Shown: in pieces, positions 1-64,000 of the stretch | Position numbering within the stretch: position 1 is the first letter of the stretch | Layout: every line of letters starts with the position of its first letter | Origin: Helicobacter cetorum | Lineage (GTDB): Bacteria; Campylobacterota; Campylobacteria; Campylobacterales; DZAY01 | NCBI GenBank assembly: GCA_022729735.1 | Contig: DZAY01000004.1 | Coordinates: 1-64,000, forward strand | DNA: 64,000 bases | Reading direction: 5' to 3' | Program-made: the position numbers and the translations under genes | The notes under the pieces: model-generated | The model's input: the letters and a program-made list of their open reading frames with translations, nothing else | Databases searched by the model: none | Told to the model about the DNA's origin: nothing

Positions 1-966
1 GAACTTTTTGGTAATTATCCAACAAAACAAGAAATAAAAGGCAAAGATGAAAAAGATGGAGAAACAGATGTCGATTCGGCTGATACTAAAAAGAAACCTA
101 AAAAAGGAAAAACTGTAGATATTCAGGCTGTTGTTGAAGAGTATATTCGAGAGAATAATAGTTTTGAAATTAAAAAAGAACTTAATAATAATTATCTTTT
201 GGCTAAAACTGATGGCAAAAAAATAGTTTATCATATTATTGGTCAAAAGCCAGATGATATAAAAAGAATTCCTATTTTACAAAATCTTCTATCTGCTATT
301 GATATAAGACTTTTTGGTGCAACTTTTGCAAGTAAAGAAGGGAATATGTCAATTCATGGAAATGTGCAAATAACTCACGGAATAAATATTTATTCTGAAA
401 ATAATATATTTAGTGAAGACATAACAAGTCCTTTTAGAAATCCAAATGCAAAATCAGAAGATAGTATGCAAACAACTATCGGAAATCAAACAGTATTAGA
501 AGAAGGTCATTATCTACATAACTTTACAATCAATCCTAAAAATAGTGAAGAACTTGTAAAATTAATAGATGATAAAGGATATTTAACAATTGATGATATA
601 GAAAAATTAAAAAATGCTATGAATAACAGTGTAACATATCTTGATAGTGCTTCTAAGATTGGTGTAGAAAATGAATTTTCCCTTTTTATTACATTGGTTA
701 AAGATTGTAAAATTCAACTCCCATCATTTACATCACTAATAAAAGTTATTAAACAAGACGGATTTAAACGAAAATTAGATTTATCAGAAATTAAAACTCT
801 TTTAGATGATATAGAAGAACATATTGAGGGAGTTGAAATTTTTATTGATGAGACAAAGTTTAATTATGATGATGAAATCTTTGATATTAAAAAAGTATGT
901 ATAAAATCTATTATTTCAAATAAAGAGTTCAAAAAGGAGTCAACAGATGATAGCACTCAATCTTAA
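1..966 (+). CDS. cas7: CRISPR-associated Cas7 (type I-B, Csh2-like), 5' end outside window
   Basis: The reading frame is open from base 1, so the gene begins upstream; a TTG at 199 is internal and not a start. Cas7 forms the backbone of the Cascade complex and coats the crRNA. The segment IDIRLFGATFAS (about 100-111 of the visible part) followed by GNVQITHGIN matches the conserved glycine-rich core of the Csh2/Cas7 family. The first 50 visible residues are Lys/Asp-rich and probably a family-variable insertion. The end overlaps the next gene by 20 bases. Position before cas5 and cas3 supports the call; cas6 and cas8 are expected just left of the window. Confidence 0.85.
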   Translation, partial: ELFGNYPTKQEIKGKDEKDGETDVDSADTKKKPKKGKTVDIQAVVEEYIRENNSFEIKKELNNNYLLAKTDGKKIVYHIIGQKPDDIKRIPILQNLLSAIDIRLFGATFASKEGNMSIHGNVQITHGINIYSENNIFSEDITSPFRNPNAKSEDSMQTTIGNQTVLEEGHYLHNFTINPKNSEELVKLIDDKGYLTIDDIEKLKNAMNNSVTYLDSASKIGVENEFSLFITLVKDCKIQLPSFTSLIKVIKQDGFKRKLDLSEIKTLLDDIEEHIEGVEIFIDETKFNYDDEIFDIKKVCIKSIISNKEFKKESTDDSTQS

Positions 967-1204
967 TATAAGAGATGAAGTTTATGATAAAGTGATGTAT
1001 TTTTTACAATCTCTACCAAAAAATGATATAGAGATTGTTCAAAAAGTAGCCATTGAAGAGATAGACCCTACATCTTTGCCAAAAGAACATTTTGATTATA
1101 TCAGCAAAGAAGAACTTGAAGAAATGGATAGAGTTTTAGCTGAAGCTAAAAAGATAGGTTTTAAAAATCTAAAAACTTTTGATGAGTTTAAAAATGAACT
1201 ATGA
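947..1204 (+). CDS. Antitoxin of a RelE/ParE-type toxin-antitoxin pair
   Basis: An 85-residue acidic protein whose opening (LNLNIRDEVYDKVMYFLQSL) resembles small antitoxins common in Campylobacterota, with a helical acidic tail likely to wrap the toxin. An AAGGAG ribosome site lies inside the 3' end of cas7, and the ATG at 947 overlaps cas7 by 20 bases, so it is translationally tied to the cas operon. It should neutralise the toxin encoded directly after it. No classic DNA-binding fold is obvious. The antitoxin role rests mainly on size, order and the convincing toxin next door. Confidence 0.75.
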   Translation: MIALNLNIRDEVYDKVMYFLQSLPKNDIEIVQKVAIEEIDPTSLPKEHFDYISKEELEEMDRVLAEAKKIGFKNLKTFDEFKNEL

Positions 1205-1460
1205 AATTATCCCTCTTAAGCCATTTCAGAAATTCTTTGCACTTAGAACATCTAGCGAAAGAGATACGATAAGCTTAAAACTAGAAGTTTTAAAAATAAA
1301 TCCATTTGATAGCAAAAGCTTGGACATCAAGAAACTAAAAGGCTACAAGAGAAGATATAGACTTAGAGTTTGGGGCTATAGGATAATCTACGAATTGCAT
1401 GATAATGAACTTATTATTATTTTGATGGATGGTGGTAGTAGAGGAGATGTATATAAATGA
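1194..1460 (+). CDS. RelE/ParE-family toxin
   Basis: An 88-residue basic protein with the RelE/ParE pattern: a helical start (FQKFFALRTSSERDTI), a central KLKGYKRRYRLRVWGYRIIY strand block and a final ELIIILMDGGSRGDVYK strand. Family members either cleave mRNA at the ribosome (RelE) or inhibit gyrase (ParE); the sequence does not decide which. I chose the ATG at 1194, which overlaps the antitoxin stop; ATG 1182 and TTG 1179 are upstream alternatives. The stop overlaps the cas5 start as ATGA, so the pair sits seamlessly between cas7 and cas5. Confidence 0.85.
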   Translation: MNYEIIPLKPFQKFFALRTSSERDTISLKLEVLKINPFDSKSLDIKKLKGYKRRYRLRVWGYRIIYELHDNELIIILMDGGSRGDVYK

Positions 1461-2239
1461 ATATAGATAAAATCATATCTTTTGATATTCAATCAGAGTT
1501 TGGTTTTTTTAAAAAACCAGATGTGAATGATAAATATTTTACATTCAATATAATTCCAAAGCCAACACTATTAGGAATATTTGGTGCTATTATTGGACTT
1601 GGTGGATATTCTCAAATGACAAAAGAAGATATTTATCCAGAGTTTTATAGAGAATTACTTGATTTGCAAATAGGTATTACACCATATGGAAATAAAGGTA
1701 TATATCAAAAACGAAATATTAAATACAACAATACCGTAGGTTATGCAAATAAAGATGGTGGAACTCTTAATATTGAGGAACAAACTTTAATTAATCCAAA
1801 GTATAAAATATATGTTGCTCTTAATTTATCAAATAAATCTCACAAAAAAATAGATGAATATCTAACTTCTAAAATAGTACAATATGAATATATTCCATAT
1901 ATGGGCAAGAACGAGTTTAAACTTGATATAAAAAATATTCAAGTATTTGAAGAGAATTTTTCATTTGAATTTAATGAATCATTTGCTATTAATACAATTT
2001 TTATAAATAATAGAAAAGAAGCTTTAAAATTAAATGAAACTTTAAGAGACCCTTTTGATGTTTCAATGAGTGAGACTTACTTTTATTATTATGAAAGATT
2101 ACCCATACTATTTGATGAATTAGGTCAATATCAATATGAAAATTTTAGTTATACAAATGCTAAATTTTCTAAAGATACAAAATTTATTCAAGATTTAAAA
2201 TTGGTTAAAATTAAGGATATAGTGATATGTCTTTATTAA
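1457..2239 (+). CDS. cas5: CRISPR-associated Cas5 (type I-B)
   Basis: Cas5 is the Cascade subunit that caps the 5' handle of the crRNA. The 260-residue protein opens with ISFDIQSEFGFFKKPD and then PKPTLLGIFGAIIGLGGYSQ, the conserved Cas5 N-terminal strand and glycine-rich loop. A later ETYFYYYERLPILFD segment fits the C-terminal region. The start ATG overlaps the toxin stop by four bases, and the stop overlaps the cas3 start by 13 bases, indicating coupled translation. Length is typical for type I-B Cas5. Confidence 0.88.
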   Translation: MNIDKIISFDIQSEFGFFKKPDVNDKYFTFNIIPKPTLLGIFGAIIGLGGYSQMTKEDIYPEFYRELLDLQIGITPYGNKGIYQKRNIKYNNTVGYANKDGGTLNIEEQTLINPKYKIYVALNLSNKSHKKIDEYLTSKIVQYEYIPYMGKNEFKLDIKNIQVFEENFSFEFNESFAINTIFINNRKEALKLNETLRDPFDVSMSETYFYYYERLPILFDELGQYQYENFSYTNAKFSKDTKFIQDLKLVKIKDIVICLY

Positions 2240-4809
2240 AATTTGACCATATAGTAAGAGAGCCTTATTTTGATTTTGAAAAAATTATTAAAAATTCTAA
2301 AAACTATTTTGCTCATTTGTCTAAAGAAACAATTTCAGAAAAAGAAAATCTCTTAACTCATTCTAATTTAGTTTTGAAATATTTTTTAAAATTAATATAT
2401 GGCAACCAAATAGAAAACAGTATTGATACTATTTTGTTCAAAATTTCAAATGACATTATTTTTCTAAATAGTATAAAACTACTTTATATAAAAGCTATCT
2501 ATTGGCATGACATTGGAAAAATAAATGAAAATTTTCAATTAGAAAAAATGAAAAATAGTAAATTTTCAAAAGTTAATTATGGTATTTCATCAAAACATTC
2601 TATACTAAGTGCTTATTTATATCTTATTAGTAGTTTTGATTATATCAATAAAAAATATCAAGACAGAAATCAAAAAATAGAACTTATTTCTATTTCAATT
2701 AACTTTGCAATGACAATTTGGCGACATCATACAGGAATTGAAAAATCCATAAAAGAACTTATTTGTGATAAAGATGAAGGATTACCAATTTGTAGTAAGT
2801 TAGATACATATTTAAATATATTAGATTTGGACATAAATAGGCAAACACATAATATATTGATAAATAATTTAGTTAATGGCGACTTGAAAAATATGTTAAA
2901 GACTAATGAAAATTATTATATCCTCTCAAAATCTCTCTTCTCACTTTTGATTATTTCAGATTATTATGCAACTGCTCAATTTATGAATTATGGGAATTGT
3001 GATGAATTGAAATATAAAGATTTTGGATTGATAGATGATAATTTTAGAGAAATAACTTATAAAAGATTTTATGAAAATCAATTTGATAAAGAACTCATAA
3101 ATAAAACTAATTGCAATTTTAAAGATTTTAATGAACTTCAAGAAAAATCAAATAACAATTTAAATCATCTACGAAATAAGCTTTTTATAGAAGTTAGAAC
3201 AAACTTACAAAATGAACTTAAAAAAGAGAAATTGCAAAATCTTTTCTATATAGAAGCTCCAACAGGTGCTGGAAAAACAAATTTATCGCTTATGAGTGTC
3301 GTTGAGATACTAAAAAATGATACTTCTATAAATAAAGTTTTTTATGTTTTTCCTTTTACGACTCTCATTACTCAAACATATGAATCAATAAAAAAAACAT
3401 TAAATCTTAATAACTCACAAATTGTAGAACTACACTCAAAAGCAAAATATAATCAAAAAGAGATTAATGAAGATGGAGTTTATGGATATGAGAAAAAAGA
3501 TTTTTTAGATAATCAGTTTATGAACTATCCGATTACACTTCTTAGTCATGTGAAATTTTTTGATATTTTAACAGGCATTAGCAAAGATGATAACTATATA
3601 TTTCATCGTTTAGCAAACTCGATTGTTATAATTGATGAGTTACAATCATATAATCCAAAATATTGGTCTCAAATCGCATATTTACTTGAAATATTATCTA
3701 AAAACTTGAATATCAAATTTATTTTAATGAGTGCAACACTGCCAAAAATCGGACAAATATTTGGAGATAATTTTGTTAATTTAGTATCAGATAAAAATAG
3801 TTATTTTTCAAATCCAAATTTTGCAAAAAGAGTAGAAGAGATAAAAGAGATTAAAGATAATACAAAAGAGAGTATTTATAAAACTCTTATAAAAGAGAGC
3901 CAAATTTATAAAAATAGCAATCAAAAAGTAAAAACTATTATAGAGTTTATCACCAAAAAAGGAGCAGATGAGTTTTATAAATATGTAGAAACACAAAAAG
4001 ATAAAATGTTTGATAAGACTTTTATTTTGAGTGGAACAATTTTAGAACCAAGACGAAAAGAGATAATAGATTTTTTAAAAAATAATGATGATAAAAATAT
4101 TTTACTCATCACAACTCAAGTGGTTGAAGCTGGGGTTGATATTGATATGGATATAGGATTTAAAGAAAAATCTCTAATAGATAGCGATGAACAATTAGCT
4201 GGACGAATAAATCGAAATAGTAAAAAAAGTGGAAACAAACTATTTTTATTTGAGATGGAGAAGAAAAATAGTAATTTTGTATATAGAGATGATAGAAGAT
4301 TAAAAGTCCAAAAAGAGTCTAAAAAAGATGAATTAGAAGATGTTTTGAACACAAAAGATTTTGATAAATTTTATAATCAAGTAATAGCAAAAATTCAAAA
4401 AGAAAATAGTACTAATTTTATGGAAAATTTAAATACATACATTGACTATATTAAAAATCTTCGCTTTAATGAAACCCATATAAAGCTTATAGATTCTCAA
4501 ACAATCTCTGTCTATGTGCCTCATAATAAAATGGCAAAACTCTATTGGAATGCTTATATAAAAATTATTGAAAATAAAGAGTTAGATTTTACTACCAAAA
4601 AAATCAACTTAAAAAAATTAACTGCAAAACTTTCAAAATATACATTTTCATTACTAAATTATCAAAATAGTGGAATTAAATATCTAAAACCATATAGTGA
4701 AGAAAAATATGGTTATTTATATTTAACTGAATGGAAAAATATTTATAGTTATGAAGATGGTTTAGACACAAGTGTATTAAGTGGTGATTTTGTAGGTATG
4801 ATTATCTAA
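2227..4809 (+). CDS. cas3: CRISPR-associated helicase-nuclease Cas3 (HD plus DExD)
   Basis: Cas3 is recruited by target-bound Cascade and degrades the invading DNA. The 860-residue protein has an N-terminal HD nuclease: THSNLVLKYF near residue 40 and YWHDIGKINENF near 92-103. The superfamily 2 helicase follows with Walker A EAPTGAGKTN near 344, Walker B as IIDELQSY near 470 (DELQ in place of DEAH, as in several Cas3 proteins), MSATLP near 501 and the motif VI segment AGRINRN near 658. Both catalytic halves look intact, so interference should be functional. Its start lies inside the 3' end of cas5. Confidence 0.95.
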   Translation: MSLLKFDHIVREPYFDFEKIIKNSKNYFAHLSKETISEKENLLTHSNLVLKYFLKLIYGNQIENSIDTILFKISNDIIFLNSIKLLYIKAIYWHDIGKINENFQLEKMKNSKFSKVNYGISSKHSILSAYLYLISSFDYINKKYQDRNQKIELISISINFAMTIWRHHTGIEKSIKELICDKDEGLPICSKLDTYLNILDLDINRQTHNILINNLVNGDLKNMLKTNENYYILSKSLFSLLIISDYYATAQFMNYGNCDELKYKDFGLIDDNFREITYKRFYENQFDKELINKTNCNFKDFNELQEKSNNNLNHLRNKLFIEVRTNLQNELKKEKLQNLFYIEAPTGAGKTNLSLMSVVEILKNDTSINKVFYVFPFTTLITQTYESIKKTLNLNNSQIVELHSKAKYNQKEINEDGVYGYEKKDFLDNQFMNYPITLLSHVKFFDILTGISKDDNYIFHRLANSIVIIDELQSYNPKYWSQIAYLLEILSKNLNIKFILMSATLPKIGQIFGDNFVNLVSDKNSYFSNPNFAKRVEEIKEIKDNTKESIYKTLIKESQIYKNSNQKVKTIIEFITKKGADEFYKYVETQKDKMFDKTFILSGTILEPRRKEIIDFLKNNDDKNILLITTQVVEAGVDIDMDIGFKEKSLIDSDEQLAGRINRNSKKSGNKLFLFEMEKKNSNFVYRDDRRLKVQKESKKDELEDVLNTKDFDKFYNQVIAKIQKENSTNFMENLNTYIDYIKNLRFNETHIKLIDSQTISVYVPHNKMAKLYWNAYIKIIENKELDFTTKKINLKKLTAKLSKYTFSLLNYQNSGIKYLKPYSEEKYGYLYLTEWKNIYSYEDGLDTSVLSGDFVGMII

Positions 4810-4818
4810 AGGAAAAAT

Positions 4819-5499
4819 ATGCAACTCTCAAATTTAAGCTTAAGAGAAAAAGAGCAACTATTTCGAGAATTAAGAGTTTCTATAACTCATCACTCAAATG
4901 CAATAGAAGGGATTACTCTTACTTTTGGTGAGACAAAAGCACTATTAGAAAATGGCACAACAGCAGGAGGAAAACCATTAAGCGAACAGCTTATTATTTT
5001 GGGTTTTGCAAAAGCTTATGATGTAATAATTCGTGAAGCAAATAATCAAAACTTTAAAATCACTTCATCATTTATCAAAGATTTGCACTATATAATGTTT
5101 GAAGATGCTCTAAAAATATCAAGTGGATTTGTAGAAAAACCAATAGGAGCTTATCGAACTGATGAGAGATATATAAAAGGTGTAAATATTAAATTGTCTC
5201 TACCTAATAAAATTGCTCAAGATATTGAAAATTTACTTTTTAGATATTCGCAAAAAATGAGTATTGAAGAGATAGCAACTTTTCATATAGAGTTTGAGAA
5301 AATTCACCCTTTTGCAGATGGAAATGGAAGAATTGGAAGATTATTAATGGCATTTCAATTTATTCAAAACGATTTAATACCGCTACTAATATTAAATGAT
5401 AATAGAAAAGAGTATCTTCAATCTTTAGAAAATTCAAATAATTTATCAGATTTTTTAATTATGTCTCAAAATGAGAGTTTAAAATTGGTTAATTTATGA
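4819..5499 (+). CDS. Fic-domain protein with N-terminal inhibitory motif
   Basis: Fic enzymes usually transfer AMP from ATP to hydroxyl side chains of target proteins. The catalytic loop HPFADGNGRIGR is complete at residues 163-174, including the histidine base and both arginines. An inhibitory motif of the form S-x-x-x-E-G (SNAIEG) is at 26-31, placing the protein in the self-inhibited class where the helix glutamate blocks ATP. A target-docking flap segment GAYRTDERYI is near 110-119. The gene lies nine bases after cas3, with AAGGAA before its ATG, and overlaps cas4 by four bases. Its target is unknown. Confidence 0.9.
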   Translation: MQLSNLSLREKEQLFRELRVSITHHSNAIEGITLTFGETKALLENGTTAGGKPLSEQLIILGFAKAYDVIIREANNQNFKITSSFIKDLHYIMFEDALKISSGFVEKPIGAYRTDERYIKGVNIKLSLPNKIAQDIENLLFRYSQKMSIEEIATFHIEFEKIHPFADGNGRIGRLLMAFQFIQNDLIPLLILNDNRKEYLQSLENSNNLSDFLIMSQNESLKLVNL

Positions 5500-5990
5500 A
5501 AATTACAGGCACGATAATAAACTACTATTTTCATTGCAAAACTCAAATGTGGCTTCACTCAAATCGTTTAAACCTCGAAGATAATAGCGAAGATGTGCGA
5601 ATTGGTAGAGTATTGCACGAAATAAATGAAGAAAGTAGCAAAAATGCTGAAGTTAAAATCGAAAATATCGCAATTGATAAGATTACTGATAATTATGTAG
5701 TTGAGCTAAAAAAATCAGATAGTGATATGGTTGCAACAAAATGGCAACTTTTATATTATTTATACATTTTAAAGCAAAAAGGTATAGTTAAAAGTGGCAG
5801 ATTAGAGTATTTTGAAACAAACAAGCAAGATAAAAAGAGTGAAATAGTAACTCTTGATGAGGTAAGTGAAAATGAGCTTTTGATAATTTTGCAAGAGATA
5901 GAAAAGCTTATGAACTCTAATATTTCACCAACTCCAGAGTTTTTGCCAAAGTGCAAAAAATGTGCATATTATGAGTATTGTTTTATATAA
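5496..5990 (+). CDS. cas4: CRISPR-associated Cas4 nuclease
   Basis: Cas4 trims prespacers and helps select the PAM during spacer acquisition with Cas1-Cas2. The 164-residue protein shows the RecB-like pattern: a histidine in IGRVLHEI, an aspartate in AIDKITDN, the E-x-K in VVELKKSD, and Q-x-x-x-Y in WQLLYYL. Iron-sulfur cysteines are present near the start (FHCKTQMW) and as CKKCAYYEYC at the end. The ATG overlaps the fic stop. Length fits the short type I-B Cas4. Confidence 0.9.
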   Translation: MKITGTIINYYFHCKTQMWLHSNRLNLEDNSEDVRIGRVLHEINEESSKNAEVKIENIAIDKITDNYVVELKKSDSDMVATKWQLLYYLYILKQKGIVKSGRLEYFETNKQDKKSEIVTLDEVSENELLIILQEIEKLMNSNISPTPEFLPKCKKCAYYEYCFI

Positions 5991-6009
5991 ATCAAAAAAA
6001 GGATAAATT

Positions 6010-6255
6010 ATGCTTATGTATGAAATACAAGAGATTGAAAATAGTCCATCTATATTAAATAGTATTGGAGTTGGAGAGATTGTAAAAGAGAAAAAACCTG
6101 TTGGATTTTTTATCTCATATAAATATGAAAAAGTTTTAAAAAATGTAATTTTAGAGATTGAAAAAATTGAAAAAATTGAGAAGCTTAAAAAGGTTGCTAT
6201 TGCACAAAAACAAGACCCAATAGAAGAAGGTGGAGTTGATGATGGAATTAAATAG
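6010..6255 (+). CDS. Probable antitoxin of a MazF-type pair (Phd/RelB-like)
   Basis: An 81-residue protein, with AAGGA six bases before the ATG. The segment VGEIVKEKKPVGFFISYKYE recalls the Phd/YefM pattern in which a strand ending in PVAVLIS precedes the toxin-binding helix, and the second half is highly charged (IEKIEKIEKLKK). It is immediately followed, with overlap, by a clear MazF-like toxin, which is the main reason for the call. It may bind its own promoter, but here it sits inside the cas operon, 19 bases after cas4. Confidence 0.65.
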   Translation: MLMYEIQEIENSPSILNSIGVGEIVKEKKPVGFFISYKYEKVLKNVILEIEKIEKIEKLKKVAIAQKQDPIEEGGVDDGIK

Positions 6256-6583
6256 AGGTGATATATGTTTGGTTGATTTCAATCCTGCAAAAGGTGGTGA
6301 AATTGGAAAACTAAGACCAGCTATAATTTTGAGCGATAAATGTCAAATAGAAATAGTTGATACTATAATTGTAATTCCTCTCTCAACTGTAATTCAAAAA
6401 GATACTCTACCATATAGATTTTTTATTTCTGCAAGAGATAAATTAAGGCTTGATAGTGATGCTTGTATTTATGAAATAAGGGCATTATCAAAGCAAAGAG
6501 TTAAAGAAAAACTTTCAAAATTAACATTGAATGAGTTAAAAATTATTCAAAATGCTATTTGTGAAATTTTAATAAAAGATTAA
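6242..6583 (+). CDS. MazF/PemK-family toxin (endoribonuclease)
   Basis: MazF toxins cleave single-stranded RNA at short sequences. The 113-residue protein has the family opening RGDICLVDFNPAKGGEIGKL followed by RPAIILSD, then TIIVIPLST and a C-terminal helix ending ICEILIKD. I chose the ATG at 6242, six bases after GGAG; ATG 6239 and GTG 6230 are alternatives. It overlaps the preceding antitoxin by 14 bases and ends eight bases before cas1. No frameshift or missing core residue is seen, so it is probably active and requires its antitoxin. Confidence 0.88.
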   Translation: MELNRGDICLVDFNPAKGGEIGKLRPAIILSDKCQIEIVDTIIVIPLSTVIQKDTLPYRFFISARDKLRLDSDACIYEIRALSKQRVKEKLSKLTLNELKIIQNAICEILIKD

Positions 6584-6591
6584 GTAATACT

Positions 6592-7913
<1,322 letters not shown>

Positions 7914-8078
7914 TTTTTCCAACCTCTTTTTATTTTTATTTATGCTCAAAGTGGCTAAAATACGAAATTAGCCAGTTCTTTTAACAACTCATTGTTAAAA
8001 ACTAAAAACGCTTGGAAAAACCATCTCAAAGTGGCTATTTTGGGGAATGTATATTTTTCAAATTGCCTATTTTCTTTA
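7914..8078 (+). promoter_or_regulatory. CRISPR leader
   Basis: The 165-base AT-rich stretch lies between cas2 and the first repeat, on the side where the array begins as judged by repeat polarity. It contains a direct repeat CTCAAAGTGGCTA at 7945-7957 and 8025-8037 (80-base spacing). It also has two inverted repeats: TGGCTAA/TTAGCCA (7952-7974) and TTTTAACAA/TTGTTAAAA around CTCA (7979-8000). Such elements could guide integration or host-factor binding. The array promoter is expected here, but no clear -35/-10 pair stands out. Confidence 0.75.
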
Positions 8079-10354
8079 CTTTAACCTATACACATGGTGT
8101 ATTGAAATAGTGGTAATCTTACTGTTACACAAAAGAAAATTTATCTTTAACCTATACACATGGTGTATTGAAATGCTAATGAAATTTGTTTAATTTTAAT
8201 AAATGATTTGAACTTTAACCTATACACATGGTGTATTGAAATTTTATAAGAATATCTATTTTTTCTGATAAGAGTTTACTTTAACCTATACACATGGTGT
8301 ATTGAAATCTTGAAGCAAAAGATAAAACACCCATTTGTTATAATCTTTAACCTATACACATGGTGTATTGAAATATAAACTCTATATTGCAAACGATAAA
8401 AAGATAAAACTTTAACCTATACACATGGTGTATTGAAATACAGGTGCAACACTTACCCAAGTTCCATTAATTTTGACTTTAACCTATACACATGGTGTAT
8501 TGAAATACAGCTATATATGATAGTGGAGAAGGTCCTGGTCTACTTTAACCTATACACATGGTGTATTGAAATTTGGGGGAGCTGGAAGCAGTGAAGCTGG
8601 AAGCAGTGCTTTAACCTATACACATGGTGTATTGAAATTTTTCTTTTATGATTAGAGGATTTTTAAATATTTTTGCTTTAACCTATACACATGGTGTATT
8701 GAAATTTTTGAACAAAATTTGTATCCCTTGACAAAAAATTTCTTTAACCTATACACATGGTGTATTGAAATTGAAAAGTAATCTTAAAAGTATTACTAAC
8801 TTGTTTAAACTTTAACCTATACACATGGTGTATTGAAATGTCGTTGGTCTGACAAGTGAAATTAATAATAAAAACTTTAACCTATACACATGGTGTATTG
8901 AAATCTTGGTGAGTATTTAAATGCTCACCAAATTCTTTTCTTTAACCTATACACATGGTGTATTGAAATAAATTGTAGAAAAAGACCAAGCGGAGCGATA
9001 CTTTACCTTTAACCTATACACATGGTGTATTGAAATGCTCCAGCAACAAGTGGCAAAGCTGTTGTTAGGATAGCTTTAACCTATACACATGGTGTATTGA
9101 AATCCTAATAAAAATGGGTCTATAACTCCCATTTTTATTACTTTAACCTATACACATGGTGTATTGAAATACATATGTTAAAAAGTCTATTTGATGAAGG
9201 GTTAACTTTAACCTATACACATGGTGTATTGAAATTTTTAGATGTTTGCCTCCAATATCGGAAAGATTTCTTTAACCTATACACATGGTGTATTGAAATT
9301 ACTTAAAAGTAGAGGCTTTACGGCTTTTATTGGTCTTTAACCTATACACATGGTGTATTGAAATTTAACACCCATTTTGGTAAATACTCCAAATGGGCTT
9401 ACTTTAACCTATACACATGGTGTATTGAAATAGAGATGTTAAAAAGTCTATTTGATGAAGGGTTAATCCTTTAACCTATACACATGGTGTATTGAAATTA
9501 GATAGTGCCAAAAATTTCATAACTGGCGATAGAGCTTTAACCTATACACATGGTGTATTGAAATATTCCTCTTTTAATTTTTTTTTAATTTAATTGATGT
9601 CTTTAACCTATACACATGGTGTATTGAAATACTTCTTTTAGTTTGCTTTGAAGTTGTCTAATTTGTCTTTAACCTATACACATGGTGTATTGAAATGTTG
9701 GTAATGGTGGAGGAACTTATGACCCAAACATTCTTTAACCTATACACATGGTGTATTGAAATCTTTGCCGACTGGTTTTAGTGAGGATATGATGGCAAAC
9801 TTTAACCTATACACATGGTGTATTGAAATCCTATTAAAACTTTTAAAAATAATGTTCCCTCTCCTTTAACCTATACACATGGTGTATTGAAATTTGATTA
9901 ACTTGATAGATGGCTCTAAAACTCTATCTTCTTTAACCTATACACATGGTGTATTGAAATCAAGCCCCTTTTAATTTTGCAGAAGTTGCGACTGGCTTTA
10001 ACCTATACACATGGTGTATTGAAATAATCTTAATCCTAATTCTAATAAATCTCGTGTTTTACTTTAACCTATACACATGGTGTATTGAAATAGCTCTAAA
10101 AGCTTATTAAATACATCATCAATTGTAGCTTTAACCTATACACATGGTGTATTGAAATTCGATTATTGATGATTGAAATAACTCCGAGAAGAAGCTTTAA
10201 CCTATACACATGGTGTATTGAAATTTTACTCTTATCTCAACTTTTTTAGTTGCGCTGAAGCTTTAACCTATACACATGGTGTATTGAAATGTATTAACAA
10301 TACTACTATTTTTTTTACTAATAACTTTAACCTATACACATGGTGTATTGAAAT
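8079..10354 (+). CRISPR. CRISPR array, 35 repeats of 30 nt, 34 spacers
   Basis: By reading I count 35 copies of the same repeat, starting CTTTAACCTATACACATGGT and ending GTATTGAAAT, with no variant, including the last copy. Spacers are 34-38 nt. The repeat holds a perfect six-base stem ATACAC/GTGTAT around ATG. The ATTGAAAT end is the expected eight-base 5' handle of type I-B crRNA, so transcription runs left to right from the leader. Spacers at 9171-9205 and 9432-9468 are near-duplicates. Those at 8905-8939, 9104-9140 and 9365-9401 are hairpins. An intact cas1-cas2 pair sits upstream. Confidence 0.99.
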
Positions 10355-10357
10355 ACA

Positions 10358-10374
10358 ACCAAACGATTGTTTGA
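10358..10374. promoter_or_regulatory. Second copy of probable TetR operator, beside the array end
   Basis: The sequence CCAAACGATTGTTTGA (10359-10374) matches 14 of 16 bases of the palindrome just upstream of tetR. It begins only a few bases after the final CRISPR repeat and lies downstream of the tetR stop. Shape and similarity make regulator binding likely. What it controls is unclear, because no gene starts here. Confidence 0.55.
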
Positions 10375-10393
10375 CTAAATAAACCAAAAAAAA

Positions 10394-10951
10394 TTATTCA
10401 ACTAATTTGATAATTTTTTCACCGACTTTTAAATACTCCGTAGATGAACCATACAAATTCATCATCATAATCGCACCTTGAGTTAAAGCCACATACTCTT
10501 TTGCTAAAGAGAGAGCTTCAGAGGAAGAGTATTTTGATTCTAAAATTTTGGCAAGTGCATTTTCCCAAGCCAAAAAGTAAGATTTTATCTCCTCTTTAAA
10601 TGGTTGGTTTTCATAAGAAACTTCCAAAGCGAGATTACCAAGTAAACAACCACCCTCACTATGCAAGAAATAATCATCTGTTTTTTTGACAAAAAGTTTT
10701 AACTTTTGTATATCCGACAAATCAGTTTTATTGGCAATACTGTAGATATTCTCTTGAAAATATTCGTGAATATATCTCAAAGATTCCAAACCAATCTCAT
10801 CTTTACTTTTAAAATAGTGATAGATACTCCCTTTGATAAGCCCACAAGCATCGGCAATATTTGACATAGAAGTGTTGTAATATCCACGAATTTTAAAAAG
10901 TTTGATAGACTCTTTTAAAATTTCCTCTTTTGATGTTTTTTTAATTGCCAT
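10394..10951 (-). CDS. TetR-family transcriptional repressor
   Basis: The protein (185 residues from the ATG at 10951) has an N-terminal helix-turn-helix: SKEEILKESIKLFKIRGYYN, then SNIADACGLIKGSIYHYFKS, then KDEIGLESL, the standard TetR arrangement. The C-terminal ligand domain has no recognisable effector signature. A longer version from TTG 10966 would run into the operator, so the ATG is preferred. It probably represses itself through the palindrome at 10963-10978. No efflux or enzyme partner gene is adjacent, which is unusual for the family. Confidence 0.88.
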   Translation of the reverse strand: MAIKKTSKEEILKESIKLFKIRGYYNTSMSNIADACGLIKGSIYHYFKSKDEIGLESLRYIHEYFQENIYSIANKTDLSDIQKLKLFVKKTDDYFLHSEGGCLLGNLALEVSYENQPFKEEIKSYFLAWENALAKILESKYSSSEALSLAKEYVALTQGAIMMMNLYGSSTEYLKVGEKIIKLVE

Positions 10952-10962
10952 AGTTTTCTTTC

Positions 10963-10978
10963 CCAAACGGTTGTTTGG
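10963..10978. promoter_or_regulatory. Probable TetR operator upstream of tetR
   Basis: A 16-base sequence CCAAACGGTTGTTTGG with perfect six-base arms lies 12 bases upstream of the tetR ATG, in the position expected for autoregulation. A near copy lies beyond the 3' end of the gene. Confidence 0.7.
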
Positions 10979-10989
10979 TAAAATTGTAG

Positions 10990-11661
10990 CTATGAATAGC
11001 TTAAATATTTATATCTTTTACAATTCTTTTGCCAATTTTGAAGTGTTAATTGTCTTTTTGATACTTTTTTGAGTTTTGAAAGCTTTTTTGATACCATTTC
11101 TACCCATTCAGCTTGCTTATTAGATGTCCTTGGCAGAGGATGATAATAAGCATACTTTTCACTATCTTTTTTTAACCCAATAGGACATGGATGTTTTATT
11201 TTGTAAATAGCTAATTTAGCAAGTTCAGTTAATGACGAATTCACACCCCAAGCATATATTATTGGAACATCTTTAATGAATAATGAGTTGAAGTCTTTTT
11301 TTCTTTTACTGCCAAAAATCGTATGAGGAATATCTTTTGATTTTTCCGATTTTATAAAAGCATACAGCTCTTTTGAATTTGGTGTTCTTAAATCGGAAAG
11401 ATTTAAAATGCGTGCATATTCAAACGAAGCTTTTCTCATTACTTTCATAATTTGATCTTGTGTTCTATCTGGTACGGCAACTGAAGGCTTAGTGTTATTA
11501 TCATTTTTATCTACGGGATATGATGAGCCAGGATTCATCATAACAACCATGAGATCAGGATTTGTTTTTTTCGATGTTTTAAGTTTTATATCAAGATATT
11601 TTCTAAATTTATAATCATTAATTGTATAAAATAAACCGATTACTTCAAATTTATCTTTCAT
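10990..11661 (-). CDS. DUF1643-like protein
   Basis: The 223-residue protein has LMVVMMNPGSSYPVD near 37-51, then an Asp-Arg-Thr segment, KVMRKASFEYARILNLSDLR, and VPIIYAWGVNSS. This order (LNPS-like loop, a polar D/R patch, then an N-L-x-D-L segment and a strand ending in W-G) resembles the DUF1643 family, whose biochemical role is not established. It sits alone between tetR and a nuclease-like gene on the same strand. The family call is tentative. Confidence 0.5.
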   Translation of the reverse strand: MKDKFEVIGLFYTINDYKFRKYLDIKLKTSKKTNPDLMVVMMNPGSSYPVDKNDNNTKPSVAVPDRTQDQIMKVMRKASFEYARILNLSDLRTPNSKELYAFIKSEKSKDIPHTIFGSKRKKDFNSLFIKDVPIIYAWGVNSSLTELAKLAIYKIKHPCPIGLKKDSEKYAYYHPLPRTSNKQAEWVEMVSKKLSKLKKVSKRQLTLQNWQKNCKRYKYLSYS

Positions 11662-11714
11662 CTAGTGTATCCTTTTATGTATAATATTTATCTTCAATGT
11701 GTTACTAAGCATCT

Positions 11715-12662
11715 TCATGTAAATAATTTTTCTAAAGCTGAATCAAAACCGTTAAAAACCTCACCTAATATTTCAAATCTTTCATCGCTTAATTCTTCAG
11801 GAGCAATAACTTGTATCTTCATATTTCTATAAAAAGCACCATCTTGTACCCATGTTGGTATATTTGCCATAAAACAAATTGCTAAAGAAAAATCAATACA
11901 TTTATTATTATATTCATCTATTGTTTTTTGATTTCTTTTTATAAAATTATGTACGGAAAGTTCCAGTAAATATTTAGCTATAGCTACATTGGGTAGTTCT
12001 TTTTTTATCATATCTATATAAATACAATTAGATATATCCACAAAAATTAATCCATGCTCATTTTCTTTGAAGCTTATTTTTTCCAATTGTTTTTTTACTT
12101 TTGACAATTGCTTTTGTAGGTTTTTTTCAGATGATAGTCTCTTGCATTCTCCAAAAACTTTAATACTATTTTTTTCAACAACTACATCGGTTAAAGTCTC
12201 AAAATTTATTTTATACTCCAAATTATAAAAATATGAAATTATTAATAGCTCAAATAATATATCTCTTGCATGAGCTGATTCATTTTTTGGATTTTCAGTT
12301 AGTAGTTCTTGTCCAGTTATAACTTTTTGCAACCTATCTTTTAAGGCAATATTTTTTTCTTGTTGCAGTGTTTTATAAATGATTACAATTTCAAAAACTT
12401 CTTTTAATGACTCTGTTAAAATTAAAAATTTTTCTAAAGTTTTGTTATATAAATCTTCAGGTAAAACTATTTCAGAAAAATCATTTATATTTTTATCTTT
12501 TAAAAAACTTGATAGTTCTTTATTGTTATAAAAGTCATTAATTAATTTTTCATATTTAGCATATCTCGAATTATGTGCATTAATACCATAAGATGAAAGC
12601 CATTCCAAGACACTTGGCATTTGAGATATAATTTCATTATATTCGTTGGATTCAATACTCAT
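11715..12662 (-). CDS. Uncharacterised protein with a PD-(D/E)XK nuclease-like pattern
   Basis: I do not recognise this 315-residue protein as a named family. The central part reads AHARDILFELLIISYFYN (about 129-146), then TLTDVVVEKNSIKVFGECKR (about 155-175), then a Lys-rich helix. A helix glutamate, an aspartate at the start of a strand and E-x-K at the end of the next strand form the active-site pattern of PD-(D/E)XK nucleases. The N-terminus is helical; a short I-F/V-D-I strand follows later. Its place beside a CRISPR locus suggests a defence or mobile origin, which is inference. Confidence 0.5.
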   Translation of the reverse strand: MSIESNEYNEIISQMPSVLEWLSSYGINAHNSRYAKYEKLINDFYNNKELSSFLKDKNINDFSEIVLPEDLYNKTLEKFLILTESLKEVFEIVIIYKTLQQEKNIALKDRLQKVITGQELLTENPKNESAHARDILFELLIISYFYNLEYKINFETLTDVVVEKNSIKVFGECKRLSSEKNLQKQLSKVKKQLEKISFKENEHGLIFVDISNCIYIDMIKKELPNVAIAKYLLELSVHNFIKRNQKTIDEYNNKCIDFSLAICFMANIPTWVQDGAFYRNMKIQVIAPEELSDERFEILGEVFNGFDSALEKLFT

Positions 12663-12786
12663 ATGTTTCCCTTAGCATTTATAACTATTTATTGAACACA
12701 CATTGTATAAAAAACACACTAAAACTAACAAATAACATAGATAAAATAAGCATTTGCGAGTTTATCACACTATAAAACCTCTTAAG

Positions 12787-12927
12787 TTATTTCTCAAATT
12801 TACCTATCTTTTTTGTCGTATCATAAACCAATTCCCAATAGTTATTATTGTTATAACTAAACTCTTGTATCACTTCAAGTCCTAGTTTTTTGGTATGAGT
12901 TTTTACAATTGCTCTTATAATAATTTT
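12787..12927 (-). pseudogene. Probable gene remnant (C-terminal fragment) in a gene-poor stretch
   Basis: The stretch 12663-12984 has no intact gene. On the minus strand an open segment of about 46 codons ends KKIGKFEK and contains KTHTKKLGLEVIQEF and NNNNYWELVYDTT, which look like real protein. It has no start codon and is cut upstream by an in-frame TAG. It is best read as the tail of a decayed gene. The parent family is not recognised, and chance remains possible. Confidence 0.35.
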
Positions 12928-12984
12928 CTAAAAGATACCATACTCGACTTTGCAAATTTTAAATATGGCATTTTTTACTCCATT

Positions 12985-13761
12985 TTAAACTTTAGAACTT
13001 TTATAAGCTTTTTTATCTAAATACATTTTATCATCTGCAATATCTATAATTTGCGATACATTATCACAAACTTTAAAAGAGCTGTAACCAACCGAAAAAC
13101 TAATACTAAAAATATGTTCTCTAAATTTTAAATTTTTTACTCTTAACTCATCTTTTGCATCTTTTAAACTCTGTTCTACATCTTTATCAGATTTTTGTTC
13201 ATCAAATAGTATAAAAAACTCATCTCCACCATATCTAACAACATAATCTCCATATTTTTCTAATATTGATGATAAGTAAGTTAGAATTTTATCGCCAACA
13301 ATATGTCCATATTTATCATTTATTGCTTTGAAATCATTTAAATCTATAATAGCTAAATAACCATTTTTTAGAAATTTTCCATCACTTCCAATATAGTTAT
13401 CATTAAACCATTTTCTATTATAAGATTTAGTAAGCTCATCTCTATATACAACCTCTTTTAATTTTTCAATCTCTTGTTTTAGTTTAGAAGTTTCAGATAA
13501 AGACTCTTCTAATAGAGCTTTATTACTACTTTTTATAGCCTCCATAGCTTTACCAGTAGTTTTATCAAGCTGAATAATCTTATTTTCTGTCTCTTGATTT
13601 AACTTTGTTACTTGTTCTAAATTTTTTAGAATATACTCTTCAACTTTTTCACTTTCACTATTTTCATCACATTTGCAATCATACTTTTTAGCTAAATCTA
13701 AAAATAGACTGTTATAAACCTTTGGAGTTACAATATCAAGTTTTGAAATTATAAATTTCAT
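12985..13761 (-). CDS. Diguanylate cyclase (GGDEF domain)
   Basis: The enzyme makes the second messenger c-di-GMP from two GTP. The 258-residue soluble protein has an N-terminal region of about 100 residues with no known sensor fold, a coiled-coil stretch (about 75-105) and then a GGDEF domain opening YRDELTKSYNRKWFND. The signature RYGGDEFFILF near 185 is intact. The inhibitory I-site normally reads R-x-x-D five residues upstream; here it is K-x-x-D (KYGD), so product feedback may be weak. An AAGGA is close to the ATG. It follows lpxK by 23 bases. Confidence 0.9.
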   Translation of the reverse strand: MKFIISKLDIVTPKVYNSLFLDLAKKYDCKCDENSESEKVEEYILKNLEQVTKLNQETENKIIQLDKTTGKAMEAIKSSNKALLEESLSETSKLKQEIEKLKEVVYRDELTKSYNRKWFNDNYIGSDGKFLKNGYLAIIDLNDFKAINDKYGHIVGDKILTYLSSILEKYGDYVVRYGGDEFFILFDEQKSDKDVEQSLKDAKDELRVKNLKFREHIFSISFSVGYSSFKVCDNVSQIIDIADDKMYLDKKAYKSSKV

Positions 13762-13784
13762 ATCCTTGACTAATTCGTTTTAAA

Positions 13785-14717
13785 TCATCTATCATGGTTT
13801 GTCCTAAATTTTAAATAGTAATTTTTTACACTCTCTTTAATTGTATCAGAAATTTGAAGTTCTAATTTCAAAATCGATAATTCCAATTCAAAATTTCTCA
13901 TTTTAACCTCATCTTTTGTTGTTGTAAGTATGCTTTCTGCACTATATTTTTTTAAAATATCAACTAACTCATTTTTGCTAAAATAGTGATGGTCTAAAAA
14001 ATACTCTTTTGCAATAACTTTATATTTGTCTAAAAATTTATCTAACCGTTTTGGATTTGAAATAGCTGTTACTAAAACCATTTTATCAGTTATGTTTTCT
14101 ATATAAACTTTTCTAAAAAAATCTATCTCTTCTATTGCAATAATATTTGCAAATTTTTTGACAAATAGTGGTAATCTTAACGAACCAGATGGAATTGGAA
14201 ATGGATTTTTTAACTCTTTTGGAAATAGTAAAATATCAAATTTAACAAATCTATGCCTAAAACCATCATCTAAAAATATAATATCTGAATTTAAACTTTT
14301 AGCTTTAATAATCGCTTCTTCTCTATTTTCAGCTACTATAACTGTGCTATTTGGAAGAGATTTTGCAATCAACATTGCTTCATCTCCACTAATATCCACA
14401 TCTACTTTTATATCTCCAAAAAGTGAAACAATAGTTAAACCTTTTGATTTACGACCATAACCTCTTAAAATAATTGAACTATTTGGATAATCTTTTGCTA
14501 ACTCTATTACAAAAGGTGTTTTGCCACTTCCACCAATACTTAAATTGCCTATACTAATAATTGGAATATTAAAATCTTTTTTTTGTTTGAGAAGAGTAAT
14601 AAGTGAAATAATAGAGTAAATTAGCGAGAAGGGAGTGAGAGAGTAAGATATAATTTTTTGAAATATAGAAGGAGAGAATAGATAACTCTCAATCCAATCT
14701 ACAACTCTCTGTTTCAC
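13785..14717 (-). CDS. lpxK: Tetraacyldisaccharide 4'-kinase
   Basis: LpxK phosphorylates the 4' position of the lipid A disaccharide at the inner membrane. The 310-residue protein has an N-terminal hydrophobic helix, the P-loop region IGNLSIGGSGKTPFVIELAK near 56-75, a glycine-rich RGYGRKSKG, and the FLDDGFRHR motif near 150-158. GTG at 14717 appears to be the start. It lies six bases after the aminotransferase gene, and the cluster with nadE is common in Campylobacterota. The length is close to the family norm. Confidence 0.93.
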   Translation of the reverse strand: MKQRVVDWIESYLFSPSIFQKIISYSLTPFSLIYSIISLITLLKQKKDFNIPIISIGNLSIGGSGKTPFVIELAKDYPNSSIILRGYGRKSKGLTIVSLFGDIKVDVDISGDEAMLIAKSLPNSTVIVAENREEAIIKAKSLNSDIIFLDDGFRHRFVKFDILLFPKELKNPFPIPSGSLRLPLFVKKFANIIAIEEIDFFRKVYIENITDKMVLVTAISNPKRLDKFLDKYKVIAKEYFLDHHYFSKNELVDILKKYSAESILTTTKDEVKMRNFELELSILKLELQISDTIKESVKNYYLKFRTNHDR

Positions 14718-14723
14718 ACTAAC

Positions 14724-15854
14724 TTATCTATTTTTTGATATATCAATTATCTGCTCACAAACATAAGAAACATCTTCATTACTCATAGTTGGATAGATTG
14801 GAATTGATAATATCTGTTGATAATTTCGTAAAGCTACTGGATAATCATTAACTCTCAAATTATATTTAGTTTTATAATAACTTAATAAATGAAGTGGAAT
14901 ATAATGAAGTCCAACTGATATTCCTTTTTCTTTTAGTTTTTTAGCAAATGAATCTCTATTTTTGTCAATTTTTATAATAAATTGTTGAAAAATATGGTCT
15001 CTTTTTACAACTGGAAGAGTTATATTTGGTAAAACTTTCAATTCATTGAAATATATATTTGCTATCTCTTTTCTTCGCTCTATCTGTTTTTCAACTTTTT
15101 TCAGTTGCACAATATTATAACTAGCTTCTAATTCGCTTAAATCATATTTGCAACCAATATCTACAACATCATAAACATAATCTAAATTACCATATTTATC
15201 CCAACCATTTGTAACTATTGCATGATTTCTAAGAAGCCTTGCTCTATTTGCTAACTCTTCATTATTTGTAATTAACATTCCACCATTAGCTAAAGCATGT
15301 TTTTGATTTGGATTAAAACTAAATACTGACATACAAGAGCCAGTTGAGCCAACTTTTCTATTATCATAAGATGCACCAAGTGCATTTGTTGCATCTTCTA
15401 TGATTTTAATTTTAAATTTTCTTGAAATTTCATAAAGTCTATACATATCAACTGGTTGTCCTGCTACATGACTAATAACTGCTGCTTTTAACTTTTTTGA
15501 CCTATTTTTTACTAATAGTTCTTCAAATTTATTTAAATCAATATTGAAATCATCACCATCAATATCTACAAAAATCGGTTCGGCATCAAAATGTCTAATA
15601 ACTTCTGGCACATTTACAAATGAATTTACAGAACAAATTATCTTATCACCCCGTTTTAAATCTATTGCACACATTGCTAAATGTAGTGATGCTGTGCCAC
15701 TAATTGTAGAGATAGAAAAATCACTTCTCACATAATCTCTAAAATTTTTTTCTAATTTTTCAATTTTAGACTCTTTTGATAGATTTAACACATCTTTTAT
15801 CTCATCTAACTCTTCAATTCCAACCTCTGGAGCACAAAATGGTATGTTTTTCAT
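14724..15854 (-). CDS. DegT/DnrJ/EryC1-family sugar aminotransferase
   Basis: These PLP enzymes aminate keto-sugar nucleotides for surface polysaccharides or glycoprotein glycans. The 376-residue protein has STISGTASLHLAMCA near 55, DATNALGASYDNRKVGS near 155-171, and the PLP-lysine region FSFNPNQKHALANGGMLIT near 180-198. The lysine is in the expected place after S-F-N-P-N-Q. It is like PglE/WecE-type enzymes, but the exact sugar cannot be read from sequence. It is flanked by lpxK and nadE in one operon. Confidence 0.85.
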   Translation of the reverse strand: MKNIPFCAPEVGIEELDEIKDVLNLSKESKIEKLEKNFRDYVRSDFSISTISGTASLHLAMCAIDLKRGDKIICSVNSFVNVPEVIRHFDAEPIFVDIDGDDFNIDLNKFEELLVKNRSKKLKAAVISHVAGQPVDMYRLYEISRKFKIKIIEDATNALGASYDNRKVGSTGSCMSVFSFNPNQKHALANGGMLITNNEELANRARLLRNHAIVTNGWDKYGNLDYVYDVVDIGCKYDLSELEASYNIVQLKKVEKQIERRKEIANIYFNELKVLPNITLPVVKRDHIFQQFIIKIDKNRDSFAKKLKEKGISVGLHYIPLHLLSYYKTKYNLRVNDYPVALRNYQQILSIPIYPTMSNEDVSYVCEQIIDISKNR

Positions 15855-15869
15855 AAAAAATCTCCTTTA

Positions 15870-16673
15870 TTAAAGTTTAATATCTCGTGGATACAAAAAA
15901 TCGTGTGTAACAGTTCTATTTGTAAGTTTTGCAATGAGAGGCATTTTTCGCTTAAATTGATTTTTATAAACTCTCTCAATAACCATATCTATGAGATTAC
16001 TATTAAATCCTAAAGCTCTCAACTCGCTCTCATTTAATCTATTATCAACAAACTCAATCAAAACTCTATCTATCTCATAATAACTAAATCCTAAATCTGC
16101 TTCATCGCTTTGTCCCTCAAAAAGGTCAGCTGATGGAGCTTTATTTATAATTTCATCTGGAACATTTAAAAATTTTGCAAACTCAAAAAGCTCACTTTTA
16201 TAAATATCTCCAATAGGATTAATCGCACTTGCTAAATCACCAAAAATTGTTCCATAACCAAGCATTAACTCACTCTTGTTACTTGTGCCAAGCACCAATG
16301 CTCCATCTCTTGCAGATATATCAAATAATATGCTCATTCGAACTCGAGCTGAAAAATTGCCAACTCTAAGTTTATTACTATAATCGCTAAAATAGCTATT
16401 TAGTAAAGGAGCTATTTCAACTAACTCATACAAAATATTAAATTTTTCACATAAGCTTTTTGCATCATCAATATTTTTTTGTGAAGAGAATTGTGAAGGC
16501 ATAATAACTGCTCTTAAATTTTCACCAAAAGCATCTTTTGCCAAAATAGCTACAACTGCTGAATCAAGCCCACCACTAAGACCTAAGACAACTTTTTTTA
16601 ATCCTGTTTTATTAACCTCATCTTGTAAAAAAAGAGTTAAAAATTTTTTAACCAGTTCCCACTTTTTTTTCAT
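15870..16673 (-). CDS. nadE: NAD synthetase, ammonia-type
   Basis: NadE converts deamido-NAD to NAD using ATP and ammonia. The 267-residue protein has the pyrophosphatase loop GLSGGLDSAVVAILAK near 29-44, GTSNKSELMLGYGTIFGDLA near 153-172 and the acceptor region DLFEGQSDEADLGFSY near 205-220. There is no N-terminal glutaminase domain, so free ammonia is the nitrogen donor. It heads the operon with the aminotransferase and lpxK. Confidence 0.95.
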   Translation of the reverse strand: MKKKWELVKKFLTLFLQDEVNKTGLKKVVLGLSGGLDSAVVAILAKDAFGENLRAVIMPSQFSSQKNIDDAKSLCEKFNILYELVEIAPLLNSYFSDYSNKLRVGNFSARVRMSILFDISARDGALVLGTSNKSELMLGYGTIFGDLASAINPIGDIYKSELFEFAKFLNVPDEIINKAPSADLFEGQSDEADLGFSYYEIDRVLIEFVDNRLNESELRALGFNSNLIDMVIERVYKNQFKRKMPLIAKLTNRTVTHDFLYPRDIKL

Positions 16674-16801
16674 ATAAATCCTTATATTGATAGCAAAAGC
16701 AGAATATTATATTAAAAAATTTGTTTAAATATAATAAATTTTCTTAAAAAATTTGTAAATTTAGATTTACTCAAGATAAAAATAAAGTTTCATCTAAACT
16801 T

Positions 16802-18064
16802 TTATTTAAGAGCTTCTTCTAAATCAGCAATTAAATCATCAATATGTTCTAATCCTACACTTAATCTAATAAGCCCCTCACCAACTCCTGCACTTAAAAG
16901 CTCTTGTTTGCTTAATTGCTGATGTGTTGTCGATGCTGGATGAGTAATTATTGATTTACTATCACCAATATTTGCAACGAGTGAGAAAATTTTTACCTTA
17001 TTTACAATATCTTTTGCTTTTTCATAACTTTCAACTTCAAAGCTAAGCAGACCACTTCCACCATTTATTAAGTAAATATCAGATAATGCTTTATATTTTG
17101 AACTATCAAGTTTAGGATAATTAACTATTTTTACAGTTGGATTTGTTTGTAAATATTTTGCTACTAAAAGGGCATTTTGTGAATGTCTTTCCATTCTTAG
17201 AGATAGAGTTTCCATTCCTTGAATAAATAACCAACTATTAAATGGACTTAATACTGCTCCAATATCTCTAAGAAGTGACATTCTTGCTCTAAATGTAAAA
17301 AGTATTCCATTAAGATTTGAATATACTAAACCATGATAACTACTATCTGGATTATTAAATTGAGGATATTTTGGATTATCTTTTATTTTAGAAACCAAAT
17401 CTTGTCGCTCAACAATAACTCCACCAATTGCTAAACCTTGTCCTGTTGTATATTTACTTGCAGAATGCACAACCACATCTATTCCAAAATTCAAAGGATT
17501 ACACAAAATAGGAGTTGCTACTGTATTATCCACGATTGAAATAATATTGTGTTTGTTTGCAATTTTTGCTATCTCTGCTATATCTGCTAATACAATTGTA
17601 GGATTGGAAAGAGATTCAAAAAATATAGCTTTTGTCTTTTCATCTACTAAATTTTCAATCTCATTAGGATTATTAACATCAAAAAATCTAAACTCAATTC
17701 CAAGTCTCTTTAAAGTATGAGTAAAAAGTGTAACAGTTCCACCATAAAGCTGTTTTGAAGCAATAATATTATCTCCAGCTTCAGCCACATTTATAATAGA
17801 ATAAAATATAGCACTCATTCCACTTGCAACAGCTAATGCTGAACTTCCATTTTCTAATGATGCAAACCGCTTCTCAAATATTGCAGTAGTTGGATTTCCA
17901 ACTCTTGTATAGACATTATCTGTGCCTTGTTGTAGATTAAAACTACTTGCCGCAAACTCTGCTGTTCCAAAATCGTAAGCTGTTGTTTGATAAATTGGAA
18001 CTGCCATTGTTTTTTGATTGTCTTTTTCATATCCAACATGAAGTGCTTTTGTCTCAATTTTCAT
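16802..18064 (-). CDS. metY: O-acetylhomoserine sulfhydrylase (Cys/Met PLP enzyme)
   Basis: The enzyme makes homocysteine from O-acetylhomoserine and sulfide in methionine synthesis. The 420-residue protein has VYTRVGNPTTAIFEKRFASL near 50-70, a glycine-rich cofactor loop ASGMSAIF, IISIVDNTVATPILCNPL near 172-190 and the PLP lysine in HSASKYTTGQGLAIGG near 200-215. Length and the final VGLEHIDDLIADLEEAL match the metY class rather than the shorter cystathionine enzymes. A 13-bp inverted repeat lies in its upstream region. Confidence 0.92.
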   Translation of the reverse strand: MKIETKALHVGYEKDNQKTMAVPIYQTTAYDFGTAEFAASSFNLQQGTDNVYTRVGNPTTAIFEKRFASLENGSSALAVASGMSAIFYSIINVAEAGDNIIASKQLYGGTVTLFTHTLKRLGIEFRFFDVNNPNEIENLVDEKTKAIFFESLSNPTIVLADIAEIAKIANKHNIISIVDNTVATPILCNPLNFGIDVVVHSASKYTTGQGLAIGGVIVERQDLVSKIKDNPKYPQFNNPDSSYHGLVYSNLNGILFTFRARMSLLRDIGAVLSPFNSWLFIQGMETLSLRMERHSQNALLVAKYLQTNPTVKIVNYPKLDSSKYKALSDIYLINGGSGLLSFEVESYEKAKDIVNKVKIFSLVANIGDSKSIITHPASTTHQQLSKQELLSAGVGEGLIRLSVGLEHIDDLIADLEEALK

Positions 18065-18147
18065 TATCTTTCCTTATAATTTAATGTTTTACATTCTATT
18101 CGTTTTTATATAAAAGTTTGTTAAATTTTATTTATGTGTTTAGCTAT

Positions 18148-18186
18148 TATGGGTTAAATGTCTATTAAATCCCCATTTAACCCATA
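18148..18186. promoter_or_regulatory. Long inverted repeat upstream of metY
   Basis: ATGGGTTAAATG at 18149-18160 is perfectly inverted at 18174-18185, with one more base pair outside and a 13-nt loop. It lies 84 bases upstream of the metY start and 89 bases after the parA stop. No U-run follows on either strand, so an operator or a leader hairpin fits better than a simple terminator. It matches no riboswitch I know. The rest of 18065-18274 shows nothing else. Confidence 0.45.
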
Positions 18187-18274
18187 TAGGAGTTTGAATT
18201 ATTGTGTATTCAGGTATGAAGCGAAGATAACTTCAGACAATATTTTACACAAAAAAAGTTTTGAATTAGATTAA

Positions 18275-19024
18275 TTAGTTTAATATTTTCTGTTTTGAAA
18301 TTACATCTAATAAAAGCTCATCTACAAAATCGTTATAACTTTTTGATGCTTGTGAATTCGGCTCAAATTCACAAACTGGATTTCTAAATATTCCCATCTT
18401 TTCTATTGTTGAGCAAAATGGAATAGTTGTTTTTAAAAATCCATTGTTATTAGAATTAATAATCTCTTTATGTAAAACTTTTCTAAAATCTACCATTGAA
18501 AAAAATGGAAATAGTTTATGCTCCAATTTTTCTTCTTTTAAATGTTCAATTAGTTGATTATGTGTTAAAAGTGATAAAGTTGTTGGAATTAGTGGAGTTA
18601 AAATTACATCACTTGCATAAAATATATTATCTGACAAAAGTGATATGCTTGGTGGAGAGTCTAAAATAATTAAATCATACTGATTTTCTAACTCTAACAA
18701 AAGAAGCTTTAATCTTTTTTTTGATTTTTTAACATCATCTAATATAATATCTAAATTTCTATACGAAAAATCGGATGGCATAATATCTAAATTTATAAAA
18801 TCACTTCCCTTAATAGACTCTTCAATTGATAATTTCCCATTCCAAAGCTTTTTACTGCTTTTAATTTTTGGCTGAACTTTGAAATAAAAAGATGAAGCAC
18901 CTTGTGGGTCTAAATCCCAAAGTAAAGTTTTATAACCTCTTTTTGCAAATAAATATGAGATATTTACAGATGTAGCACTTTTCCCAACTCCACCTTTTAG
19001 GCTATAAACCGATATAATTTTCAA
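18275..19024 (-). CDS. ParA/MinD-like ATPase
   Basis: These ATPases position cargo such as chromosomes, plasmids or granules by dynamic surface binding. The 249-residue protein has the deviant Walker A KGGVGKSATSVN at 10-21 with the signature lysine, WDLDPQGASS near 37-46, and LIILDSPPSIS near 118-128. No parB follows. It is directly adjoining the CHAD gene (stop and start abut), suggesting a shared job rather than plasmid partition. Confidence 0.88.
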   Translation of the reverse strand: MKIISVYSLKGGVGKSATSVNISYLFAKRGYKTLLWDLDPQGASSFYFKVQPKIKSSKKLWNGKLSIEESIKGSDFINLDIMPSDFSYRNLDIILDDVKKSKKRLKLLLLELENQYDLIILDSPPSISLLSDNIFYASDVILTPLIPTTLSLLTHNQLIEHLKEEKLEHKLFPFFSMVDFRKVLHKEIINSNNNGFLKTTIPFCSTIEKMGIFRNPVCEFEPNSQASKSYNDFVDELLLDVISKQKILN

Positions 19025-20464
19025 TTAAATCTCCTCAAAAAGTTTCTCAAAAATTTCTCTATTTTGAAGTTTCTTAAACTCTTCAAAGCTACTCAAAAAT
19101 AGCTCTTTATAACTTTTTTGTTCTCTTTCTAAATCTGAAACAAGTTTGCCAATTGATATGAGTGGGCGAGTTTGAATATGCTTTGACTCTTTTACCATTT
19201 CATCTGCAAAATGGACAATTTTTTGTTGTTGAACTGATAAATCTTGAAAATTTCCAAGAATTGTTTGAATATTTTTTATAAGTTTAATTGCTTGAGTAAT
19301 TAGCTCTTTTTCAAAAAGAGACTCAAAAAACTCCATTAAATATCTTAACTTTTTACAATCTATTCTTAAAGCATGAAGCATACAATCTTCACTATCGCGA
19401 TTTATCAACTCTCCATCATTTAATAACTTTTTATACTGCTTTTTTACTCTTTTTTTGACAAGAGTTATAATTGGACCTTGACTATTTTTGCCATGTCCAA
19501 AATCACTTTCAATGAATTTATGCAAATATTTAAAAAATTTTTCATATTCTGATGATGTAAAAAATTGGTTTAATTTCTTATACTCTTTTTTACTCTCTTG
19601 TTCTAAAAATTCTAAAAACGGAATAAACTCTACACTATTTAAGCTTTCTTGATACTCTCTAACTTTTAACCAATATACATCTAAATCTCTTGCATGATTT
19701 GTATTTTTTGCAATTTTTGATAAAAACTCTTTTAGATATGTAATCTCATTTTTGTCAAAAACAGACTTCATGAGTGATAAAAGTGAGCGAAATTTTCTAA
19801 GTGAAACTCTATAAAAGTGCAAAAATTCAGAATCTATATGTTTGATAATACCAATTTCTTGCTCTTTTAGTGAATAAAATAGTTCAATAAATAGAACTTT
19901 TATAGCATCTTTAGAAGAAATTTTTGGAGATAACACAATTTTTTCTCTTATATTTACAACAGGTTTTACTAAATCAAAAATATCACTTATTTTTTCACAA
20001 TTTTTAAGATACTCTAACAGCTCTAAAGAGTAGTTTTCATAACCTTTGATTGGTTCAACTTGAATTAGAAATTTATCAAAAATCTCTAATATATATACTC
20101 GACAAATTCCCTTTTCATCATCATTTTGTATCATAAAATTTGATTGTAAATTTTTGATTGTAGATTTTTTAACTAATGCAAAATAACCAATTTTTTCTTC
20201 TAATATATCTCTCAATTTAGAGTCTGGCAAATCCCAATAAAAGTTAAATGTAGATATATTGGATAGTTTATCTATAATGTCCCCATTTAATTTTTTGAGC
20301 CAAATTCCATTTTGAAACTCTACGAGATAAAATCCACTTTGTAAAAGAGCATTAAAATATGTATCATAAAAATTTAACTCTATCTCTTGAACTTCACCGA
20401 TTTGTTTAAGTTTAAAATTACTTTTAAAGTTTTCAATCTCATCTTTTGAAATTGATGAAAACAT
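19025..20464 (-). CDS. CYTH-like plus CHAD domain protein
   Basis: CHAD is a helical domain with conserved histidines that binds polyphosphate. The 479-residue protein has an N-terminal half that resembles a degenerate CYTH tunnel (NFYDTYFNALLQSGFYLVEF near 27-46), without the usual E-x-E-x-K start. The CHAD domain begins near 210 with HFYRVSLRKFRSLLSLMKSV, continues with TNHARDLDVYW near 255 and LHALRIDCKKLRYLMEFFES near 365. A role at polyphosphate granules is plausible; ppk1 is at 54232-56328. Confidence 0.82.
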   Translation of the reverse strand: MFSSISKDEIENFKSNFKLKQIGEVQEIELNFYDTYFNALLQSGFYLVEFQNGIWLKKLNGDIIDKLSNISTFNFYWDLPDSKLRDILEEKIGYFALVKKSTIKNLQSNFMIQNDDEKGICRVYILEIFDKFLIQVEPIKGYENYSLELLEYLKNCEKISDIFDLVKPVVNIREKIVLSPKISSKDAIKVLFIELFYSLKEQEIGIIKHIDSEFLHFYRVSLRKFRSLLSLMKSVFDKNEITYLKEFLSKIAKNTNHARDLDVYWLKVREYQESLNSVEFIPFLEFLEQESKKEYKKLNQFFTSSEYEKFFKYLHKFIESDFGHGKNSQGPIITLVKKRVKKQYKKLLNDGELINRDSEDCMLHALRIDCKKLRYLMEFFESLFEKELITQAIKLIKNIQTILGNFQDLSVQQQKIVHFADEMVKESKHIQTRPLISIGKLVSDLEREQKSYKELFLSSFEEFKKLQNREIFEKLFEEI

Positions 20465-20541
20465 ATTGTGCCTTTTAATTTTTTGTGTAATTTTAGTGAA
20501 TTTAATTTAACTGAAGATAAATAGAAAATTTTTTGTAATTT

Positions 20542-20564
20542 TTATCGGGAGAAAATCCCGATAA
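20542..20564. terminator. Hairpin downstream of the NHL-repeat gene
   Basis: TTATCGGGA and TCCCGATAA pair perfectly over nine bases around a five-base loop. It follows the stop of the gene at 20568-24401 by three bases, so it probably ends that minus-strand transcript. The U-run on that strand is poor, so this is a weak or factor-assisted terminator. Confidence 0.55.
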
Positions 20565-20567
20565 GAG

Positions 20568-23500
20568 CTATTTTTTAATCCAAACAGCTTCGCCTCTATA
20601 AATTAGAGATGGATTTTTAATCCACGAATTAGAGTTATATTTCCATACTGTATCAAAACCATTGTTATATCTTAGGTTGTAACTATCTTTTCCAAATCCA
20701 ACTATATTCCAACCTTCACTAACATTTAGTTCTAACTTATACTCATTTCCACTAAAGTTAGCAAATCTTAAACCATTAATCTTAACCCAAAAACCATCAC
20801 CACTATTTAAAACTTCTGGCTCATTAATCCACTCACCATTTTTATAAGTCCATAAAGCTTGATAGTTTCCAAATATTTCTTGATATTCTGCTTTTGTAAT
20901 ATTTTTATCAACTGGATTTGATATTAAATGCCAACCATTAGTTAATAAAAAGCTACCATTTAAGAAGTTTCGCTCTCCAGCAATACCATCATCTAAAGCT
21001 ACACTTCTGCTTTCAATCTGATATAACTTATTAAGCTCCATAGCTTCACTTACTCCATTTAATATAATAAGTGCAGAACCTTTTAAAAGTTTAATATATT
21101 TTTTACCATCAAATTTTTGAATTTGCTCAAATTCAGAATCTTCACTTGGCACGATTTCTGCTAATGGATTAATTATTGCTCTTGTAGATAAATTACTATC
21201 TCTTCTCTCATCTACTGTAAATCTTCTAAGCGATGTAAATCTTGCAGAAAGTGCATTATAAGTTTGTGCGCTAACAGCTCTTGTATCTTCATCAAATGTA
21301 ACAAATTCAACCGTAGAGTCTGTTGCAACTTGTGGGATATTTAACTGATAAACTTCACCACTTTCTAATTTTATTTCTACATATGTAGATTGATTTGGAA
21401 TAATATTAGTTGTTACTAATACATTATCAATTGTTGTTTTTAGAGTTACATCTCCACTTTCTGAAACTTTAGCTTCTGTTCCAACTGGTGCTTTTACATT
21501 TTGAGCTTTTTCAACACTTTTGATTGTCGTATCAATTTCACCTGTTTTTGCAAGTTCTATTTTTACTTCAGAATCTTCTGTTTTTAGAGTTTGCTCTACT
21601 GTTCCATCTGTTTTATACTCTATTTTTGTAGCACTTGGAGTATCAATTGTTGTTTTATACTCTTTTCCATCAGCTGTTGTAACCACAATATCTGTTACAC
21701 TTTTTCCTTCTTTAGAAATTGAAGTAACAGTTTTTATATCTAAATCATCAACTTTTGTGCTACTTGTAAGAGTTTTACTACCATCTGTATTTGTAACTGT
21801 CGTTACAGTTTGAGGCACTATTATAACTGCATCACCAACTGTTACACTTGAAGGAATACTCGAAGCTACTGATGAAGTTGTTGGTGGAACATATATAGGC
21901 TGTTCATAAATTGGATAATATGGCTCTTGATAGTATGATGAAACTGCACTACTTACGACACTGCTAATTACAGAACTATTTATTGAACTCTCAATACTAC
22001 TTGAAGATATATTATTATAAGGAGATGAGCTATTAAATGGATAAACACACACTAAGCCCGTTGATGATTGACTACTACTACTTGAAGTTGATGAACTTGA
22101 ACTACTTATATTATAGTAATAGTAATTTAAATATATCTGCTTATTTGAATTATCTAAATCATTTGATTTAATATTTAAATAAGCACTTGTTGATGTCGTC
22201 ATAGTTAAATCTGTGCTTACAATAATTTCACAATAACCATTTGGTGCCAATATATTTGAACAATTGTGACTCAATGTAAAATTAGTATCACTTACATTGA
22301 TGTCTGAAATATTTAAATCATCGCTACCTAAGTTATATATAAATAATCTTTTAGAGCTATTTGTATCAGTAGAGTAGAAATATTGAGAAGATGTTGAGTA
22401 GTTATTATCATTATAAATCTCTATCTCTGGAGCTTTTGTTTTGAAATTAATTGAGATATATGATGAAAGAGTTGAGCCATTTACATCTGTTATACTATTT
22501 GGTATAGTTATATAATAGCTTCTATTTAGAGATAAATTAGGATTAAGTAGTGAAATTTGTGAGCCATTTACATCTAATGTGAAGTTAATATCTTGATAGT
22601 TTTCTGCATCTTTAAATGTGATACTATTTACAGATGAAATATTCAACTCTTTATTAAATGTAAAAATAGGAGTAGTATTTAAATCTATATTTTTACCATT
22701 ATTAACTATTGTCGAACTTGCTAAATAAAAAAGATTAGCACTATTAATTGAAAATAGATTTACACTATTGCTACTAGCTACATATAGAGTATTATTACTA
22801 TCCATAAAAATACCACCATCATATGATAGAGTTTTACCATCAAGTGTATATGTGCTATTTATTAACATTCCACCTTCTGAATAAATAGATAAACTGCCAT
22901 AAGATAGCATATAAATATTTCCATCACTTCCTATTGACATATCTGTAAAACTTCCACTTGTTAAAGAAAATTTTGATAAAAAGTTTCCATTTACATCAAA
23001 AATTTTAATACCACTTCCATGACTATATACATAAATTTTATCATTAGCAACTGCAACTAATGTTGGATAATTTGAGAAGTTTCCATCTTCTACTCCATAT
23101 CCACCAATATATGATAAATATGTTCCATTTTCATCAAAAATTTTAACTTTATAGTTATATTCATCTACTACATATAATTTAGAATTATAAAATGCTAAAC
23201 TATTTTGAGTTGAGCTAAAATCATCACCACTATCATATCCATAATCTCCAACAGATTTTACAAATGTTCCATTACTTTCAAAAATTTGAAATCTATATGA
23301 GTTATCACTAACATAAACATAACCACTGTTTGGACTATATGCAATATATCGAGGTTGATTAAAGTTTCCATTATCAGTGCCAAAACTACCAACTTTTGTT
23401 ACATTTCCATCACTATTAAATATATTTAAAGAGTTGGTTTCTCCATCTACTACATATATATTTTCACCTCCAGCAACAACATCAAATGCTCCAACTAATT

Positions 23501-24401
23501 GTCCTGCTTGAATAGAAGTTCCATAAGCTTTAACAAATGTTCCATTTGAATCAAATAGTTTAATCTTTTTTGCATTTGAATCAGTAACATAACTATTACC
23601 TTGCATATCTACACTTAAACCTGAAATATTTTGGATTTTATCATCAGTTGTTCCATATCCACCAAAACTACTAATATATGTTCCATTCAACTCATAACTT
23701 TTGACTGTATAACTACTATAATTGATATATATTTTATCATTTATAACTCTAATTAATTTTGGATAAGATACATCAGATGTGCTATCACCAAAATAGTAGT
23801 TATAAGTTCCATTTACATCAAATACTTGAACTCTATTGTTATACATATCTGCTATATATAGTTTTGAGTTAGCATATTCTATACCAGTTGGTGCATTAAA
23901 TTGACTTGGACAAACTCCATAATCACCAAAAGAGCTAACAAGTGTTCCATTTGTCTCATAGATATGCACTTTACTATAAGAGTTATCAGTTACAAAAACT
24001 CTATTTTCAGCAAGTGCAAGACCAGCTACATTGCCAATTACACCTGTTCCAAAAGAGCTAATCAGTGTTCCATTTAACTCATAAATATATACTTTGTTCG
24101 CATATCCAATATATATTCTACTTGCATTTGTATCAACTACAAAATCTTCAATATCATATATTGATGAAAAAGTTATATTTTTATCAAAACTTCCGTTATT
24201 ATCAAATATTACAATAGAATTTTTATCTGCGATATAAAGTTTATCACCTATAATCCTATTCATAGCTGGTTGTTGTAACTGTCCATCATAAATAGTTGAA
24301 CTACCAACAGAGTTTATATAGCTAATATTAATATCAGCATCCAATATAAATGGAGTCATCATAAGTATGAGAACCCTCAAATAGTGTTTTATTCCTCCCA
24401 T
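20568..24401 (-). CDS. Large secreted NHL-propeller protein with Ser-rich linker
   Basis: The 1277-residue protein has an N-terminal signal-like segment (YLRVLILMMTPFILDADI). About 30-560 are NHL-type beta-propeller repeats (for example NSKLYIADMYNNRVQVFDVN). About 565-665 is an Ig-like region with TFNKELNISSVNSITF. About 670-770 has an N-rich segment with two cysteines (HNCSNILAPNGYCEI), like choice-of-anchor domains. A Ser-rich linker (about 775-850) follows, then a Val/Thr-rich beta region. The C-terminus holds two copies of a W-rich module (GWHLISNP..., GWNIVGFG...). It is probably a surface or extracellular protein; binding partner unknown. AAGGAG precedes the ATG. Confidence 0.8.
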   Translation of the reverse strand: MGGIKHYLRVLILMMTPFILDADINISYINSVGSSTIYDGQLQQPAMNRIIGDKLYIADKNSIVIFDNNGSFDKNITFSSIYDIEDFVVDTNASRIYIGYANKVYIYELNGTLISSFGTGVIGNVAGLALAENRVFVTDNSYSKVHIYETNGTLVSSFGDYGVCPSQFNAPTGIEYANSKLYIADMYNNRVQVFDVNGTYNYYFGDSTSDVSYPKLIRVINDKIYINYSSYTVKSYELNGTYISSFGGYGTTDDKIQNISGLSVDMQGNSYVTDSNAKKIKLFDSNGTFVKAYGTSIQAGQLVGAFDVVAGGENIYVVDGETNSLNIFNSDGNVTKVGSFGTDNGNFNQPRYIAYSPNSGYVYVSDNSYRFQIFESNGTFVKSVGDYGYDSGDDFSSTQNSLAFYNSKLYVVDEYNYKVKIFDENGTYLSYIGGYGVEDGNFSNYPTLVAVANDKIYVYSHGSGIKIFDVNGNFLSKFSLTSGSFTDMSIGSDGNIYMLSYGSLSIYSEGGMLINSTYTLDGKTLSYDGGIFMDSNNTLYVASSNSVNLFSINSANLFYLASSTIVNNGKNIDLNTTPIFTFNKELNISSVNSITFKDAENYQDINFTLDVNGSQISLLNPNLSLNRSYYITIPNSITDVNGSTLSSYISINFKTKAPEIEIYNDNNYSTSSQYFYSTDTNSSKRLFIYNLGSDDLNISDINVSDTNFTLSHNCSNILAPNGYCEIIVSTDLTMTTSTSAYLNIKSNDLDNSNKQIYLNYYYYNISSSSSSTSSSSSQSSTGLVCVYPFNSSSPYNNISSSSIESSINSSVISSVVSSAVSSYYQEPYYPIYEQPIYVPPTTSSVASSIPSSVTVGDAVIIVPQTVTTVTNTDGSKTLTSSTKVDDLDIKTVTSISKEGKSVTDIVVTTADGKEYKTTIDTPSATKIEYKTDGTVEQTLKTEDSEVKIELAKTGEIDTTIKSVEKAQNVKAPVGTEAKVSESGDVTLKTTIDNVLVTTNIIPNQSTYVEIKLESGEVYQLNIPQVATDSTVEFVTFDEDTRAVSAQTYNALSARFTSLRRFTVDERRDSNLSTRAIINPLAEIVPSEDSEFEQIQKFDGKKYIKLLKGSALIILNGVSEAMELNKLYQIESRSVALDDGIAGERNFLNGSFLLTNGWHLISNPVDKNITKAEYQEIFGNYQALWTYKNGEWINEPEVLNSGDGFWVKINGLRFANFSGNEYKLELNVSEGWNIVGFGKDSYNLRYNNGFDTVWKYNSNSWIKNPSLIYRGEAVWIKK

Positions 24402-24455
24402 TTTTTCTCCTTAAAGTTTAGAAACATCTTATTCTATTTAAAATAGCTTTAGAAC

Positions 24456-24794
24456 TTAATTATATCTACTATTTTTATCATCTTTTGGTTTCAAGTTTTT
24501 AGGCTTAAACTCTTCATCTATTTGCTCTCTAACATGACTTTTTATCTCCTCTTTTAACTCTTGTTCTCTCTTTTTTATAACTTCTCGCTCTTTTATTTTC
24601 TCTTCATCACTTTTTTTCTTTTTGATAACTACAATTGGAGACTCTTTTTTTGCTATTACAATTGGAGTTGTAACAATCAAAATAAAAAATAAAATAGCAA
24701 TTACCATACTTTCCCAAGGCTCTTGAGAAGCTATAAACCAAGCTGTATAAATAACCATTGAAGCTAATAACTTTAAAAAAATTCTGAAATACAT
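24456..24794 (-). CDS. Small membrane protein with charged coiled-coil tail
   Basis: I do not recognise the family. The 112-residue protein has two hydrophobic helices (FRIFLKLLASMVIYTAWFIA and MVIAILFFILIVTTPIVIA), then about 60 residues that are almost all Lys/Glu (KKREQELKEEIKSHVREQ), likely a cytoplasmic coiled coil. It is 54 bases upstream of the NHL gene on the same strand and may be cotranscribed. Confidence 0.65.
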   Translation of the reverse strand: MYFRIFLKLLASMVIYTAWFIASQEPWESMVIAILFFILIVTTPIVIAKKESPIVVIKKKKSDEEKIKEREVIKKREQELKEEIKSHVREQIDEEFKPKNLKPKDDKNSRYN

Positions 24795-24820
24795 TTTCTC
24801 TCTTTCCTTTTGATTTATTG

Positions 24821-24848
24821 TTGAAATATCGTCATTTTAAGCTAAAAT
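24821..24848 (+). promoter_or_regulatory. Sigma70-like promoter of the oxygenase gene
   Basis: TTGAAA (24821-24826) and TAAAAT (24843-24848) are separated by 16 bases and lie 25 bases before the ATG at 24874. AAGGA precedes the start codon. Confidence 0.5.
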
Positions 24849-24873
24849 TATCTAAAAATTTGTAAGGATTAAC

Positions 24874-25593
24874 ATGAAACAGATTTCAAAACTTCTATTT
24901 TATGATGAAATATTAGATTTAACTATTCCAAAAAACATAAAAAATTTAGGTAATCCATGGTTTGATTATCCATTTTTTATAAAAGATAACTTTTTAAATA
25001 GTGATGAAATTGATACTATCTTTGGTGATATTAAAGATGAAAATAGCAAAATAGCATCAATCAAACAGATAAAAGATAACTATATAGATACCAAAATAGA
25101 TACAAATTATCGAAAAACAGATACATTTTCTATTTCAAATTTATCCAAATCATTATATCTAAATAGATTTGCAAATGTTAAATTAGAAATAGAACAGTTT
25201 TTTAGATTTTCAATGATAGAGAGTGATAATTTACAACTATTAGGATATAAAAAAGGATATTTTTATTCGATGCACTCTGATAATGCAAACTATATATTAA
25301 ATAAAAATGGAGATATTGAGCATTGGCGAGTTGTAGCAAGTGAGCGAAAAGTTACAACTGTGCTATTTTTAACAACAGAAGTAGAAAATAGTCCAAAAGC
25401 AAGAGAGCATATTGGAGGAAGTTTGGTATTTAATTTTTTATTTGATGAAGATAAAAAACTTGCAACTATAAAACCAAAAGCTGGTTTATTAATAGCATTT
25501 CCAAGTAATCCATATTTTGCACACAGTGTAGAAAAAGTCATTGAAGGTTATAGAGCATCTGTTGTGAGTTGGCATAATGGAGTTTTTAACTAA
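24874..25593 (+). CDS. 2-oxoglutarate/Fe(II)-dependent oxygenase (prolyl-4-hydroxylase-like)
   Basis: Such enzymes hydroxylate protein or small substrates using O2 and 2-oxoglutarate. The 239-residue protein shows the metal-binding H-x-D in FYSMHSDNANY near 131-141, the distal histidine in PYFAHSVEKV near 214, and the 2-oxoglutarate arginine in GYRASVVSWH ten residues later. A preceding GGSLVFNF strand fits the double-stranded beta helix. The substrate is not predictable. It is the only plus-strand gene here and converges on the ROK gene, overlapping it by eight bases at the 3' ends. Confidence 0.8.
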   Translation: MKQISKLLFYDEILDLTIPKNIKNLGNPWFDYPFFIKDNFLNSDEIDTIFGDIKDENSKIASIKQIKDNYIDTKIDTNYRKTDTFSISNLSKSLYLNRFANVKLEIEQFFRFSMIESDNLQLLGYKKGYFYSMHSDNANYILNKNGDIEHWRVVASERKVTTVLFLTTEVENSPKAREHIGGSLVFNFLFDEDKKLATIKPKAGLLIAFPSNPYFAHSVEKVIEGYRASVVSWHNGVFN

Positions 25594-26410
25594 GCAACAT
25601 AGCACCTTCAATGCTTGAATTATTAAGAGTTGATAAAACTATTTTTGGATGTGATGATGGTTTTAGTGAGAGTTTAGCAATAGACTCTTTTACAAAATCT
25701 AAAAGTTTTGGATTATTTAAAAACAGTGAGCCACTTAAAACTATTAAATCTGGATTTAGTATAGTTGTAATTGTAGATGTTGCATAAGATAGAGAGTCAT
25801 AAAAATTATCTAAAATAGTTTTTGAATTGGAATGATTTTCTAACTCTTCTAAACTAAAATTTTTTAAATTAAGCTCCAAATAGTCTGCCCATTTGATAAT
25901 AGCACTACCTGAACAAAACAGCTCTAAACAATCAGTTTTACCACAACCACAAATAAATGGAGACTCTTTGTAGTGAATATGTCCAATTTCACCTGCTAAA
26001 TTGTTTGCACCTCTAATAAGAGTTGAGTTATAAATATAAGCACTTCCAAAACCTGTGCCAATTGATAGTAAAACTATCATTTTATAATCTTTATAAATCG
26101 AGGCTTCTTTGAGGGCTGAACATTTTAAATCATTCTCTATTACTACTTTTACACCATATTTTTGCATAAAATATTCACTAATATTTAGAGATTTTATAGC
26201 AATATTTGGAGCAGAGAGGATAACTCCATTATCCACTTGCCCAGCAAATGAGATGCCAATAAAAGTTGGCTTAAAAGTGATAGTTAGCTCTTCTAACTTA
26301 GATATAACATCAAGTTCTAAGACTTTTAAACTCTCTTCTTTTAATACAACTTCACTATCTTTTAGAATATATCTAAAATTTGTGCCACCAATATCTACAA
26401 ATAGTTCCAC
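25586..26410 (-). CDS. ROK-family glucokinase
   Basis: The kinase phosphorylates free glucose released from glucan. The 274-residue protein starts with the ATP loop MELFVDIGGTNFRYIL, has VVIENDLKCSALKEA near 95-109 with the catalytic aspartate, LSIGTGFGSAYI near 120, and the ROK zinc cluster with GHIHYKESPFICGCGKTDC near 142-160. There is no N-terminal DNA-binding domain, so it is an enzyme, not a repressor. It is the last gene of the 13-gene carbohydrate operon. Confidence 0.9.
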   Translation of the reverse strand: MELFVDIGGTNFRYILKDSEVVLKEESLKVLELDVISKLEELTITFKPTFIGISFAGQVDNGVILSAPNIAIKSLNISEYFMQKYGVKVVIENDLKCSALKEASIYKDYKMIVLLSIGTGFGSAYIYNSTLIRGANNLAGEIGHIHYKESPFICGCGKTDCLELFCSGSAIIKWADYLELNLKNFSLEELENHSNSKTILDNFYDSLSYATSTITTILNPDLIVLSGSLFLNNPKLLDFVKESIAKLSLKPSSHPKIVLSTLNNSSIEGAMLLS

Positions 26411-27993
26411 TATTTTGCAAACACTTTGTAATCTATAAATGAAAAAATTGAGTTTTTATACTCTAAATAGTCCAAAAATCCAAAATCGATAGCATCATTT
26501 TCAAACATATCAAGCAGTTTATTAAAGTTACTAATATGCTCTTTTGTTCGTTGAACACTATACTCAATCGCAGTTTTTGTTGTCATTAAGAATGCCCAAT
26601 CACTACTTTGAGCCAAAAGCAATTCTCTCAATAACTGATTCAAAACTCTAATATTATTGAAACTGCTTTCATGATAATGTTTGTTTGCAAGTTCTTGCAT
26701 TTTATCTGCCATGAAGTGTAAATGTCTATATATCCAATCATTTCCACTATTAAGCCACACATCATAATATCCACCATCACCCCATGATGAAGGGTTTGGA
26801 GTAATTACTTGATTTTTATGATTTTGAGCTAAATACTCTGGTGGAGTTAAAACTTTTATCTCTTTATGTTTATCTATTTCTTTAAATAGTTCATATAAAA
26901 AGTCTGGTCCTTCAAACCACCAATGTCCAAATAGTTCTGCATCATATGGAGATAAAACCATAGGAGGTCGCTCTAAAATTGAGCCTAAATATTCAAACTG
27001 TTTCACTCTATTTGAATGGAAATTCTCTGCATGAACTTTTGTTTTAGCTTTTGCAATATCTGGTTGATATGCTTCTTTGTATTCTGTTGTGCCTGTGATT
27101 TTATGATATTTAATACCTGTAAATACTCTAACTCCATCTGGAGAAATATAATTTCTGATATAATCAAACTCTAAATCATAACCAATATCTCTATAAAAAT
27201 CTCTATAATTAAAATCCCCCGGATAACCTTCTTTTGAACTCCAAACCTGTTTTGATGATTCTGGGTCTCTACCAAAAATTGCTACACCTTTTCTTGTATA
27301 AACTGGAGCAAAAACACCATATTTTGGAGTTGGAGTTCCATAAATTAATCCATTTGATTCCATAAAGAAAAATTTAATTCCATTATCATTTAATATCTCA
27401 TCAAGTCCATCATAATATGCACACTCTGGAAGCCAAATTCCACTTGGTGGTTTATTAAAATATCTTTTATGAGTCTCTACAGCAACTTTGATTTGAACTT
27501 CGACAGCTTTTTTATTATCACTTAAAATTGGTAAAAATCCATGAGTTGCTCCACATGTAATAATTTCCAATTTACCCAAATCACTAAAATATCTATATCC
27601 ATTTAAAACATTTGAGTTTAAAAATTCTAAGAAGAAATTTTTTATCGTTTCAAATCTATCTTTGTAATAGTATGCTAAATGTCTAAAATTTTCATCATCT
27701 CTTAATCGAACTATCTCTTTGTCTGATAATTCAATCAGTTTATTTAGATAGTTTAAATACTTTTCAATTAAGATTGTATCATTTAACATTTCTGCTAATG
27801 GAGGAGTGATAGAAATTGTTAATCTAAAATCAATACCTTCATCATTTAACTTTTTTAAATTCATAAGAAGTGGAATATAGCTTTCTGTAATCGCTTCAAA
27901 CAGCCAATGCTCTTCCAAAAAATAGTCAAAATCTGGATGCTTGACAAATGGAAGATGTGAGTGAAGAACAGGTATAAAATATCCTTTATACAT
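26410..27993 (-). CDS. GH57 1,4-alpha-glucan branching-enzyme-like protein
   Basis: GH57 branching enzymes introduce alpha-1,6 links into glycogen-like polymers. The 527-residue protein opens HSHLPFVKHPDFDYFLEEHW, has the nucleophile segment GIWLPECAYYDG near 183-194 and the acid segment SPYDAELFGHWWFEGPDFL near 349-367, followed by the helical DUF1957-type C-terminus. Length matches the bacterial branching subgroup. It abuts the DUF4912 gene, a frequent partner of this family. Confidence 0.85.
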   Translation of the reverse strand: MYKGYFIPVLHSHLPFVKHPDFDYFLEEHWLFEAITESYIPLLMNLKKLNDEGIDFRLTISITPPLAEMLNDTILIEKYLNYLNKLIELSDKEIVRLRDDENFRHLAYYYKDRFETIKNFFLEFLNSNVLNGYRYFSDLGKLEIITCGATHGFLPILSDNKKAVEVQIKVAVETHKRYFNKPPSGIWLPECAYYDGLDEILNDNGIKFFFMESNGLIYGTPTPKYGVFAPVYTRKGVAIFGRDPESSKQVWSSKEGYPGDFNYRDFYRDIGYDLEFDYIRNYISPDGVRVFTGIKYHKITGTTEYKEAYQPDIAKAKTKVHAENFHSNRVKQFEYLGSILERPPMVLSPYDAELFGHWWFEGPDFLYELFKEIDKHKEIKVLTPPEYLAQNHKNQVITPNPSSWGDGGYYDVWLNSGNDWIYRHLHFMADKMQELANKHYHESSFNNIRVLNQLLRELLLAQSSDWAFLMTTKTAIEYSVQRTKEHISNFNKLLDMFENDAIDFGFLDYLEYKNSIFSFIDYKVFAK

Positions 27994-28620
27994 TTAGTTT
28001 CCTTTTATGCTATTTTGACTACTGCCAATCATTTCTGATATTTGGAATTTTTTTAGTAACTCCATCTCTTTTAAAAAACTTTTTGATGATACTGCAATAG
28101 AAAAATGGGTTGATGCTCTAATAACTTCTAACCACTCTTCACTTCTAATCATCCATACCTCATCTTTATCAACTGTTTCTGTGATTAAATCTGATGGTGT
28201 TTTTATCTCTTTTGAGCGAATTAGCTCTACAAAATTGTTATCTTTATCATAAAAACCTATTTTACAGTAGATTCTCTTTGCTGGAGCATAAATTTTTGCA
28301 TAATATTTTCCAATTCTATTATCAATCTTTGCACTGAAAATATCTCGCTCACTTTCACAAATTTTTATCTCTCCATTGAAACTATATGGATTTAATCCAA
28401 ATTTAAGTAGTAACTCTTCTGTAATCTCCCAATAACTAAACAGAGTATTTACATTTACAGCAGTTATAACTATTTTATCTTCAAAATATTGCTCTTTGAT
28501 TGGAAACTCTGAATGTCTTGTATAATTTCTTAATTCTGGTAAAAAAGAATCTATTGTATGTAATTCGCTACTACCTATACTATTTTGACTTGCTTTCAAG
28601 ACCTCTTTCTTATTTATCAT
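27994..28620 (-). CDS. DUF4912 domain protein
   Basis: The 208-residue protein has the DUF4912 core: KIVITAVNVNTLFSYWEITE near 49-68, a strand-rich middle, and IRSEEWLEVIRASTHFSIAV near 156-175. Members are common next to GH57 enzymes and may bind polysaccharide, although the function is not proven. AAGGAGGAATTA precedes the ATG, a strong ribosome site. The 69-base gap to galT is the largest inside the operon and might hold an internal promoter. Confidence 0.8.
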   Translation of the reverse strand: MINKKEVLKASQNSIGSSELHTIDSFLPELRNYTRHSEFPIKEQYFEDKIVITAVNVNTLFSYWEITEELLLKFGLNPYSFNGEIKICESERDIFSAKIDNRIGKYYAKIYAPAKRIYCKIGFYDKDNNFVELIRSKEIKTPSDLITETVDKDEVWMIRSEEWLEVIRASTHFSIAVSSKSFLKEMELLKKFQISEMIGSSQNSIKGN

Positions 28621-28689
28621 TAATTCCTCCTTTGGTCTTTGTATTTATAATTTTACAATCTTTTTAATACAAAACTGTTAAAAAAATAT

Positions 28690-29688
28690 CTATCTATTTT
28701 TTAAAAATTTTGCACTATCTTCTGGTGGAATACTATTTATATAGTAACCACTAAATAGCTCAAATCCAGCCACCATAGAAGTTCGTGGAATAATATCAAT
28801 ATGCCATCTAAAAAACTCTTCTATTTTATGAAAATAGTGAGGATTTTTATGGCTCCTTTTTGGTGGAGCTGTAATTATTCCAATATTTAAACTTGGATCA
28901 GATAAAGCTATATCTAATTTTTTCATAATAATTTTGAAAATAGAGCTAAGCTCTCGTAATAAAGCATCATCTATTCCTTCAAAATTACTACTTTGAAACT
29001 TTGGCACAATCCTTAACTCAAATGAAAAAAATGATGCAAATGGTGCATATACAATAAAATGCTCACTCTCTAAAACAACTCTTTTTCCCTCTTTTTTTTC
29101 AAAATCTATCTCATCATTCAATAAATTTCGCTCATATTCATTAAAGTAATCTCTGCACTGATTTATTTCTGTATCGATATTTTTTGGAATAATTGGAGTT
29201 GCTATTATTTGAGAGTGTGAATGGCTAATTGTAGCTCCAGCATGTTTTTTATGATTTTTAAAAGCTTGAACATAAGCTATTCTATCATCCTTTGTTAAAT
29301 CTTTAATTCTTAAACTAATAGAGTTAAAAATTAAAAAAAACTCATCAGCTTCAAAATTCATAATATTTCTATTTGGATTTGGAGTATCAATGACAACTTC
29401 GTGAGCTCCAAAACCTCCAATCTTTGAAGCAACTCCACAACCATCTCTTTTAGGTTCATTTTCAATTGATACAGCACGAAACTTATTTGGAACGACTCTT
29501 ACTTTCCAAGGCTCACCAACTTTTAGTATCTCTTTTGGAGTTAAATATTCTCTTCCAGCTTCAAAAGGTGAGCTTTCAATATCTTTTTCAAATATGCTAT
29601 TCATTTGAAAATATGTTGGTCTATTAGCCCTCTCCCTTGCTATTATAACCCAATTATCTTTGAGTCTTGAATATCTAAATTCAGACAA
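28690..29688 (-). CDS. galT: Galactose-1-phosphate uridylyltransferase-like (HIT superfamily)
   Basis: GalT transfers a nucleotidyl group between hexose-1-phosphates through a histidine intermediate. The 332-residue protein has RVVPNKFRAVS near 62, the FGAHEVVIDTPNPN segment near 90-103 and the active site HAGATISHSHSQIIATPIIP near 149-168. The usual H-P-H-x-Q is H-S-H-S-Q here. No galactokinase or epimerase is nearby, so a role in glucose-1-phosphate or ADP-glucose turnover is possible. TTG at 29688 with AGGAGG upstream is the start; it overlaps the preceding GH57 gene. Confidence 0.82.
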   Translation of the reverse strand: MSEFRYSRLKDNWVIIARERANRPTYFQMNSIFEKDIESSPFEAGREYLTPKEILKVGEPWKVRVVPNKFRAVSIENEPKRDGCGVASKIGGFGAHEVVIDTPNPNRNIMNFEADEFFLIFNSISLRIKDLTKDDRIAYVQAFKNHKKHAGATISHSHSQIIATPIIPKNIDTEINQCRDYFNEYERNLLNDEIDFEKKEGKRVVLESEHFIVYAPFASFFSFELRIVPKFQSSNFEGIDDALLRELSSIFKIIMKKLDIALSDPSLNIGIITAPPKRSHKNPHYFHKIEEFFRWHIDIIPRTSMVAGFELFSGYYINSIPPEDSAKFLKNR

Positions 29689-31639
29689 GATAACCTCCTA
29701 TATTAATAGCTCCATCTACCTTTTTGACACTAAATTTAAATCCGATACTAATTCCTTGAACTGTTCTATCAAACCCATTTTCACTTTTGCTAATAGTCTC
29801 TATTTTTCCAATAAAAACTTTATTGGCAACAGCTTTAAAGATAAAATCTACACTCTTTTTGGTGTATGGGTCTTTTATCTCCAATCTATCAATATTGCTA
29901 AACTCCAAAGTAGATACAATTTTTTCACCATTAATCAAAAGTAAATCATAAATCGCAAAGTGTAAATTAAACTCTACACAATAATCTTTTTCTATCTCTT
30001 CATTAACTAAAACTTTGAAATTCAACACACTATCTTTTAGCCAAAACTCCTTTTGTATAGATTGGTTTTCTAAATGGATTTTTTTACCACTTTTAATTAT
30101 ACTAAAACCACTCTCAATTGGTAAATTTCCACCCAAAAAGTTATCAATATCTAAATCTCTATCTACTAAATGGTCGATGAATGAATATTTTTCATACTCA
30201 TCATATTTAATTAATTTTTTTAACTCTTCAATATTTTTTGGCATATTTTGATGATGAATTGTAGCTACATTGCTATCAATTGGATTAATATCTTCTATAT
30301 GCTCAACTATTTTTTTATGATAGAGCTCTTTTTTTCTACTAATTGTATTTTGAAGATTAAATGAGCAATCTCTAATATCAAATTCAATTAAGCTACCTAA
30401 TTTTTCTTCAAAAATAGTAATTAGTTTATCATTTGATATTTTAGCTTCCAATACTCCATCTAAATTAAAATCATCAATTATAAATTCCGAACTCTCCAAT
30501 ATATTTTCGCAATCTATAATATATCTATAAGCATTATCTCTTAAATTTGGTAGATAAAGCCCTCCAAAAACACCATGCCATAACACATCATTTGTTTGAC
30601 TTCTATATAATTTATCTTCAAAAACTCTTGTGTGTTTTGCATCTTTTTTATATTTTGAAAGTTCCAAAAATCGCTTTTGAATATGATTACTTTGTGGATA
30701 TTTAACCAAAAAGTTTTTCCAAATACTACCTTTTAAAAATTTGTTTTCTAAATTATGTTCTTCTAAAAGTTTCATATCACTTTCATACTCAACACCACTC
30801 TCATAATCCAAACTCCATTCACCCATTTCAAAATATGAAACAGTTGGTAGATATGCAATCCCTTTTGGTTTATGATTTTCAACATATTCATAAAAGTGTT
30901 GGCTTTGCACTTTTGTATGATGTGTTAAAAATTCAAAAAAAGCTCTAAGCCAACCATTTTCATAAACATGATGATAAGTTGTTGGCCAAATTCCAAACTT
31001 TTCACCATCATCAAATAGAATTAAAGCATCATTATCACTTTTACTATTAAAATAGTTACTAATATTTTCTATACTATCAAATGGGATTTTATATCTAAGC
31101 TCTTTATCAATTGGAAATATTTTAATAGATTCTCCCCCACTTTCACTTAAATAGTATCCATGTAAGCTATCTTTTTTAAATCCACTACATAAAAAGTGGT
31201 AATCATCTACAATTACATACTCAATTCCAGCTTCTTTTATGTCAGCAATTATAGAATCATCCCAAACTCGCTCCGTAAGCCATAAACCTTTTGGTTTTTG
31301 ATTGAAATGTTTTTTTATAAAACTATTTAGTTTTTTAATTTGCCCAACTCTATCATCTTTTGGAATAGATGCCAAAATCGGCTCATAATATCCACCACTA
31401 AAAAACTCTATACTATTATTAGCACTTGCTTCTTGCATATAACCAAATAGCTCTGGTGATTTATCTTTTATATATTCCAATAACCATCCACTATAATGGA
31501 CAGCAACTTTTATATCTCTATAATCCCTTAATAGTTTAAAAAATGGTTTATATGATTTCTCAATCGCTTCATCCACAACTTCGCTAAAATTATCCACAGG
31601 TTGGTGGCAATGAATTCCAAATAAAAATGATATGCTCAT
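29681..31639 (-). CDS. GH57 4-alpha-glucanotransferase-like protein
   Basis: These enzymes shuffle or cut alpha-1,4-glucan chains. The 652-residue protein begins SISFLFGIHCHQPVDNFSEV, has the nucleophile region PKGLWLTERVWDDSIIADI near 116-134 and ILFDDGEKFGIWPTTY near 206-221. The last 250 residues form the beta-rich DUF1926-like domain (HLENQSIQKEFWLKDSVLN). The ATG at 31639, with AGGAG upstream, is preferred over GTG/ATG positions further out. It overlaps galT. Confidence 0.85.
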   Translation of the reverse strand: MSISFLFGIHCHQPVDNFSEVVDEAIEKSYKPFFKLLRDYRDIKVAVHYSGWLLEYIKDKSPELFGYMQEASANNSIEFFSGGYYEPILASIPKDDRVGQIKKLNSFIKKHFNQKPKGLWLTERVWDDSIIADIKEAGIEYVIVDDYHFLCSGFKKDSLHGYYLSESGGESIKIFPIDKELRYKIPFDSIENISNYFNSKSDNDALILFDDGEKFGIWPTTYHHVYENGWLRAFFEFLTHHTKVQSQHFYEYVENHKPKGIAYLPTVSYFEMGEWSLDYESGVEYESDMKLLEEHNLENKFLKGSIWKNFLVKYPQSNHIQKRFLELSKYKKDAKHTRVFEDKLYRSQTNDVLWHGVFGGLYLPNLRDNAYRYIIDCENILESSEFIIDDFNLDGVLEAKISNDKLITIFEEKLGSLIEFDIRDCSFNLQNTISRKKELYHKKIVEHIEDINPIDSNVATIHHQNMPKNIEELKKLIKYDEYEKYSFIDHLVDRDLDIDNFLGGNLPIESGFSIIKSGKKIHLENQSIQKEFWLKDSVLNFKVLVNEEIEKDYCVEFNLHFAIYDLLLINGEKIVSTLEFSNIDRLEIKDPYTKKSVDFIFKAVANKVFIGKIETISKSENGFDRTVQGISIGFKFSVKKVDGAINIGGYLV

Positions 31640-31647
31640 CTCTTCTC

Positions 31648-33729
31648 CTATATAAACCAATTTTGTAAAAATTGGCTCTCTAAATTTATTTCTATTTCCG
31701 AATAGATTGGGTATCTCTCTACTATTGCACCATCTTTATGCAACTCAAACACAACATTAAACTTCTTTTCAGCACTTAAAAATAGATTTCTAACTATTTT
31801 TATTTCTAAAATATCTTTGATTGCATATTTTATATCTTTTGAAGTAACTTGATTATCTGCTAATATTGGAATTAAAACTTCTAAACCTTTTGAAGATATG
31901 AGATTTATTTTCAGAGTAAAACCCTTATTTATAATCTCTATCAATCGACCTTCTAATGCAAAATAGATACTGTCTTCATCATATCCATAGTGAAGTGAGG
32001 AAAATATAAATCCACTTGAATCCATACTTGAACTATCTTTTAAATTTATAAATCCACTTCCAAGCCACTCAAAAAAGTTTGAATATCGCCCATCAATTAG
32101 TGGAGTTATGAAATTTTTTGGCTCTCTATTTACAATTTTTTGAGTTTTTGTAACAATTGGGTCAAATAGATATGGTGGAGCCTCTAAGTTTGCTATTGTG
32201 TAGATATTTATTAGATGCTTTCTAAATAGATAGTCAAAATCTTCTGCTAATGGTGTAAAATGGTCATCTCCATACCACCAAAACCAATCACTACCTTCTG
32301 CAACTAATAGCTCTTTTTTGATTTTTGCTAACTGCTCATTTGAAAAAATTGCCAAGTTTTCATCTACAAATTTTTTAGTTTTTGATAACAGTTCCCAAGC
32401 TCTATTTTTTTGCTCTTGTCCAATCCAAGTAGAAAATGTTCCATATATCCAGCTTCCAGCCTTAATAGTTCCAATCTCACTTTCTAAATTATCATCCACA
32501 AACATCTCATCTAATGTAGTTAATTCACACCACGGAAGTGAATTTAACTGACTATAAAGCTCTATAAAAAAATCTTTAGCATTATTTGGATAATACTCCC
32601 AAGCATTTTCACCATCTAAAAATATAAATAGATTTGGAGCAATACTTAAACTATCATAAATGGATTTTAGTCTATTTATAAAGTCAGCTACTGCTTCTTT
32701 TGCTGATAAATTCGAGTATGTAAAACCTATTAAATCACTAAGCCGTTTATTTCTAAATGCCATTTTAATGGAGTGATTATCTTTTTTAAATAGATATTTT
32801 TTGTATAAATTTAGCTCACTTCTGCCAAGACTTTTGTAAATAATATCTTCATCTGTGCATACCCATTTAACTCCAGCTTTTGATAACTCAACTAATGTTT
32901 GCTCACTAACTGAACCTTCCGATGGCCAAAAACCTGTTGGATTTCTATCAAATATCCACTTATAATACTCAATTCCAGACCTAATTTGCTCTAAGGCATC
33001 TAACTCAAAATGGTAAAAAAAGTTTGGCATTTTGGTTTGAATATCAGCTTCTAATGCGGACTCTTTATTTAATAATAGAGGCAAAATTGGATGATAAAAA
33101 GGTGTTGTTGATACTGATATTAGATTTTGTTCAAGCAGAGTTTTGTAATATGGCAAAATTGTGCCAATAAATGAGTGCAACTCTACAAAAAGTGTAGTTT
33201 TATCATCTTGTGAAAATCCACTACCTTTTTCTAAAAGTTCTTTTACTACTCTATTGTTTTCTCGTAAATATGTCCCACACCAAGAGAGTATAAAAAGAAC
33301 CTCTAAATCTAATAGTTCATCATAATTTAATGCTTTTGCAAACTCTTCTAAATCTTTAAAACTTTCTCTTTTGTGATAAAGCTCACTGTATCTATATAGT
33401 GGTTCTATCATATTTTTATAATTGGAGTCAAAAAGTCGTTTTGCAAGTAATACTCTATCTTTTTCATCTAATACTAATACATCTTTTTTAATGAGAGTTA
33501 GCAATGTATCATTTACACTAAAATTTTCATACTCTTTTAGTTGTAGCATTAATGATGGAACAAGGTTAAAAGTAACCTTTGCTCCACAAATTTGTGCAAA
33601 ATATGGCATCTCATAATAGTCTTTAATAGCATGTAGAAATACCCATGGCATTACATATTTATCATTTAAATCATCTTTATAATATGGTTGATGCATGTGC
33701 CATAAAAAGGCTAATTTAAGTTTTTTCAT
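31648..33729 (-). CDS. GH57 amylopullulanase/alpha-amylase-like protein
   Basis: The 693-residue protein begins KLAFLWHMHQPYYKDDLN and VTFNLVPSLMLQL, typical of the amylopullulanase-like GH57 branch that cuts alpha-1,4 and sometimes alpha-1,6 links. The nucleophile segment is TGFWPSEGSVSEQTLV near 265-280; LFIFLDGENAWEYYPNNAKD near 369-388 contains a further acidic site. No signal peptide is visible, so it probably acts on cytoplasmic glucan. The ATG overlaps the previous stop as ATGA. Confidence 0.85.
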   Translation of the reverse strand: MKKLKLAFLWHMHQPYYKDDLNDKYVMPWVFLHAIKDYYEMPYFAQICGAKVTFNLVPSLMLQLKEYENFSVNDTLLTLIKKDVLVLDEKDRVLLAKRLFDSNYKNMIEPLYRYSELYHKRESFKDLEEFAKALNYDELLDLEVLFILSWCGTYLRENNRVVKELLEKGSGFSQDDKTTLFVELHSFIGTILPYYKTLLEQNLISVSTTPFYHPILPLLLNKESALEADIQTKMPNFFYHFELDALEQIRSGIEYYKWIFDRNPTGFWPSEGSVSEQTLVELSKAGVKWVCTDEDIIYKSLGRSELNLYKKYLFKKDNHSIKMAFRNKRLSDLIGFTYSNLSAKEAVADFINRLKSIYDSLSIAPNLFIFLDGENAWEYYPNNAKDFFIELYSQLNSLPWCELTTLDEMFVDDNLESEIGTIKAGSWIYGTFSTWIGQEQKNRAWELLSKTKKFVDENLAIFSNEQLAKIKKELLVAEGSDWFWWYGDDHFTPLAEDFDYLFRKHLINIYTIANLEAPPYLFDPIVTKTQKIVNREPKNFITPLIDGRYSNFFEWLGSGFINLKDSSSMDSSGFIFSSLHYGYDEDSIYFALEGRLIEIINKGFTLKINLISSKGLEVLIPILADNQVTSKDIKYAIKDILEIKIVRNLFLSAEKKFNVVFELHKDGAIVERYPIYSEIEINLESQFLQNWFI

Positions 33730-36227
33730 TCCTCACTTATCCAATGTTTAATTTTCTCTACAAATTCCAATTTTAATGTTTCGCCACTCTCTTTTGTAGC
33801 TGTTTGAACTGATAAATGGAGTGAATCATCATGTTGGTCTGGTATCATTAAAATCCATGATTTATCATCAAGTGAAATTTTAACACCATCTACAAATGAT
33901 GCTTCTTTACCAACACTTGCTTCCATAAATTTTCGCATCATCTTGCCTTTATATGCACTAGGACATGTTACATTACTATTTTCATAAAAAAACTCTGGAA
34001 TAGTTTTTAGAATATCTGAAATTGTTGTATCTGTTTTTGCTAACATCTCTACAATTTTCACACTTGCAAAGAGAGCATCATTACTTAAACTAAAGTTTGT
34101 AAATGTGAAATTACCTTCTACATTTGCAACTAAAGCATAATTCCTCATCTTAGATGCACTCATACCAGAAATTTTTGCTCTCTCAATTACAATATTTTTA
34201 AATGAGCTATCAAGCACATCTGGAGCCCAAACAGGAAGTAAAACTTTTGTATCTTTTGGAGCAACTTTATCAAATAGTGATAATACCACCAAAAGTGTTA
34301 TATGTGTGTCTAAAATCTCACCACTATTTGCAATCAATTGAACTCTTTGTCCATTTGGATATATCATAAATCCAGCATCTAAAGTTAAAGTTTGAACAAT
34401 TTTTGATACATCTTCTTGTGATTTTTCTATAACTTTTGTAATGTTGTGAAGTTTTTTAGTATCTGCATAAGCACTTAAAACAATGTTTTCAATTCCCAAA
34501 ATATTTAAAATTCGTGGATAAACATCTGCTGTTGAACCATGCATTATATCTACAACAATTTTTGGTTTTTTATTTGTAATTACATCTTTGTCAAGTTGTG
34601 ATATAAAATCATTTACATACTCTTCTCTAATATCATCAACTGCCAAAATTTCACCAATCTCATTGAAATTAACTCTCCTAAAGCTCTCTCTAAAAAATAC
34701 TCTTTCACAATTTTTTTCACTATTTGTATCAATTGGTAGAGCATTATCGTTATAAAATAGAATTTCCGTATTCATAGGATTATTAATTGATTGTCTAAAA
34801 TGGACACCTGCTGAAATATTTTTATTTTTAGTTAATGAGTACCGCATAATATTTGATGGACAAACTCTTAAATCAATTACATTAATTCCAGCACTCATCA
34901 ATCCTGCAAAAAATGCTCGCTTTAACATTCTTGAAGTTTTGTGATAATCTCTTGATAAATATACTGTTGAGTGTGCTGGTAACATAGAACCAAAAGCTTC
35001 TGCAAGTTTGATACTTAGCTCACAACTAAGCTCAACATTTGTTCTTCCACTAACAACTCCACCATTAAAAATTGAGCTTTTATATTTATCACCCCAAACA
35101 ACACTATTACTTAAAATAGCACCCTCTTCTATCTCTTTGTTTGGCCAAATTGTTACATCTTTTTCTACACTTACTAAATTTTCAATTACACACTTTTCAG
35201 CTATTACTGCACCTTGCTTGATTTTTACTTTTCTACCAAGTCTATTATCATTGCAAATAACTGCTAAATTTAGTGAATTTTTTTCGCCAATTTCTACTCT
35301 ATCCCATAAAATTGAACTCTCTAATTCGCTCTTTTTACCAATGACAACATCATTTCCAACAACACAATTAATAAGAGTTACACCTTTGCCAATAGTTACA
35401 TTTTTGCCAAGTAGCACATTTCCTTCAACTTCTAAATCTTCTGGTAACTCCATATTTTCATCTGCTAAATATAGTGTGCCATTTGATTTTTTAACTTCAA
35501 ATCCACCAATTTTTAATCTTACAACACCATTTAAAATATCTTCAAACACATCTCTATAACTTTTTGGATTTCCGACATCTCTCCAATAGCCTTTTAAGTT
35601 TTTACCCCAAAGTGGAATACCTTCTCTCATAATCAAAGGGAACAGCTCTTTTGCAAAATCAAATGCTCCACTATCTAGAATATAGTTTAATATTTCTGGC
35701 TCAATTATATAAATTCCCGTATTTATAGTATCTGAAAATACTTCACCCCAACTTGGTTTTTCTAAAAATTTTTGAATTCTTCCATCAGCTCCTGCAATTA
35801 CAACTCCAAATTGCAATGGGTCACTAACTGAAGTAAGTCCGATTGTAAGTTTTGAACTCTTTTGAGCATGAAAATCAATTAACTCTTGAAAATTAAAATC
35901 TGTAATTAAATCACCACTTACAATAATAAAGCTCTCATCTAAGAACTCTTTTGCCTTTTTTACAGCTCCAGCTGTGCCATAATCATCATCTGGAACTACA
36001 TAATTTATCTTTACACCAAACTCACTTCCATCTCCAAAATGGCTTTTTATAACTTCTGGCATATAGTATAGTAATACAACCATCTCTTTTATTCCAATAT
36101 CTCTTAGACTCTCTAAGACATGTTGCATCATTGGCTTGTTTAACACTGGTAACATAGGTTTTGGAATAGAGTTTGTTAATGGTTGTATTCTTGTTCCAAA
36201 ACCACCTGCCATAATCACTGCTTTCAT
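33726..36227 (-). CDS. Fused sugar-nucleotidyltransferase / phosphomannomutase-like protein
   Basis: The 833-residue protein has an N-terminal nucleotidyltransferase (MKAVIMAGGFGTRIQPLT, then GAVKKAKEFL and an aspartate in SGDLITDF), a left-handed hexapeptide helix near 250-370, and a C-terminal phosphohexomutase (about 375-833). The mutase phosphoserine loop, normally TASHNP, reads VHFRQSINNPMNT, as in related fused proteins. It may interconvert hexose-phosphates and make NDP-sugar. The ATG at 36227 follows AGGAG; a longer frame start at 36269 lies inside the preceding gene. Confidence 0.82.
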   Translation of the reverse strand: MKAVIMAGGFGTRIQPLTNSIPKPMLPVLNKPMMQHVLESLRDIGIKEMVVLLYYMPEVIKSHFGDGSEFGVKINYVVPDDDYGTAGAVKKAKEFLDESFIIVSGDLITDFNFQELIDFHAQKSSKLTIGLTSVSDPLQFGVVIAGADGRIQKFLEKPSWGEVFSDTINTGIYIIEPEILNYILDSGAFDFAKELFPLIMREGIPLWGKNLKGYWRDVGNPKSYRDVFEDILNGVVRLKIGGFEVKKSNGTLYLADENMELPEDLEVEGNVLLGKNVTIGKGVTLINCVVGNDVVIGKKSELESSILWDRVEIGEKNSLNLAVICNDNRLGRKVKIKQGAVIAEKCVIENLVSVEKDVTIWPNKEIEEGAILSNSVVWGDKYKSSIFNGGVVSGRTNVELSCELSIKLAEAFGSMLPAHSTVYLSRDYHKTSRMLKRAFFAGLMSAGINVIDLRVCPSNIMRYSLTKNKNISAGVHFRQSINNPMNTEILFYNDNALPIDTNSEKNCERVFFRESFRRVNFNEIGEILAVDDIREEYVNDFISQLDKDVITNKKPKIVVDIMHGSTADVYPRILNILGIENIVLSAYADTKKLHNITKVIEKSQEDVSKIVQTLTLDAGFMIYPNGQRVQLIANSGEILDTHITLLVVLSLFDKVAPKDTKVLLPVWAPDVLDSSFKNIVIERAKISGMSASKMRNYALVANVEGNFTFTNFSLSNDALFASVKIVEMLAKTDTTISDILKTIPEFFYENSNVTCPSAYKGKMMRKFMEASVGKEASFVDGVKISLDDKSWILMIPDQHDDSLHLSVQTATKESGETLKLEFVEKIKHWISEE

Positions 36228-36228
36228 T

Positions 36229-38010
36229 TTACTTACTCCTTTTAATTTTCCAAATTTTACACTCACCAAGCAACTGTTTATTTTTATTAAATAGTGCTTT
36301 CATCTGCTCAAAAATACTATTTAGTTTTTTGATAGTATCAATCGCATAGGGTCCCTTATTTAGCATTACACAATCTGCTCTTTGTGCTGTTCCTGCATCT
36401 ATTACTTCTGCTCTACTTGGAATATTTGTTTTCATTTGTGTTTCTAACACTTGTGTTGCTAAAATTACAGGAATATGAGCTGAAGCACAAAGTTCAAATA
36501 TCTCTTCTTGCAAAAGTGCTAAATTTTCAAATCCAGCTTCAATTGCTAAATCTCCCCTTGCTATCATTATAGCACTTTTTGGAGCTTGTAGTAGTCCTTC
36601 GATAATTTCTGGTAGATTAGAAATCGCTTTTTTTGTTTCAATCTTTGCAACAACTCCAATCTCTCTACCACTTTTATTAATTATTTCAAGTAAATCTAAA
36701 ATATCTTCTTTGCTTTGAGCAAAAGATACTCCAAAAATATCTACAAGGTCAATGATTTCTGCTATATTTTTTTTATCTTCTTTTGTGATTGCTTTTAGAT
36801 TTATATCAGAATCTGGAAAGTTTATCCCTTTTTCTTCTTTTAAAATAAACCCTTTATCTTTTGCTAAAATCACTTCACACATTACTCCATTATCTTTGAT
36901 AGATGTAACTTTTAATCCAAGTTTGCCATCATCAATAAATACTCGCTCACCTTTTTTGACACACGACATAGCTTCTTTGTTTGTGCAAGAAACTACCGCA
37001 TAATCTCGCTCGATAGTTTTAGCACTTCCAAAAATATCATCAGTTGTAATAAAAATTTTATCTTTATCAAATAGTCTAATCTCTTCTATTGTATCTTCAA
37101 AATCTTTTAGAGTTGAAGTAAAAAAGTTTTTCTTCTTTTTCAGTTTCAAGACAGTTTCATTAGATAATATTACTTTTTTATCAATTGTAGCTTCAACTAA
37201 ATTAGAACTCTTTTTAGTTACAAGCAACTCTCGTTTTTTATCTAAAGCATCATAAAATAGGATTTTATCACCCTCTTTCAACTCTTTAAAAAACTCTTCA
37301 CTTACAACCAAATTTGCAGGAACTTTTTTACCTTTTAAATTTATACTCTCCGATTTTGTTTGACCATTAGTTGATATAGTAATTGTAGTTGTTTCAACTT
37401 TTGAGCCAATTTTTATAGATGGTTCAACTCTACTGATTTTACCTGTTCTAATCTTTGGTCCAGCAATATCAGCAAAAATTATTGCATTTGGATTTTGTGA
37501 TTTAATATTATTAATCATACTTTTCCAAACTTCACTACTATCATGAGATGTATTTACTCTAAACATATTTACATTTAAATTTAACATCTCTTTTATAAAT
37601 TCTCTGTCATTTGCTGAATCAGTTGGCAAAGTCAATAAAACTTTTGGTATTCCACAACTTAAATTTTCTACTCCAAAAATTGCTCTATTTTTTTGAGCAA
37701 TTTCTAAAGAGTCTTTGATTGTCAAATAGCTATCCATGTTTTCTACATTTTCTTCTTTTGATAGAGCAGATAGTATCTCAATAACATGATTTAAACTATC
37801 AATAACATGCATTTGAGACCTACCAAGAGATGATAAGCCAATTAATGAGAGTCTATCTTGAAGTTTTGTATTATCTCTACTTCTAAGCTTTAGATAGTGA
37901 TACATGTTTTTTATACTAACATTTTCACTATCAACTTTCTGCTCTAATACTACCTCTTTTAACTTTCTTAACTCTTTTAATAGAGCTTTTACCTCTTTTA
38001 TATCTATCAT
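36229..38010 (-). CDS. pyk: Pyruvate kinase-like protein with N-terminal extension
   Basis: Pyruvate kinase makes ATP and pyruvate from phosphoenolpyruvate. The 593-residue protein has an unusual first 120 residues (including IGLSSLGRSQMHVIDSLNHV), then the barrel with MFRVNTSHDS near 160, IFADIAGPKIRTGKI near 186-200, VVAKIETKKAI, IMIARGDLAIEAGF near 482 and ILATQVLETQMKTNIPSRAE near 517-536. The usual SGETAxGxYP stretch is replaced by NKGPYAID and the C-terminal regulatory domain is missing. It is probably catalytic but not allosterically regulated in the usual way. Confidence 0.8.
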   Translation of the reverse strand: MIDIKEVKALLKELRKLKEVVLEQKVDSENVSIKNMYHYLKLRSRDNTKLQDRLSLIGLSSLGRSQMHVIDSLNHVIEILSALSKEENVENMDSYLTIKDSLEIAQKNRAIFGVENLSCGIPKVLLTLPTDSANDREFIKEMLNLNVNMFRVNTSHDSSEVWKSMINNIKSQNPNAIIFADIAGPKIRTGKISRVEPSIKIGSKVETTTITISTNGQTKSESINLKGKKVPANLVVSEEFFKELKEGDKILFYDALDKKRELLVTKKSSNLVEATIDKKVILSNETVLKLKKKKNFFTSTLKDFEDTIEEIRLFDKDKIFITTDDIFGSAKTIERDYAVVSCTNKEAMSCVKKGERVFIDDGKLGLKVTSIKDNGVMCEVILAKDKGFILKEEKGINFPDSDINLKAITKEDKKNIAEIIDLVDIFGVSFAQSKEDILDLLEIINKSGREIGVVAKIETKKAISNLPEIIEGLLQAPKSAIMIARGDLAIEAGFENLALLQEEIFELCASAHIPVILATQVLETQMKTNIPSRAEVIDAGTAQRADCVMLNKGPYAIDTIKKLNSIFEQMKALFNKNKQLLGECKIWKIKRSK

Positions 38011-38019
38011 ATTTTCTCC

Positions 38020-39942
38020 TTATAGAAATGCCGTTGCATCTTTTAGATTATCAAAAAATAGAGTCTGATTTTGTATTAAATAATCTTTAGCAGATTGCAT
38101 AAGCTCTCCACCCAAAACAATAGGAATAACATTTTTTGGATAGTTGCTAATTAATTTAACAATTTCTAAAGAATCTGTCATAAATTGTGGAGTAACAACT
38201 ACATATATTAGTTCTGCTTTGAAATCTTTTACAATATCAAGTGTATCTTTATATCTTCCACTCATTGCATCTCCAATAATATCCACAGGGTTATTATTTG
38301 ACCAATTAGATGGAAGTATCGCATTTAATTTTGCTATCTCTTCACTATTTAACTCATACATTCGCTTTTTTCGCTCATTAATATAGTCTGTTAAAATCGC
38401 AGCAGGTCCGCCAGCATTTGTTACAACCAATACATCATTTACTTCAAATAGAGGAGCAAAAAGCAAGGCTTCAATATTATCAACCATTTTAACTCCAACA
38501 CTCTCAAACAAGCCTTTGAACATATCATAGTTTCCACTTAAATTTCCAGTGTGAGAAAATGCTGCTTTTTTAGATGCTTCACTTTTTCCAACTTTAAACA
38601 CATACACAGGTTTTTTAGAACTTCTAATTGCATTTAGTAGTGCAACTCCATCTTTTGTTCCTTCTGCATAAATTGAAATATATTTACAACTATCTTCTTC
38701 ATTTAACATATTTATTAAATTTGCAAAATTTAAATCAACCATATTTCCAACTGAAATAATATGAGAAAATCCAACTCCACTCTGATATGCTTTATCCATA
38801 AGTGCCGACAAAACTGCACCAGATTGAGAAATTAAAGCAATATCACCTTTTATAATATTTGATGTTCCAAATGTTAAATTTAAACTCTTGGTTGCTTCAA
38901 AATATCCTAAACAGTTTGGACCAATGACATTGATATTATGTTTATCTGCCAAAGCTTTTATATCTTTTTCAGCTTCAGGATTTCCAGCTTCTTTAAATCC
39001 AGCAGAAATTACGATTAAATTTTTAACCCCTTTTGGAATTAACTCCATAATTGATGGAATTACAAAATTTGCAGGAATTGTAATTACTGCTGTATCTATA
39101 CTATCTTCAATTTCGCTTATAGTTTGATAAAGTTTTTTTCCAAATAGCTCACCACCTTTTTTATTTACAAAATATAATCTATCTGTAAAGCTTAAAGAGT
39201 TTTTAGCAATTGCATATCCTACTTTTTTAGGGTCATCAGAAGCTCCAATAACTGCAACTGAAGAATTTTCAAAAAAGTTTGGTCTAACTCTCTTAGTGCA
39301 TTCGCATTTATTAACTTCTTCATATTTTATTCTTGCATCAACTACAAAAAATCCATCTTTATTCAAAATGATAGGATTTAAATCAAACTCTTTAATATTT
39401 TCATTCTCTTTTATAAATCTTAAAACTTTTTTTAACTCTTTTACTGTATCTTCAATTTTGAAATTTGAACCTCTAAAACCTTTGAAAATTTTTGATACTT
39501 TTGTTAAATTTATAGCTCTACTAATCTCTTCATCAGTTGCAAAAACATCAAAATAGCAGACATCTTTATACATTTCTAACAGAACTCCACCTTTCCCAAA
39601 TAGAGCAGTTCGTCCAAAAATATCATCATCTACCATTCCAAAATATAACTCTTCACCACTTACCATAGATACAGCAATAAATCTATCACTTTCATCTAAA
39701 ACCACACCTTTAGCACTTACATTTGCAATAATTTCAGCTTTTGCTTTTGCTAAATGCTCATCATCAACTATATTAATTTTTACAGCTCCATAATTACTTT
39801 TATGGACAACTTTTTTTGACTCTAACTTTAAAGCCACAGGATAAAAATCTAAACTTGGAGTATCATTTAGTCCAAATGTAACAAAATTTGGAACACCTAT
39901 TTCATATTTTTTTAATAAATTATAAATTTCAGACTCTAACAT
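38020..39942 (-). CDS. ADP-forming acyl-CoA (acetate-CoA) ligase, fused subunits
   Basis: The enzyme converts acetyl-CoA, ADP and phosphate to acetate and ATP. The 640-residue protein carries an ATP-grasp beta part first (about 1-210, with LFGKGGVLLEMYKDV), then a CoA-binding Rossmann part (SSVAVIGASDDPKKVGYAIA near 228-247) and a succinyl-CoA-ligase-like part. The phospho-histidine is in KAAFSHTGNLSGN near 464. VIGPNCLGYF near 341 and ALISQSGAVLSALM near 367 are also intact. It could give the ATP-yielding last step of the operon's pathway. Confidence 0.85.
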   Translation of the reverse strand: MLESEIYNLLKKYEIGVPNFVTFGLNDTPSLDFYPVALKLESKKVVHKSNYGAVKINIVDDEHLAKAKAEIIANVSAKGVVLDESDRFIAVSMVSGEELYFGMVDDDIFGRTALFGKGGVLLEMYKDVCYFDVFATDEEISRAINLTKVSKIFKGFRGSNFKIEDTVKELKKVLRFIKENENIKEFDLNPIILNKDGFFVVDARIKYEEVNKCECTKRVRPNFFENSSVAVIGASDDPKKVGYAIAKNSLSFTDRLYFVNKKGGELFGKKLYQTISEIEDSIDTAVITIPANFVIPSIMELIPKGVKNLIVISAGFKEAGNPEAEKDIKALADKHNINVIGPNCLGYFEATKSLNLTFGTSNIIKGDIALISQSGAVLSALMDKAYQSGVGFSHIISVGNMVDLNFANLINMLNEEDSCKYISIYAEGTKDGVALLNAIRSSKKPVYVFKVGKSEASKKAAFSHTGNLSGNYDMFKGLFESVGVKMVDNIEALLFAPLFEVNDVLVVTNAGGPAAILTDYINERKKRMYELNSEEIAKLNAILPSNWSNNNPVDIIGDAMSGRYKDTLDIVKDFKAELIYVVVTPQFMTDSLEIVKLISNYPKNVIPIVLGGELMQSAKDYLIQNQTLFFDNLKDATAFL

Positions 39943-39954
39943 TTAAAGCTCCTT

Positions 39955-41127
39955 TTAATATTTTTTAACCATCTTTAAAAGTGGTTTTTTGTATTTATAA
40001 AAAATATACTGTTTTAGATAATATGCTAAAACACCATCTAATTTTATATTTCCAGCTACACCAATCGCATCAGATAAACCAATTGCAACCATCACACCTT
40101 TTAAACTAAAATCTGCTTCTTTAAGAGCTGTTTTGTGAATTGAATTTAAAATATTTTGAGCTACAAAAACTCCAGATGCAATTGCAATTTGAGATGTTGG
40201 CGGTAAATTTTTATCATCTTTTGATTTTATTTGGGCTACATCTCCAGCTACAAACACATTTTCTAATCCACTAAATCTCAAATATTTATCAGCAATGACT
40301 TGATTTAATCTATTTTTTTCTGTATCAAAACTCTTTGTAAGACTACTTGCTATAATGCCACCTGTCCAAATCATAAAATCCATATTTATTTCTTGTCCAT
40401 CGTGAATATAGACTTTTTCTTGTGTAACTTTTATAACTCTTTTGTCAGATAAAACTTTTACACCAAGTTTTTCCAATTTTTTCAAACTATTTTCAATAAT
40501 AAAACTATCCATACCAAATAAAATTGTCTTATCTGCATTTACTAAATAGACTTCCATACCACTACAATCAAATCCACTTTGAGTAAAAAGAGAGTTTGCA
40601 TACTCTGCTAAACTCGAAGCTATTTCAACTCCAGAAAGTCCAGCACCACCAACAATTATATTCAAAGGCTCTTTTTTGCACTCACCACTCTCAATATTTT
40701 TATACATTGCAACTTCAAATTTTTGTTTAAACTCCATAGCACTACATAAATTTTTAATGCCATGAGAATTATCTTTTAAACCTTCAATGAAATTGAAATA
40801 TAGAGTTCTCGCACCAGTTGCAACTATCAAATAGTCATAACTTAAAGTTTCATTATCACCGAAAATGACAAACTGTTTATTAAAATCAACACCTATAACC
40901 TTTTTCTGTAAAAAGAGTGTATTTTTATAGAAAGAGGCAATAGCTACCAAACTAATTGTTATATCTGCTAAATTTGTTTTATTTGCGATATATCCATAAA
41001 CTTCTGGTTGTAAATAGTGATATGGGTGTTGGTCAATCAAAGTTACCTTCACATCACTACTCAAACCTAAAACAGAAAGTGCAGATACTCCTGCATATCC
41101 ACCACCTAAAATAACAACACTCTTCAC
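39955..41127 (-). CDS. Type II NADH:quinone oxidoreductase-like flavoprotein
   Basis: These single-subunit enzymes oxidise NADH and reduce quinone without pumping protons. The 390-residue protein has the FAD loop VVILGGGYAGVSALSVL at 4-20, DYLIVATGARTLYF near 97, the NADH loop IIVGGAGLSGVEIASSLAE near 156-174 and VFVAGDVAQIK near 285. The C-terminal half has basic and hydrophobic residues (YYLKQYIFYKYKKPLLKMVK), suited to membrane contact. It overlaps pfkA by one base, tying it to glycolysis. Confidence 0.82.
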   Translation of the reverse strand: MKSVVILGGGYAGVSALSVLGLSSDVKVTLIDQHPYHYLQPEVYGYIANKTNLADITISLVAIASFYKNTLFLQKKVIGVDFNKQFVIFGDNETLSYDYLIVATGARTLYFNFIEGLKDNSHGIKNLCSAMEFKQKFEVAMYKNIESGECKKEPLNIIVGGAGLSGVEIASSLAEYANSLFTQSGFDCSGMEVYLVNADKTILFGMDSFIIENSLKKLEKLGVKVLSDKRVIKVTQEKVYIHDGQEINMDFMIWTGGIIASSLTKSFDTEKNRLNQVIADKYLRFSGLENVFVAGDVAQIKSKDDKNLPPTSQIAIASGVFVAQNILNSIHKTALKEADFSLKGVMVAIGLSDAIGVAGNIKLDGVLAYYLKQYIFYKYKKPLLKMVKKY

Positions 41128-42089
41128 TATTTACACAACCTTTGTCCCATTCTTAATAGATATTCGCTAACTTGATATTTTCCTGAATTAATAAATGATA
41201 TGTCTCTATAATCAAATTTAGAATCTTTATATACAACAACACTATTATTTCTACCATCTAATAGTCCATCTATTGCAAAAGTTGTAAATTCAAAAGCCAT
41301 CAATCTATCAAATACAGTTGGACTTCCACCTCGTTGGACATGTCCTAAAATTGTGGCACGACTCTCAAATCCTATATCTTTTTCAAACCAATCACAAATT
41401 GATTGAGTAGAGTTTTTAACACCTTCTGAAACAACAGCTACAAAGTAGTTTCTACCTTCTTTTACTTCTCTTATAAATCTATCTTTTAAAGAGTTTAAAT
41501 CATATCCAAGCTCTGGAACTAAACACATTTCAGCTCCACTTGTAAGTGCTGAAACAAGTGCTAAATATCCACAATCTCGTCCCATAACTTCAATTACAAA
41601 AGCTCTTCTAAAAGAGTAAGCTGTATCTCTTATTTCATCAATTGCAACTCTTATAATATTTAGTGCTGTATCAACTCCCAAACAGTAATCAGTGCCATAA
41701 ATATCATTATCAATAGTTGATGGAATTCCTGCAAATGTTATCCCAAAATCTTGATAAAAAGCATTCATAGCTCTAAATGAGCCATCACCACCACAAACTA
41801 CAAGCTTGTCAATACCTTTTGCCTTGAGATTATTATAAGCTATTTCTCGATAGCTTTTATCAAAAAATCGCTTTGACCTTGAAGTTCTAAGAACAGTTCC
41901 ACCTCGATATATAATTCCTGAAACTCTATCATGAGTTGCTTCATGAATATTATTATCAATTAATCCTTCTAAACCATCATATATTAAATAAGATTTATAT
42001 CCAAGCTCTTTTGTATATTCCACAAATCGCTTAATTGCTGGATTCATTCCTGCACTATCGCCACCTGAACACATAATAGCAAATGACAT
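41127..42089 (-). CDS. pfkA: 6-phosphofructokinase, ATP-type
   Basis: PfkA commits fructose-6-phosphate to glycolysis. The 320-residue protein has IMCSGGDSAGMNPAI at 5-19, the ATP-binding VVCGGDGSFRAMNAF near 97-111 (GGDGS as in ATP-using enzymes; pyrophosphate enzymes usually have GGDD), and the catalytic GIPSTIDNDIYGTD near 121-134. VIEVMGRDCGYLA and GHVQRGGSPTVFDR are also intact. Many host-associated Campylobacterota lack this enzyme, so its presence matters for the glycolytic direction. Confidence 0.93.
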   Translation of the reverse strand: MSFAIMCSGGDSAGMNPAIKRFVEYTKELGYKSYLIYDGLEGLIDNNIHEATHDRVSGIIYRGGTVLRTSRSKRFFDKSYREIAYNNLKAKGIDKLVVCGGDGSFRAMNAFYQDFGITFAGIPSTIDNDIYGTDYCLGVDTALNIIRVAIDEIRDTAYSFRRAFVIEVMGRDCGYLALVSALTSGAEMCLVPELGYDLNSLKDRFIREVKEGRNYFVAVVSEGVKNSTQSICDWFEKDIGFESRATILGHVQRGGSPTVFDRLMAFEFTTFAIDGLLDGRNNSVVVYKDSKFDYRDISFINSGKYQVSEYLLRMGQRLCK

Positions 42090-42091
42090 AT

Positions 42092-43318
42092 TTAAGCCTT
42101 TTTGAATTTATTAACTAATTTTTGCTTTCCAAACTCAACACCTGGTTGGTCATATGTATTTATTTCAAAACATATTCCTGTAAGTGAAGTTAAAAGCTCA
42201 AAATAGATTATCACTTCTCCAACACTTTCTTCATTGATAGTATCAAGCTCTATTAAATCAACTGGCACATTCTGCTCTACTAAAGTTTCAAGTGTAGAAT
42301 CACACTGTGCATTAATCAAATCTGAATGTTTATGTCCATTTATAAAATCGGTAGAGCTTAAATAGTTTAGTTTTATATCTGGCACAACACTATCTACTCC
42401 AAAATTATTGATTTTAATAAATGTTACAAACTTATCTCGCGGACCTTGAACTATTAATTGTAAAAATGAGTGTTGGTCGATTGAACCAATTAAGCCAACT
42501 GGAGTTAAACCTACATTTTCATTATATCTATTTATTTTACCAAGAGACTCTCCCCAAAGTTGCACAAACCAAGCATTAAGTGAGCTAAACTCTGAAGCAT
42601 AACTAAATAGAACTGAAATAGGTTTTGTTTTTGCATTTTGATATAGATATTTAGCTTTTAAAATCATCTCTTTTGGATTTTCAAAAAACCTCTCTTGATA
42701 ACTTTTTGCACCATTTAAAAGAGCTTTTATGTCATATCCTATAATTGCTAATGGCACCAATCCAACAGCACTTAAAACTGAAAATCTACCACCAACATTT
42801 GGATATATATAAAATCGTTTAATACTATTTTCTTCACCAAGTTTATCAAGGCTTGAGCCTCTATCTGTGATAAAAACAACTCTATTTGAAATTGAATTTT
42901 GTAGATTAAATTGCTCAATTACTGTCTTATAAACTGTAATTGTCTCAATAGTCGAACCTGATTTTGAAATTACAATAAAAAGTGAGTTATCTTTATCAAT
43001 TTGCGCTAAATCAAGTTTTAATCTAATTGGGTCGCAGTTTTCTAAAAAAGTGAGTTTTATACCATTTCTATTTGGTTGAAAATTTAGTAGTGCATCAACA
43101 GCTTTTGAACCAAGTGAGCTTCCACCAATTCCAATAACTACTAAATCTTTTAAGTTTGACAGTCCATTTTTATACTCTAAAATCTCTTCAACTAACTCAT
43201 TTTGCGAGTTAGCAAGAGAGTAGTAACCTATCTCTTCTCGCTCTTTTTTTACCTTTTCAAAGATGCTTTGAGTATCTAAACCATCTTCTAAGTTAAAAAA
43301 AAATTTACTACTTAACAT
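42092..43318 (-). CDS. pgi: Glucose-6-phosphate isomerase
   Basis: Pgi interconverts glucose-6-phosphate and fructose-6-phosphate. The 408-residue protein is the short form seen in Campylobacterota. LVVIGIGGSSLGSKAVDALL is near 60-79, FIVISKSGSTIETITVYKTV near 113-132, and the GGRFSVLSAVGLVPLAI segment near 174-190. The glutamate of WGESLGK near 250 and histidine of SIDQHSFLQL near 280 fit the active site. It overlaps gap by seven bases. Confidence 0.94.
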   Translation of the reverse strand: MLSSKFFFNLEDGLDTQSIFEKVKKEREEIGYYSLANSQNELVEEILEYKNGLSNLKDLVVIGIGGSSLGSKAVDALLNFQPNRNGIKLTFLENCDPIRLKLDLAQIDKDNSLFIVISKSGSTIETITVYKTVIEQFNLQNSISNRVVFITDRGSSLDKLGEENSIKRFYIYPNVGGRFSVLSAVGLVPLAIIGYDIKALLNGAKSYQERFFENPKEMILKAKYLYQNAKTKPISVLFSYASEFSSLNAWFVQLWGESLGKINRYNENVGLTPVGLIGSIDQHSFLQLIVQGPRDKFVTFIKINNFGVDSVVPDIKLNYLSSTDFINGHKHSDLINAQCDSTLETLVEQNVPVDLIELDTINEESVGEVIIYFELLTSLTGICFEINTYDQPGVEFGKQKLVNKFKKA

Positions 43319-44313
43319 TGATATTCACCAACAAATTTAACCATATCAACTAATCTTGTGCTATAACCCCACTCATTATCATACCAAGCAATAACTTTTA
43401 CCATTTTTCCATCAACTACTTGAGTCATATCTGGCACATAAATTGTGCTATATGAACAACCTACAAAATCATTTGATACTCTTTGGTCATTATCAATTAA
43501 AATAAGCCCTTTGAAAGCTCCCTCTGATGCTTCTTTGAAAGCCTCATTTACCATATCTTTTGTGACATCAACTTTTAGTGTTGCATTGAAATCCACTAAT
43601 GATACATCTGGAGTTGGAACTCTCACACTAAATCCATTTAATTTTCCATTTAATTCTGGAATAACTTTACCAATAGCTTTTGCCGCTCCTGTTGTTGTTG
43701 GTATCATATTGACAGCTGCTGCTCTTGCTCTTCTTTTGTCTGCTTTATGTTTTACATCAAGAATATTTTGGTCATTTGTGTAGCTATGAACAGTTGTCAT
43801 AAGTCCATTTACAACACCAAATTTATCATTTAATACTTTTACAAGTGGTGCTAAACAGTTTGTTGTGCAACTTGCATTTGAAATAATTGTTTCACCTTTA
43901 TAAGAGTCAGTATTAATTCCAATTACAAATGTTGGAGTGTCATCTTTTGCTGGAGCTGACATTACAACTTTTTTTACACTACCTTTAATGTGTGCTTGTG
44001 CTTTGTCTTTGCTTAGAATTGAACCTGTACATTCTATAACTAAATCTACTCCCATATCGCCAAATGGTAGCTCATTTACATCTCTTGAACATACAAGTTT
44101 AACTCTATCTTTACCTATTCTCATAGTTGTTGCATCAATTAATTCTGCATCATAATTTCCGTGAACTGAATCGTATTTAAGTAAATACTCTGCCATCTCT
44201 GGAGTTGAAGTTGAATTTACAGCAACTAACTCAATATCATCTCTTTTTCCAATGATTTTTGCAACTATCATACCTATTCTTCCAAACCCATTAATCGCGA
44301 CTTTAAGTGCCAT
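43312..44313 (-). CDS. gap: Glyceraldehyde-3-phosphate dehydrogenase
   Basis: The 333-residue enzyme oxidises glyceraldehyde-3-phosphate with NAD(P). It has the nucleotide loop VAINGFGRIGMIVAK at 4-18, the catalytic cysteine in ISNASCTTNCLAPL near 147-160, TTVHSYTNDQ with the active histidine, and a final WYDNEWGYSTRLVD. AAGGAG precedes the ATG. It is the first gene of the 13-gene carbohydrate operon; the promoter should be in the 300 bases upstream. Confidence 0.95.
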   Translation of the reverse strand: MALKVAINGFGRIGMIVAKIIGKRDDIELVAVNSTSTPEMAEYLLKYDSVHGNYDAELIDATTMRIGKDRVKLVCSRDVNELPFGDMGVDLVIECTGSILSKDKAQAHIKGSVKKVVMSAPAKDDTPTFVIGINTDSYKGETIISNASCTTNCLAPLVKVLNDKFGVVNGLMTTVHSYTNDQNILDVKHKADKRRARAAAVNMIPTTTGAAKAIGKVIPELNGKLNGFSVRVPTPDVSLVDFNATLKVDVTKDMVNEAFKEASEGAFKGLILIDNDQRVSNDFVGCSYSTIYVPDMTQVVDGKMVKVIAWYDNEWGYSTRLVDMVKFVGEYQC

Positions 44314-44372
44314 CTTTTCTCCTTTTGACTTTTTAAAATTTTAGTATCAAATAATTACCAATTAGCCACACA

Positions 44373-44405
44373 CAAGCCTAATACAGCCATTTACATTAAG
44401 GCTTG
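44373..44405. promoter_or_regulatory. Inverted repeat upstream of the carbohydrate operon
   Basis: CAAGCCT (44373-44379) and AGGCTTG (44399-44405) form perfect seven-base arms 19 bases apart, 60 bases upstream of gap. It could be an operator for the operon, which is inference only. The rest of 44314-44619 is very AT-rich and shows no gene; the operon promoter probably lies there on the minus strand. Confidence 0.35.
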
Positions 44406-44619
44406 TAACAATTCTATCTACAAATAGTTTTAAAAATACTTATAGTTTTAAAGAAGATTTTTAAATGATACAAAAAGATGATAATTTAGCAGTTTTTGAA
44501 AAATTTTTTTAAAAGATAAATTGAATGAATTATGTTTTTATTTTGAATTTTGTAGTGATGAAAAAAAGTTAGTTCTGATAAGTCTATGATTTTTTAAAAA
44601 TTTTTGTAAGTCAAAAAAG

Positions 44620-44704
44620 TGGTGCGGTTGGAGGGACTTGAACCCCCACACCTTGCGATACTAGATCCTAAGTCTAGCGCGTCTGCCAATTCCGCCACAA
44701 CCGC
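44620..44704 (-). tRNA. tRNA-Leu (anticodon TAG)
   Basis: On the minus strand the acceptor arms GCGGTTG and CAACCGC pair, the anticodon stem is CTAGA/TCTAG with loop CTTAGGA (anticodon TAG), and a T-loop GTTCAAGTC precedes the encoded CCA. The variable arm is long, as expected for Leu. It is the last of five tRNA genes on this strand. Confidence 0.95.
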
Positions 44705-44710
44705 TAAAAG

Positions 44711-44787
44711 TGGTACGCCCATCAGGAATCGAACCTGAAACCTACGCCTTAGAAGGGCGTTGCTCTATCCAATTGAGCTATGGACGC
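44711..44787 (-). tRNA. tRNA-Arg (anticodon TCT)
   Basis: The minus strand shows a cloverleaf with GCGTCCA at the 5' acceptor, D-arm AGCTC, anticodon loop CTTCTAA within ACGCC/GGCGT arms, T-loop GTTCGAATC and encoded CCA. Confidence 0.95.
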
Positions 44788-44798
44788 ATATAAAAAAG

Positions 44799-44875
44799 TG
44801 GCACGCCTGATAGGAGTCGAACCCATAACCTACGGAGCCGAAATCCGCCGCTCTATCCAGTTGAGCTACAGACGC
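44799..44875 (-). tRNA. tRNA-Arg (anticodon TCG)
   Basis: The minus strand starts GCGTCTGTAGCTC, has anticodon loop TTTCGGC between CGGA and TCCG, T-loop GTTCGACTC and encoded CCA. The loop gives anticodon TCG, reading CGN arginine codons. Confidence 0.92.
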
Positions 44876-44898
44876 ATATCTGTAATGCGAACTTATAG

Positions 44899-44976
44899 TG
44901 GGGTGAATGAAGGGTTTCGAACCCTCGACCCTCAGAGCCACAACCTGATGCTCTAACCAACTGAGCTACATCCACC
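44899..44976 (-). tRNA. tRNA-His (anticodon GTG)
   Basis: The minus strand starts GGTGGATGTAGCTC, including the extra G at -1 typical of His tRNA paired to C73. The anticodon loop is TTGTGGC (GTG), the T-loop GTTCGAAAC, and CCA is encoded. Confidence 0.95.
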
Positions 44977-45005
44977 ATTTCTGTTTATATTTTTCTCAAA
45001 TTTAA

Positions 45006-45083
45006 TGGTCGGGGCGAAAGGATTCGAACCTTCGACCCCTTGGTCCCAAACCAAGTGCGCTAACCAGACTGCGCTACGCCCCG
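45006..45083 (-). tRNA. tRNA-Pro (anticodon TGG)
   Basis: The minus strand starts CGGGGCGTAGCGCAG, has anticodon loop TTTGGGA between CTTGG and CCAAG arms (anticodon TGG), T-loop GTTCGAATC and acceptor CGCCCCG-A-CCA. It is the first gene of the tRNA cluster. Confidence 0.95.
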
Positions 45084-45242
45084 ATAATTGAGGACGGAAT
45101 TATACATAATTTTACAATCAATGTCAATAGTTTTTTAGCAAATTAATAAATATATAACTTTTTATTTAAAATCTGCTATCTTATTTAAAGATTTATTTAG
45201 TTACTACATTATATAGTTTGTTCAATAAAAAAAGGGGAATTT

Positions 45243-45641
45243 ATGCAAGTTGAAATAAAATTAAAAATTCTTGTTGTAGATGATTCAAATATTTCGCGAA
45301 AATGGTTGATTGAAATGATGCCAGAAGCGATAAAAAAGAGTGCTACAATAATAGAAGCTTCAAATGGTGAAGATGCTTTGAAAGTTTTTGAAAATGAGAG
45401 ACCAGATATTATATTTTTGGATTTAACAATGCCAGGAATGAGTGGTTTTGAAGTTTTAGATAGAGTTAAACAGATTGATAAAAATGCCACAGTAGTTGTA
45501 GTAACTGCAGATAGACAGCAAACAACAAAAGAAAAAATTTTAGCACTTGGTGCGATTGATTTGCTAACAAAACCTGTAGATTCTACTAAATTTAGAAATC
45601 TATTTATTGAGATAGCATTTGGAAAAAATAGTAATGAGTGA
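45243..45641 (+). CDS. CheY-like single-domain response regulator
   Basis: The 132-residue receiver domain has ILVVDDSNISRKWL near 9-22, the phospho-acceptor in IIFLDLTMPGMSGFEVLD near 56-73 (Asp 60), VVVVTADRQQ near 82-91 with the switch threonine, and the lysine in LLTKPVDS near 114. There is no output domain, so it acts through protein contact. The stop overlaps the CheC-like gene in ATGAGTGA. An AGGGGAA site precedes the ATG. Confidence 0.9.
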   Translation: MQVEIKLKILVVDDSNISRKWLIEMMPEAIKKSATIIEASNGEDALKVFENERPDIIFLDLTMPGMSGFEVLDRVKQIDKNATVVVVTADRQQTTKEKILALGAIDLLTKPVDSTKFRNLFIEIAFGKNSNE

Positions 45642-46242
45642 TTTAATACTAAATCAAGAACAAGAAGATGTATTAAAAGAGTTGATTAATATATCTTTTG
45701 GTTTAGCTGCATCTTTAATAGGTGATATGTTACATAGTTATGTTCATCTACATGTTCCTAAAATTGAAGTTTTCGATATAAAAGAGTTACCATCTCTTAT
45801 AAACTCTAAATTTGAAAATTCTGGGAATTACTATATCACAAAACAGCTTTTCCGTGGTGGTTTTGGTGGAGAAACAATATTTATCTTGGGAAGAGAGTCA
45901 GCATATAAATTTAGCGAACTGCTAATTCAAAGTCAAGATTTAGAACCAGATGATATAAAGAGTTCTATGCTTGAGATAGCAAATATTATAACTTCGGCAT
46001 GTATTGGACAGTTAAATGAATTTATTTTAAATCATGTATTTTTTGAAGCTCCAATTATAGATGTTATTGATTTAAATAGTTCAAATAGAGTGATTGAAAA
46101 TCATGCTTTTGATTATCAAAATGTGATTGTGATTGAAACAACTATTGATTTACAAGATGCAAATATCAAAGGTTATATGTTTATACTTAGTGATGAAGAG
46201 TCATTTAGATTTTTAAAAAATGCTTTAAATAGGATTAGTTGA
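45634..46242 (+). CDS. CheC-like phosphatase/chemotaxis protein
   Basis: CheC proteins remove phosphate from CheY-type regulators. The 202-residue protein has two E-x-x-N motifs, in VLKELINISFGLAASLIGDM near 12-31 and MLEIANIITSACIGQLNEF near 108-126, which are the paired active sites of the family. The start ATG at 45634 overlaps the CheY stop; a TTG at 45619 is upstream. It probably resets the regulator encoded just before it. Confidence 0.8.
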   Translation: MSDLILNQEQEDVLKELINISFGLAASLIGDMLHSYVHLHVPKIEVFDIKELPSLINSKFENSGNYYITKQLFRGGFGGETIFILGRESAYKFSELLIQSQDLEPDDIKSSMLEIANIITSACIGQLNEFILNHVFFEAPIIDVIDLNSSNRVIENHAFDYQNVIVIETTIDLQDANIKGYMFILSDEESFRFLKNALNRIS

Positions 46243-47406
46243 TTGGCTGATATAGAGTTTGCAAATATAGTTAATAATCTAAATGCTGGTGTTGCCCTCA
46301 TAGATGTAGAGTTAAAAATTTATTATTGGAATAGTTGGTTAGAGCTTTATACAAAAATTGATAAAACAGAAGCTAATAATAAAAGTTTGGATACTCTGTT
46401 TAATTTAAAAGAGCGAGAAATAAAACTTATAAAACGACATATTAATAGTGTGTTAGTTTTAAACACTCCATCTTTTTTTAAAGCAAATATCCATAAATAT
46501 GTAATTCCAATTCAAAATAAGAGATTTACACAATCATATTTTGACAAAATGCAACAAGATGTTACGATAATTCCATATGACAAAAGCAGTTCAAAAGTTG
46601 CAATTATTGTGTATGACCAAACAGATGTAATGGATTTACAACAGAGATTAATCGAACAATCAAAAGATTTAGAAAAGTTGATAGATTTAGAAATAGAAAA
46701 ACAAAAACATAAAGATGAGCTATTAATTCAACAAAATAGATTAGCAATAATGGGTGAAATGGTTAGTATGATAGCTCATCAATGGCGACAACCTTTAAAT
46801 GTATTGACACTTATCATTCAAGATATTGATGAAGCATATAAATTGAATGAGTTAAATAGTGAATATTTAGAAAAATCTGTAAAAACATCTCTAAATAGCA
46901 TCAAATTTTTAACTAAAACTGTTGAAGATTTTAGAAGTTTTTTTAAACAGAATAAAAATAGACAACTATTTTCAGTTAAAAATGCCATAGAGTCACTACT
47001 TGGTTTTATGTTTGCAGTATATAAAGCACAAGGAATAAATGTAGTTGTAACTGGTGCTGATTTTTATTTAAATAGTTTTGAAGGTGAATTCAAGCAAATT
47101 ATGTTAAATCTTTTAAATAATGCAAAAGACGCAATTTTAGAGAGTTGCAAAAAAGAAAAAATAGTAGAAATTATATTGGATAAACCAACTATTGAGATAA
47201 GAGATAGTGGAAATGGTATTAGTAGTGAAAACTTTGACAAACTTTTTACTCAACATTTTACTACAAAAGGCAAAGATGGAACAGGAATTGGATTATATAT
47301 GAGTAAAAAAATTATAGAAAGTAGTTTAAATGGAGTAATAGAAGCTTCTAATTGGGCAAATGGAGCAAGTTTTAAACTTATTTTTAAAAGTGATGGTGTA
47401 AATTGA
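46243..47406 (+). CDS. PAS-domain sensor histidine kinase
   Basis: The 387-residue protein has an N-terminal PAS-like region (about 1-120), a coiled-coil linker (about 130-165), the histidine in MVSMIAHQWRQPLNVLTLII near 178, and the ATPase with LNLLNNAKDAILESC, IEIRDSGNGI and GKDGTGIGLYMSKKIIESS. No transmembrane helix is seen, so it is cytoplasmic. The start is TTG at 46243, right after the CheC stop. It probably phosphorylates the single-domain regulator two genes upstream. Confidence 0.88.
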   Translation: MADIEFANIVNNLNAGVALIDVELKIYYWNSWLELYTKIDKTEANNKSLDTLFNLKEREIKLIKRHINSVLVLNTPSFFKANIHKYVIPIQNKRFTQSYFDKMQQDVTIIPYDKSSSKVAIIVYDQTDVMDLQQRLIEQSKDLEKLIDLEIEKQKHKDELLIQQNRLAIMGEMVSMIAHQWRQPLNVLTLIIQDIDEAYKLNELNSEYLEKSVKTSLNSIKFLTKTVEDFRSFFKQNKNRQLFSVKNAIESLLGFMFAVYKAQGINVVVTGADFYLNSFEGEFKQIMLNLLNNAKDAILESCKKEKIVEIILDKPTIEIRDSGNGISSENFDKLFTQHFTTKGKDGTGIGLYMSKKIIESSLNGVIEASNWANGASFKLIFKSDGVN

Positions 47407-48386
47407 TTTTGAGTATAGAAAGTAGTTGTGATGATAGCTCGATTGCTATTATAGAAATAGCTTCTAAAAAAGTGCTATTTCACAAAAAAATTTCACAAGA
47501 TATAGAACATTCAAAATATGGTGGTGTTGTTCCAGAACTTGCAAGCAGACTTCATGCAATAGCTCTTCCAAAGATATTAGAAGATACAAAAGAGTTTTTT
47601 CCAAATTTAAAAGCAGTAGCTGTTACAAATGAGCCAGGACTCAATGTAACTCTATTAGAAGGAATAATGATGGCAAAAGCTCTCCATTTGTCATTAAATA
47701 TTCCACTAATTGCAATTAATCATTTAAAAGCTCATATTTATTCACTATTTATCGAAAAAGAGTCAAATTTTCCATTAACAGTATTGCTTGTTTCAGGTGG
47801 GCATACTATGATAATTGAGTGCAAACATAGTGATGATTTTCAAATAAAAGCATCTACACTTGATGATAGTTTTGGTGAAAGCTTTGATAAAGTTTCAAAA
47901 ATGCTCGGTTTATCTTATCCTGGGGGACCAATTATTGAGAGCTTAGCAAAAGTTGGTGAAGATATATTTAATTTTCCACTGCCTCTGAAAAATAATAGAG
48001 AAATAGCTTTCTCTTTTTCAGGACTTAAAAATAGTGTAAGATTAGAAATTGAAAAAATAGTCAATTTAGATTATCAAGCAAAAGCAAATATTGCAAAATC
48101 GTTTCAAAAAGTAGCAATTGAGCATCTCATATTTCAATGCAAAAGATATTTCAAACAATCAAATATAAAAGAGTTTGCAATAGTTGGTGGAGCAAGTGCA
48201 AATTTAGCACTTAGAGAAGCATTCCTCATATTATGCGATGAATTCAATATAAATTTAAATTTAGCACCAATAGAATTTTGCTCTGATAATGCCGTGATGG
48301 TTGGAAGATGTGCGATTGATAGCTTTTTGCAAAATAGATTTAGTGCTGAAATAGAAGCAAAAAGTAGAATTAATAGTTTTAATTAA
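47403..48386 (+). CDS. tsaD: tRNA N6-threonylcarbamoyl transferase TsaD
   Basis: TsaD places the threonylcarbamoyl group on A37 of ANN-reading tRNAs. The 327-residue protein has ILSIESSCDDSSIAI, YGGVVPELASRLHAIALPKI near 38-57, the metal-binding histidines in AINHLKAHIYSLF near 100-112, and FSFSGLKNSVR near 200. The start is a TTG overlapping the kinase stop by four bases. Its coupling to a chemotaxis-like operon probably reflects chance order, not shared function. Confidence 0.95.
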   Translation: MILSIESSCDDSSIAIIEIASKKVLFHKKISQDIEHSKYGGVVPELASRLHAIALPKILEDTKEFFPNLKAVAVTNEPGLNVTLLEGIMMAKALHLSLNIPLIAINHLKAHIYSLFIEKESNFPLTVLLVSGGHTMIIECKHSDDFQIKASTLDDSFGESFDKVSKMLGLSYPGGPIIESLAKVGEDIFNFPLPLKNNREIAFSFSGLKNSVRLEIEKIVNLDYQAKANIAKSFQKVAIEHLIFQCKRYFKQSNIKEFAIVGGASANLALREAFLILCDEFNINLNLAPIEFCSDNAVMVGRCAIDSFLQNRFSAEIEAKSRINSFN

Positions 48387-48408
48387 TACAAAATTTATCC
48401 TATTTATG

Positions 48409-48414
48409 TATAAT
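48409..48414 (+). promoter_or_regulatory. -10 element of tpx
   Basis: A perfect TATAAT lies 34 bases before the tpx ATG, in the 62-base gap after tsaD. No strong -35 is seen. AAGGGG precedes the start codon. Confidence 0.55.
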
Positions 48415-48448
48415 TTTTGTTCAACTTAATTCAAAAGGGGTAATTCAA

Positions 48449-48961
48449 ATGGCAACAACACTTTTAAAAGGTAATTTAGTAAATTTAGGTGGAGCTACAG
48501 TTAATGTAGGCGATAAAGCTCCTAAAGTAACAGTAGTAGCAAAAGATTTATCAAATAAAGTTGTAGGTGGATGTGGTGAAAAAGCTCAACTAATTGTTGT
48601 TGTTCCATCGCTTGATACTCCAGTATGTGCAAGTGAGACAAGAAAGTTTAATGAAAAAGCTGCTTCTTGTGGAGCTGATGTTGTGGTAATTTCTATGGAT
48701 TTACCATTTGCTATGGGAAGATTTTGTTCAACTGAAGGAATTGAAAATTTAACAGTTGCTTCTGATTTTAGAAACAAAGAGTTTGCAAATAATTATGGTG
48801 TTTTAATTGCTGATGGTGCTTTAAGAGGTTTAACTTGTAGAGCAATTTTTGTAATTAATAAAGATGGAACAGTTGCTTATAAAGAGATAGTTCCAGAAAT
48901 TACAGCAGAACCTGATTATGAGAATGCACTATCTGCATTAACAGAAGCAGTTAGTAAATAA
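48449..48961 (+). CDS. tpx: Thiol peroxidase
   Basis: Tpx reduces hydrogen peroxide and organic hydroperoxides using thioredoxin. The 170-residue protein has LVNLGGATVNVGDKAPKVTV near 10-29, the peroxidatic site SLDTPVCASETRKFNE near 54-69 with the catalytic cysteine, and the resolving cysteine in MGRFCSTEGIENL near 90. It is followed by a strong hairpin terminator. Confidence 0.95.
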   Translation: MATTLLKGNLVNLGGATVNVGDKAPKVTVVAKDLSNKVVGGCGEKAQLIVVVPSLDTPVCASETRKFNEKAASCGADVVVISMDLPFAMGRFCSTEGIENLTVASDFRNKEFANNYGVLIADGALRGLTCRAIFVINKDGTVAYKEIVPEITAEPDYENALSALTEAVSK

Positions 48962-48965
48962 TTTT

Positions 48966-48985
48966 ATTCCCACTTTTGTGGGAAT
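48966..48985 (+). terminator. Intrinsic terminator of tpx
   Basis: ATTCCCAC and GTGGGAAT pair over eight bases around TTTT, starting four bases after the tpx stop. The tail TTCAA is short, so readthrough into the small lipoprotein gene is possible. Confidence 0.65.
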
Positions 48986-49003
48986 TTCAAAGAGGAGTGT
49001 TAT

Positions 49004-49108
49004 ATGATAAAGAAGTTGTTAATATCTATTTTAGCTTTTGGTTTTCTTTTTATAGCTACTGGATGTGAGCGAAATAACTACAAACACCCTATTCACAATC
49101 AAAATTAG
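49004..49108 (+). CDS. Very short lipoprotein (34 residues)
   Basis: A 34-codon frame begins MIKKLLISILAFGFLFIATG and continues with Cys-Glu-Arg. The basic start, hydrophobic core and a lipobox-like ATGC make a clear lipoprotein signal; only 14 residues would remain after processing. AGGAG precedes the ATG and a 12-bp-stem terminator begins at its stop codon, so this is a self-contained transcript unit. Its function is unknown, but small lipoproteins of this kind exist in other bacteria. Confidence 0.65.
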   Translation: MIKKLLISILAFGFLFIATGCERNNYKHPIHNQN

Positions 49109-49140
49109 TTACTAAATTTTTTAGTAACTAACTCTTTTTT
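49105..49140 (+). terminator. Strong intrinsic terminator after the short lipoprotein
   Basis: A 12-base stem (49105-49116 with 49120-49131, arms TTAGTTACTAAA and TTTAGTAACTAA, three-base loop) is followed by CTC and a T-run. It overlaps the lipoprotein stop. Confidence 0.85.
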
Positions 49141-49230
49141 TAATAAACTTCAATAAATCACTTTTTAATCATTAAAATAGATAACCTCTTATGTTAAAAT
49201 ACAAAAAGAGTAAAGAATAAGAGGGTAATC

Positions 49231-51168
49231 ATGAATAATAAATTATTAGATTTGTCGCTACTTGTTGTAGAAGATGATATTATAACTCTTGAGATGGTTT
49301 GCAACCATTTATCACGAAAATATAAAAAAGTAATTTGTATAAATAATCCAGTAGAAGCGATAAGTTTATTTAAAATAGAAAAATTTGATGTAGTTATAAC
49401 TGATATAAAAATGAGAGATATAGATGGATTAGAGTTAATAAAAGAGATAAGAAATATTAATCCAAATATTGTAACAATCATAATTAGTGCATTTGGAAAT
49501 AGAGAGTATCTTTTAAAAGCTTTGGAGCTAAATGTTTATAAATACTTTTTTAAACCACTTAACTATATGGCAATTGATGAAGCCCTTCAATATTTACTTA
49601 AAGATAAAATAGAGTATTTAAAACTAAAAGAGAGTGAAATTGCATTTAGAGAATTTGTAGAAAATACAATAGATTTAGTTACAAAAGTTGATAAATATGG
49701 AAAATTTATTTATGTAAATGGTGCAAGTAGAGATATATTTGGCTTAGAACCAAAAGATATGATAGGAAAAAGTGCTTTTGATTTTGTATATTCAGAAGAT
49801 AAAGCAGATACAGCTGAAGCTTTTAATAGATGGATAAGAGATAAAGAGGTTCATAAAAACTTTAGAAATAGACAAGTTCATAGGAGTGGCAAAGTAGCAT
49901 ATGTTTGTTGGAGTATAAATATTCATTATAATTTAAATGGAGATGTAGATTATGTAAATAGTATTGGTAGAAATGTTACAAACCAAGTTGAAATGTTAGA
50001 AAATATTAGAGAAAAAGAGCAAAATTATAGAGAAATTTTTGATGGAGTTATTGAAGGTATTATAATATATTGTGTATCTCAAAATAAAATTGTAGATATA
50101 AATAACTCTGTATGTGAGATTTTTGGATATTCTAAAGAAGAATTAATTGGCAAAGATATGAATTTTTTGACAATTAATACAGAACCATACACTATGAGTG
50201 ACTTAAATCAATATATAAAACAAATTAAAATATCTTCTCAAGAGAGTTTTCAATGGTGTTCTAAAAAGCGAGATGGCACAACTATTTGGCTTGATATTAA
50301 TCTTAAATTTACAACAGTTGGAGGTAAGTTTAGATTTTTAGTAGTATTGCGAGATATTACAGAAAAGTGTGGATTAGAGACTAAATTAAAAGAGTTAAAT
50401 GATAAATTAATGGAAAAAGTTGAAATTGAAGTTGCAAAAAATCGAGAAAAAGATAGATTGATGTTTCATCAAGCAAAATATGCACAAATGGGTGAAATGA
50501 TTAGTATGATAGCACATCAATGGAGACAACCTTTGAATGCTATTAATGCTTCCATTATAGATTTAAAAGTGAAATTGGAGTTAGATGGTGAAGTTGATTT
50601 AAATGATTTACTTGAAAAATCAAATTTTATAGAAAATCAAAGCACAAAAATGTCTCAAACAATTACAGATTTTATGAACTTTTTTAAACCTGTAAAAGTA
50701 AAAGACTATTTTCAATTTATTGATATTTTAAATGATATAAGTGGAATAGTTGGAACACAACTAAGAAATCGAGAAATAGATTTTATATTTAGTGGAGATT
50801 TACATAAATCAATATTTGGTTTTAGAAATGAGATGGAACATGTTTTACTAAATTTAATTGTAAATGCAAGAGATGCTTTTGAAGATAATCCAAGAATTTC
50901 TAATAAAAAGATACAAATTTCTATAACCAATTTTCAAGATAGTGTTTTAATTGAAGTTACGGATAATGCAGGTGGAATAAACGAAGATATTTTGGATAGA
51001 GTTTTTGACCCATATTTTACTACAAAAGAGCAAGGTAAAGGGAGTGGAATAGGACTTTATATGACAAGAAGTATAATTGAGCGAAGTTTTGGTGGAGTTA
51101 TTAGTGTAGAAAATATAAATGCTGGTGCAAGATTTAGTATAAAAATACCAATTAATGAAGATAAATAA
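49231..51168 (+). CDS. Receiver-PAS-PAS hybrid histidine kinase
   Basis: The 645-residue protein has an N-terminal receiver (LLVVEDDIITLEMV, Asp near 55 in VVITDIKMRDIDGLEL, and lysine in YFFKPLNYM near 111). Two PAS domains follow (about 145-265 and 270-390), then the kinase core with MISMIAHQWRQPLNAI near 428 and the ATPase segments LNLIVNARDAFEDN, IEVTDNAGGINEDI and KGSGIGLYMTRSIIERSF. It lacks transmembrane helices, so it senses a cytoplasmic or diffusible signal. It follows a strong terminator and has its own transcript. Confidence 0.9.
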   Translation: MNNKLLDLSLLVVEDDIITLEMVCNHLSRKYKKVICINNPVEAISLFKIEKFDVVITDIKMRDIDGLELIKEIRNINPNIVTIIISAFGNREYLLKALELNVYKYFFKPLNYMAIDEALQYLLKDKIEYLKLKESEIAFREFVENTIDLVTKVDKYGKFIYVNGASRDIFGLEPKDMIGKSAFDFVYSEDKADTAEAFNRWIRDKEVHKNFRNRQVHRSGKVAYVCWSINIHYNLNGDVDYVNSIGRNVTNQVEMLENIREKEQNYREIFDGVIEGIIIYCVSQNKIVDINNSVCEIFGYSKEELIGKDMNFLTINTEPYTMSDLNQYIKQIKISSQESFQWCSKKRDGTTIWLDINLKFTTVGGKFRFLVVLRDITEKCGLETKLKELNDKLMEKVEIEVAKNREKDRLMFHQAKYAQMGEMISMIAHQWRQPLNAINASIIDLKVKLELDGEVDLNDLLEKSNFIENQSTKMSQTITDFMNFFKPVKVKDYFQFIDILNDISGIVGTQLRNREIDFIFSGDLHKSIFGFRNEMEHVLLNLIVNARDAFEDNPRISNKKIQISITNFQDSVLIEVTDNAGGINEDILDRVFDPYFTTKEQGKGSGIGLYMTRSIIERSFGGVISVENINAGARFSIKIPINEDK

Positions 51169-51180
51169 AAAGGAGACAAC

Positions 51181-51594
51181 ATGACATATACACTTCCAAG
51201 AAATGTGTATAATCTTTTAGATGAGGTTTTTAAAGATAAAACAAAAACAGAAACCTTTGCAAAAGCGATTGAAGAGTCAATTCAAGCAATTGATGACAAA
51301 GCAAAAGAGGCTATAACTGACAAAAAAATTCAACTCAAAATTGAAATAAAAGAAGAGTTAAAAAATGAGTTAGTAACAAGAGAGCTATTTGAAGAAAGAT
51401 TTAAAGGAATTGATGAGAGATTTAAAAGTATAGATGAGCGATTTAAATTAATTGACGAAAGATTTAACATGGTTGATGAACGATTTAAACAGTTAGATTT
51501 TAAATTTAATATTTTAATCACTCTTGTAATTGTTGCACTGACATTTTTTAATCCAAACTTTGTCTCTTTTTTGGAAAAGATATTTTTAAAATAG
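51181..51594 (+). CDS. Coiled-coil protein with seven-residue tandem repeats and membrane tail
   Basis: The 137-residue protein has a helical N-terminal region, then five tandem units of the form DERFKSI (about 76-112, for example FKGIDERFKSIDERFK), and a C-terminal hydrophobic helix ILITLVIVALTFF. This layout resembles DUF1640-like and Bdr-like membrane coiled-coil proteins. The function is unknown. It sits 12 bases after the hybrid kinase and may be cotranscribed. Confidence 0.7.
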   Translation: MTYTLPRNVYNLLDEVFKDKTKTETFAKAIEESIQAIDDKAKEAITDKKIQLKIEIKEELKNELVTRELFEERFKGIDERFKSIDERFKLIDERFNMVDERFKQLDFKFNILITLVIVALTFFNPNFVSFLEKIFLK

Positions 51595-51598
51595 CAAA

Positions 51599-51620
51599 AA
51601 GCTATCCTAAAGGATAGCTT
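51599..51620 (-). terminator. Terminator between the coiled-coil gene and htrA
   Basis: AAGCTATCC and GGATAGCTT form a nine-base stem with a four-base loop. On the minus strand the stem is followed by TTTTTGC, so it ends htrA transcription, and it overlaps the htrA stop. It can also act weakly on the plus strand. Confidence 0.8.
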
Positions 51621-53028
51621 AATCTATTACTAATATTTTAGGAATGCCTCTTCGATTTACATAAACTCTCTTTTTAGCACCTTTAAACTGTTTAAGTGTA
51701 TTTGTAAGAGTTTCTATATTTGTAATTTCCATATTTTCAATTTGCACAATCACATCTCCTACAAAAAATCCAAACTCAAATGCTTTAGAGTTTGGCTCAA
51801 CATTAACTACCAAAACTCCATTAATTCGTTCATCAATTTTAAATTTTTGTTTTAAATTATTGTCTAAATTCTCAACACTAAGTCCATCAATTAAACTGTT
51901 TTGACCACCAAGTGTTACATCATCATTTAATTTTGATAGTTTTAAATCTGTTGTTAAAACTCGTTTATCTCGCTCATAAGTAACTTTTATTATAGAGTTT
52001 GGAGTAATTGAGCCAATTTTATTTTTTAAATCATTGCTATTACCTATTTTTTCACCATTTATTGCAATAATTAAATCACTTCTTTTTATTCCTGCTAAAT
52101 CTGCTGGTGAGCCTTTTTCTACTCCAAGAATTAATGCACCTTCAGTAGTTTTGTAAAATGGTTGCATATCAGAACTTAAATCAGTTAATGTAACACCTAA
52201 ATAGCCTCGCTCAACTTTTCCATTATTAATAAGTGAAGAAGCAATATGTTTTACTGTATTTGATGGAATTGCAAATCCAACTCCACTACTTGAACCACTT
52301 TTGGAAATAATTGCTGTATTTATTCCAATTAAAGCACCTCTACTATCAACTAATGCACCACCAGAATTCCCAGGATTTATAGAAGCATCAGTTTGAATAA
52401 AATTTTCATAATCATTTATTCCTATTCCACTTTTATTAAGAGCTGAAATGATACCTTTTGTTACAGTTTCACCAACACCAAATGGATTTCCAATAGCAAA
52501 TACAATATCACCTTCTCTCAAATTTGATGAATCTGCCATTTTCAGAGGTTTTAAATTTGATATATCAATCTTTATAACAGCTAAATCACTTTTTGGGTCT
52601 TTACCAATCAATTTTGCTTTATACTCTTTTTTATCATTTGGAAGAGTTACAATAATCGTTTCAGCTCCATCTATTACATGATTATTTGTAATAATATATC
52701 CATCTTCACTCACTACAACACCAGAACCAAGCGACCTTTCAACTCTATCTTTTGGAACCATTTGTCCAAAAAACTCATTAAATATTTGGTCAAATAGTGG
52801 GTCGCCAAAAGAGCCTTTGAAATTTCCCATTGGTGATTTTATTTTTTTTTCTGTTGAAATATTTACAACCCCATCTTTTGCATCTTTTATAGAGTCATAA
52901 TATGATAAAACAACTCCATTATCAATGCTTTCAGGCATTATTCGTTTAATATCTTTTTCTGCATCTACAAATTCAAATCCAAATAAAAGCGATGATGTAA
53001 TTAATGATATAGATAAAAATTTTTTCAT
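51619..53028 (-). CDS. htrA: Periplasmic serine protease HtrA/DegP
   Basis: HtrA degrades or refolds damaged envelope proteins. The 469-residue protein has a signal peptide (KKFLSISLITSSLLFGFEF), then the trypsin-like domain with the triad His in ITNNHVIDG near 116, Asp in SDLAVIKID near 147, and Ser in NPGNSGGALVDSRG near 219. Two PDZ domains follow (from about 275 and about 375). Length matches DegP-type enzymes. All catalytic residues are present. Confidence 0.95.
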   Translation of the reverse strand: MKKFLSISLITSSLLFGFEFVDAEKDIKRIMPESIDNGVVLSYYDSIKDAKDGVVNISTEKKIKSPMGNFKGSFGDPLFDQIFNEFFGQMVPKDRVERSLGSGVVVSEDGYIITNNHVIDGAETIIVTLPNDKKEYKAKLIGKDPKSDLAVIKIDISNLKPLKMADSSNLREGDIVFAIGNPFGVGETVTKGIISALNKSGIGINDYENFIQTDASINPGNSGGALVDSRGALIGINTAIISKSGSSSGVGFAIPSNTVKHIASSLINNGKVERGYLGVTLTDLSSDMQPFYKTTEGALILGVEKGSPADLAGIKRSDLIIAINGEKIGNSNDLKNKIGSITPNSIIKVTYERDKRVLTTDLKLSKLNDDVTLGGQNSLIDGLSVENLDNNLKQKFKIDERINGVLVVNVEPNSKAFEFGFFVGDVIVQIENMEITNIETLTNTLKQFKGAKKRVYVNRRGIPKILVID

Positions 53029-53086
53029 GTTAATCCCCTTTTCGATTTTTTGTTAATTTTAAGATATTTTTTCTAAATATTTTATT

Positions 53087-53692
53087 TTAAAGTTTAGGTA
53101 AATTCCAACTTTTAAAAAAAGCTACAAGTCTAATTAGCACACACAAAATAGCAACTAAAAGAGTTGTAAAAAAGTTTAAAAATGTAAAGTAGTTTAATAT
53201 AAAAAGTAGCATTGAGGCAAATATTGCAACCACTCCATAAAATTCACTAACTAAAATTGTAGGTATCTCATTAATTAAAACATCTCTAATAATTCCACCA
53301 CCAACAGCAGTTATAAATCCTAAAAATATAACTCCAAAAAAGTTAAAATTATGCTCTATGCCAATCAAAGCTCCAGCAATACTAAAAGCAACTAAACCTA
53401 AAGCATCGATAGTTACAAAAAGCATTTTTCGCTCAATTGCACCTTTTTTATGAAGTTTAAAAGCAAAAGCTATCATAATTCCAATAAATACAGAAAGAGA
53501 TGGATAGGTGTGGGAGAATGCAAAAGGTGTGTTTGTAACTATACTATCTCGCAACAAACCACCACCCAAAGCACTTGAAAAAGATGCTATAAAAACTCCT
53601 AAAATATCTAAATTTTTTCTAACAGCAACTAAAAAACCTACAATAGAACTTGCAATTAATCCTATTACATCTGCTACAAAAAACAGCTCCAT
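53087..53692 (-). CDS. TRIC/UPF0126-family membrane protein
   Basis: The 201-residue protein has about six to seven transmembrane segments in two repeats, with the paired signature GGGLLRDSIV near 42 and GGGIIRDVLINEIPTIL near 127. Relatives form trimeric cation channels. No transport specificity can be read from the sequence. It overlaps nothing and lies three bases downstream of the carbonic-anhydrase-like gene. Confidence 0.85.
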   Translation of the reverse strand: MELFFVADVIGLIASSIVGFLVAVRKNLDILGVFIASFSSALGGGLLRDSIVTNTPFAFSHTYPSLSVFIGIMIAFAFKLHKKGAIERKMLFVTIDALGLVAFSIAGALIGIEHNFNFFGVIFLGFITAVGGGIIRDVLINEIPTILVSEFYGVVAIFASMLLFILNYFTFLNFFTTLLVAILCVLIRLVAFFKSWNLPKL

Positions 53693-53695
53693 AAA

Positions 53696-54232
53696 TTATG
53701 ATATATTGTTTATATACTCATTTTTAAAAGCTACATATCTTTTTGCAGAAGCATAAAGCTCATTAACTTCATCTTCGCTTAATTCTCTCACAACTTTGGC
53801 TGGACTTCCCATAATAAGTGAGCGAGGTGGAAAAACTTTACCTTTTGTAACTAAACTTCCAGCACCAACTATTGACTCCCTGCCAATTACTGCTCCATCT
53901 AAAATAGTAGCATTCATTCCAATTAAACAAGCATTCTCGATTGTACAACCATGTAACATAACTTTATGTGCAATTGTTACATCATCACCAATAATTGTTG
54001 GATTTCCATCACTTTTATCATCTTTTTTATAGTGTGTTACATGAATCATTGTTAAATCTTGAATATTTGTTCTATTTCCAATTTTTATATAATGAACATC
54101 ACCTCTAACTACAACTCCAAACCAAATAGATACATCTTCGCCCATCTCCACATCACCAATTACAGTAGAATTTGGAGCAATCCAAACATTTTTAGATAAT
54201 TTTGGGAAAAACTCTTTATATTTTAATAACAT
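53696..54232 (-). CDS. Gamma-carbonic-anhydrase-like hexapeptide protein
   Basis: The 178-residue left-handed beta helix has NSTVIGDVEMGEDVSIWFGV near 21-40, VVRGDVHYIKIG near 41-52, and metal-ligand histidines in MIHVTHYKK near 63 and TIAHKVMLHGCTIEN near 84-98. This set of three histidines suggests a zinc site, as in gamma carbonic anhydrases. The activity is not proven. It overlaps ppk1 by one base. Confidence 0.8.
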   Translation of the reverse strand: MLLKYKEFFPKLSKNVWIAPNSTVIGDVEMGEDVSIWFGVVVRGDVHYIKIGNRTNIQDLTMIHVTHYKKDDKSDGNPTIIGDDVTIAHKVMLHGCTIENACLIGMNATILDGAVIGRESIVGAGSLVTKGKVFPPRSLIMGSPAKVVRELSEDEVNELYASAKRYVAFKNEYINNIS

Positions 54233-56328
54233 TAACTCTCCTTAAAAAGTTTAAAAGCAAGTTTATCGAACTTATTTTCAGATGCTTTAGTAGTAGAGTA
54301 GAGTTTATTTACATAATCTTCTATCTGTTTTTGGCTATCTATCACACCTTTTTCAGCAATAACTTTTATATATTCCCCATTTTCTTGAAGTTCTCTTGCT
54401 AAATTTGAGTCATTAATTTGAAGAATTAATAAATCTATCAACTTATCAGCAATGCTTTTATCAAAAATTGGTGTTAAAAGCTCAACTCTTCGCTCTAAAT
54501 TTCGTGGCATCCAATCGGCACTTGAGATAAATACAGATGGATTAGAGTTTTTAGCATAAATAATTCTCGCATGTTCTAAATATTTTCCAACAATAGAAAT
54601 TACTCTAATATTATCACTAACACCTGCGATTTTTGGTTTTAAACAACAAACCCCTCTAACTATTAAATCTATCTTAACTCCTGCTTGAGAAGCTTTATAT
54701 AAAGCTCTAATAACATCTGAATCCACTAAAGCATTCATTTTTGCGATAATTCTACCATCATTTTTTGCTAATGTTTCAGTATGAATTAAAGATAAAATTT
54801 TAGATTTAATTTGAGCTGGTGCCATGTAAATATTTTTTAATTTTCCTTTTTTTGAAAAACCTGTTAAAAAGTGAAAAAATCTTGTCCCATCATTTACATA
54901 CTCATCTTTACAGCTAAACAGACTCACATCTGTATAAATTCGAGATGTGCTTGGATTATAATTTCCTGTTGATAAATGGATATATTGTTTTAATCTATCA
55001 CCAACTTTTTTTACAACTAAAGCAGCTTTTGCATGAACTTTAAATCCTGCAATTCCATAAATAACATGAGCTCCAACCTCTTCTAATGCTTTTGCCCAAT
55101 GAAGATTATTCTCTTCATCAAATCTTGCTTTAAGCTCAACCATTGCAGTTACCTGTTTGCCTTCTAATGCTGCATGAATTAAAGCTTTTACAATTGGAGA
55201 ATCTTTTCCAACACGATATAGAGTCATTCTAATTGCTAATACATCTGGGTCTTTACTTGCATCTTGAATAAATTTTACAACTGGCTCAAAGCTCTCATAA
55301 GGGTGATATAAAAATATATCTTGCTTTTCCATAATTTTCATAATATTCTCATTTTGGTTGAGTGGAGCAAGAGTTTTTGGAGTATTTTGAGCTGATAATA
55401 GATGTGCAAAATTCTTATTTCCAACAATTTGCCAAAATGAACCTAAATTAATAGGCATATCATATTTATAAATATCCTCTTTTGCAACTTTTAAATGAGA
55501 GTTTAAAAACTCTAATAAATCATCTTCAATAGGACTAACTCCACCAATTTCAAGTCTTACTATTTCACCTTTTTTTCTAAGTCTAAGCCCTTCTTCTAAT
55601 AACTCCAAAAAGTCATCGGCTTCTTCTTCTTCTATCACCATATCAGCATTTCTTGTAACTCTAAAAGGTAATGCCGAAAGTAGTTTATATCCTGGGAAAA
55701 GTATTTCTATATGCTCTTGAACGATTGAGCCAATTGGCACAAACAATCCACTTTCAACCTCTATAAATCGTGGTAAAACTCGAGGAATTCTAACAAGTCC
55801 ATATTTTAGCTCTTCACTTTTCTCTTTATCCATAAGTTTTACAACCACACCAAAACTTAAATTATTTAGATGTGGAAATGGATGTGTTGCATCTACTGCA
55901 ATTGGAATAATTACAGGATATAAATTAGAAAAAAAGTATTGAGACACATCTTTTTTAAGATTTGCTGGAAGTTGGTCAAATAGTTTTATATGAATGCCAT
56001 GTTTGCTAAGAGAGTTAAAAATTGATTTAAAACTCTCCTCAACAACACTTTTTTCACTCATAATATACTCTCTAATTTCTCTTAACTGTTGAACTGGAGT
56101 AAGAGAATCATCACCACTTGAAGTTGTAATTCTCGCTTTATAAAGCCTATTTAAACCTGCCACTCGAATCATATAAAATTCATCTAAGTTTGTTCCATAA
56201 ATTGCTATGAATTTAAGTCTTTCTAAAAGTGGTAACTTCTCATTTTTTGCTTCTTCTAAAACTCTTGTATTAAATCTAAGCCAAGATAACTCTCTGTTTA
56301 TATAGAGTTTTGGGTCTTTTAAATTCAT
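54232..56328 (-). CDS. ppk: Polyphosphate kinase 1
   Basis: PPK1 makes polyphosphate from ATP. The 698-residue protein has [19 protein letters not shown] near 9-27, [16 protein letters not shown] near 49-64, the active histidine region [16 protein letters not shown] near 428-443, and [20 protein letters not shown] near 590-609. Length is typical. It pairs functionally with the CHAD protein at 19025-20464, which may bind the polymer. Confidence 0.95.
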
Positions 56329-56340
56329 GATTTGCCTTAA

Positions 56341-56766
56341 CTATTTCTTTTTACACTCTGAATATCTAATATCAGCATTTTCACCTTCACCACCTTCTTT
56401 ACCATCAACTCCTAAAGAGATTAATTCAAACTCTCCTGTTTCTGTTTTGATATAAATATATTGGTGGTTCCACGGGTCTTTTGGATAATCTTTTGAATCC
56501 AAATATGGAGTTTTAGCATAGTTTGAATACTTTTGAGCATCTGGATTTACTATTAAAGCAGTCAATCCTTCTTCTGTTTCTGGATACATCGAGTTATCAA
56601 GTTTAAACATTTTTAAACTTTGAGCTAAATTTCCCATCTGAACACAAACTAAATTTCGCTTAGCTTCTTCACCTTTTCCTAAAATATTTGGCATAACAAG
56701 TCCTGCTAATAGTGCCAAAATAACGATAACCACAAGTAACTCAATTAAGCTGAAACCACTTCTCAT
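56341..56766 (-). CDS. gspG: Type II secretion major pseudopilin GspG
   Basis: The 141-residue protein begins with a short leader and the prepilin motif SGFSLIELLVVIVILALLAG, with glycine before the cleavage site and the glutamate at +5. The DPWNHQYIYI and ISLGVDGKEGGEG segments match the calcium-binding C-terminus of GspG. It is the only secretion gene in the window, so the rest of the system is elsewhere. Confidence 0.9.
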   Translation of the reverse strand: MRSGFSLIELLVVIVILALLAGLVMPNILGKGEEAKRNLVCVQMGNLAQSLKMFKLDNSMYPETEEGLTALIVNPDAQKYSNYAKTPYLDSKDYPKDPWNHQYIYIKTETGEFELISLGVDGKEGGEGENADIRYSECKKK

Positions 56767-56823
56767 AAAAACTCCCTCTTTAAATAAAAATTTTCTTAAT
56801 TATAATCAAAACTTACTTAGAAA

Positions 56824-58977
56824 CTATTTTGTTGTAAATGTAAATACTCCATCAAAGTTTTCTGGTGGGTTTTCTATATAATGAAGACATCTATCAATAT
56901 ATGTCTCATATAAATGGTGAGTGCTAACTTTTGCCAACTCTTCAAATATAACTTTTGCTTCTGCAAATTTTGAATTTCGATACAACATCAAAGCTTCATT
57001 ATATTTAGCTATTTCTGCTTTTTGTTCTTCAGTTCCATCACCAAAATCTATAACTTCAAATATTGCAACTGGTTCTAATTTACCTTTTACTCTAACTAAA
57101 TCAAGCTCTCTAATTAAATATTTATCCTTAAGCCCAGCTTTTGTAAATTCTGTAACAATTATTTGTGTGCCATAAGGTTTATTTAATCCTTCTGTTCGTG
57201 AGGCAAGATTTACAGGGTCTCCAATAATCGTATAATCAGCTCTACCAGCAGAACCCATTTCACCAACTGTAACAACTCCCGTATTTAAACCAATTCCAAT
57301 ATGAATTTCTGGTTTATTTTCGGCTCTTAATTTTTTATTTATATCAACTAATGCACGAATTTGATTTAGCGATGCACTAACTGCTGCATCTTGATGATTT
57401 TTTACATCATTTGGAGCATTCCAATATGCCATAATTGCATCACCAATAAATTTATCAACGGTTCCACCACTTTTCATAATAATATCAGTCATCGGTGTCA
57501 TATACTCATTTAGTAGCTCAATTAATTTTTTTGGACTTCCCATAGCTTCTGAAAGTGTTGTAAATCCTCTAATATCACTAAAAAATATTGTAACTTCTCG
57601 CTCTTTTCCTTCCAAAATCTTATCAGTTCCATGTTTTAAAATATCTTCAACAACAGCTGGAGAAACTTTGTTTGCAAATTTTGCTTTTATAAGCTCTTTT
57701 TGCTTTGTTTCAAAGAAGTAGCTAATAATCATTGTTGATAAAAATATGGCTAAAATTGTTACAACTGGAAATAAGATATTAAATGTTAAACCATGCTCAA
57801 ATAACATAAAATAGTTGAAATATAAAAATCCACTAAAAATAGATATAGCTACAATTGAGGCAGTAATTGCTCCAAGCAGTGATAAAACTATTGCTAAAGT
57901 CAAACCAATTGCCATTATAATTACTAAATCAGCTCCATAAATCCAAGATGTTTTTGATATAAAATCACCTTTCATAACATTATCAATTACATTAGCATGG
58001 ATTTCAACTCCTGGAAAAACATTATCAAATGGAGTAGCTCGTAAATCCAAAAGTCCAGCAGCTGAAGTTCCAAATAAAATAAATCTACCTTCAACATCTT
58101 GCTTATTAAAATTATTATGATAAATATCAGAAGCACTTATATATTTAAATGTTTTACCATCACCTCTATAATTTACAAATATTCGTCCATATCTATCAGT
58201 TGGAATATTAGATTCTCCCAAACTAATTGAGCTAACTCCAATTCCATCTTCATAGTTTATATGAACTTTTTGAACCTCATTCGCAACTCTTAACATTTCA
58301 AATGCTAAAGATGGATAAATAATATCTTCATATTTCATAACTAATGGAACACTTCTAATAATTCCAGAATCATCATCTGGAATGGTATTAAAAAATCCAC
58401 TTGAGTAAGAGTTGTTTTGGATTTTTGGAATATTTAAAACTGCTCTATGAGGCTTAAGCAGAAACTCTTGCTCTCCACTTCTACCTCTTTCTATAAAAAT
58501 AGCTGGAATTTGTGGATTTCGCTCCGACTTTAATCCATCATCACTCATATTAAATACATATCCCAAAATTGTTGGAGAGTTTGCTACACTTTCAGCTAAT
58601 ATATCATCATAATCTACAACACCATCAATTGAAACATTAATTTCATCTAAAACTTTTTTTGGAGAAGAGTTATCTGGCTCTGCAAATACAATATCAAGTC
58701 CAATAACTCCTGCACCTGATTCTGTTAAATTATTTAAAATTTGAGCAACTTTATATCTTTGCCATGGCCACTGTCCAAGCTCTTGCAAACTCTTTTCATC
58801 AATATCTACAATTGTTACAACATCACTTTGAGATATTTCACCACGAATTAAAAATAGATAATCTCTAAATTTATTATCCATAGATTTATAGCTATCTGGT
58901 AAATATATGTATAAAAATGCAATAAATATTGAAAAAAATAGAGCAAATAGTAGCTCTAAGAAAAACTTTTTTTTCAT
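56824..58977 (-). CDS. CHASE2-domain adenylate/guanylate cyclase
   Basis: The 717-residue membrane protein has an N-terminal helix, an extracellular CHASE2 sensor (about 50-330), three membrane helices (about 345-425) and a class III cyclase (about 455-640). Catalytic metal residues are in TIFFSDIRGFTTLSEAM near 465-481 and FIGDAIMAYWNAP near 512-524, with transition-state residues in DPVNLASRTEGLNKPYG near 585-601. Whether ATP or GTP is used is not certain. A tetratricopeptide-like C-terminal stretch follows. Confidence 0.88.
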   Translation of the reverse strand: MKKKFFLELLFALFFSIFIAFLYIYLPDSYKSMDNKFRDYLFLIRGEISQSDVVTIVDIDEKSLQELGQWPWQRYKVAQILNNLTESGAGVIGLDIVFAEPDNSSPKKVLDEINVSIDGVVDYDDILAESVANSPTILGYVFNMSDDGLKSERNPQIPAIFIERGRSGEQEFLLKPHRAVLNIPKIQNNSYSSGFFNTIPDDDSGIIRSVPLVMKYEDIIYPSLAFEMLRVANEVQKVHINYEDGIGVSSISLGESNIPTDRYGRIFVNYRGDGKTFKYISASDIYHNNFNKQDVEGRFILFGTSAAGLLDLRATPFDNVFPGVEIHANVIDNVMKGDFISKTSWIYGADLVIIMAIGLTLAIVLSLLGAITASIVAISIFSGFLYFNYFMLFEHGLTFNILFPVVTILAIFLSTMIISYFFETKQKELIKAKFANKVSPAVVEDILKHGTDKILEGKEREVTIFFSDIRGFTTLSEAMGSPKKLIELLNEYMTPMTDIIMKSGGTVDKFIGDAIMAYWNAPNDVKNHQDAAVSASLNQIRALVDINKKLRAENKPEIHIGIGLNTGVVTVGEMGSAGRADYTIIGDPVNLASRTEGLNKPYGTQIIVTEFTKAGLKDKYLIRELDLVRVKGKLEPVAIFEVIDFGDGTEEQKAEIAKYNEALMLYRNSKFAEAKVIFEELAKVSTHHLYETYIDRCLHYIENPPENFDGVFTFTTK

Positions 58978-58987
58978 TTAGAAACTC

Positions 58988-59500
58988 CTATTTTGAGAGC
59001 TTTTTAACTATCTTTTTTACAACTCGCTCAATTTCATCATCTGCTTCAATATATATATCAGAACTTTTTTTGTAAATTTCATGTCTTATTTCATAAAGTT
59101 CCATAGCTCTATCAATATCATCAAAAAGAGGTCTTTTAGAGAGTTCATCTGCATTTAATCGCTGAATAATTGTATGAAATGGAACATGAAGATATATAAT
59201 TTTTCCAATTTCTCGAATATTTTTTACAAATAGAGGAAAACCTCCACCCGTTGAAATTACACTTTTTTTTACATTTGTAGATAAAAATGATGCACACTCC
59301 ATCTCTTTTTCTCTAAAATATGTTTCACCAGAATCTTTAAATATAGTTCTAATTTTTCTATTTTCAAAGCTTTCAATCAAATCATCACTATCCAAAAAAT
59401 ACCAATTTAGCTCTTTTGCTAAAAGCCTACCACAACTGCTCTTGCCACTTCCCATAAATCCTATTAAAACTATATTATTGAAGTTGTAATTTGTAACCAT
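58988..59500 (-). CDS. aroK: Shikimate kinase
   Basis: AroK phosphorylates shikimate in chorismate synthesis. The 170-residue protein has the P-loop IGFMGSGKSSCGRLLAKEL near 13-31, FLDSDDLIESFENRKI near 35-50, FREKEMECASFLS near 62 and VISTGGGFPLF near 80-90. LSKRPLFDDIDRAME near 119-133 fits the lid. It overlaps the AMIN gene by 26 bases. Confidence 0.93.
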   Translation of the reverse strand: MVTNYNFNNIVLIGFMGSGKSSCGRLLAKELNWYFLDSDDLIESFENRKIRTIFKDSGETYFREKEMECASFLSTNVKKSVISTGGGFPLFVKNIREIGKIIYLHVPFHTIIQRLNADELSKRPLFDDIDRAMELYEIRHEIYKKSSDIYIEADDEIERVVKKIVKKLSK

Positions 59501-60092
59501 TTTGGCTCTCTTTCAGAGAATATTTATAAATACCATCAAGGAGAATAACTACTCTATAAAATCCATCATGTTTGCCAACACTGATATTTTTAAAATAGCT
59601 ATCTTTCAAATTTTTTTGCTCACTTTTAAATGACTCATCTCGTTTAAAATCAATTACAATTTTTGTTGGTTCTGCAATTCCAAAATCTCTAATTTTTTTA
59701 TCTTTTGTTACTATATCTATACTATCTTTTGAAATAGAAAAACTAATAAACTTAAATGGTGCAAAATTTTCAGCTAAATTTGTGATATTTGCATCAGTGG
59801 TTGTTGGAACATCAGCTACTTGAGTAATAACTATTGATTTATGCCAATCGATAGCTTTATCAACTTTTAGTGTCTCTTTTTCAACTGAACCATCTATGTT
59901 TTGATATTCCAAAGTTACATTTACCAAAACTCTTGAACTTGTTGGCAATTTTATCTCTTCTCTTTTTAGAGACTCTTTTGGAACAACATTTGTAACATCT
60001 CCACTATCTTTTGGTTGAACAATTTGCTCAAATGGATTTTCTCTCGCTTCTAAAAATAGTATAGAAATAATAAATATTAATAAAACTCTCAA
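59475..60092 (-). CDS. AMIN-domain envelope protein
   Basis: The 205-residue protein has a signal peptide (VLLIFIISILFLEARENPFE), a variable middle, and a C-terminal AMIN-type domain from about 115 with FISFSISKDSIDIVTKDKKI and ISVGKHDGFYRVVILLDGIY. AMIN domains bind cell wall or secretin complexes. The position before aroK and after the FtsB-like gene is conserved in Campylobacterota. Confidence 0.78.
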   Translation of the reverse strand: MRVLLIFIISILFLEARENPFEQIVQPKDSGDVTNVVPKESLKREEIKLPTSSRVLVNVTLEYQNIDGSVEKETLKVDKAIDWHKSIVITQVADVPTTTDANITNLAENFAPFKFISFSISKDSIDIVTKDKKIRDFGIAEPTKIVIDFKRDESFKSEQKNLKDSYFKNISVGKHDGFYRVVILLDGIYKYSLKESQNGYKLQLQ

Positions 60093-60349
60093 GGTTCTAA
60101 ATCCTTTAATTCAAAATACTCTTTTTGGAGTCTTGCATTTTCTCTAATCAAAGAGTCTATCTCATAATCGATAGACTCCTTTTCATTTTTTAAATTTAAA
60201 AATATTTCCAATGAGTTTTGACCAAAAAACAGATTACCAAAATAGACTCCTAAAAACAGAATAATTAATATTATTAATAGTAATTTAGGAAACCTATTGG
60301 GCTGATAATAGTTATCATCTTTTTCTAACTCATCTAAAATTTCATTCAT
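60089..60349 (-). CDS. FtsB/DivIC-like small membrane protein
   Basis: The 86-residue protein has an N-terminal cytoplasmic piece, one membrane helix LLLIILIILFLGVYFGNLFF near 24-43 and a coiled coil (LKNEKESIDYEIDSLIRENA, then RLQKEYFELK). This shape fits septum-formation initiators that join the division complex. It overlaps the AMIN gene by four bases and touches eno by one. Confidence 0.7.
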   Translation of the reverse strand: MNEILDELEKDDNYYQPNRFPKLLLIILIILFLGVYFGNLFFGQNSLEIFLNLKNEKESIDYEIDSLIRENARLQKEYFELKDLEP

Positions 60350-61623
60350 TATTTTTTAAATAAAACTCTTCCTATATATTCAGAGTGTAATATTTCTCTC
60401 TCAATCTCTAACAATCTATTATATTTTGCAATTCTTTCACTTCTTGCAGTTGAGCCAGTTTTAATTTGTGCAGTATTTAGTGCCACTGCAAAATCTGCAA
60501 TAAAAGCATCTTCACTTTCACCACTTCTATGACTCATAATACAGTTATAATTACTTCTTTGAGCAAGTCTAACTGTTTGCATAGTTTCACTTACAGTTCC
60601 AATCTGATTTGGTTTGATTAATATAGCATTTGCTATATTTTTTTCAATTCCTTCTGCTAATATTTTTTTATTAGTTACAAATAAATCATCGCCTACAAGT
60701 TGAACTTTTGAACCAAGCTTTTCTGTTAATTTTTTCCATCCAGCCCAATCATCTTCAGCCATACCATCTTCAATTGAAACTATTGGATATTTTGAACAAA
60801 GCATTGCATAATACTCAATCATCTCTTCTGATGTAAGTTTTTTACCTTCGCTCTCTAAATCATATAAGCCATCTTTATAAAATTCACTACTTGCAACATC
60901 AAGTGCTATTGATATATCTTCACCTGCTTTGTAACCAGCTTTTTCAATTGCTTTTAAAATCACTTGAATTGGTTCTTCATTATTTGCTAAATTTGGTGCA
61001 AATCCACCTTCATCACCTAATCCTGTATTGTGTCCTAAATCGTGTAAAACTTTTTTTAGATTGTGGTAAACTTCAGATGCAGCTCTCAAACTTTCAGAAA
61101 AAGTGTCAAATCCAGTTGGCATAATCATATACTCTTGAAAATCTACACTATTATCAGCATGACTTCCACCGTTTATAATATTTAGCATTGGAGTTGGAAT
61201 AATTAACCCATTTGCACCACCTAAATATCTATAAAGAGGCATTCTAAGACTCATACTTGAAGCTCTTGCAATTGCCATTGACACACCCAATGTGGCATTT
61301 GCACCAACTCCAGAATAGTTATCTGTACCATCAATTTGTTTTAAAATAACATCAATTTGTGCTTGATTAAATGGACTCATACCAACTAACTCATCAGCAA
61401 TTTTTGCATTTACATTCTCACAAGCTTTTAAAACACCTTTACCTAAATATCTATTTTTATCACCATCTCTAAGCTCTAAAGCTTCTCTTTTTCCAGTACT
61501 TGCACCACTTGGAACAATTGCACTTGATGCACTTCCATCACTTAAACTAACTTTAACACTAACCGTTGGATTGCCTCGGCTATCCATAACCTCACTTGCT
61601 TCAATATTGTCAATATAAACCAT
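60349..61623 (-). CDS. eno: Enolase
   Basis: Eno interconverts 2-phosphoglycerate and phosphoenolpyruvate. The 424-residue protein has [15 protein letters not shown] near 10-24, [19 protein letters not shown] near 37-55, DEGGFAPNL near 204-212, [14 protein letters not shown] near 279-292, [10 protein letters not shown] near 331 and [19 protein letters not shown] near 364-382. It overlaps the recA stop by one to two bases and shares its operon. Confidence 0.96.
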
Positions 61624-62675
61624 TATTCTACTCCTTCTTGAATTTCATCACTAATATCTGACTCATCAATCTCATCTAAAATAACATCAGTAGCACTTTT
61701 GATTTTATTCTCAATCTCTTTTGCAACATCTTTGTTATCTTTTAAGAAAACTTTAACATTTTCTCTTCCTTGTCCAAGCTTCACTCCGCCATAACTAAAC
61801 CAAGCTCCACTCTTATCAATTATATCAAGTTTTACACCATAATCAACCAATTCACCCTCTTTTGATATGCCTTCACCAAACATAATATCAAATTCAGCCG
61901 TTCTAAATGGTGGTGCTACTTTGTTTTTTACAACTTTTGCTTTTACTCTATTTCCAATTTGTGCTTCACCCTGCTTTAGAGATGCAATTCTTCTTACATC
62001 TATCCTAACTGAACAGTAAAATTTAAGAGCATTTCCACCTGTTGTAGTTTCTGGTGAGCCATAACTCATTTGCCCAATTTTCATTCTAATCTGGTTAATA
62101 AAAATTACAGTTGTATTCATTTTGTGTAAAATACCTGTAAGTTTTCTTAAAGCTTGACTCATAAGTCTTGCTTGAAGTCCCATATGAGAATCGCCCATTT
62201 CTCCATCAATTTCTGCTTTTGGAGTTAGTGCTGCAACTGAATCTATTACAATTAAATCAACTGCTCCACTTCTTGCAATAGTTTCTGTAATTTCCAATGC
62301 TTGTTCGCCATAATCTGGTTGTGAAACATAAAGATTATTTACATCAACTCCCAAATTTTTTGCATATTTTACATCGAGAGCATGTTCTGCATCTACAAAT
62401 GCACAAACTCCACCACTTTTTTGAGCTTCTGCAATAATTTGCAAAGATAAAGTTGTTTTTCCTGAACTCTCTGGTCCAAAAATTTCTATAATTCTACCTC
62501 GTGGAATTCCACCGACTCCCAAAGCCATATCAAGACCTATTGAGCCTGTGCTAATTGATGCTATATCTGGAATCTCTTTTTCACCAAGCCTAACTAAAGC
62601 ACCTTTTCCAAATGCTTTATCAACTTGTTTGAGTGCTAATTCAAGAGCTTTCTTTTTTTTGTCATCAATCTCCAT
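61623..62675 (-). CDS. recA: Recombinase RecA
   Basis: RecA forms filaments on single-stranded DNA for recombination and repair. The 350-residue protein has the P-loop [20 protein letters not shown] near 63-82, [10 protein letters not shown] near 92, [17 protein letters not shown] near 210-226 and the acidic C-terminus. I chose ATG 62675 over the GTG one codon earlier. A perfect palindrome lies 33 bases upstream. Confidence 0.97.
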
Positions 62676-62707
62676 CACAAACCTCTCTTTTTGTTTTTAT
62701 AAACCCT

Positions 62708-62731
62708 ATTTTAACCTTTTTTGGTTAAAAT
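62708..62731. promoter_or_regulatory. Palindrome in the divergent recA/mqnD promoter region
   Basis: ATTTTAACC and GGTTAAAAT form perfect nine-base arms around TTTTTT, 33 bases upstream of the recA ATG and about 64 upstream of the mqnD start. It could bind a dimeric regulator or act as a hairpin. No known operator for this sequence is recalled. Confidence 0.45.
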
Positions 62732-62794
62732 TTAGTTAATGAGAGAGTTAAATAATATTAAATCTTTATTTCTAATTTATTGCTAAGGACTGAA

Positions 62795-63658
62795 TTGAAA
62801 ACTATAACTATTGGACATTCACCAGATGCTGATGATATATTTATGTATTATGCCATTGCATTTGGATGGGTTGGAATTAATGGATTGGAGCTTAAAAATA
62901 TTGCTCTTGATATTGAAACATTAAATAAAAAAGCTATCAAAAATGAGCTTGATATATCTGCAATTAGTTTTGGACTCTATCCACATATCAAAGATAACTA
63001 TGCCTTACTCAAAACTGCTGTAAGCTTTGGCGAAGGTTATGGACCAAAACTTGTAAAAAAGAGAAATAAAATATTAAAACCAAACTTCAAAGTGGCATTA
63101 AGTGGAGAATACACAACAAATGCGATGTTATTTAAAATAGCATATCCAAAAGCAAGAATTAAATATATGAATTTTTTAGAAATTGAAAATGCAATATTAA
63201 ATGATGAAGTTGATGCTGGAGTATTAATTCATGAGAGTATTTTAACATTCAGTGATGATTTAGTAGTTCAGAAAGAAATTTGGGATATTTGGTGTGAATT
63301 ATCAAAAGATAATTTACCACTTCCATTGGGTGGAATGGCTTTAAGAAGGTCAATTCCTCTACTATTTGCAATAGATTTAGAAGAGTTACTTATACTTGGT
63401 GTGAAAGTTGCAAACTCAAATAGAGCAATTCTAAGTAGAATGCTTTTGGAACGAAATTTAGTAAGAGTTGATAATGTTACACTTGAAAAATATTTAAATT
63501 TATATGCAAATGATAACTCTATTATTTTAAGTGATATTCAAATAAAAGCTATAAATAGATTATTTGAAATAGGTTATTCACACGGTTTTTATCACCAATT
63601 AATAAAAGCAGAAGAGTGTTTTATACCTTCAGAGTATAAGAAGTTGAGATTTTCGTAA
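62795..63658 (+). CDS. mqnD: 1,4-dihydroxy-6-naphthoate synthase, menaquinone futalosine pathway
   Basis: MqnD cleaves cyclic dehypoxanthine futalosine in menaquinone synthesis. The 287-residue protein begins KTITIGHSPDADDIFMYYAI, the family hallmark, then LDISAISFGLYPHIKDNYAL and FGEGYGPKLVKK. I chose TTG at 62795, five bases after AAGGA; TTG 62780 lies before that site. Menaquinone is the main quinone of this group and would accept electrons from the NADH dehydrogenase of the carbohydrate operon. Confidence 0.85.
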   Translation: MKTITIGHSPDADDIFMYYAIAFGWVGINGLELKNIALDIETLNKKAIKNELDISAISFGLYPHIKDNYALLKTAVSFGEGYGPKLVKKRNKILKPNFKVALSGEYTTNAMLFKIAYPKARIKYMNFLEIENAILNDEVDAGVLIHESILTFSDDLVVQKEIWDIWCELSKDNLPLPLGGMALRRSIPLLFAIDLEELLILGVKVANSNRAILSRMLLERNLVRVDNVTLEKYLNLYANDNSIILSDIQIKAINRLFEIGYSHGFYHQLIKAEECFIPSEYKKLRFS

Positions 63659-63757
63659 TACAGAGTTCAAAATTGATTTATAATTTTAGTGATATAATTT
63701 ACACAGTTAGTATTGATTGTGAAAACATCTTCAAAAAATTTAGAAAAAGGGGTTGAT

Positions 63758-64000
63758 ATGTTTAAATATTTGGTTATGAGTGCTTTATGTGGAAGTATGC
63801 TATTTGCTGTTGTAGATATAAACTCTGCTTCAAAAGATGATTTAATGAAAGTAAAAGGTATTGGTGAAAAAAAAGCTGATGCAATTTTAGAATATAGAAA
63901 AAATAAGTGTTTTGATAATGTGAATGAATTAGATAATGTAAATGGGTTTGGTGCAAAAACTGTAGAGGCTTTAAAATCTGAAATAGAAGCAAAACCGTGT
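63758..64000 (+). CDS. ComEA-like helix-hairpin-helix protein, 3' end outside window
   Basis: The first 81 codons are visible. A signal-like start (YLVMSALCGSMLFAV) is followed by VDINSASKDDLMKVKGIGEK, then a second hairpin with LDNVNGFGAKTVEALK. This is the ComEA-type DNA-binding module used in DNA uptake. A GGGG ribosome site precedes the ATG. The frame runs off the right edge. Confidence 0.8.
   Translation, partial: MFKYLVMSALCGSMLFAVVDINSASKDDLMKVKGIGEKKADAILEYRKNKCFDNVNELDNVNGFGAKTVEALKSEIEAKPC

What the first reader, a model, noticed from the sequence alone, without database searches (positions are those of the whole stretch)
947..6583. Type I-B cas operon interleaved with three toxin-like insertions
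Between cas7 and cas1 the operon carries a RelE/ParE-type pair, a self-inhibited Fic protein and a MazF/PemK-type pair, each in a different inter-cas gap and each fused to its neighbours by overlaps or gaps under 20 bases. The layout is cas7-TA-cas5-cas3-Fic-cas4-TA-cas1-cas2. Toxins near CRISPR loci are known, and small RNA toxins can guard Cascade, but three protein modules of different families built into one operon is unusual. One reading is that they make loss of the operon costly or trigger dormancy when Cas function is disturbed.
Basis: partly seen in the sequence, partly recalled or inferred. Interest (0 to 1): 0.85.

Follow-up and report, generated by a model that had tools for sequence, protein, structure and literature searches.

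The report
Toxin modules nested inside a CRISPR operon
A bacterial CRISPR gene cluster carries three different toxin-type genes wedged between its own genes; this is real and follows a recurring habit of this bacterial group, whose CRISPR operons often collect extra defence genes, so it extends something already described rather than being a one-off.

Summary
The layout is cas7-[RelBE-type pair]-cas5-cas3-[Fic]-cas4-[MazEF-type pair]-cas1-cas2, all on one strand with overlaps or gaps of 19 nt or less, followed by a 35-repeat array. The missing cas6-cas8-cas7 start ends contig C61, which overlaps the window start.

It is not a singular design. Of 49 Campylobacterales-type I-B loci, 29 carry non-cas modules inside the operon: RelE, MazF, VapC, MNT-HEPN, GNAT, Fic, RhuM-Fic, Septu, a reverse transcriptase, SIR2, YhcG and others. 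The automatic count gives 38 of 268 junctions occupied, against 0 of 60 in nine Clostridia-type operons and none in about 38 nap operons. All 53 inserted ORFs lie on the cas strand. At this rate 2.7 loci with three or more inserts are expected, and three are seen.

The same modules sit at different junctions in relatives, and the Fic forms a cas-embedded clade. Purifying selection argues against decaying passengers. I read them as co-expressed extra anti-phage layers. Addiction or a Cas-sensing guard is possible but has no evidence here. Toxin-antitoxin and Fic genes in type I cas loci were already reported (PMC3936711).

The parts
1..966 (+). cas7, 3' part; the 5' end, cas8 and cas6 lie at the end of contig C61
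   Evidence: Pfam Cas_Cas7 E 2.3e-22; 55-base identity between C61 end and window start
947..1204 (+). antitoxin-like gene (85 aa) paired with RelE; start lies inside cas7
   Evidence: no Pfam hit; homologs of 53-74% identity precede RelE in L030, L023, L200
1200..1460 (+). RelE/ParE-type toxin (86 aa), overlapping the antitoxin gene and cas5
   Evidence: PF05016 E 8.8e-6; PDB RelE3 E 4.6e-5
1457..2239 (+). cas5b
   Evidence: TIGR02592 E 9.6e-35
2227..4809 (+). cas3 (HD nuclease and helicase)
   Evidence: TIGR01587 and TIGR01596 over cut-off
4819..5499 (+). solitary Fic protein; core HPFADGNGRIGR, N-terminal SNAIEG inhibitory motif; PADLOC PDC-S04
   Evidence: PF02661 E 2.5e-17; PDC-S04 E 4.2e-41; PDB 4x2e E 2.7e-24
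5496..5990 (+). cas4
   Evidence: PF01930 E 8.4e-47
6010..6255 (+). antitoxin-like gene (81 aa) paired with MazF
   Evidence: homologs precede MazF in L107, L175, L186 and others
6230..6583 (+). MazF/PemK toxin (117 aa)
   Evidence: PF02452 E 1.2e-21; PDB MazF E 5.4e-14
6592..7605 (+). cas1b
   Evidence: TIGR03641 E 5.1e-113
7602..7913 (+). cas2
   Evidence: ORF; 45-78% identical to the gene after cas1 in relatives
8079..10354 (+). CRISPR array, 35 identical 30-nt repeats, 34 spacers of 34-38 nt

Best explanation
The type I-B cas operon of this Campylobacterales lineage is a recurrent landing site for compact defence modules, which settle precisely in inter-cas junctions on the cas strand and become part of the operon. 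Shown: placement, tight spacing, intactness, recurrence in relatives, presence of the same modules at different junctions, purifying selection. Inferred: RelBE, Fic and MazEF are transcribed and translated with the Cas proteins and act as additional anti-phage layers. When a phage escapes or outruns interference and host synthesis falters, the labile antitoxins are lost (or Fic self-inhibition is relieved), RelE and MazF cut mRNA and Fic modifies a target protein, and the cell stops supporting the phage. Physical embedding keeps the set together in transfer and gives all parts one expression programme. The three modules were acquired separately.
For: 38 of 268 inter-cas junctions occupied in 48 Campylobacterota loci, 0 of 60 in nine Clostridia-type loci; 53 of 53 inserted ORFs on the cas strand; 82% of module/cas boundaries at 20 nt or less. 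Occupants are mostly known or candidate defence or TA families: Septu, DRT UG13a, PDC-S02/S13/S23/S04, PD-T4-5, VapC, MNT-HEPN, SIR2. Nap-operon control: no such inserts in about 38 operons. Separate histories: Fic in a cas-embedded clade, MazF nested among free-standing MazF, RelE nearest to a copy at another junction; at least 9-13 changes of TA state on the cas trees. dN/dS about 0.10-0.27 for most toxin comparisons (0.53 for the distant MazF pair) and 0.15-0.43 for antitoxins. Embedded MazEF pairs have 19-63 nt upstream against a median of 158 nt for free ones (p 0.002). Precedent with shown phage defence: DarTG2 inside a type I R-M operon (PMC12255303).
Against: No expression data, so co-transcription is inferred. 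No phage assay on any embedded module here. The -10 hexamer comparison did not separate embedded from free modules, so loss of private promoters is unproven; the L030 RelBE keeps a TATAAT box and a palindrome, and three MazF insertions keep a TATAAT. TA modules are mobile, so some hitchhiking is likely. The locus set was gathered by Cas1 similarity, contains fragments and related members, and the outgroup is small.
Confidence: 0.5

Rival explanations
1. Hitchhiking: inter-cas junctions tolerate same-strand insertions, TA modules are mobile, and they persist by their own addictiveness without serving CRISPR immunity or defence.
For: Numbers per locus fit independent insertion; MazF derives from the free-standing pool; L030 RelBE retains a promoter-like box and operator-like palindrome; many bare junctions in relatives.
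Against: Non-TA defence systems without addictive power (Septu, reverse transcriptase, YhcG, SIR2) occupy the same junctions; no comparable inserts in nap operons; the Fic clade is cas-embedded in all three members found.
Confidence: 0.25
2. Addiction: the type II pairs make loss or silencing of the cas operon costly, stabilising it.
For: Two intact type II TA pairs co-oriented with cas and overlapping or abutting cas reading frames.
Against: Fic is solitary; TA-free I-B operons are common in relatives; no sign that TA-bearing operons are better preserved (L123 carries a TA and a split cas3). Not tested directly.
Confidence: 0.17
3. Guard: the toxins sense inhibition or loss of Cas function, like PrrC with EcoprrI or CreT with Cascade.
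For: The arrangement resembles PrrC in a type I R-M locus (PMC2610378).
Against: No degenerate CRISPR repeat beyond chance-level matches near the modules and no array spacer matching the operon, so no CreA-like element was found; no sequence feature linking toxin and Cas proteins was seen. Protein contacts were not testable.
Confidence: 0.08

Closest known systems
Fic, RhuM-Fic and TA pairs in type I cas loci (PMC3936711, Nucleic Acids Res 2013)
   Same: Fic/DOC, RhuM-Fic, Phd-PIN and MazE-type genes within type I cas loci, mostly on the cas strand; coupling of immunity and dormancy proposed.
   Different: Here three modules at three junctions of one operon, a lineage-wide junction count, and evidence that the same modules sit at different junctions.
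DarTG2 embedded between hsdS and hsdR of a type I R-M operon (PMC12255303); guilt-by-embedding candidates (Payne et al. 2024 preprint, cited there, not read)
   Same: A toxin-antitoxin system nested in another defence operon; the window Fic matches PADLOC candidate PDC-S04.
   Different: Host operon is CRISPR-Cas; no RptR-type regulator was identified; function untested.
rlo inserts in Campylobacter jejuni type I R-M loci and PrrC (PMC2610378)
   Same: Toxin-type genes inserted inside a defence operon of a related organism; PrrC is a guard of its R-M enzyme.
   Different: Different toxin families; no evidence of protein-level silencing by Cas proteins.
CreTA RNA guards of CRISPR-Cas (PMC9458426, PMC8501985; abstracts read)
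   Same: Toxin linked to a type I system.
   Different: CreTA uses RNA toxin and crRNA-like antitoxin; here protein pairs, with no ectopic repeat found.

Membership tests
Type I-B CRISPR-Cas | Cas1b, Cas5b, Cas7, Cas3, Cas4, Cas8 and Cas6 with an adjacent array | tested here: met
   cas6 and cas8 on contig C61 (join inferred)
RelBE/ParDE type II TA | RelE/ParE-fold toxin preceded by a small antitoxin gene | tested here: met
   antitoxin by position and homologs only
RelBE/ParDE type II TA | toxin inhibits growth and antitoxin neutralises it | not testable with these tools
   needs expression assay; RelE versus ParE activity undecided
MazEF/PemIK | MazF/PemK-fold toxin over curated cut-off, paired with upstream antitoxin | tested here: met
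   PF02452 77.4 bits against 23.1; antitoxin homologs paired with MazF in many genomes
Class II (N-terminally self-inhibited) Fic | HPFx(D/E)GNGRxxR core and (S/T)xxxE(G/N) N-terminal motif | tested here: met
   HPFADGNGRIGR and SNAIEG read directly from the sequence, aligned to 4x2e HSNKIEG
Defence modules embedded in defence operons (guilt-by-embedding) | module flanked on both sides by genes of one other defence system, same strand | tested here: met
Defence modules embedded in defence operons (guilt-by-embedding) | embedded module protects against phage | not testable with these tools
   no assay possible
CreTA | ectopic degenerate CRISPR repeats and RNA toxin | tested here: not met
   best match in 1-8000 is 20 of 30 bases, the same as the best match elsewhere in the window
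PrrC-type guard | toxin held inactive by the host defence enzyme and released when that enzyme is inhibited | not testable with these tools
   needs co-purification and anti-CRISPR challenge

The most novel reading that the evidence does not exclude
A lineage of toxins (the embedded Fic clade and the RelBE subfamily) has specialised for life inside I-B cas operons, moves between operons and junctions, and works as a guard: it is held in check by the Cas machinery or its ongoing synthesis and fires when a phage disables it.
Probability: 0.1. Interest if true: 0.8.

Novelty: new member of a known kind. Interest (0 to 1): 0.45.

Why it matters
It shows that the cas operon itself, not just its neighbourhood, behaves as a defence island in Campylobacterales. 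That gives a ready list of embedded genes, several of unknown family, to test for phage defence. The natural set of relatives with and without each module, at different junctions, makes the coupling of CRISPR immunity with dormancy (proposed in PMC3506569) directly testable.

Tried and rejected
CreA-like repeats and self-targeting spacers in the operon: none beyond chance level. Private promoter loss by -10 hexamer count: inconclusive in this AT-rich DNA, and the sigma-70 scan found no more than shuffles. A shared operator: the palindrome TGTGACA-N6-TGTCACA occurs only in L030. The idea that free Fic relatives sit in R-M operons: neighbours are mixed, some beside DNA methylases. Triple insertion as a designed set: numbers fit independent insertion. 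RelE ascertainment: L023 and L030 were found through Cas1, so the share of cas-embedded RelE is biased upward; among 399 sampled genomes only one other copy (G007) was seen to be cas-embedded, and neighbours were not examined for every distant hit. The Payne et al. preprint could not be read.

Full report
OBSERVATION. The window begins inside cas7 at the start of contig C32 of a 2.52 Mb, 66-contig genome. ORFs and family searches give cas7 (1-966), an antitoxin-like gene (947-1204), a RelE/ParE toxin (1200-1460), cas5b (1457-2239), cas3 (2227-4809), Fic (4819-5499), cas4 (5496-5990), an antitoxin-like gene (6010-6255), MazF/PemK (6230-6583), cas1b (6592-7605), cas2 (7602-7913) and a 35-repeat array. 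Contig C61 ends with cas6, cas8 and the start of cas7, and its last 55 bases equal the first 55 of the window, so the operon is very probably complete. The finding is confirmed.

IDENTITY OF THE MODULES. Fic has the full HPFADGNGRIGR core and an N-terminal SNAIEG motif, aligned to the solved Fic 4x2e, and matches PADLOC candidate PDC-S04. MazF matches solved MazF proteins. The RelE-like toxin matches RelE structures weakly. Neither antitoxin has a Pfam family, but both have homologs paired with the same toxins elsewhere. Most toxin comparisons give dN/dS of 0.10-0.27 and antitoxins 0.15-0.43, so the modules are maintained. The more distant MazF comparison with L107 gives 0.53.

RELATIVES. Cas1 searches in genome contigs and in 399 genomes of the order gave 60 distinct Cas1b loci. 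The gene orders show that embedding is a habit of the group. Examples: L023 cas7|RelBE|cas5 and cas3|MazF|cas4, with YhcG at cas6|cas8; L030 cas3|RelBE|cas4; L108 cas8|Septu|cas7 and cas7|Fic|cas5; L065 (same genome as the window, contig C28) cas7|Fic|cas5; L107 and L118 cas3|MazEF|cas4; L117 cas3|MNT-HEPN|cas4|VapBC|cas1; L122 cas7|YhcG|cas5|RT|cas3|VapBC|cas4; L126 cas5|SIR2|cas3; L132 with R-M-type genes in cas5|cas3; L121 and L131 cas4|RhuM-Fic|cas1; a Bro-N protein (PDC-S13) in seven loci. L200 (genome G007) adds a third cas7|RelBE|cas5.

COUNTS. An automatic count over 48 Campylobacterota-type loci finds 38 of 268 junctions occupied, most often cas3|cas4 (13 of 42). All 53 inserted ORFs lie on the cas strand, and 82% of module/cas boundaries are 20 nt or less. 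Nine Clostridia-type loci have 0 of 60. A hand count including L200, L129 and L132 gives 29 of 49 loci with 42 inserts; a Poisson model expects 2.7 loci with three or more and three are seen (window, L023, L122). As a non-defence control, about 38 nap operons from the same order hold no recognisable toxin or defence insert by gene clustering, only a few recurring small genes (the clusters were judged by eye). Limits: the loci are related to each other, many are fragments, two bear odd bin labels (L007, L017), ORFs were called by length, and the outgroup is small.

HISTORY. The window Fic, the C28 Fic and the L108 Fic form one clade (SH-aLRT 98) apart from free-standing Fic, yet sit at two different junctions. 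The window RelE pairs with L030, which carries it at another junction. Window and L023 share the same overlap, in which cas7 uses a stop codon inside the antitoxin gene, which suggests common descent of that insertion; L200 has no such overlap. The window MazF groups with free-standing MazF and apart from the MazF of L107 and L118, so MazF entered cas operons more than once. On the Cas1 and Cas3 trees the TA state needs at least 13 and 9 changes.

MECHANISM. Shown: precise, same-strand placement with coding overlaps; maintenance by selection; short upstream spacing of embedded MazEF compared with free MazEF (19-63 nt against a median of 158 nt, p 0.002). Inferred: co-expression with Cas and action as extra anti-phage layers. 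Some embedded modules may keep their own promoters: L030 has a TATAAT box and a palindrome, and the hexamer test does not separate embedded from free. No CreA-like repeat or matching spacer was found, so a crRNA-based guard is not supported; a protein-level guard and addiction remain open.

COMPARISON. Fic, RhuM-Fic and TA pairs in type I cas loci were reported in PMC3936711, the coupling idea in PMC3506569, a TA system nested in a type I R-M operon with shown phage defence in PMC12255303, and rlo inserts in Campylobacter jejuni R-M loci in PMC2610378. What I did not find reported, in a library limited to open papers, is the junction-level frequency in Campylobacterales and the presence of the same modules at different junctions.

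VERDICT. A real and informative example of a known kind. Interest 0.45.

Noticed in passing
L065:1333-16581 (contig C28, same genome): Two I-B interference modules in tandem (cas6-cas8-cas7-Fic-cas5-cas3, then cas6-cas8-cas7-cas5-cas3-cas4-cas1-cas2), apparently sharing one adaptation module.
   Followed up: partly
L066:2939-7976 (contig C44, same genome): A 570-aa reverse transcriptase-like/Cas1 fusion ORF, with the rest of Cas1 in another frame past a stop, beside RAMP-like genes that look like a type III system (by eye).
   Followed up: no
L195:2244-4227: A Septu-like pair (PtuA-like ATPase and an HNH-like gene, by eye) on the opposite strand about 3 kb upstream of cas6 on contig C61.
   Followed up: no
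window 9171-9205 and 9432-9468: Two spacers share about 26 bases, as if acquired twice from one source.
   Followed up: no
window 9565-9600 and about 10914-10946: One spacer resembles the 5' part of the nearby TetR-like gene (23 of 25 bases, AT-rich), a possible weak self-match.
   Followed up: no
L030:8875-8894: Perfect palindrome TGTGACA-N6-TGTCACA with a TATAAT upstream of the embedded RelBE, suggesting a retained private operator.
   Followed up: partly
L128: A decayed I-B operon (fragmented cas5 and cas3) that still has intact-length cas4, cas1 and cas2.
   Followed up: no

Follow-up and report, generated by a model that had tools for sequence, protein, structure and literature searches.

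Several described systems bear on spacers that record one target more than once. In Legionella pneumophila Toronto-2005, a type I-C system carries old and new spacers against overlapping target sites of the element LME-1; the older spacer is mismatched in the PAM or the seed, and the authors read this as escape followed by primed acquisition (PMC5071653). In a type I-F system of Pectobacterium, a plasmid study reports new spacers gained after point-mutation escape, through primed and interference-driven acquisition, with a fixed PAM-side edge and a length that varies through an imprecise PAM-distal cut; the re-taking of the same protospacer from a variant does not appear to have been the subject of that experiment (PMC5059440). 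For type I-B, the seed has been delimited in Haloferax volcanii, where pairing has to be perfect across the first 10 nt, position 6 excepted (PMC4390866).

The spacers 17 and 21 of a Helicobacter cetorum array resemble the LME-1 case in being two spacers of one array that were acquired at different times, the older of which differs in the seed (positions 2 and 4). The LME-1 target is known and perfectly matched by the newer spacer, whereas the present pair is known from the array alone; moreover, the Legionella system is of type I-C with overlapping sites, while this one is of type I-B and the two spacers have exactly the same edge. The fixed PAM-side edge and variable PAM-distal length are shared with the Pectobacterium system (PMC5059440). 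Both differing positions fall within the region of essential pairing in Haloferax (PMC4390866), so that the predicted location of the changes in the seed holds by analogy between an archaeal and a bacterial I-B system. With the Legionella precedent already published, the pair adds a further instance to a process already on record, ordinary CRISPR adaptation in an arms race.

The window, that is, the whole stretch of 64,000 nucleotides that was analysed, belongs to a fragmented assembly (2.52 Mb over 66 contigs, estimated contamination 7.4%), and the genome is probably metagenome-derived. Among solved structures, the NAD synthetases nearest to the product of one window gene are 1xng and 3p52, proteins of Helicobacter and Campylobacter, which points to a probable host within Campylobacterota. 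The genes cas7, cas5b, cas3, cas4, cas1b and cas2 are arranged in this order and are followed by the CRISPR array (Table 1). The array repeat, CTTTAACCTATACACATGGTGTATTGAAAT, is 30 nt long, ends in ATTGAAAY, is unmutated in all 35 copies and separates spacers of about 36 nt; related arrays have the same repeat style. Judged from the genes and repeats, the system is of type I-B, with a Cas1 of the I-B family, Cas2, Cas4, Cas5b, Cas7, Cas3 and the matching repeat style. Cas7 is truncated by the contig edge and scores below the cut-off of the Csh2 profile TIGR02590. Since the contig begins inside cas7, the cas6 and cas8 genes of this system would fall beyond the edge. The operon is interrupted at three places by toxin-antitoxin-like genes: a ParE/RelE-like toxin gene and its partner between cas7 and cas5 (window 947-1460), a gene with a Fic domain in the cas3-cas4 interval (4819-5499), and a PemK/MazF-like toxin gene and its partner between cas4 and cas1 (6010-6583).

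Table 1. Features of the type I-B locus, in window coordinates.
Feature	Position	Strand	Remarks
cas7	1..966	+	PF05107 2.3e-22, above cut-off; ORF open at contig start
cas5b	1457..2239	+	TIGR02592 above cut-off
cas3 (HD + helicase)	2227..4809	+	TIGR01587, TIGR01596 above cut-off
cas4	5496..5990	+	PF01930; TIGR00372 above cut-off
cas1b	6592..7605	+	TIGR03641 377.6 bits (cut-off 304.1)
cas2	7602..7913	+	PF09827; TIGR01573 above cut-off
leader, probable	7914..8078	+	between cas2 and first repeat
CRISPR array	8079..10354	+	35 identical 30-nt repeats; 34 spacers, 34-38 nt
repeat preceding spacer 17	9141..9170	+	
spacer 17	9171..9205	+	35 nt, ACATATGTTAAAAAGTCTATTTGATGAAGGGTTAA; newer of the pair
repeat preceding spacer 21	9402..9431	+	
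spacer 21	9432..9468	+	37 nt, AGAGATGTTAAAAAGTCTATTTGATGAAGGGTTAATC; older of the pair

When spacers 17 and 21 are aligned at their 5′ edges, they differ only at position 2 (C in 17, G in 21) and position 4 (T and G, respectively), exactly as originally described; an identical core of 31 nt at positions 5-35, ATGTTAAAAAG, is preceded by ACAT in spacer 17 and by AGAG in spacer 21. Under the base composition of the array, about 3e-13 pairs this alike are expected among its 561 spacer pairs, and chance is excluded as the source of the likeness. Spacer 21 is the older of the two, given that the leader lies on the left, as indicated by the orientation of the repeats, by the adjoining cas2 and by the related arrays, many of which have decayed repeats at their far (3′) end. 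The older spacer had been described as two bases longer, and both its length and the leader-side order agree with this.

The common 5′ (PAM-side) edge and the identical core bear out the reading that both spacers begin at one and the same protospacer edge and stem from two variants. On this sequence evidence, the two are very probably separate recordings of one PAM-defined protospacer, taken from two variants of one mobile element, a phage or plasmid. Their different neighbours and lengths point to two independent acquisitions rather than to duplication within the array. Cas1-Cas2, perhaps with Cas4, would have fixed the PAM-side edge both times, with far-end cuts 2 nt apart, and spacers 20, 19 and 18 would have been acquired between spacer 21 and spacer 17. 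The source of both would be one evolving element, whose variants presumably carried the PAM at the same place.

Searches for the protospacer of the pair found none in the assembly itself or in 399 other genomes from the order (up to 3 mismatches), none in the phage and plasmid collections searched, which was the check originally proposed, none in IMG/VR (exact 18- and 20-mers; degenerate protein patterns in three frames) and none in GTDB contigs (exact 26-mer). Partial matches in the related genomes G052, G141, G325 and G076 were rejected, having at least 9 mismatches. A repeat pattern run against the GTDB contigs hit isolated, unrelated sequences and revealed no arrays. For three other spacers of the window, imperfect matches turned up: in contig C43 of the same assembly for spacer 9 (TTA upstream) and spacer 16 (TCT upstream), and in a related genome for spacer 19 (CCA upstream). 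On these matches, the PAM of the window system is only loosely known.

A second type I-B system in the same assembly offers a pair with a known target. Its cas genes are on C28, where two ORFs before cas7 fit candidate cas6 and cas8b genes in position and size. Its array, with the repeat TTTTAACCTATACATGAGATGTATTGAAAC, at least 362 repeats and 359 spacers read, is spread over four contigs, C28 (L016), C48 (L011), C63 (L012) and C11 (L013), broken at repeats; in C63, a block of 8 units is duplicated (6354-7367). It holds five same-edge near-duplicate pairs, with differences at position 4; at 1; at 7; at 21 and 30; and at 21, 27, 28 and 30. Contig C46 of this assembly (L015, L021; 37,739 bases) is a phage-like element, possibly a phage-plasmid, with terminase, portal and capsid genes and an actin-like (segregation) gene. 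It is matched by about 30 spacers of the second array, eight of them perfectly, with the PAM TCN, mostly TCA or TCG. The matches often come from runs of consecutive spacers, the pattern to be expected if acquisition is primed or interference-driven. The pair at 3566 and 3962 of the reverse complement of C11 (differences at 21, 27, 28 and 30) maps to the single site C46:29038 with the PAM TCA. The present allele of this site has 3 differences from the older spacer and 6 from the newer one, so the older matches better; since it differs from both, a minimum of three alleles, all with one PAM, have occurred at this site. Thus C46:29038 directly demonstrates, for a pair other than 17/21, that such pairs are alleles of one site. 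A search of the own genome for targets of the remaining second-array pairs found only the arrays themselves.

Two further observations concern this element. C43 (L014; 11,880 bases) is related to C46, with a similar actin-like gene and a large primase/helicase-like protein. At 35447-36652, C46 encodes a 401-residue protein for which Pfam and PHROGs gave no match; on visual inspection, its C-terminal part resembles a tyrosine recombinase or telomere resolvase.

Furthermore, same-edge pairs were surveyed in related arrays. With the window Cas1 as query, related systems were found in the 399 genomes of the order (forty regions), and the extracted arrays gave a sample of 39 arrays, 37 from relatives and two own, with 2,151 spacers. 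Seventeen same-edge pairs with 1-8 differences were found within arrays, the window pair and 16 more, while 2.18 million pairs compared between genomes yielded five same-edge near-duplicates. All differences are confined to positions 1-8 in 8 of the 17 pairs (expected 2.1, P=0.00016), in 7 of 16 when the window pair, which prompted the test, is left out (P=0.001), and in 4 of 11 among relatives alone (P=0.02); control windows at 9-16, 17-24 and 28-36 have no excess of confined differences. With the Haloferax I-B seed (positions 1-5 and 7-10), 6 of the 13 unequal-length pairs other than the window pair qualify (expected 1.8, P=0.002). Counted by single differences, 14 of 34 lie in positions 1-8 (expected 7.7, P=0.01), or 12 of 32 without the window pair (P=0.04), and P ranges from 0.01 to 0.1 across such counts; with an E. 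coli-type seed and the strict set of relatives, the excess is not significant. Block duplications recur in the related arrays L082, L091 and L111; one duplicated copy in L111 carries a single change at position 7, and this pair was left out of the strict test because it sits in a duplicated block. IMG/VR scans for the targets of two other seed-variant pairs found nothing. A seed bias in same-edge pairs is therefore likely, with a statistic of moderate strength that does not establish it firmly.

The same survey revealed exact same-edge re-acquisitions of unequal length in L080, L082 (two), L093 (two), L111 and the own second array (two), and re-acquisition of one site is normal in these arrays. 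Such events are common enough that no escape is needed to explain a pair. The protospacer may thus be a hot spot, taken independently from two co-circulating related elements, with seed differences that are ordinary strain variation. We give this account close to an even chance; it competes only with the escape step and leaves re-acquisition itself untouched. Besides the exact re-acquisitions, it draws on pairs that differ only far from the seed (at 15 and 21; at 18; at 21 and 30), and it is opposed by the excess of seed-only pairs, which has no counterpart in control windows of similar size.

Origins within the array or the assembly compete with re-acquisition itself. In one such origin, spacer 21 was duplicated in the array and the copy then acquired point mutations and lost 2 nt. 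The known block duplications, such as the 8-unit one in C63 and those of L082, L091 and L111, make duplication as such a real process in these arrays, and one copy in L111 carries a one-base change. Unlike such blocks, the present pair involves a single shared spacer between different neighbours; moreover, the loss would need to hit the spacer-repeat junction exactly, in an array whose repeats have all escaped mutation, and we regard this origin as very improbable. An assembly or sequencing artefact is more improbable still: the many contigs, the estimated contamination and the breakage of the second array at repeats invite the suspicion, but a single contig holds both spacers, which differ in their flanks, in length and by two substitutions, and genomes assembled as one contig contain comparable pairs (L088, at 18; L091, at 4 and 7).

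Given two independent acquisitions, the seed differences may have deprived spacer 21 of its effect on the newer variant and so have driven renewed, possibly primed, acquisition. This escape step fits the seed statistics and, by analogy, the Legionella precedent; the surplus of seed-only pairs lends it weak support, and we hold it tentatively, at somewhat less than even chance. C46 speaks against seed mutation as the only route of escape: wherever a site keeps a TCN PAM and has 1-4 mismatches, positions 1-8 are free of them, and other sites have altered PAMs. The broader proposal, that repeat acquisition in these I-B systems is preferentially triggered by variants without seed pairing to a resident spacer, is less likely than not. 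If it is true, same-edge seed-only pairs would be a readable natural record of single escape events in their order. Each same-edge pair may capture, in order of time, the states of an element on either side of a change at a host-targeted site. Should the seed bias hold in larger samples, arrays alone, without the virus genome, could serve to count and order escape events.

The shared part had also been read as covering a gene start, ATG TTA AAA AGT CTA TTT. The ATG at positions 5-7 does open a frame through both spacers, but the reverse-strand frames are equally open. In the forward frame, E/H-MLKSLFDEGL, both changes fall in one codon (Glu/His), whereas in the reverse frame, INPSSNRLFNI-S/C, one change is synonymous and the other a conservative Ser/Cys exchange. 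Searching IMG/VR for the forward frame with a degenerate pattern yielded no matching gene. For the reverse frame, one IMG/VR phage protein has YNPSTNRLFNI, about 0.4 such matches being expected by chance according to our estimate. With the core open in several frames on both strands and the milder changes in reverse, the gene-start reading is unsupported and unlikely.

Finally, near-perfect inverted repeats resembling terminator hairpins were noticed by eye in spacers 13 (8905-8939), 16 (9104-9140) and 20 (9365-9401) of the window array.

Follow-up and report, generated by a model that had tools for sequence, protein, structure and literature searches.

A fused nucleotidyltransferase/pseudo-mutase as candidate replacement for GlgC, and a GalT-like putative ADP-glucose phosphorylase, in the glycogen genes of Campylobacterota

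The window, i.e., the whole 64,000-nucleotide stretch of a Helicobacter cetorum contig that was analysed, carries a gene for a GalT-like protein and a gene in which a nucleotidyltransferase is fused to a phosphohexomutase-like domain, both where the first-pass annotation had placed them (Table 1). They belong to a run that also holds GAPDH, PGI, PFK, one pyruvate kinase, three GH57 proteins and a ROK protein, the last a probable glucokinase, in agreement with the earlier view that the operon otherwise handles glucose. The two motifs to which that annotation drew attention, HSHSQ in the GalT-like protein and RQSINNP in the fused protein, are present in the translation. The fused gene starts with an ATG at 36227, preceded by the ribosome-binding-like AAAAGGAGTAAGTAAA, and the GalT-like gene with a TTG at 29688, preceded by ATAGGAGG. 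A promoter and terminator scan of positions 25000-44900 gave no more hits than shuffled sequence (102 vs 108.2 and 5 vs 5.8, respectively). The glgA gene of the same genome sits on a different contig (C54) from the operon, and contamination of the genome bin is 7.4%.

Table 1. Genes, domains and motifs of the run, with the basis of each assignment
Feature	Position	Strand	Basis
ROK family protein	25586..26410	-	PF00480 145 bits
GH57 1,4-alpha-glucan branching enzyme	26410..27993	-	PF03065 + PF09210 BE_C
DUF4912 protein	27994..28620	-	PF16258
GalT-like protein gene, 332 aa	28690..29688	-	nearest solved structure 1z84
HSHSQ active-site motif, GalT-like protein	29209..29223	-	translation
GH57 alpha-amylase/4-alpha-glucanotransferase-type protein	29681..31660	-	PF03065, PF09094, PF09095
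GH57 protein, between fused and GalT-like genes	31648..33729	-	PF03065 185 bits
Fused protein gene, 833 aa	33726..36227	-	ORF; Pfam NTP_transferase, LbH_EIF2B, PGM_PMM_I and II
Putative pseudo-mutase domain, ~residues 383-833, alpha-D-phosphohexomutase fold	33729..35081	-	model match to 9du5; loops lost
YPNGQR at metal-loop place (DGDADR)	34344..34361	-	translation; alignment
RQSINNP at phosphoserine-loop place (own GlmM: SASHNP)	34776..34796	-	translation; GlmM alignment
Left-handed beta-helix domain, ~residues 256-370	35118..35462	-	PF25084 78.7 bits, Hexapep
Nucleotidyltransferase domain, ~residues 1-245, catalytic residues intact	35493..36227	-	alignment
Long pyruvate-kinase-like protein	36229..38010	-	PF00224; NF011314 499.9 bits, below cut-off 642
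PFK, PGI, GAPDH genes, same run	41127..44313	-	NF002872, NF003016, TIGR01534 above cut-offs

The fused protein scores 191.3 bits on PF00483 (NTP_transferase) and shows the signature of that superfamily, i.e., GxGxR...PKP, a metal Asp, the EKP motif and a second metal Asp. The residues R13, K23, D106, E156, K157 and D217 are identical in all 29 fused proteins aligned, and R13, K23, D106, K157 and D217 presumably have the roles familiar from known nucleotidyltransferases. This alignment comprises 28 of the 36 phylum copies at hand, that of the window included, plus a Chloroflexia homologue (L014); it omits L010, L023, L031, L033, L036, L039, L046 and L048, and the partial L013 was not used. GlgC belongs to the same superfamily, with a nucleotidyltransferase followed by a left-handed beta-helix, and is the enzyme whose step ahead of GlgA the fused protein is proposed to take. 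Unlike GlgC, the fused protein carries a degenerate mutase domain and reaches only 127.8 bits (126.9 in the genome scan) on the GlgC model TIGR02091, the cut-off of which is 424.9. Its best NCBIfam model is NF052502 (man1P_GTase_Rv); among solved structures, a UTP-glucose-1-phosphate uridylyltransferase matches the transferase half best, with 176.2 bits. In sequence, GDP-mannose and UDP-glucose pyrophosphorylases are closer relatives of this half than GlgC is, which counts against a role in place of GlgC. The beta-helix domain is mostly of low confidence in the structure model.

In that model (mean pLDDT 83 for the fused protein) the overall alpha-D-phosphohexomutase fold of the C-terminal half is retained, and it aligns with phosphoglucomutase 9du5 over 439 residues (Z 40.9, rmsd 2.7). 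The whole fold is thereby common to the archaeal phosphoglucomutase/phosphomannomutase enzymes (9du5, 1wqa), from which the fused protein differs in the loss of the catalytic loops. The Mg2+ loop DxDxDR has Asp at none of its three ligand positions in any of the 28 aligned phylum copies, whereas two mutases of the same genome, GlmM and L017, retain all three, and the suggestion made from the sequence at first that the mutase half is active can hence not be upheld. In the phosphoserine loop the catalytic Ser is found in 18 of the 28 copies and the following His in none, with the genome's own GlmM as reference, the second control, L017, being misaligned at this loop. The Arg of the phosphate loop RxSxT is likewise found in 0/28. 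The Glu of the sugar loop GExSGH is missing from its column in every copy, at a place where the alignment is gapped and where 23/28 have Asp or Glu two columns later. The loops of seven of the omitted copies (all eight but L033) agree by eye. The change in the phosphoserine loop noted earlier is therefore real, but three further mutase loops are lost as well. A working bifunctional transferase/mutase is rejected on the strength of the lost catalytic loops, and the C-terminal half is predicted to be a catalytically dead mutase that has kept its fold and probably has a regulatory role.

The distribution of the fused gene was followed in a sample of 298 genomes of the phylum (Campylobacterota) with curated model cut-offs. 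It was found in 44 genomes, and GlgA was above its cut-off in the very same 44, leaving 254 genomes with neither. Of these fused genes 42 are near full length, one is split in two (G219) and one covers residues 9-424 only (G239); the 30 best-scoring of the 44 were fetched as loci. The copy at L046 has no single long frame. Three genera contain genomes with and without the pair (9 and 8 in g9, 2 and 4 in g50, 4 and 1 in g13), and the match of fused gene and GlgA inside them has a chance of 5.5e-7, kinship being handled by these three genera only. GlgC, on the other hand, was above cut-off in none of the 298 genomes, while 7 of 14 control genomes passed the same search. Because the fused gene is found in the same genomes as GlgA, and GlgC above cut-off in none, the fused protein is the strongest candidate for a replacement of GlgC as NDP-glucose pyrophosphorylase, with ADP-glucose as probable product. 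In agreement with this nucleotide, the GlgA of the genome reaches 533 bits on the model TIGR02095 'ADP-glucose type', above its cut-off of 328.45. It could be argued that the fused protein serves cell-surface sugars as a GDP-mannose pyrophosphorylase and has entered the operon by accident, as NF052502 is its best model with 244 bits and as the transferase-plus-beta-helix half is similar (171.4 bits) to that of GMPPB/VTC1 and its relative GMPPA, the structure model matching GMPPB 7d72 with Z 29.3 over 348 residues. This is quite improbable, since 244 bits is far below the cut-off of 440 and since the gene is distributed identically to GlgA; the fused protein also differs from GMPPB and GMPPA in its glycogen context and in the extra mutase-fold domain. 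GMPPA, a regulatory relative of GDP-mannose pyrophosphorylase, is among the sequence matches of the fused protein. This, together with the loss of the catalytic loops from the mutase half, would fit a fused protein that has no part in NDP-sugar synthesis and whose main role is that of a sensor or scaffold; GlgA would then be supplied from elsewhere, e.g., by the GalT-like enzyme working in the direction of ADP-glucose, by GalU or by another transferase, L003. Such a role is very unlikely given that the catalytic residues of the transferase half are invariant in every aligned protein and that the GalT-like gene is absent from 2 of the 44 genomes with GlgA.

The GalT-like protein is closer to a plant protein than to GalT. 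It scores 183.5 bits to the plant structure 1z84 vs 51.2 bits to GalT 1hxp, and a profile of its family gives 304.5 bits to 1z84 vs 158.8 and 131.8 bits to the GalT structures 6k5z and 1hxp, respectively. The structure 1z84, which is named GalT-like in the PDB, is presumably the Arabidopsis ADP-glucose phosphorylase At5g18200. The first-pass annotation had taken HSHSQ in place of HPHxQ as a clue to altered specificity. This motif is uninformative, as relatives differ in the residue that separates the two histidines and as 1z84 itself reads SHSHSQ: among 29 family proteins from 30 loci (L051 was unread; L054 and L060 lie outside glycogen clusters) HPHTQ occurs 15 times, HSHSQ 6 times, that of the window included, HPHSQ 3 times, HSHTQ twice, and HVHTQ, HIHTQ and HAHTQ once each. 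Both His and the Gln are invariant in all 28 GalT-like proteins aligned (28/30 loci; L051 unread, the near-duplicate L059 left out), and so are N318 and P322 of an IN..PE stretch near the C-terminus. The Asn of this stretch is common to the family and 1z84 and is not found in E. coli GalT or 6k5z, and the stretch may decide specificity. 1z84 shares GFE...IN..PE as well as SHSHSQ with the GalT-like protein and is its nearest solved relative; it is a plant enzyme, whereas the GalT-like protein sits in a bacterial glycogen operon.

The GalT-like and fused genes occur together in 42 genomes, in 40 of which they are on one contig within 8.5 kb of each other. The GalT-like gene and glgA are both present in 42 genomes; they lie no more than 1.5 kb apart in 34 of these, and no more than 26 bp apart in 26. 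In one genome (G134) the GalT-like protein is fused to GH57, and in two genomes that have it without a glgA above cut-off its gene adjoins GpgS-like genes. A role of the GalT-like protein in galactose salvage, as an ordinary galactose-1-phosphate uridylyltransferase, is scarcely credible: a score of 99.6 bits on TIGR00209, just below the cut-off of 102.1, and a GalE elsewhere in the genome would agree with it, but galactokinase is above cut-off in 0/298 genomes, the protein is nearer to 1z84 than to GalT, and its gene adjoins glgA or NDP-glucose-type glucosyltransferases. Weaker galK matches were seen in five genomes outside the GalT-like set (full-length, 144-154 bits) and as a partial match of 39.6 bits in one genome inside it (G288). 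A search of the genome to which the window belongs gave no galactokinase match, in line with the first-pass annotation; the epimerase, also said to be lacking, is missing from the operon only, and its genome-wide absence is ruled out by the GalE on contig C38 (435.4 bits, cut-off 262.3). The GalT-like protein is most likely an ADP-glucose phosphorylase and no galactose enzyme. The earlier preference for glycogen and NDP-glucose over galactose is borne out by the identical distribution of fused gene and GlgA, by the linkage of the GalT-like gene and by the lack of GlgC and galK above cut-off in the phylum sample.

Six NTP_transferase genes were found in the genome of the window, one of them the fused gene. 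RmlA, GalU, a glucose-1-phosphate cytidylyltransferase and GlmU are above their model cut-offs, while the CBS-type gene L003 passes no cut-off. As to mutases, GlmM (L016) is above its cut-off and L017 is nearest to PgmG (395.1 bits, below the cut-off of 600); both carry DGDADR. The GalU of the genome would let GlgA use UDP-glucose and L003 is a possible donor maker, both of which count against the fused protein as replacement for GlgC, as does the consideration that co-occurrence alone is no proof of catalysis. It is also conceivable, if unlikely, that the fused protein itself acts as UDP-glucose pyrophosphorylase, in the manner of 8x7s (tlr0611), and that GlgA and the GalT-like protein use UDP-glucose. 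The uridylyltransferase that is the best solved-structure match of the transferase half points this way. With GalU present (396.5 bits, above cut-off) a second such enzyme tied to GlgA would however be superfluous; GlgA, in addition, matches the ADP-glucose-type model, and the GalT-like protein is nearest to the plant ADP-glucose enzyme.

It is rather probable that the genes form a glycogen module joined to glycolysis, in which a fused GlgC replacement with a dead mutase works beside a GalT-like ADP-glucose phosphorylase. The N-terminal half of the fused protein would convert glucose-1-phosphate and NTP to NDP-glucose, probably ADP-glucose, and this would feed the glycogen synthase GlgA encoded on contig C54. 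The dead mutase would probably sense a sugar phosphate or hold the oligomer and in this way tune the transferase, while the interconversion of glucose-6-phosphate and glucose-1-phosphate would probably be left to the separate mutase with intact motifs, L017. The GalT-like protein would most likely interconvert ADP-glucose and phosphate with ADP and glucose-1-phosphate. If true, this fills a missing step in the sampled genomes with an ADP-glucose-type GlgA but without a recognisable GlgC. A further prediction is that proteins of the same domain order in this group are neither GDP-mannose pyrophosphorylases nor phosphosugar mutases, the two kinds of enzyme to which their nearest curated models belong. 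A wider proposal is possible but somewhat doubtful, namely that a non-GlgC ADP-glucose pyrophosphorylase with a dead phosphoglucomutase as allosteric sugar-phosphate sensor supplies glycogen synthesis throughout the phylum, that a GalT-type phosphorylase interconverts ADP-glucose and glucose-1-phosphate at no cost in pyrophosphate, and that in the two relatives without glgA it may be a source of NDP-glucose for glucosylglycerate-type solutes.

Vent-specific clusters of genes that serve to produce and use glycogen are mentioned for Epsilonproteobacteria (PMC3958643), glycogen synthesis and GH57 COGs are noted elsewhere (PMC11406935), and glycogen is touched on in passing in two further papers (PMC12113678; PMC6908604); the glycogen passages of these four papers do not name the fused gene. 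A limited literature search found no published account of a replacement of GlgC by it. At5g18200 is described as an Arabidopsis ADP-glucose phosphorylase, EC 2.7.7.36 (PMC4136846; PMC11066809), the role of which in plants is given as unknown (PMC11066809). Both kinds of domain are fused in Streptomyces SCO1388 as well, a likeness drawn from the description in the paper only (PMC5982138). They are also found in one protein in the Chloroflexia homologue L014, which is 35% identical to the fused protein. No glycogen genes were among the seven neighbours of L014 that were scanned, and GlgC was above cut-off in 0/4 of its genome and three relatives. In the fused protein a former metabolic domain may have turned regulator; L014 has kept the Ser and, unlike the phylum copies, one metal Asp.

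Among the 298 genomes of the phylum (presumably Campylobacterota) that were compared, the fused protein, consisting of nucleotidyltransferase, left-handed beta-helix and phosphosugar-mutase domains, was found in 44, near full length in 42; the incomplete copies are those of G219, in two pieces, and G239, with residues 9-424 only. GlgA exceeded its curated cut-off in the same 44 genomes and 254 genomes had neither (Fisher p = 1e-53 over 298 genomes, a test that ignores kinship). The 44 genomes are spread over 21 genera, and in the three mixed genera 15 genomes carry both the fused gene and GlgA and 13 carry neither, with no exceptions (chance 5.5e-7). Their shared distribution links the fused gene to the making of glycogen; it cannot alone separate ADP-glucose from UDP-glucose. 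GlgC was over its cut-off in none of the 298 genomes in a profile search that 7 of 14 controls passed. A weak match of some nucleotidyltransferase to the GlgC model occurred in 291 of the 298, and transferases as such therefore do not track GlgA. Two glgA matches over cut-off were seen in 23 of the 44 GlgA genomes, several of them in tandem beside the GalT-like gene, and one fused-gene locus (L046, in G036) has no single frame longer than 583 aa.

The genome of the window (2.52 Mb in 66 contigs, completeness 99.5%, contamination 7.4%, the window lying on contig C32) has six NTP_transferase genes, the fused gene being the sixth. RmlA (497.3 bits), GalU (396.5 bits), GlmU (684.4 bits) and a glucose-1-phosphate cytidylyltransferase (401.0 bits) are over the cut-offs of their own models, and the CBS-type gene L003 is over no cut-off among the models shown. 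On the 'ADP-glucose type' model the GlgA of this genome reaches 533 bits. In view of the shared set of genomes, of the lack of any GlgC over cut-off, of the names of the other nucleotidyltransferases (four assigned, L003 not) and of the GlgA type, the fused protein is the best candidate to fill the missing step as an NDP-glucose pyrophosphorylase, probably one for ADP-glucose. Residues R13, K23, D106, E156, K157 and D217 are identical in all 29 aligned fused proteins, and the transferase half is, as judged from its residues, intact. By sequence this half is no GlgC (127.8 bits, cut-off 424.9), and it also falls short of the GDP-mannose model's cut-off (244 against 440 bits).

The mutase half, which the first-pass annotation had described as altered in one loop, has lost catalytic residues throughout when aligned with GlmM (L016) and a PGM/PMM-like mutase (L017) of the same genome. 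The metal loop DGDADR has become YPNGQR, and not one of the 28 copies has an Asp at any of its three ligand positions. All 28 also lack the Arg of the phosphate loop and the Glu of the sugar loop at the aligned columns; the sugar-loop alignment is gapped, and 23 copies have an Asp or Glu two columns further along. Of the 28, 18 retain the catalytic Ser and none the His that follows, GlmM being the sole control here with L017 misaligned at the phosphoserine loop. Read in this way the mutase half is predicted to be dead. The predicted model of the fused protein (mean pLDDT 83, pTM 0.68; low confidence in the beta-helix and in transferase stretches around residues 10-13 and 157-164) matches an archaeal phosphoglucomutase with a Z of 40.9 over 439 residues, and the mutase fold is kept in the model. 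Copies stripped of their catalytic residues retain the domain, which suggests that it serves regulation or structure. Among named organisms, relatives of the fused gene turned up in seven metagenome bins of Campylobacterota type at 53-59% identity, in a Chloroflexia bin at 35% and, as a single weak mutase match, in Nitrosopumilus; the presumed name of the phylum is taken from these relatives. In the Chloroflexia homologue (L014) the Ser and one metal Asp remain and the other ligands are gone; none of its seven scanned neighbours is a glycogen gene, which suggests that the fusion predates glycogen use or serves other uses.

The GalT-like protein was also present in 44 of the 298 genomes, together with the fused protein in 42 and, in 40 of these, on the same contig at a distance of at most 8.5 kb; G210 and G125 have the fused gene only, G057 and G258 the GalT-like gene only. 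Its HSHSQ motif, previously taken as unusual, is ordinary for the GalT-like group. The nearest solved structure is plant 1z84 (183.5 bits versus 51.2 for E. coli GalT; 304.5 versus 131.8 with the family profile), which carries the PDB label GalT-like and which we take to be Arabidopsis ADP-glucose phosphorylase At5g18200. No galactokinase was over cut-off in the 298 genomes; matches below it occurred in 45, and five of these, none in the GalT-like set, ran over the full length and scored 144-154 bits. GalE is present in the window's genome, contrary to the supposed lack of an epimerase. A crystal structure of Arabidopsis ADP-glucose phosphorylase is on record (PMC11066809), which fits the identity assumed for 1z84, and the plant enzyme splits ADP-glucose into glucose-1-phosphate and ADP (Km 7 uM; PMC4136846).

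Of the 42 genomes that have both glgA and the GalT-like gene, 34 carry them no more than 1.5 kb apart and 26 no more than 26 bp apart; in the window's genome the two are on different contigs. In G057 and G258, which have no glgA over cut-off, the GalT-like gene has for a neighbour a glucosyltransferase of GpgS-like type, which scores 335 bits against a cut-off of 700, in clusters that also hold a GT2/MGS-like gene and a glycerate kinase. From the proximity of glgA and from these glucosyltransferase clusters it follows that the neighbours in both settings probably use NDP-glucose. It is most likely that the business of the fused and GalT-like proteins, whose specificity is a predicted one, is glycogen, glucose-1-phosphate and NDP-glucose rather than galactose or mannose, and here the earlier proposal stands. 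The clusters of G057 and G258 (L094 and L095) are of the glucosylglycerate type, and L095 has in addition a GT20 protein and an MPGP-like phosphatase fused to glycerate kinase.

Profile matches in the window place the two genes in a close-packed minus-strand set, in which roles named beyond the cited profile models are putative.

Genes of the minus-strand set, in operon order, and other features with coordinates
Feature	Position	Strand	Remark
GAPDH		-	
PGI		-	
PFK		-	
Pyridine-nucleotide oxidoreductase		-	
NDP-forming acetyl-CoA-ligase-like protein	window 38020-39942	-	within the glycolytic operon; ATP-grasp part first
Long pyruvate kinase	window 36229-38010	-	unusual layout; NF011314 499.9 bits, below cut-off 642
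Fused protein	window 33726-36227	-	833 aa
Two GH57 proteins		-	
GalT-like protein	window 28690-29688	-	332 aa
DUF4912 protein		-	
GH57 branching enzyme		-	
ROK protein		-	
NHL/Big_5 protein	window 20568-24401		1277 aa; NHL, Big_5 and propeller matches
CHAD-domain protein	window 19025-20464		adjoins the NHL/Big_5 protein
GH57 and GalT-like domains in a single ORF	L099:9954-12572 (G134)		872 aa

Contig C56 of the window's genome holds an alpha-glucan phosphorylase (487.1 bits on TIGR02094, cut-off 191.7) and next to it, as identified by eye, another pyruvate-kinase-like ORF.
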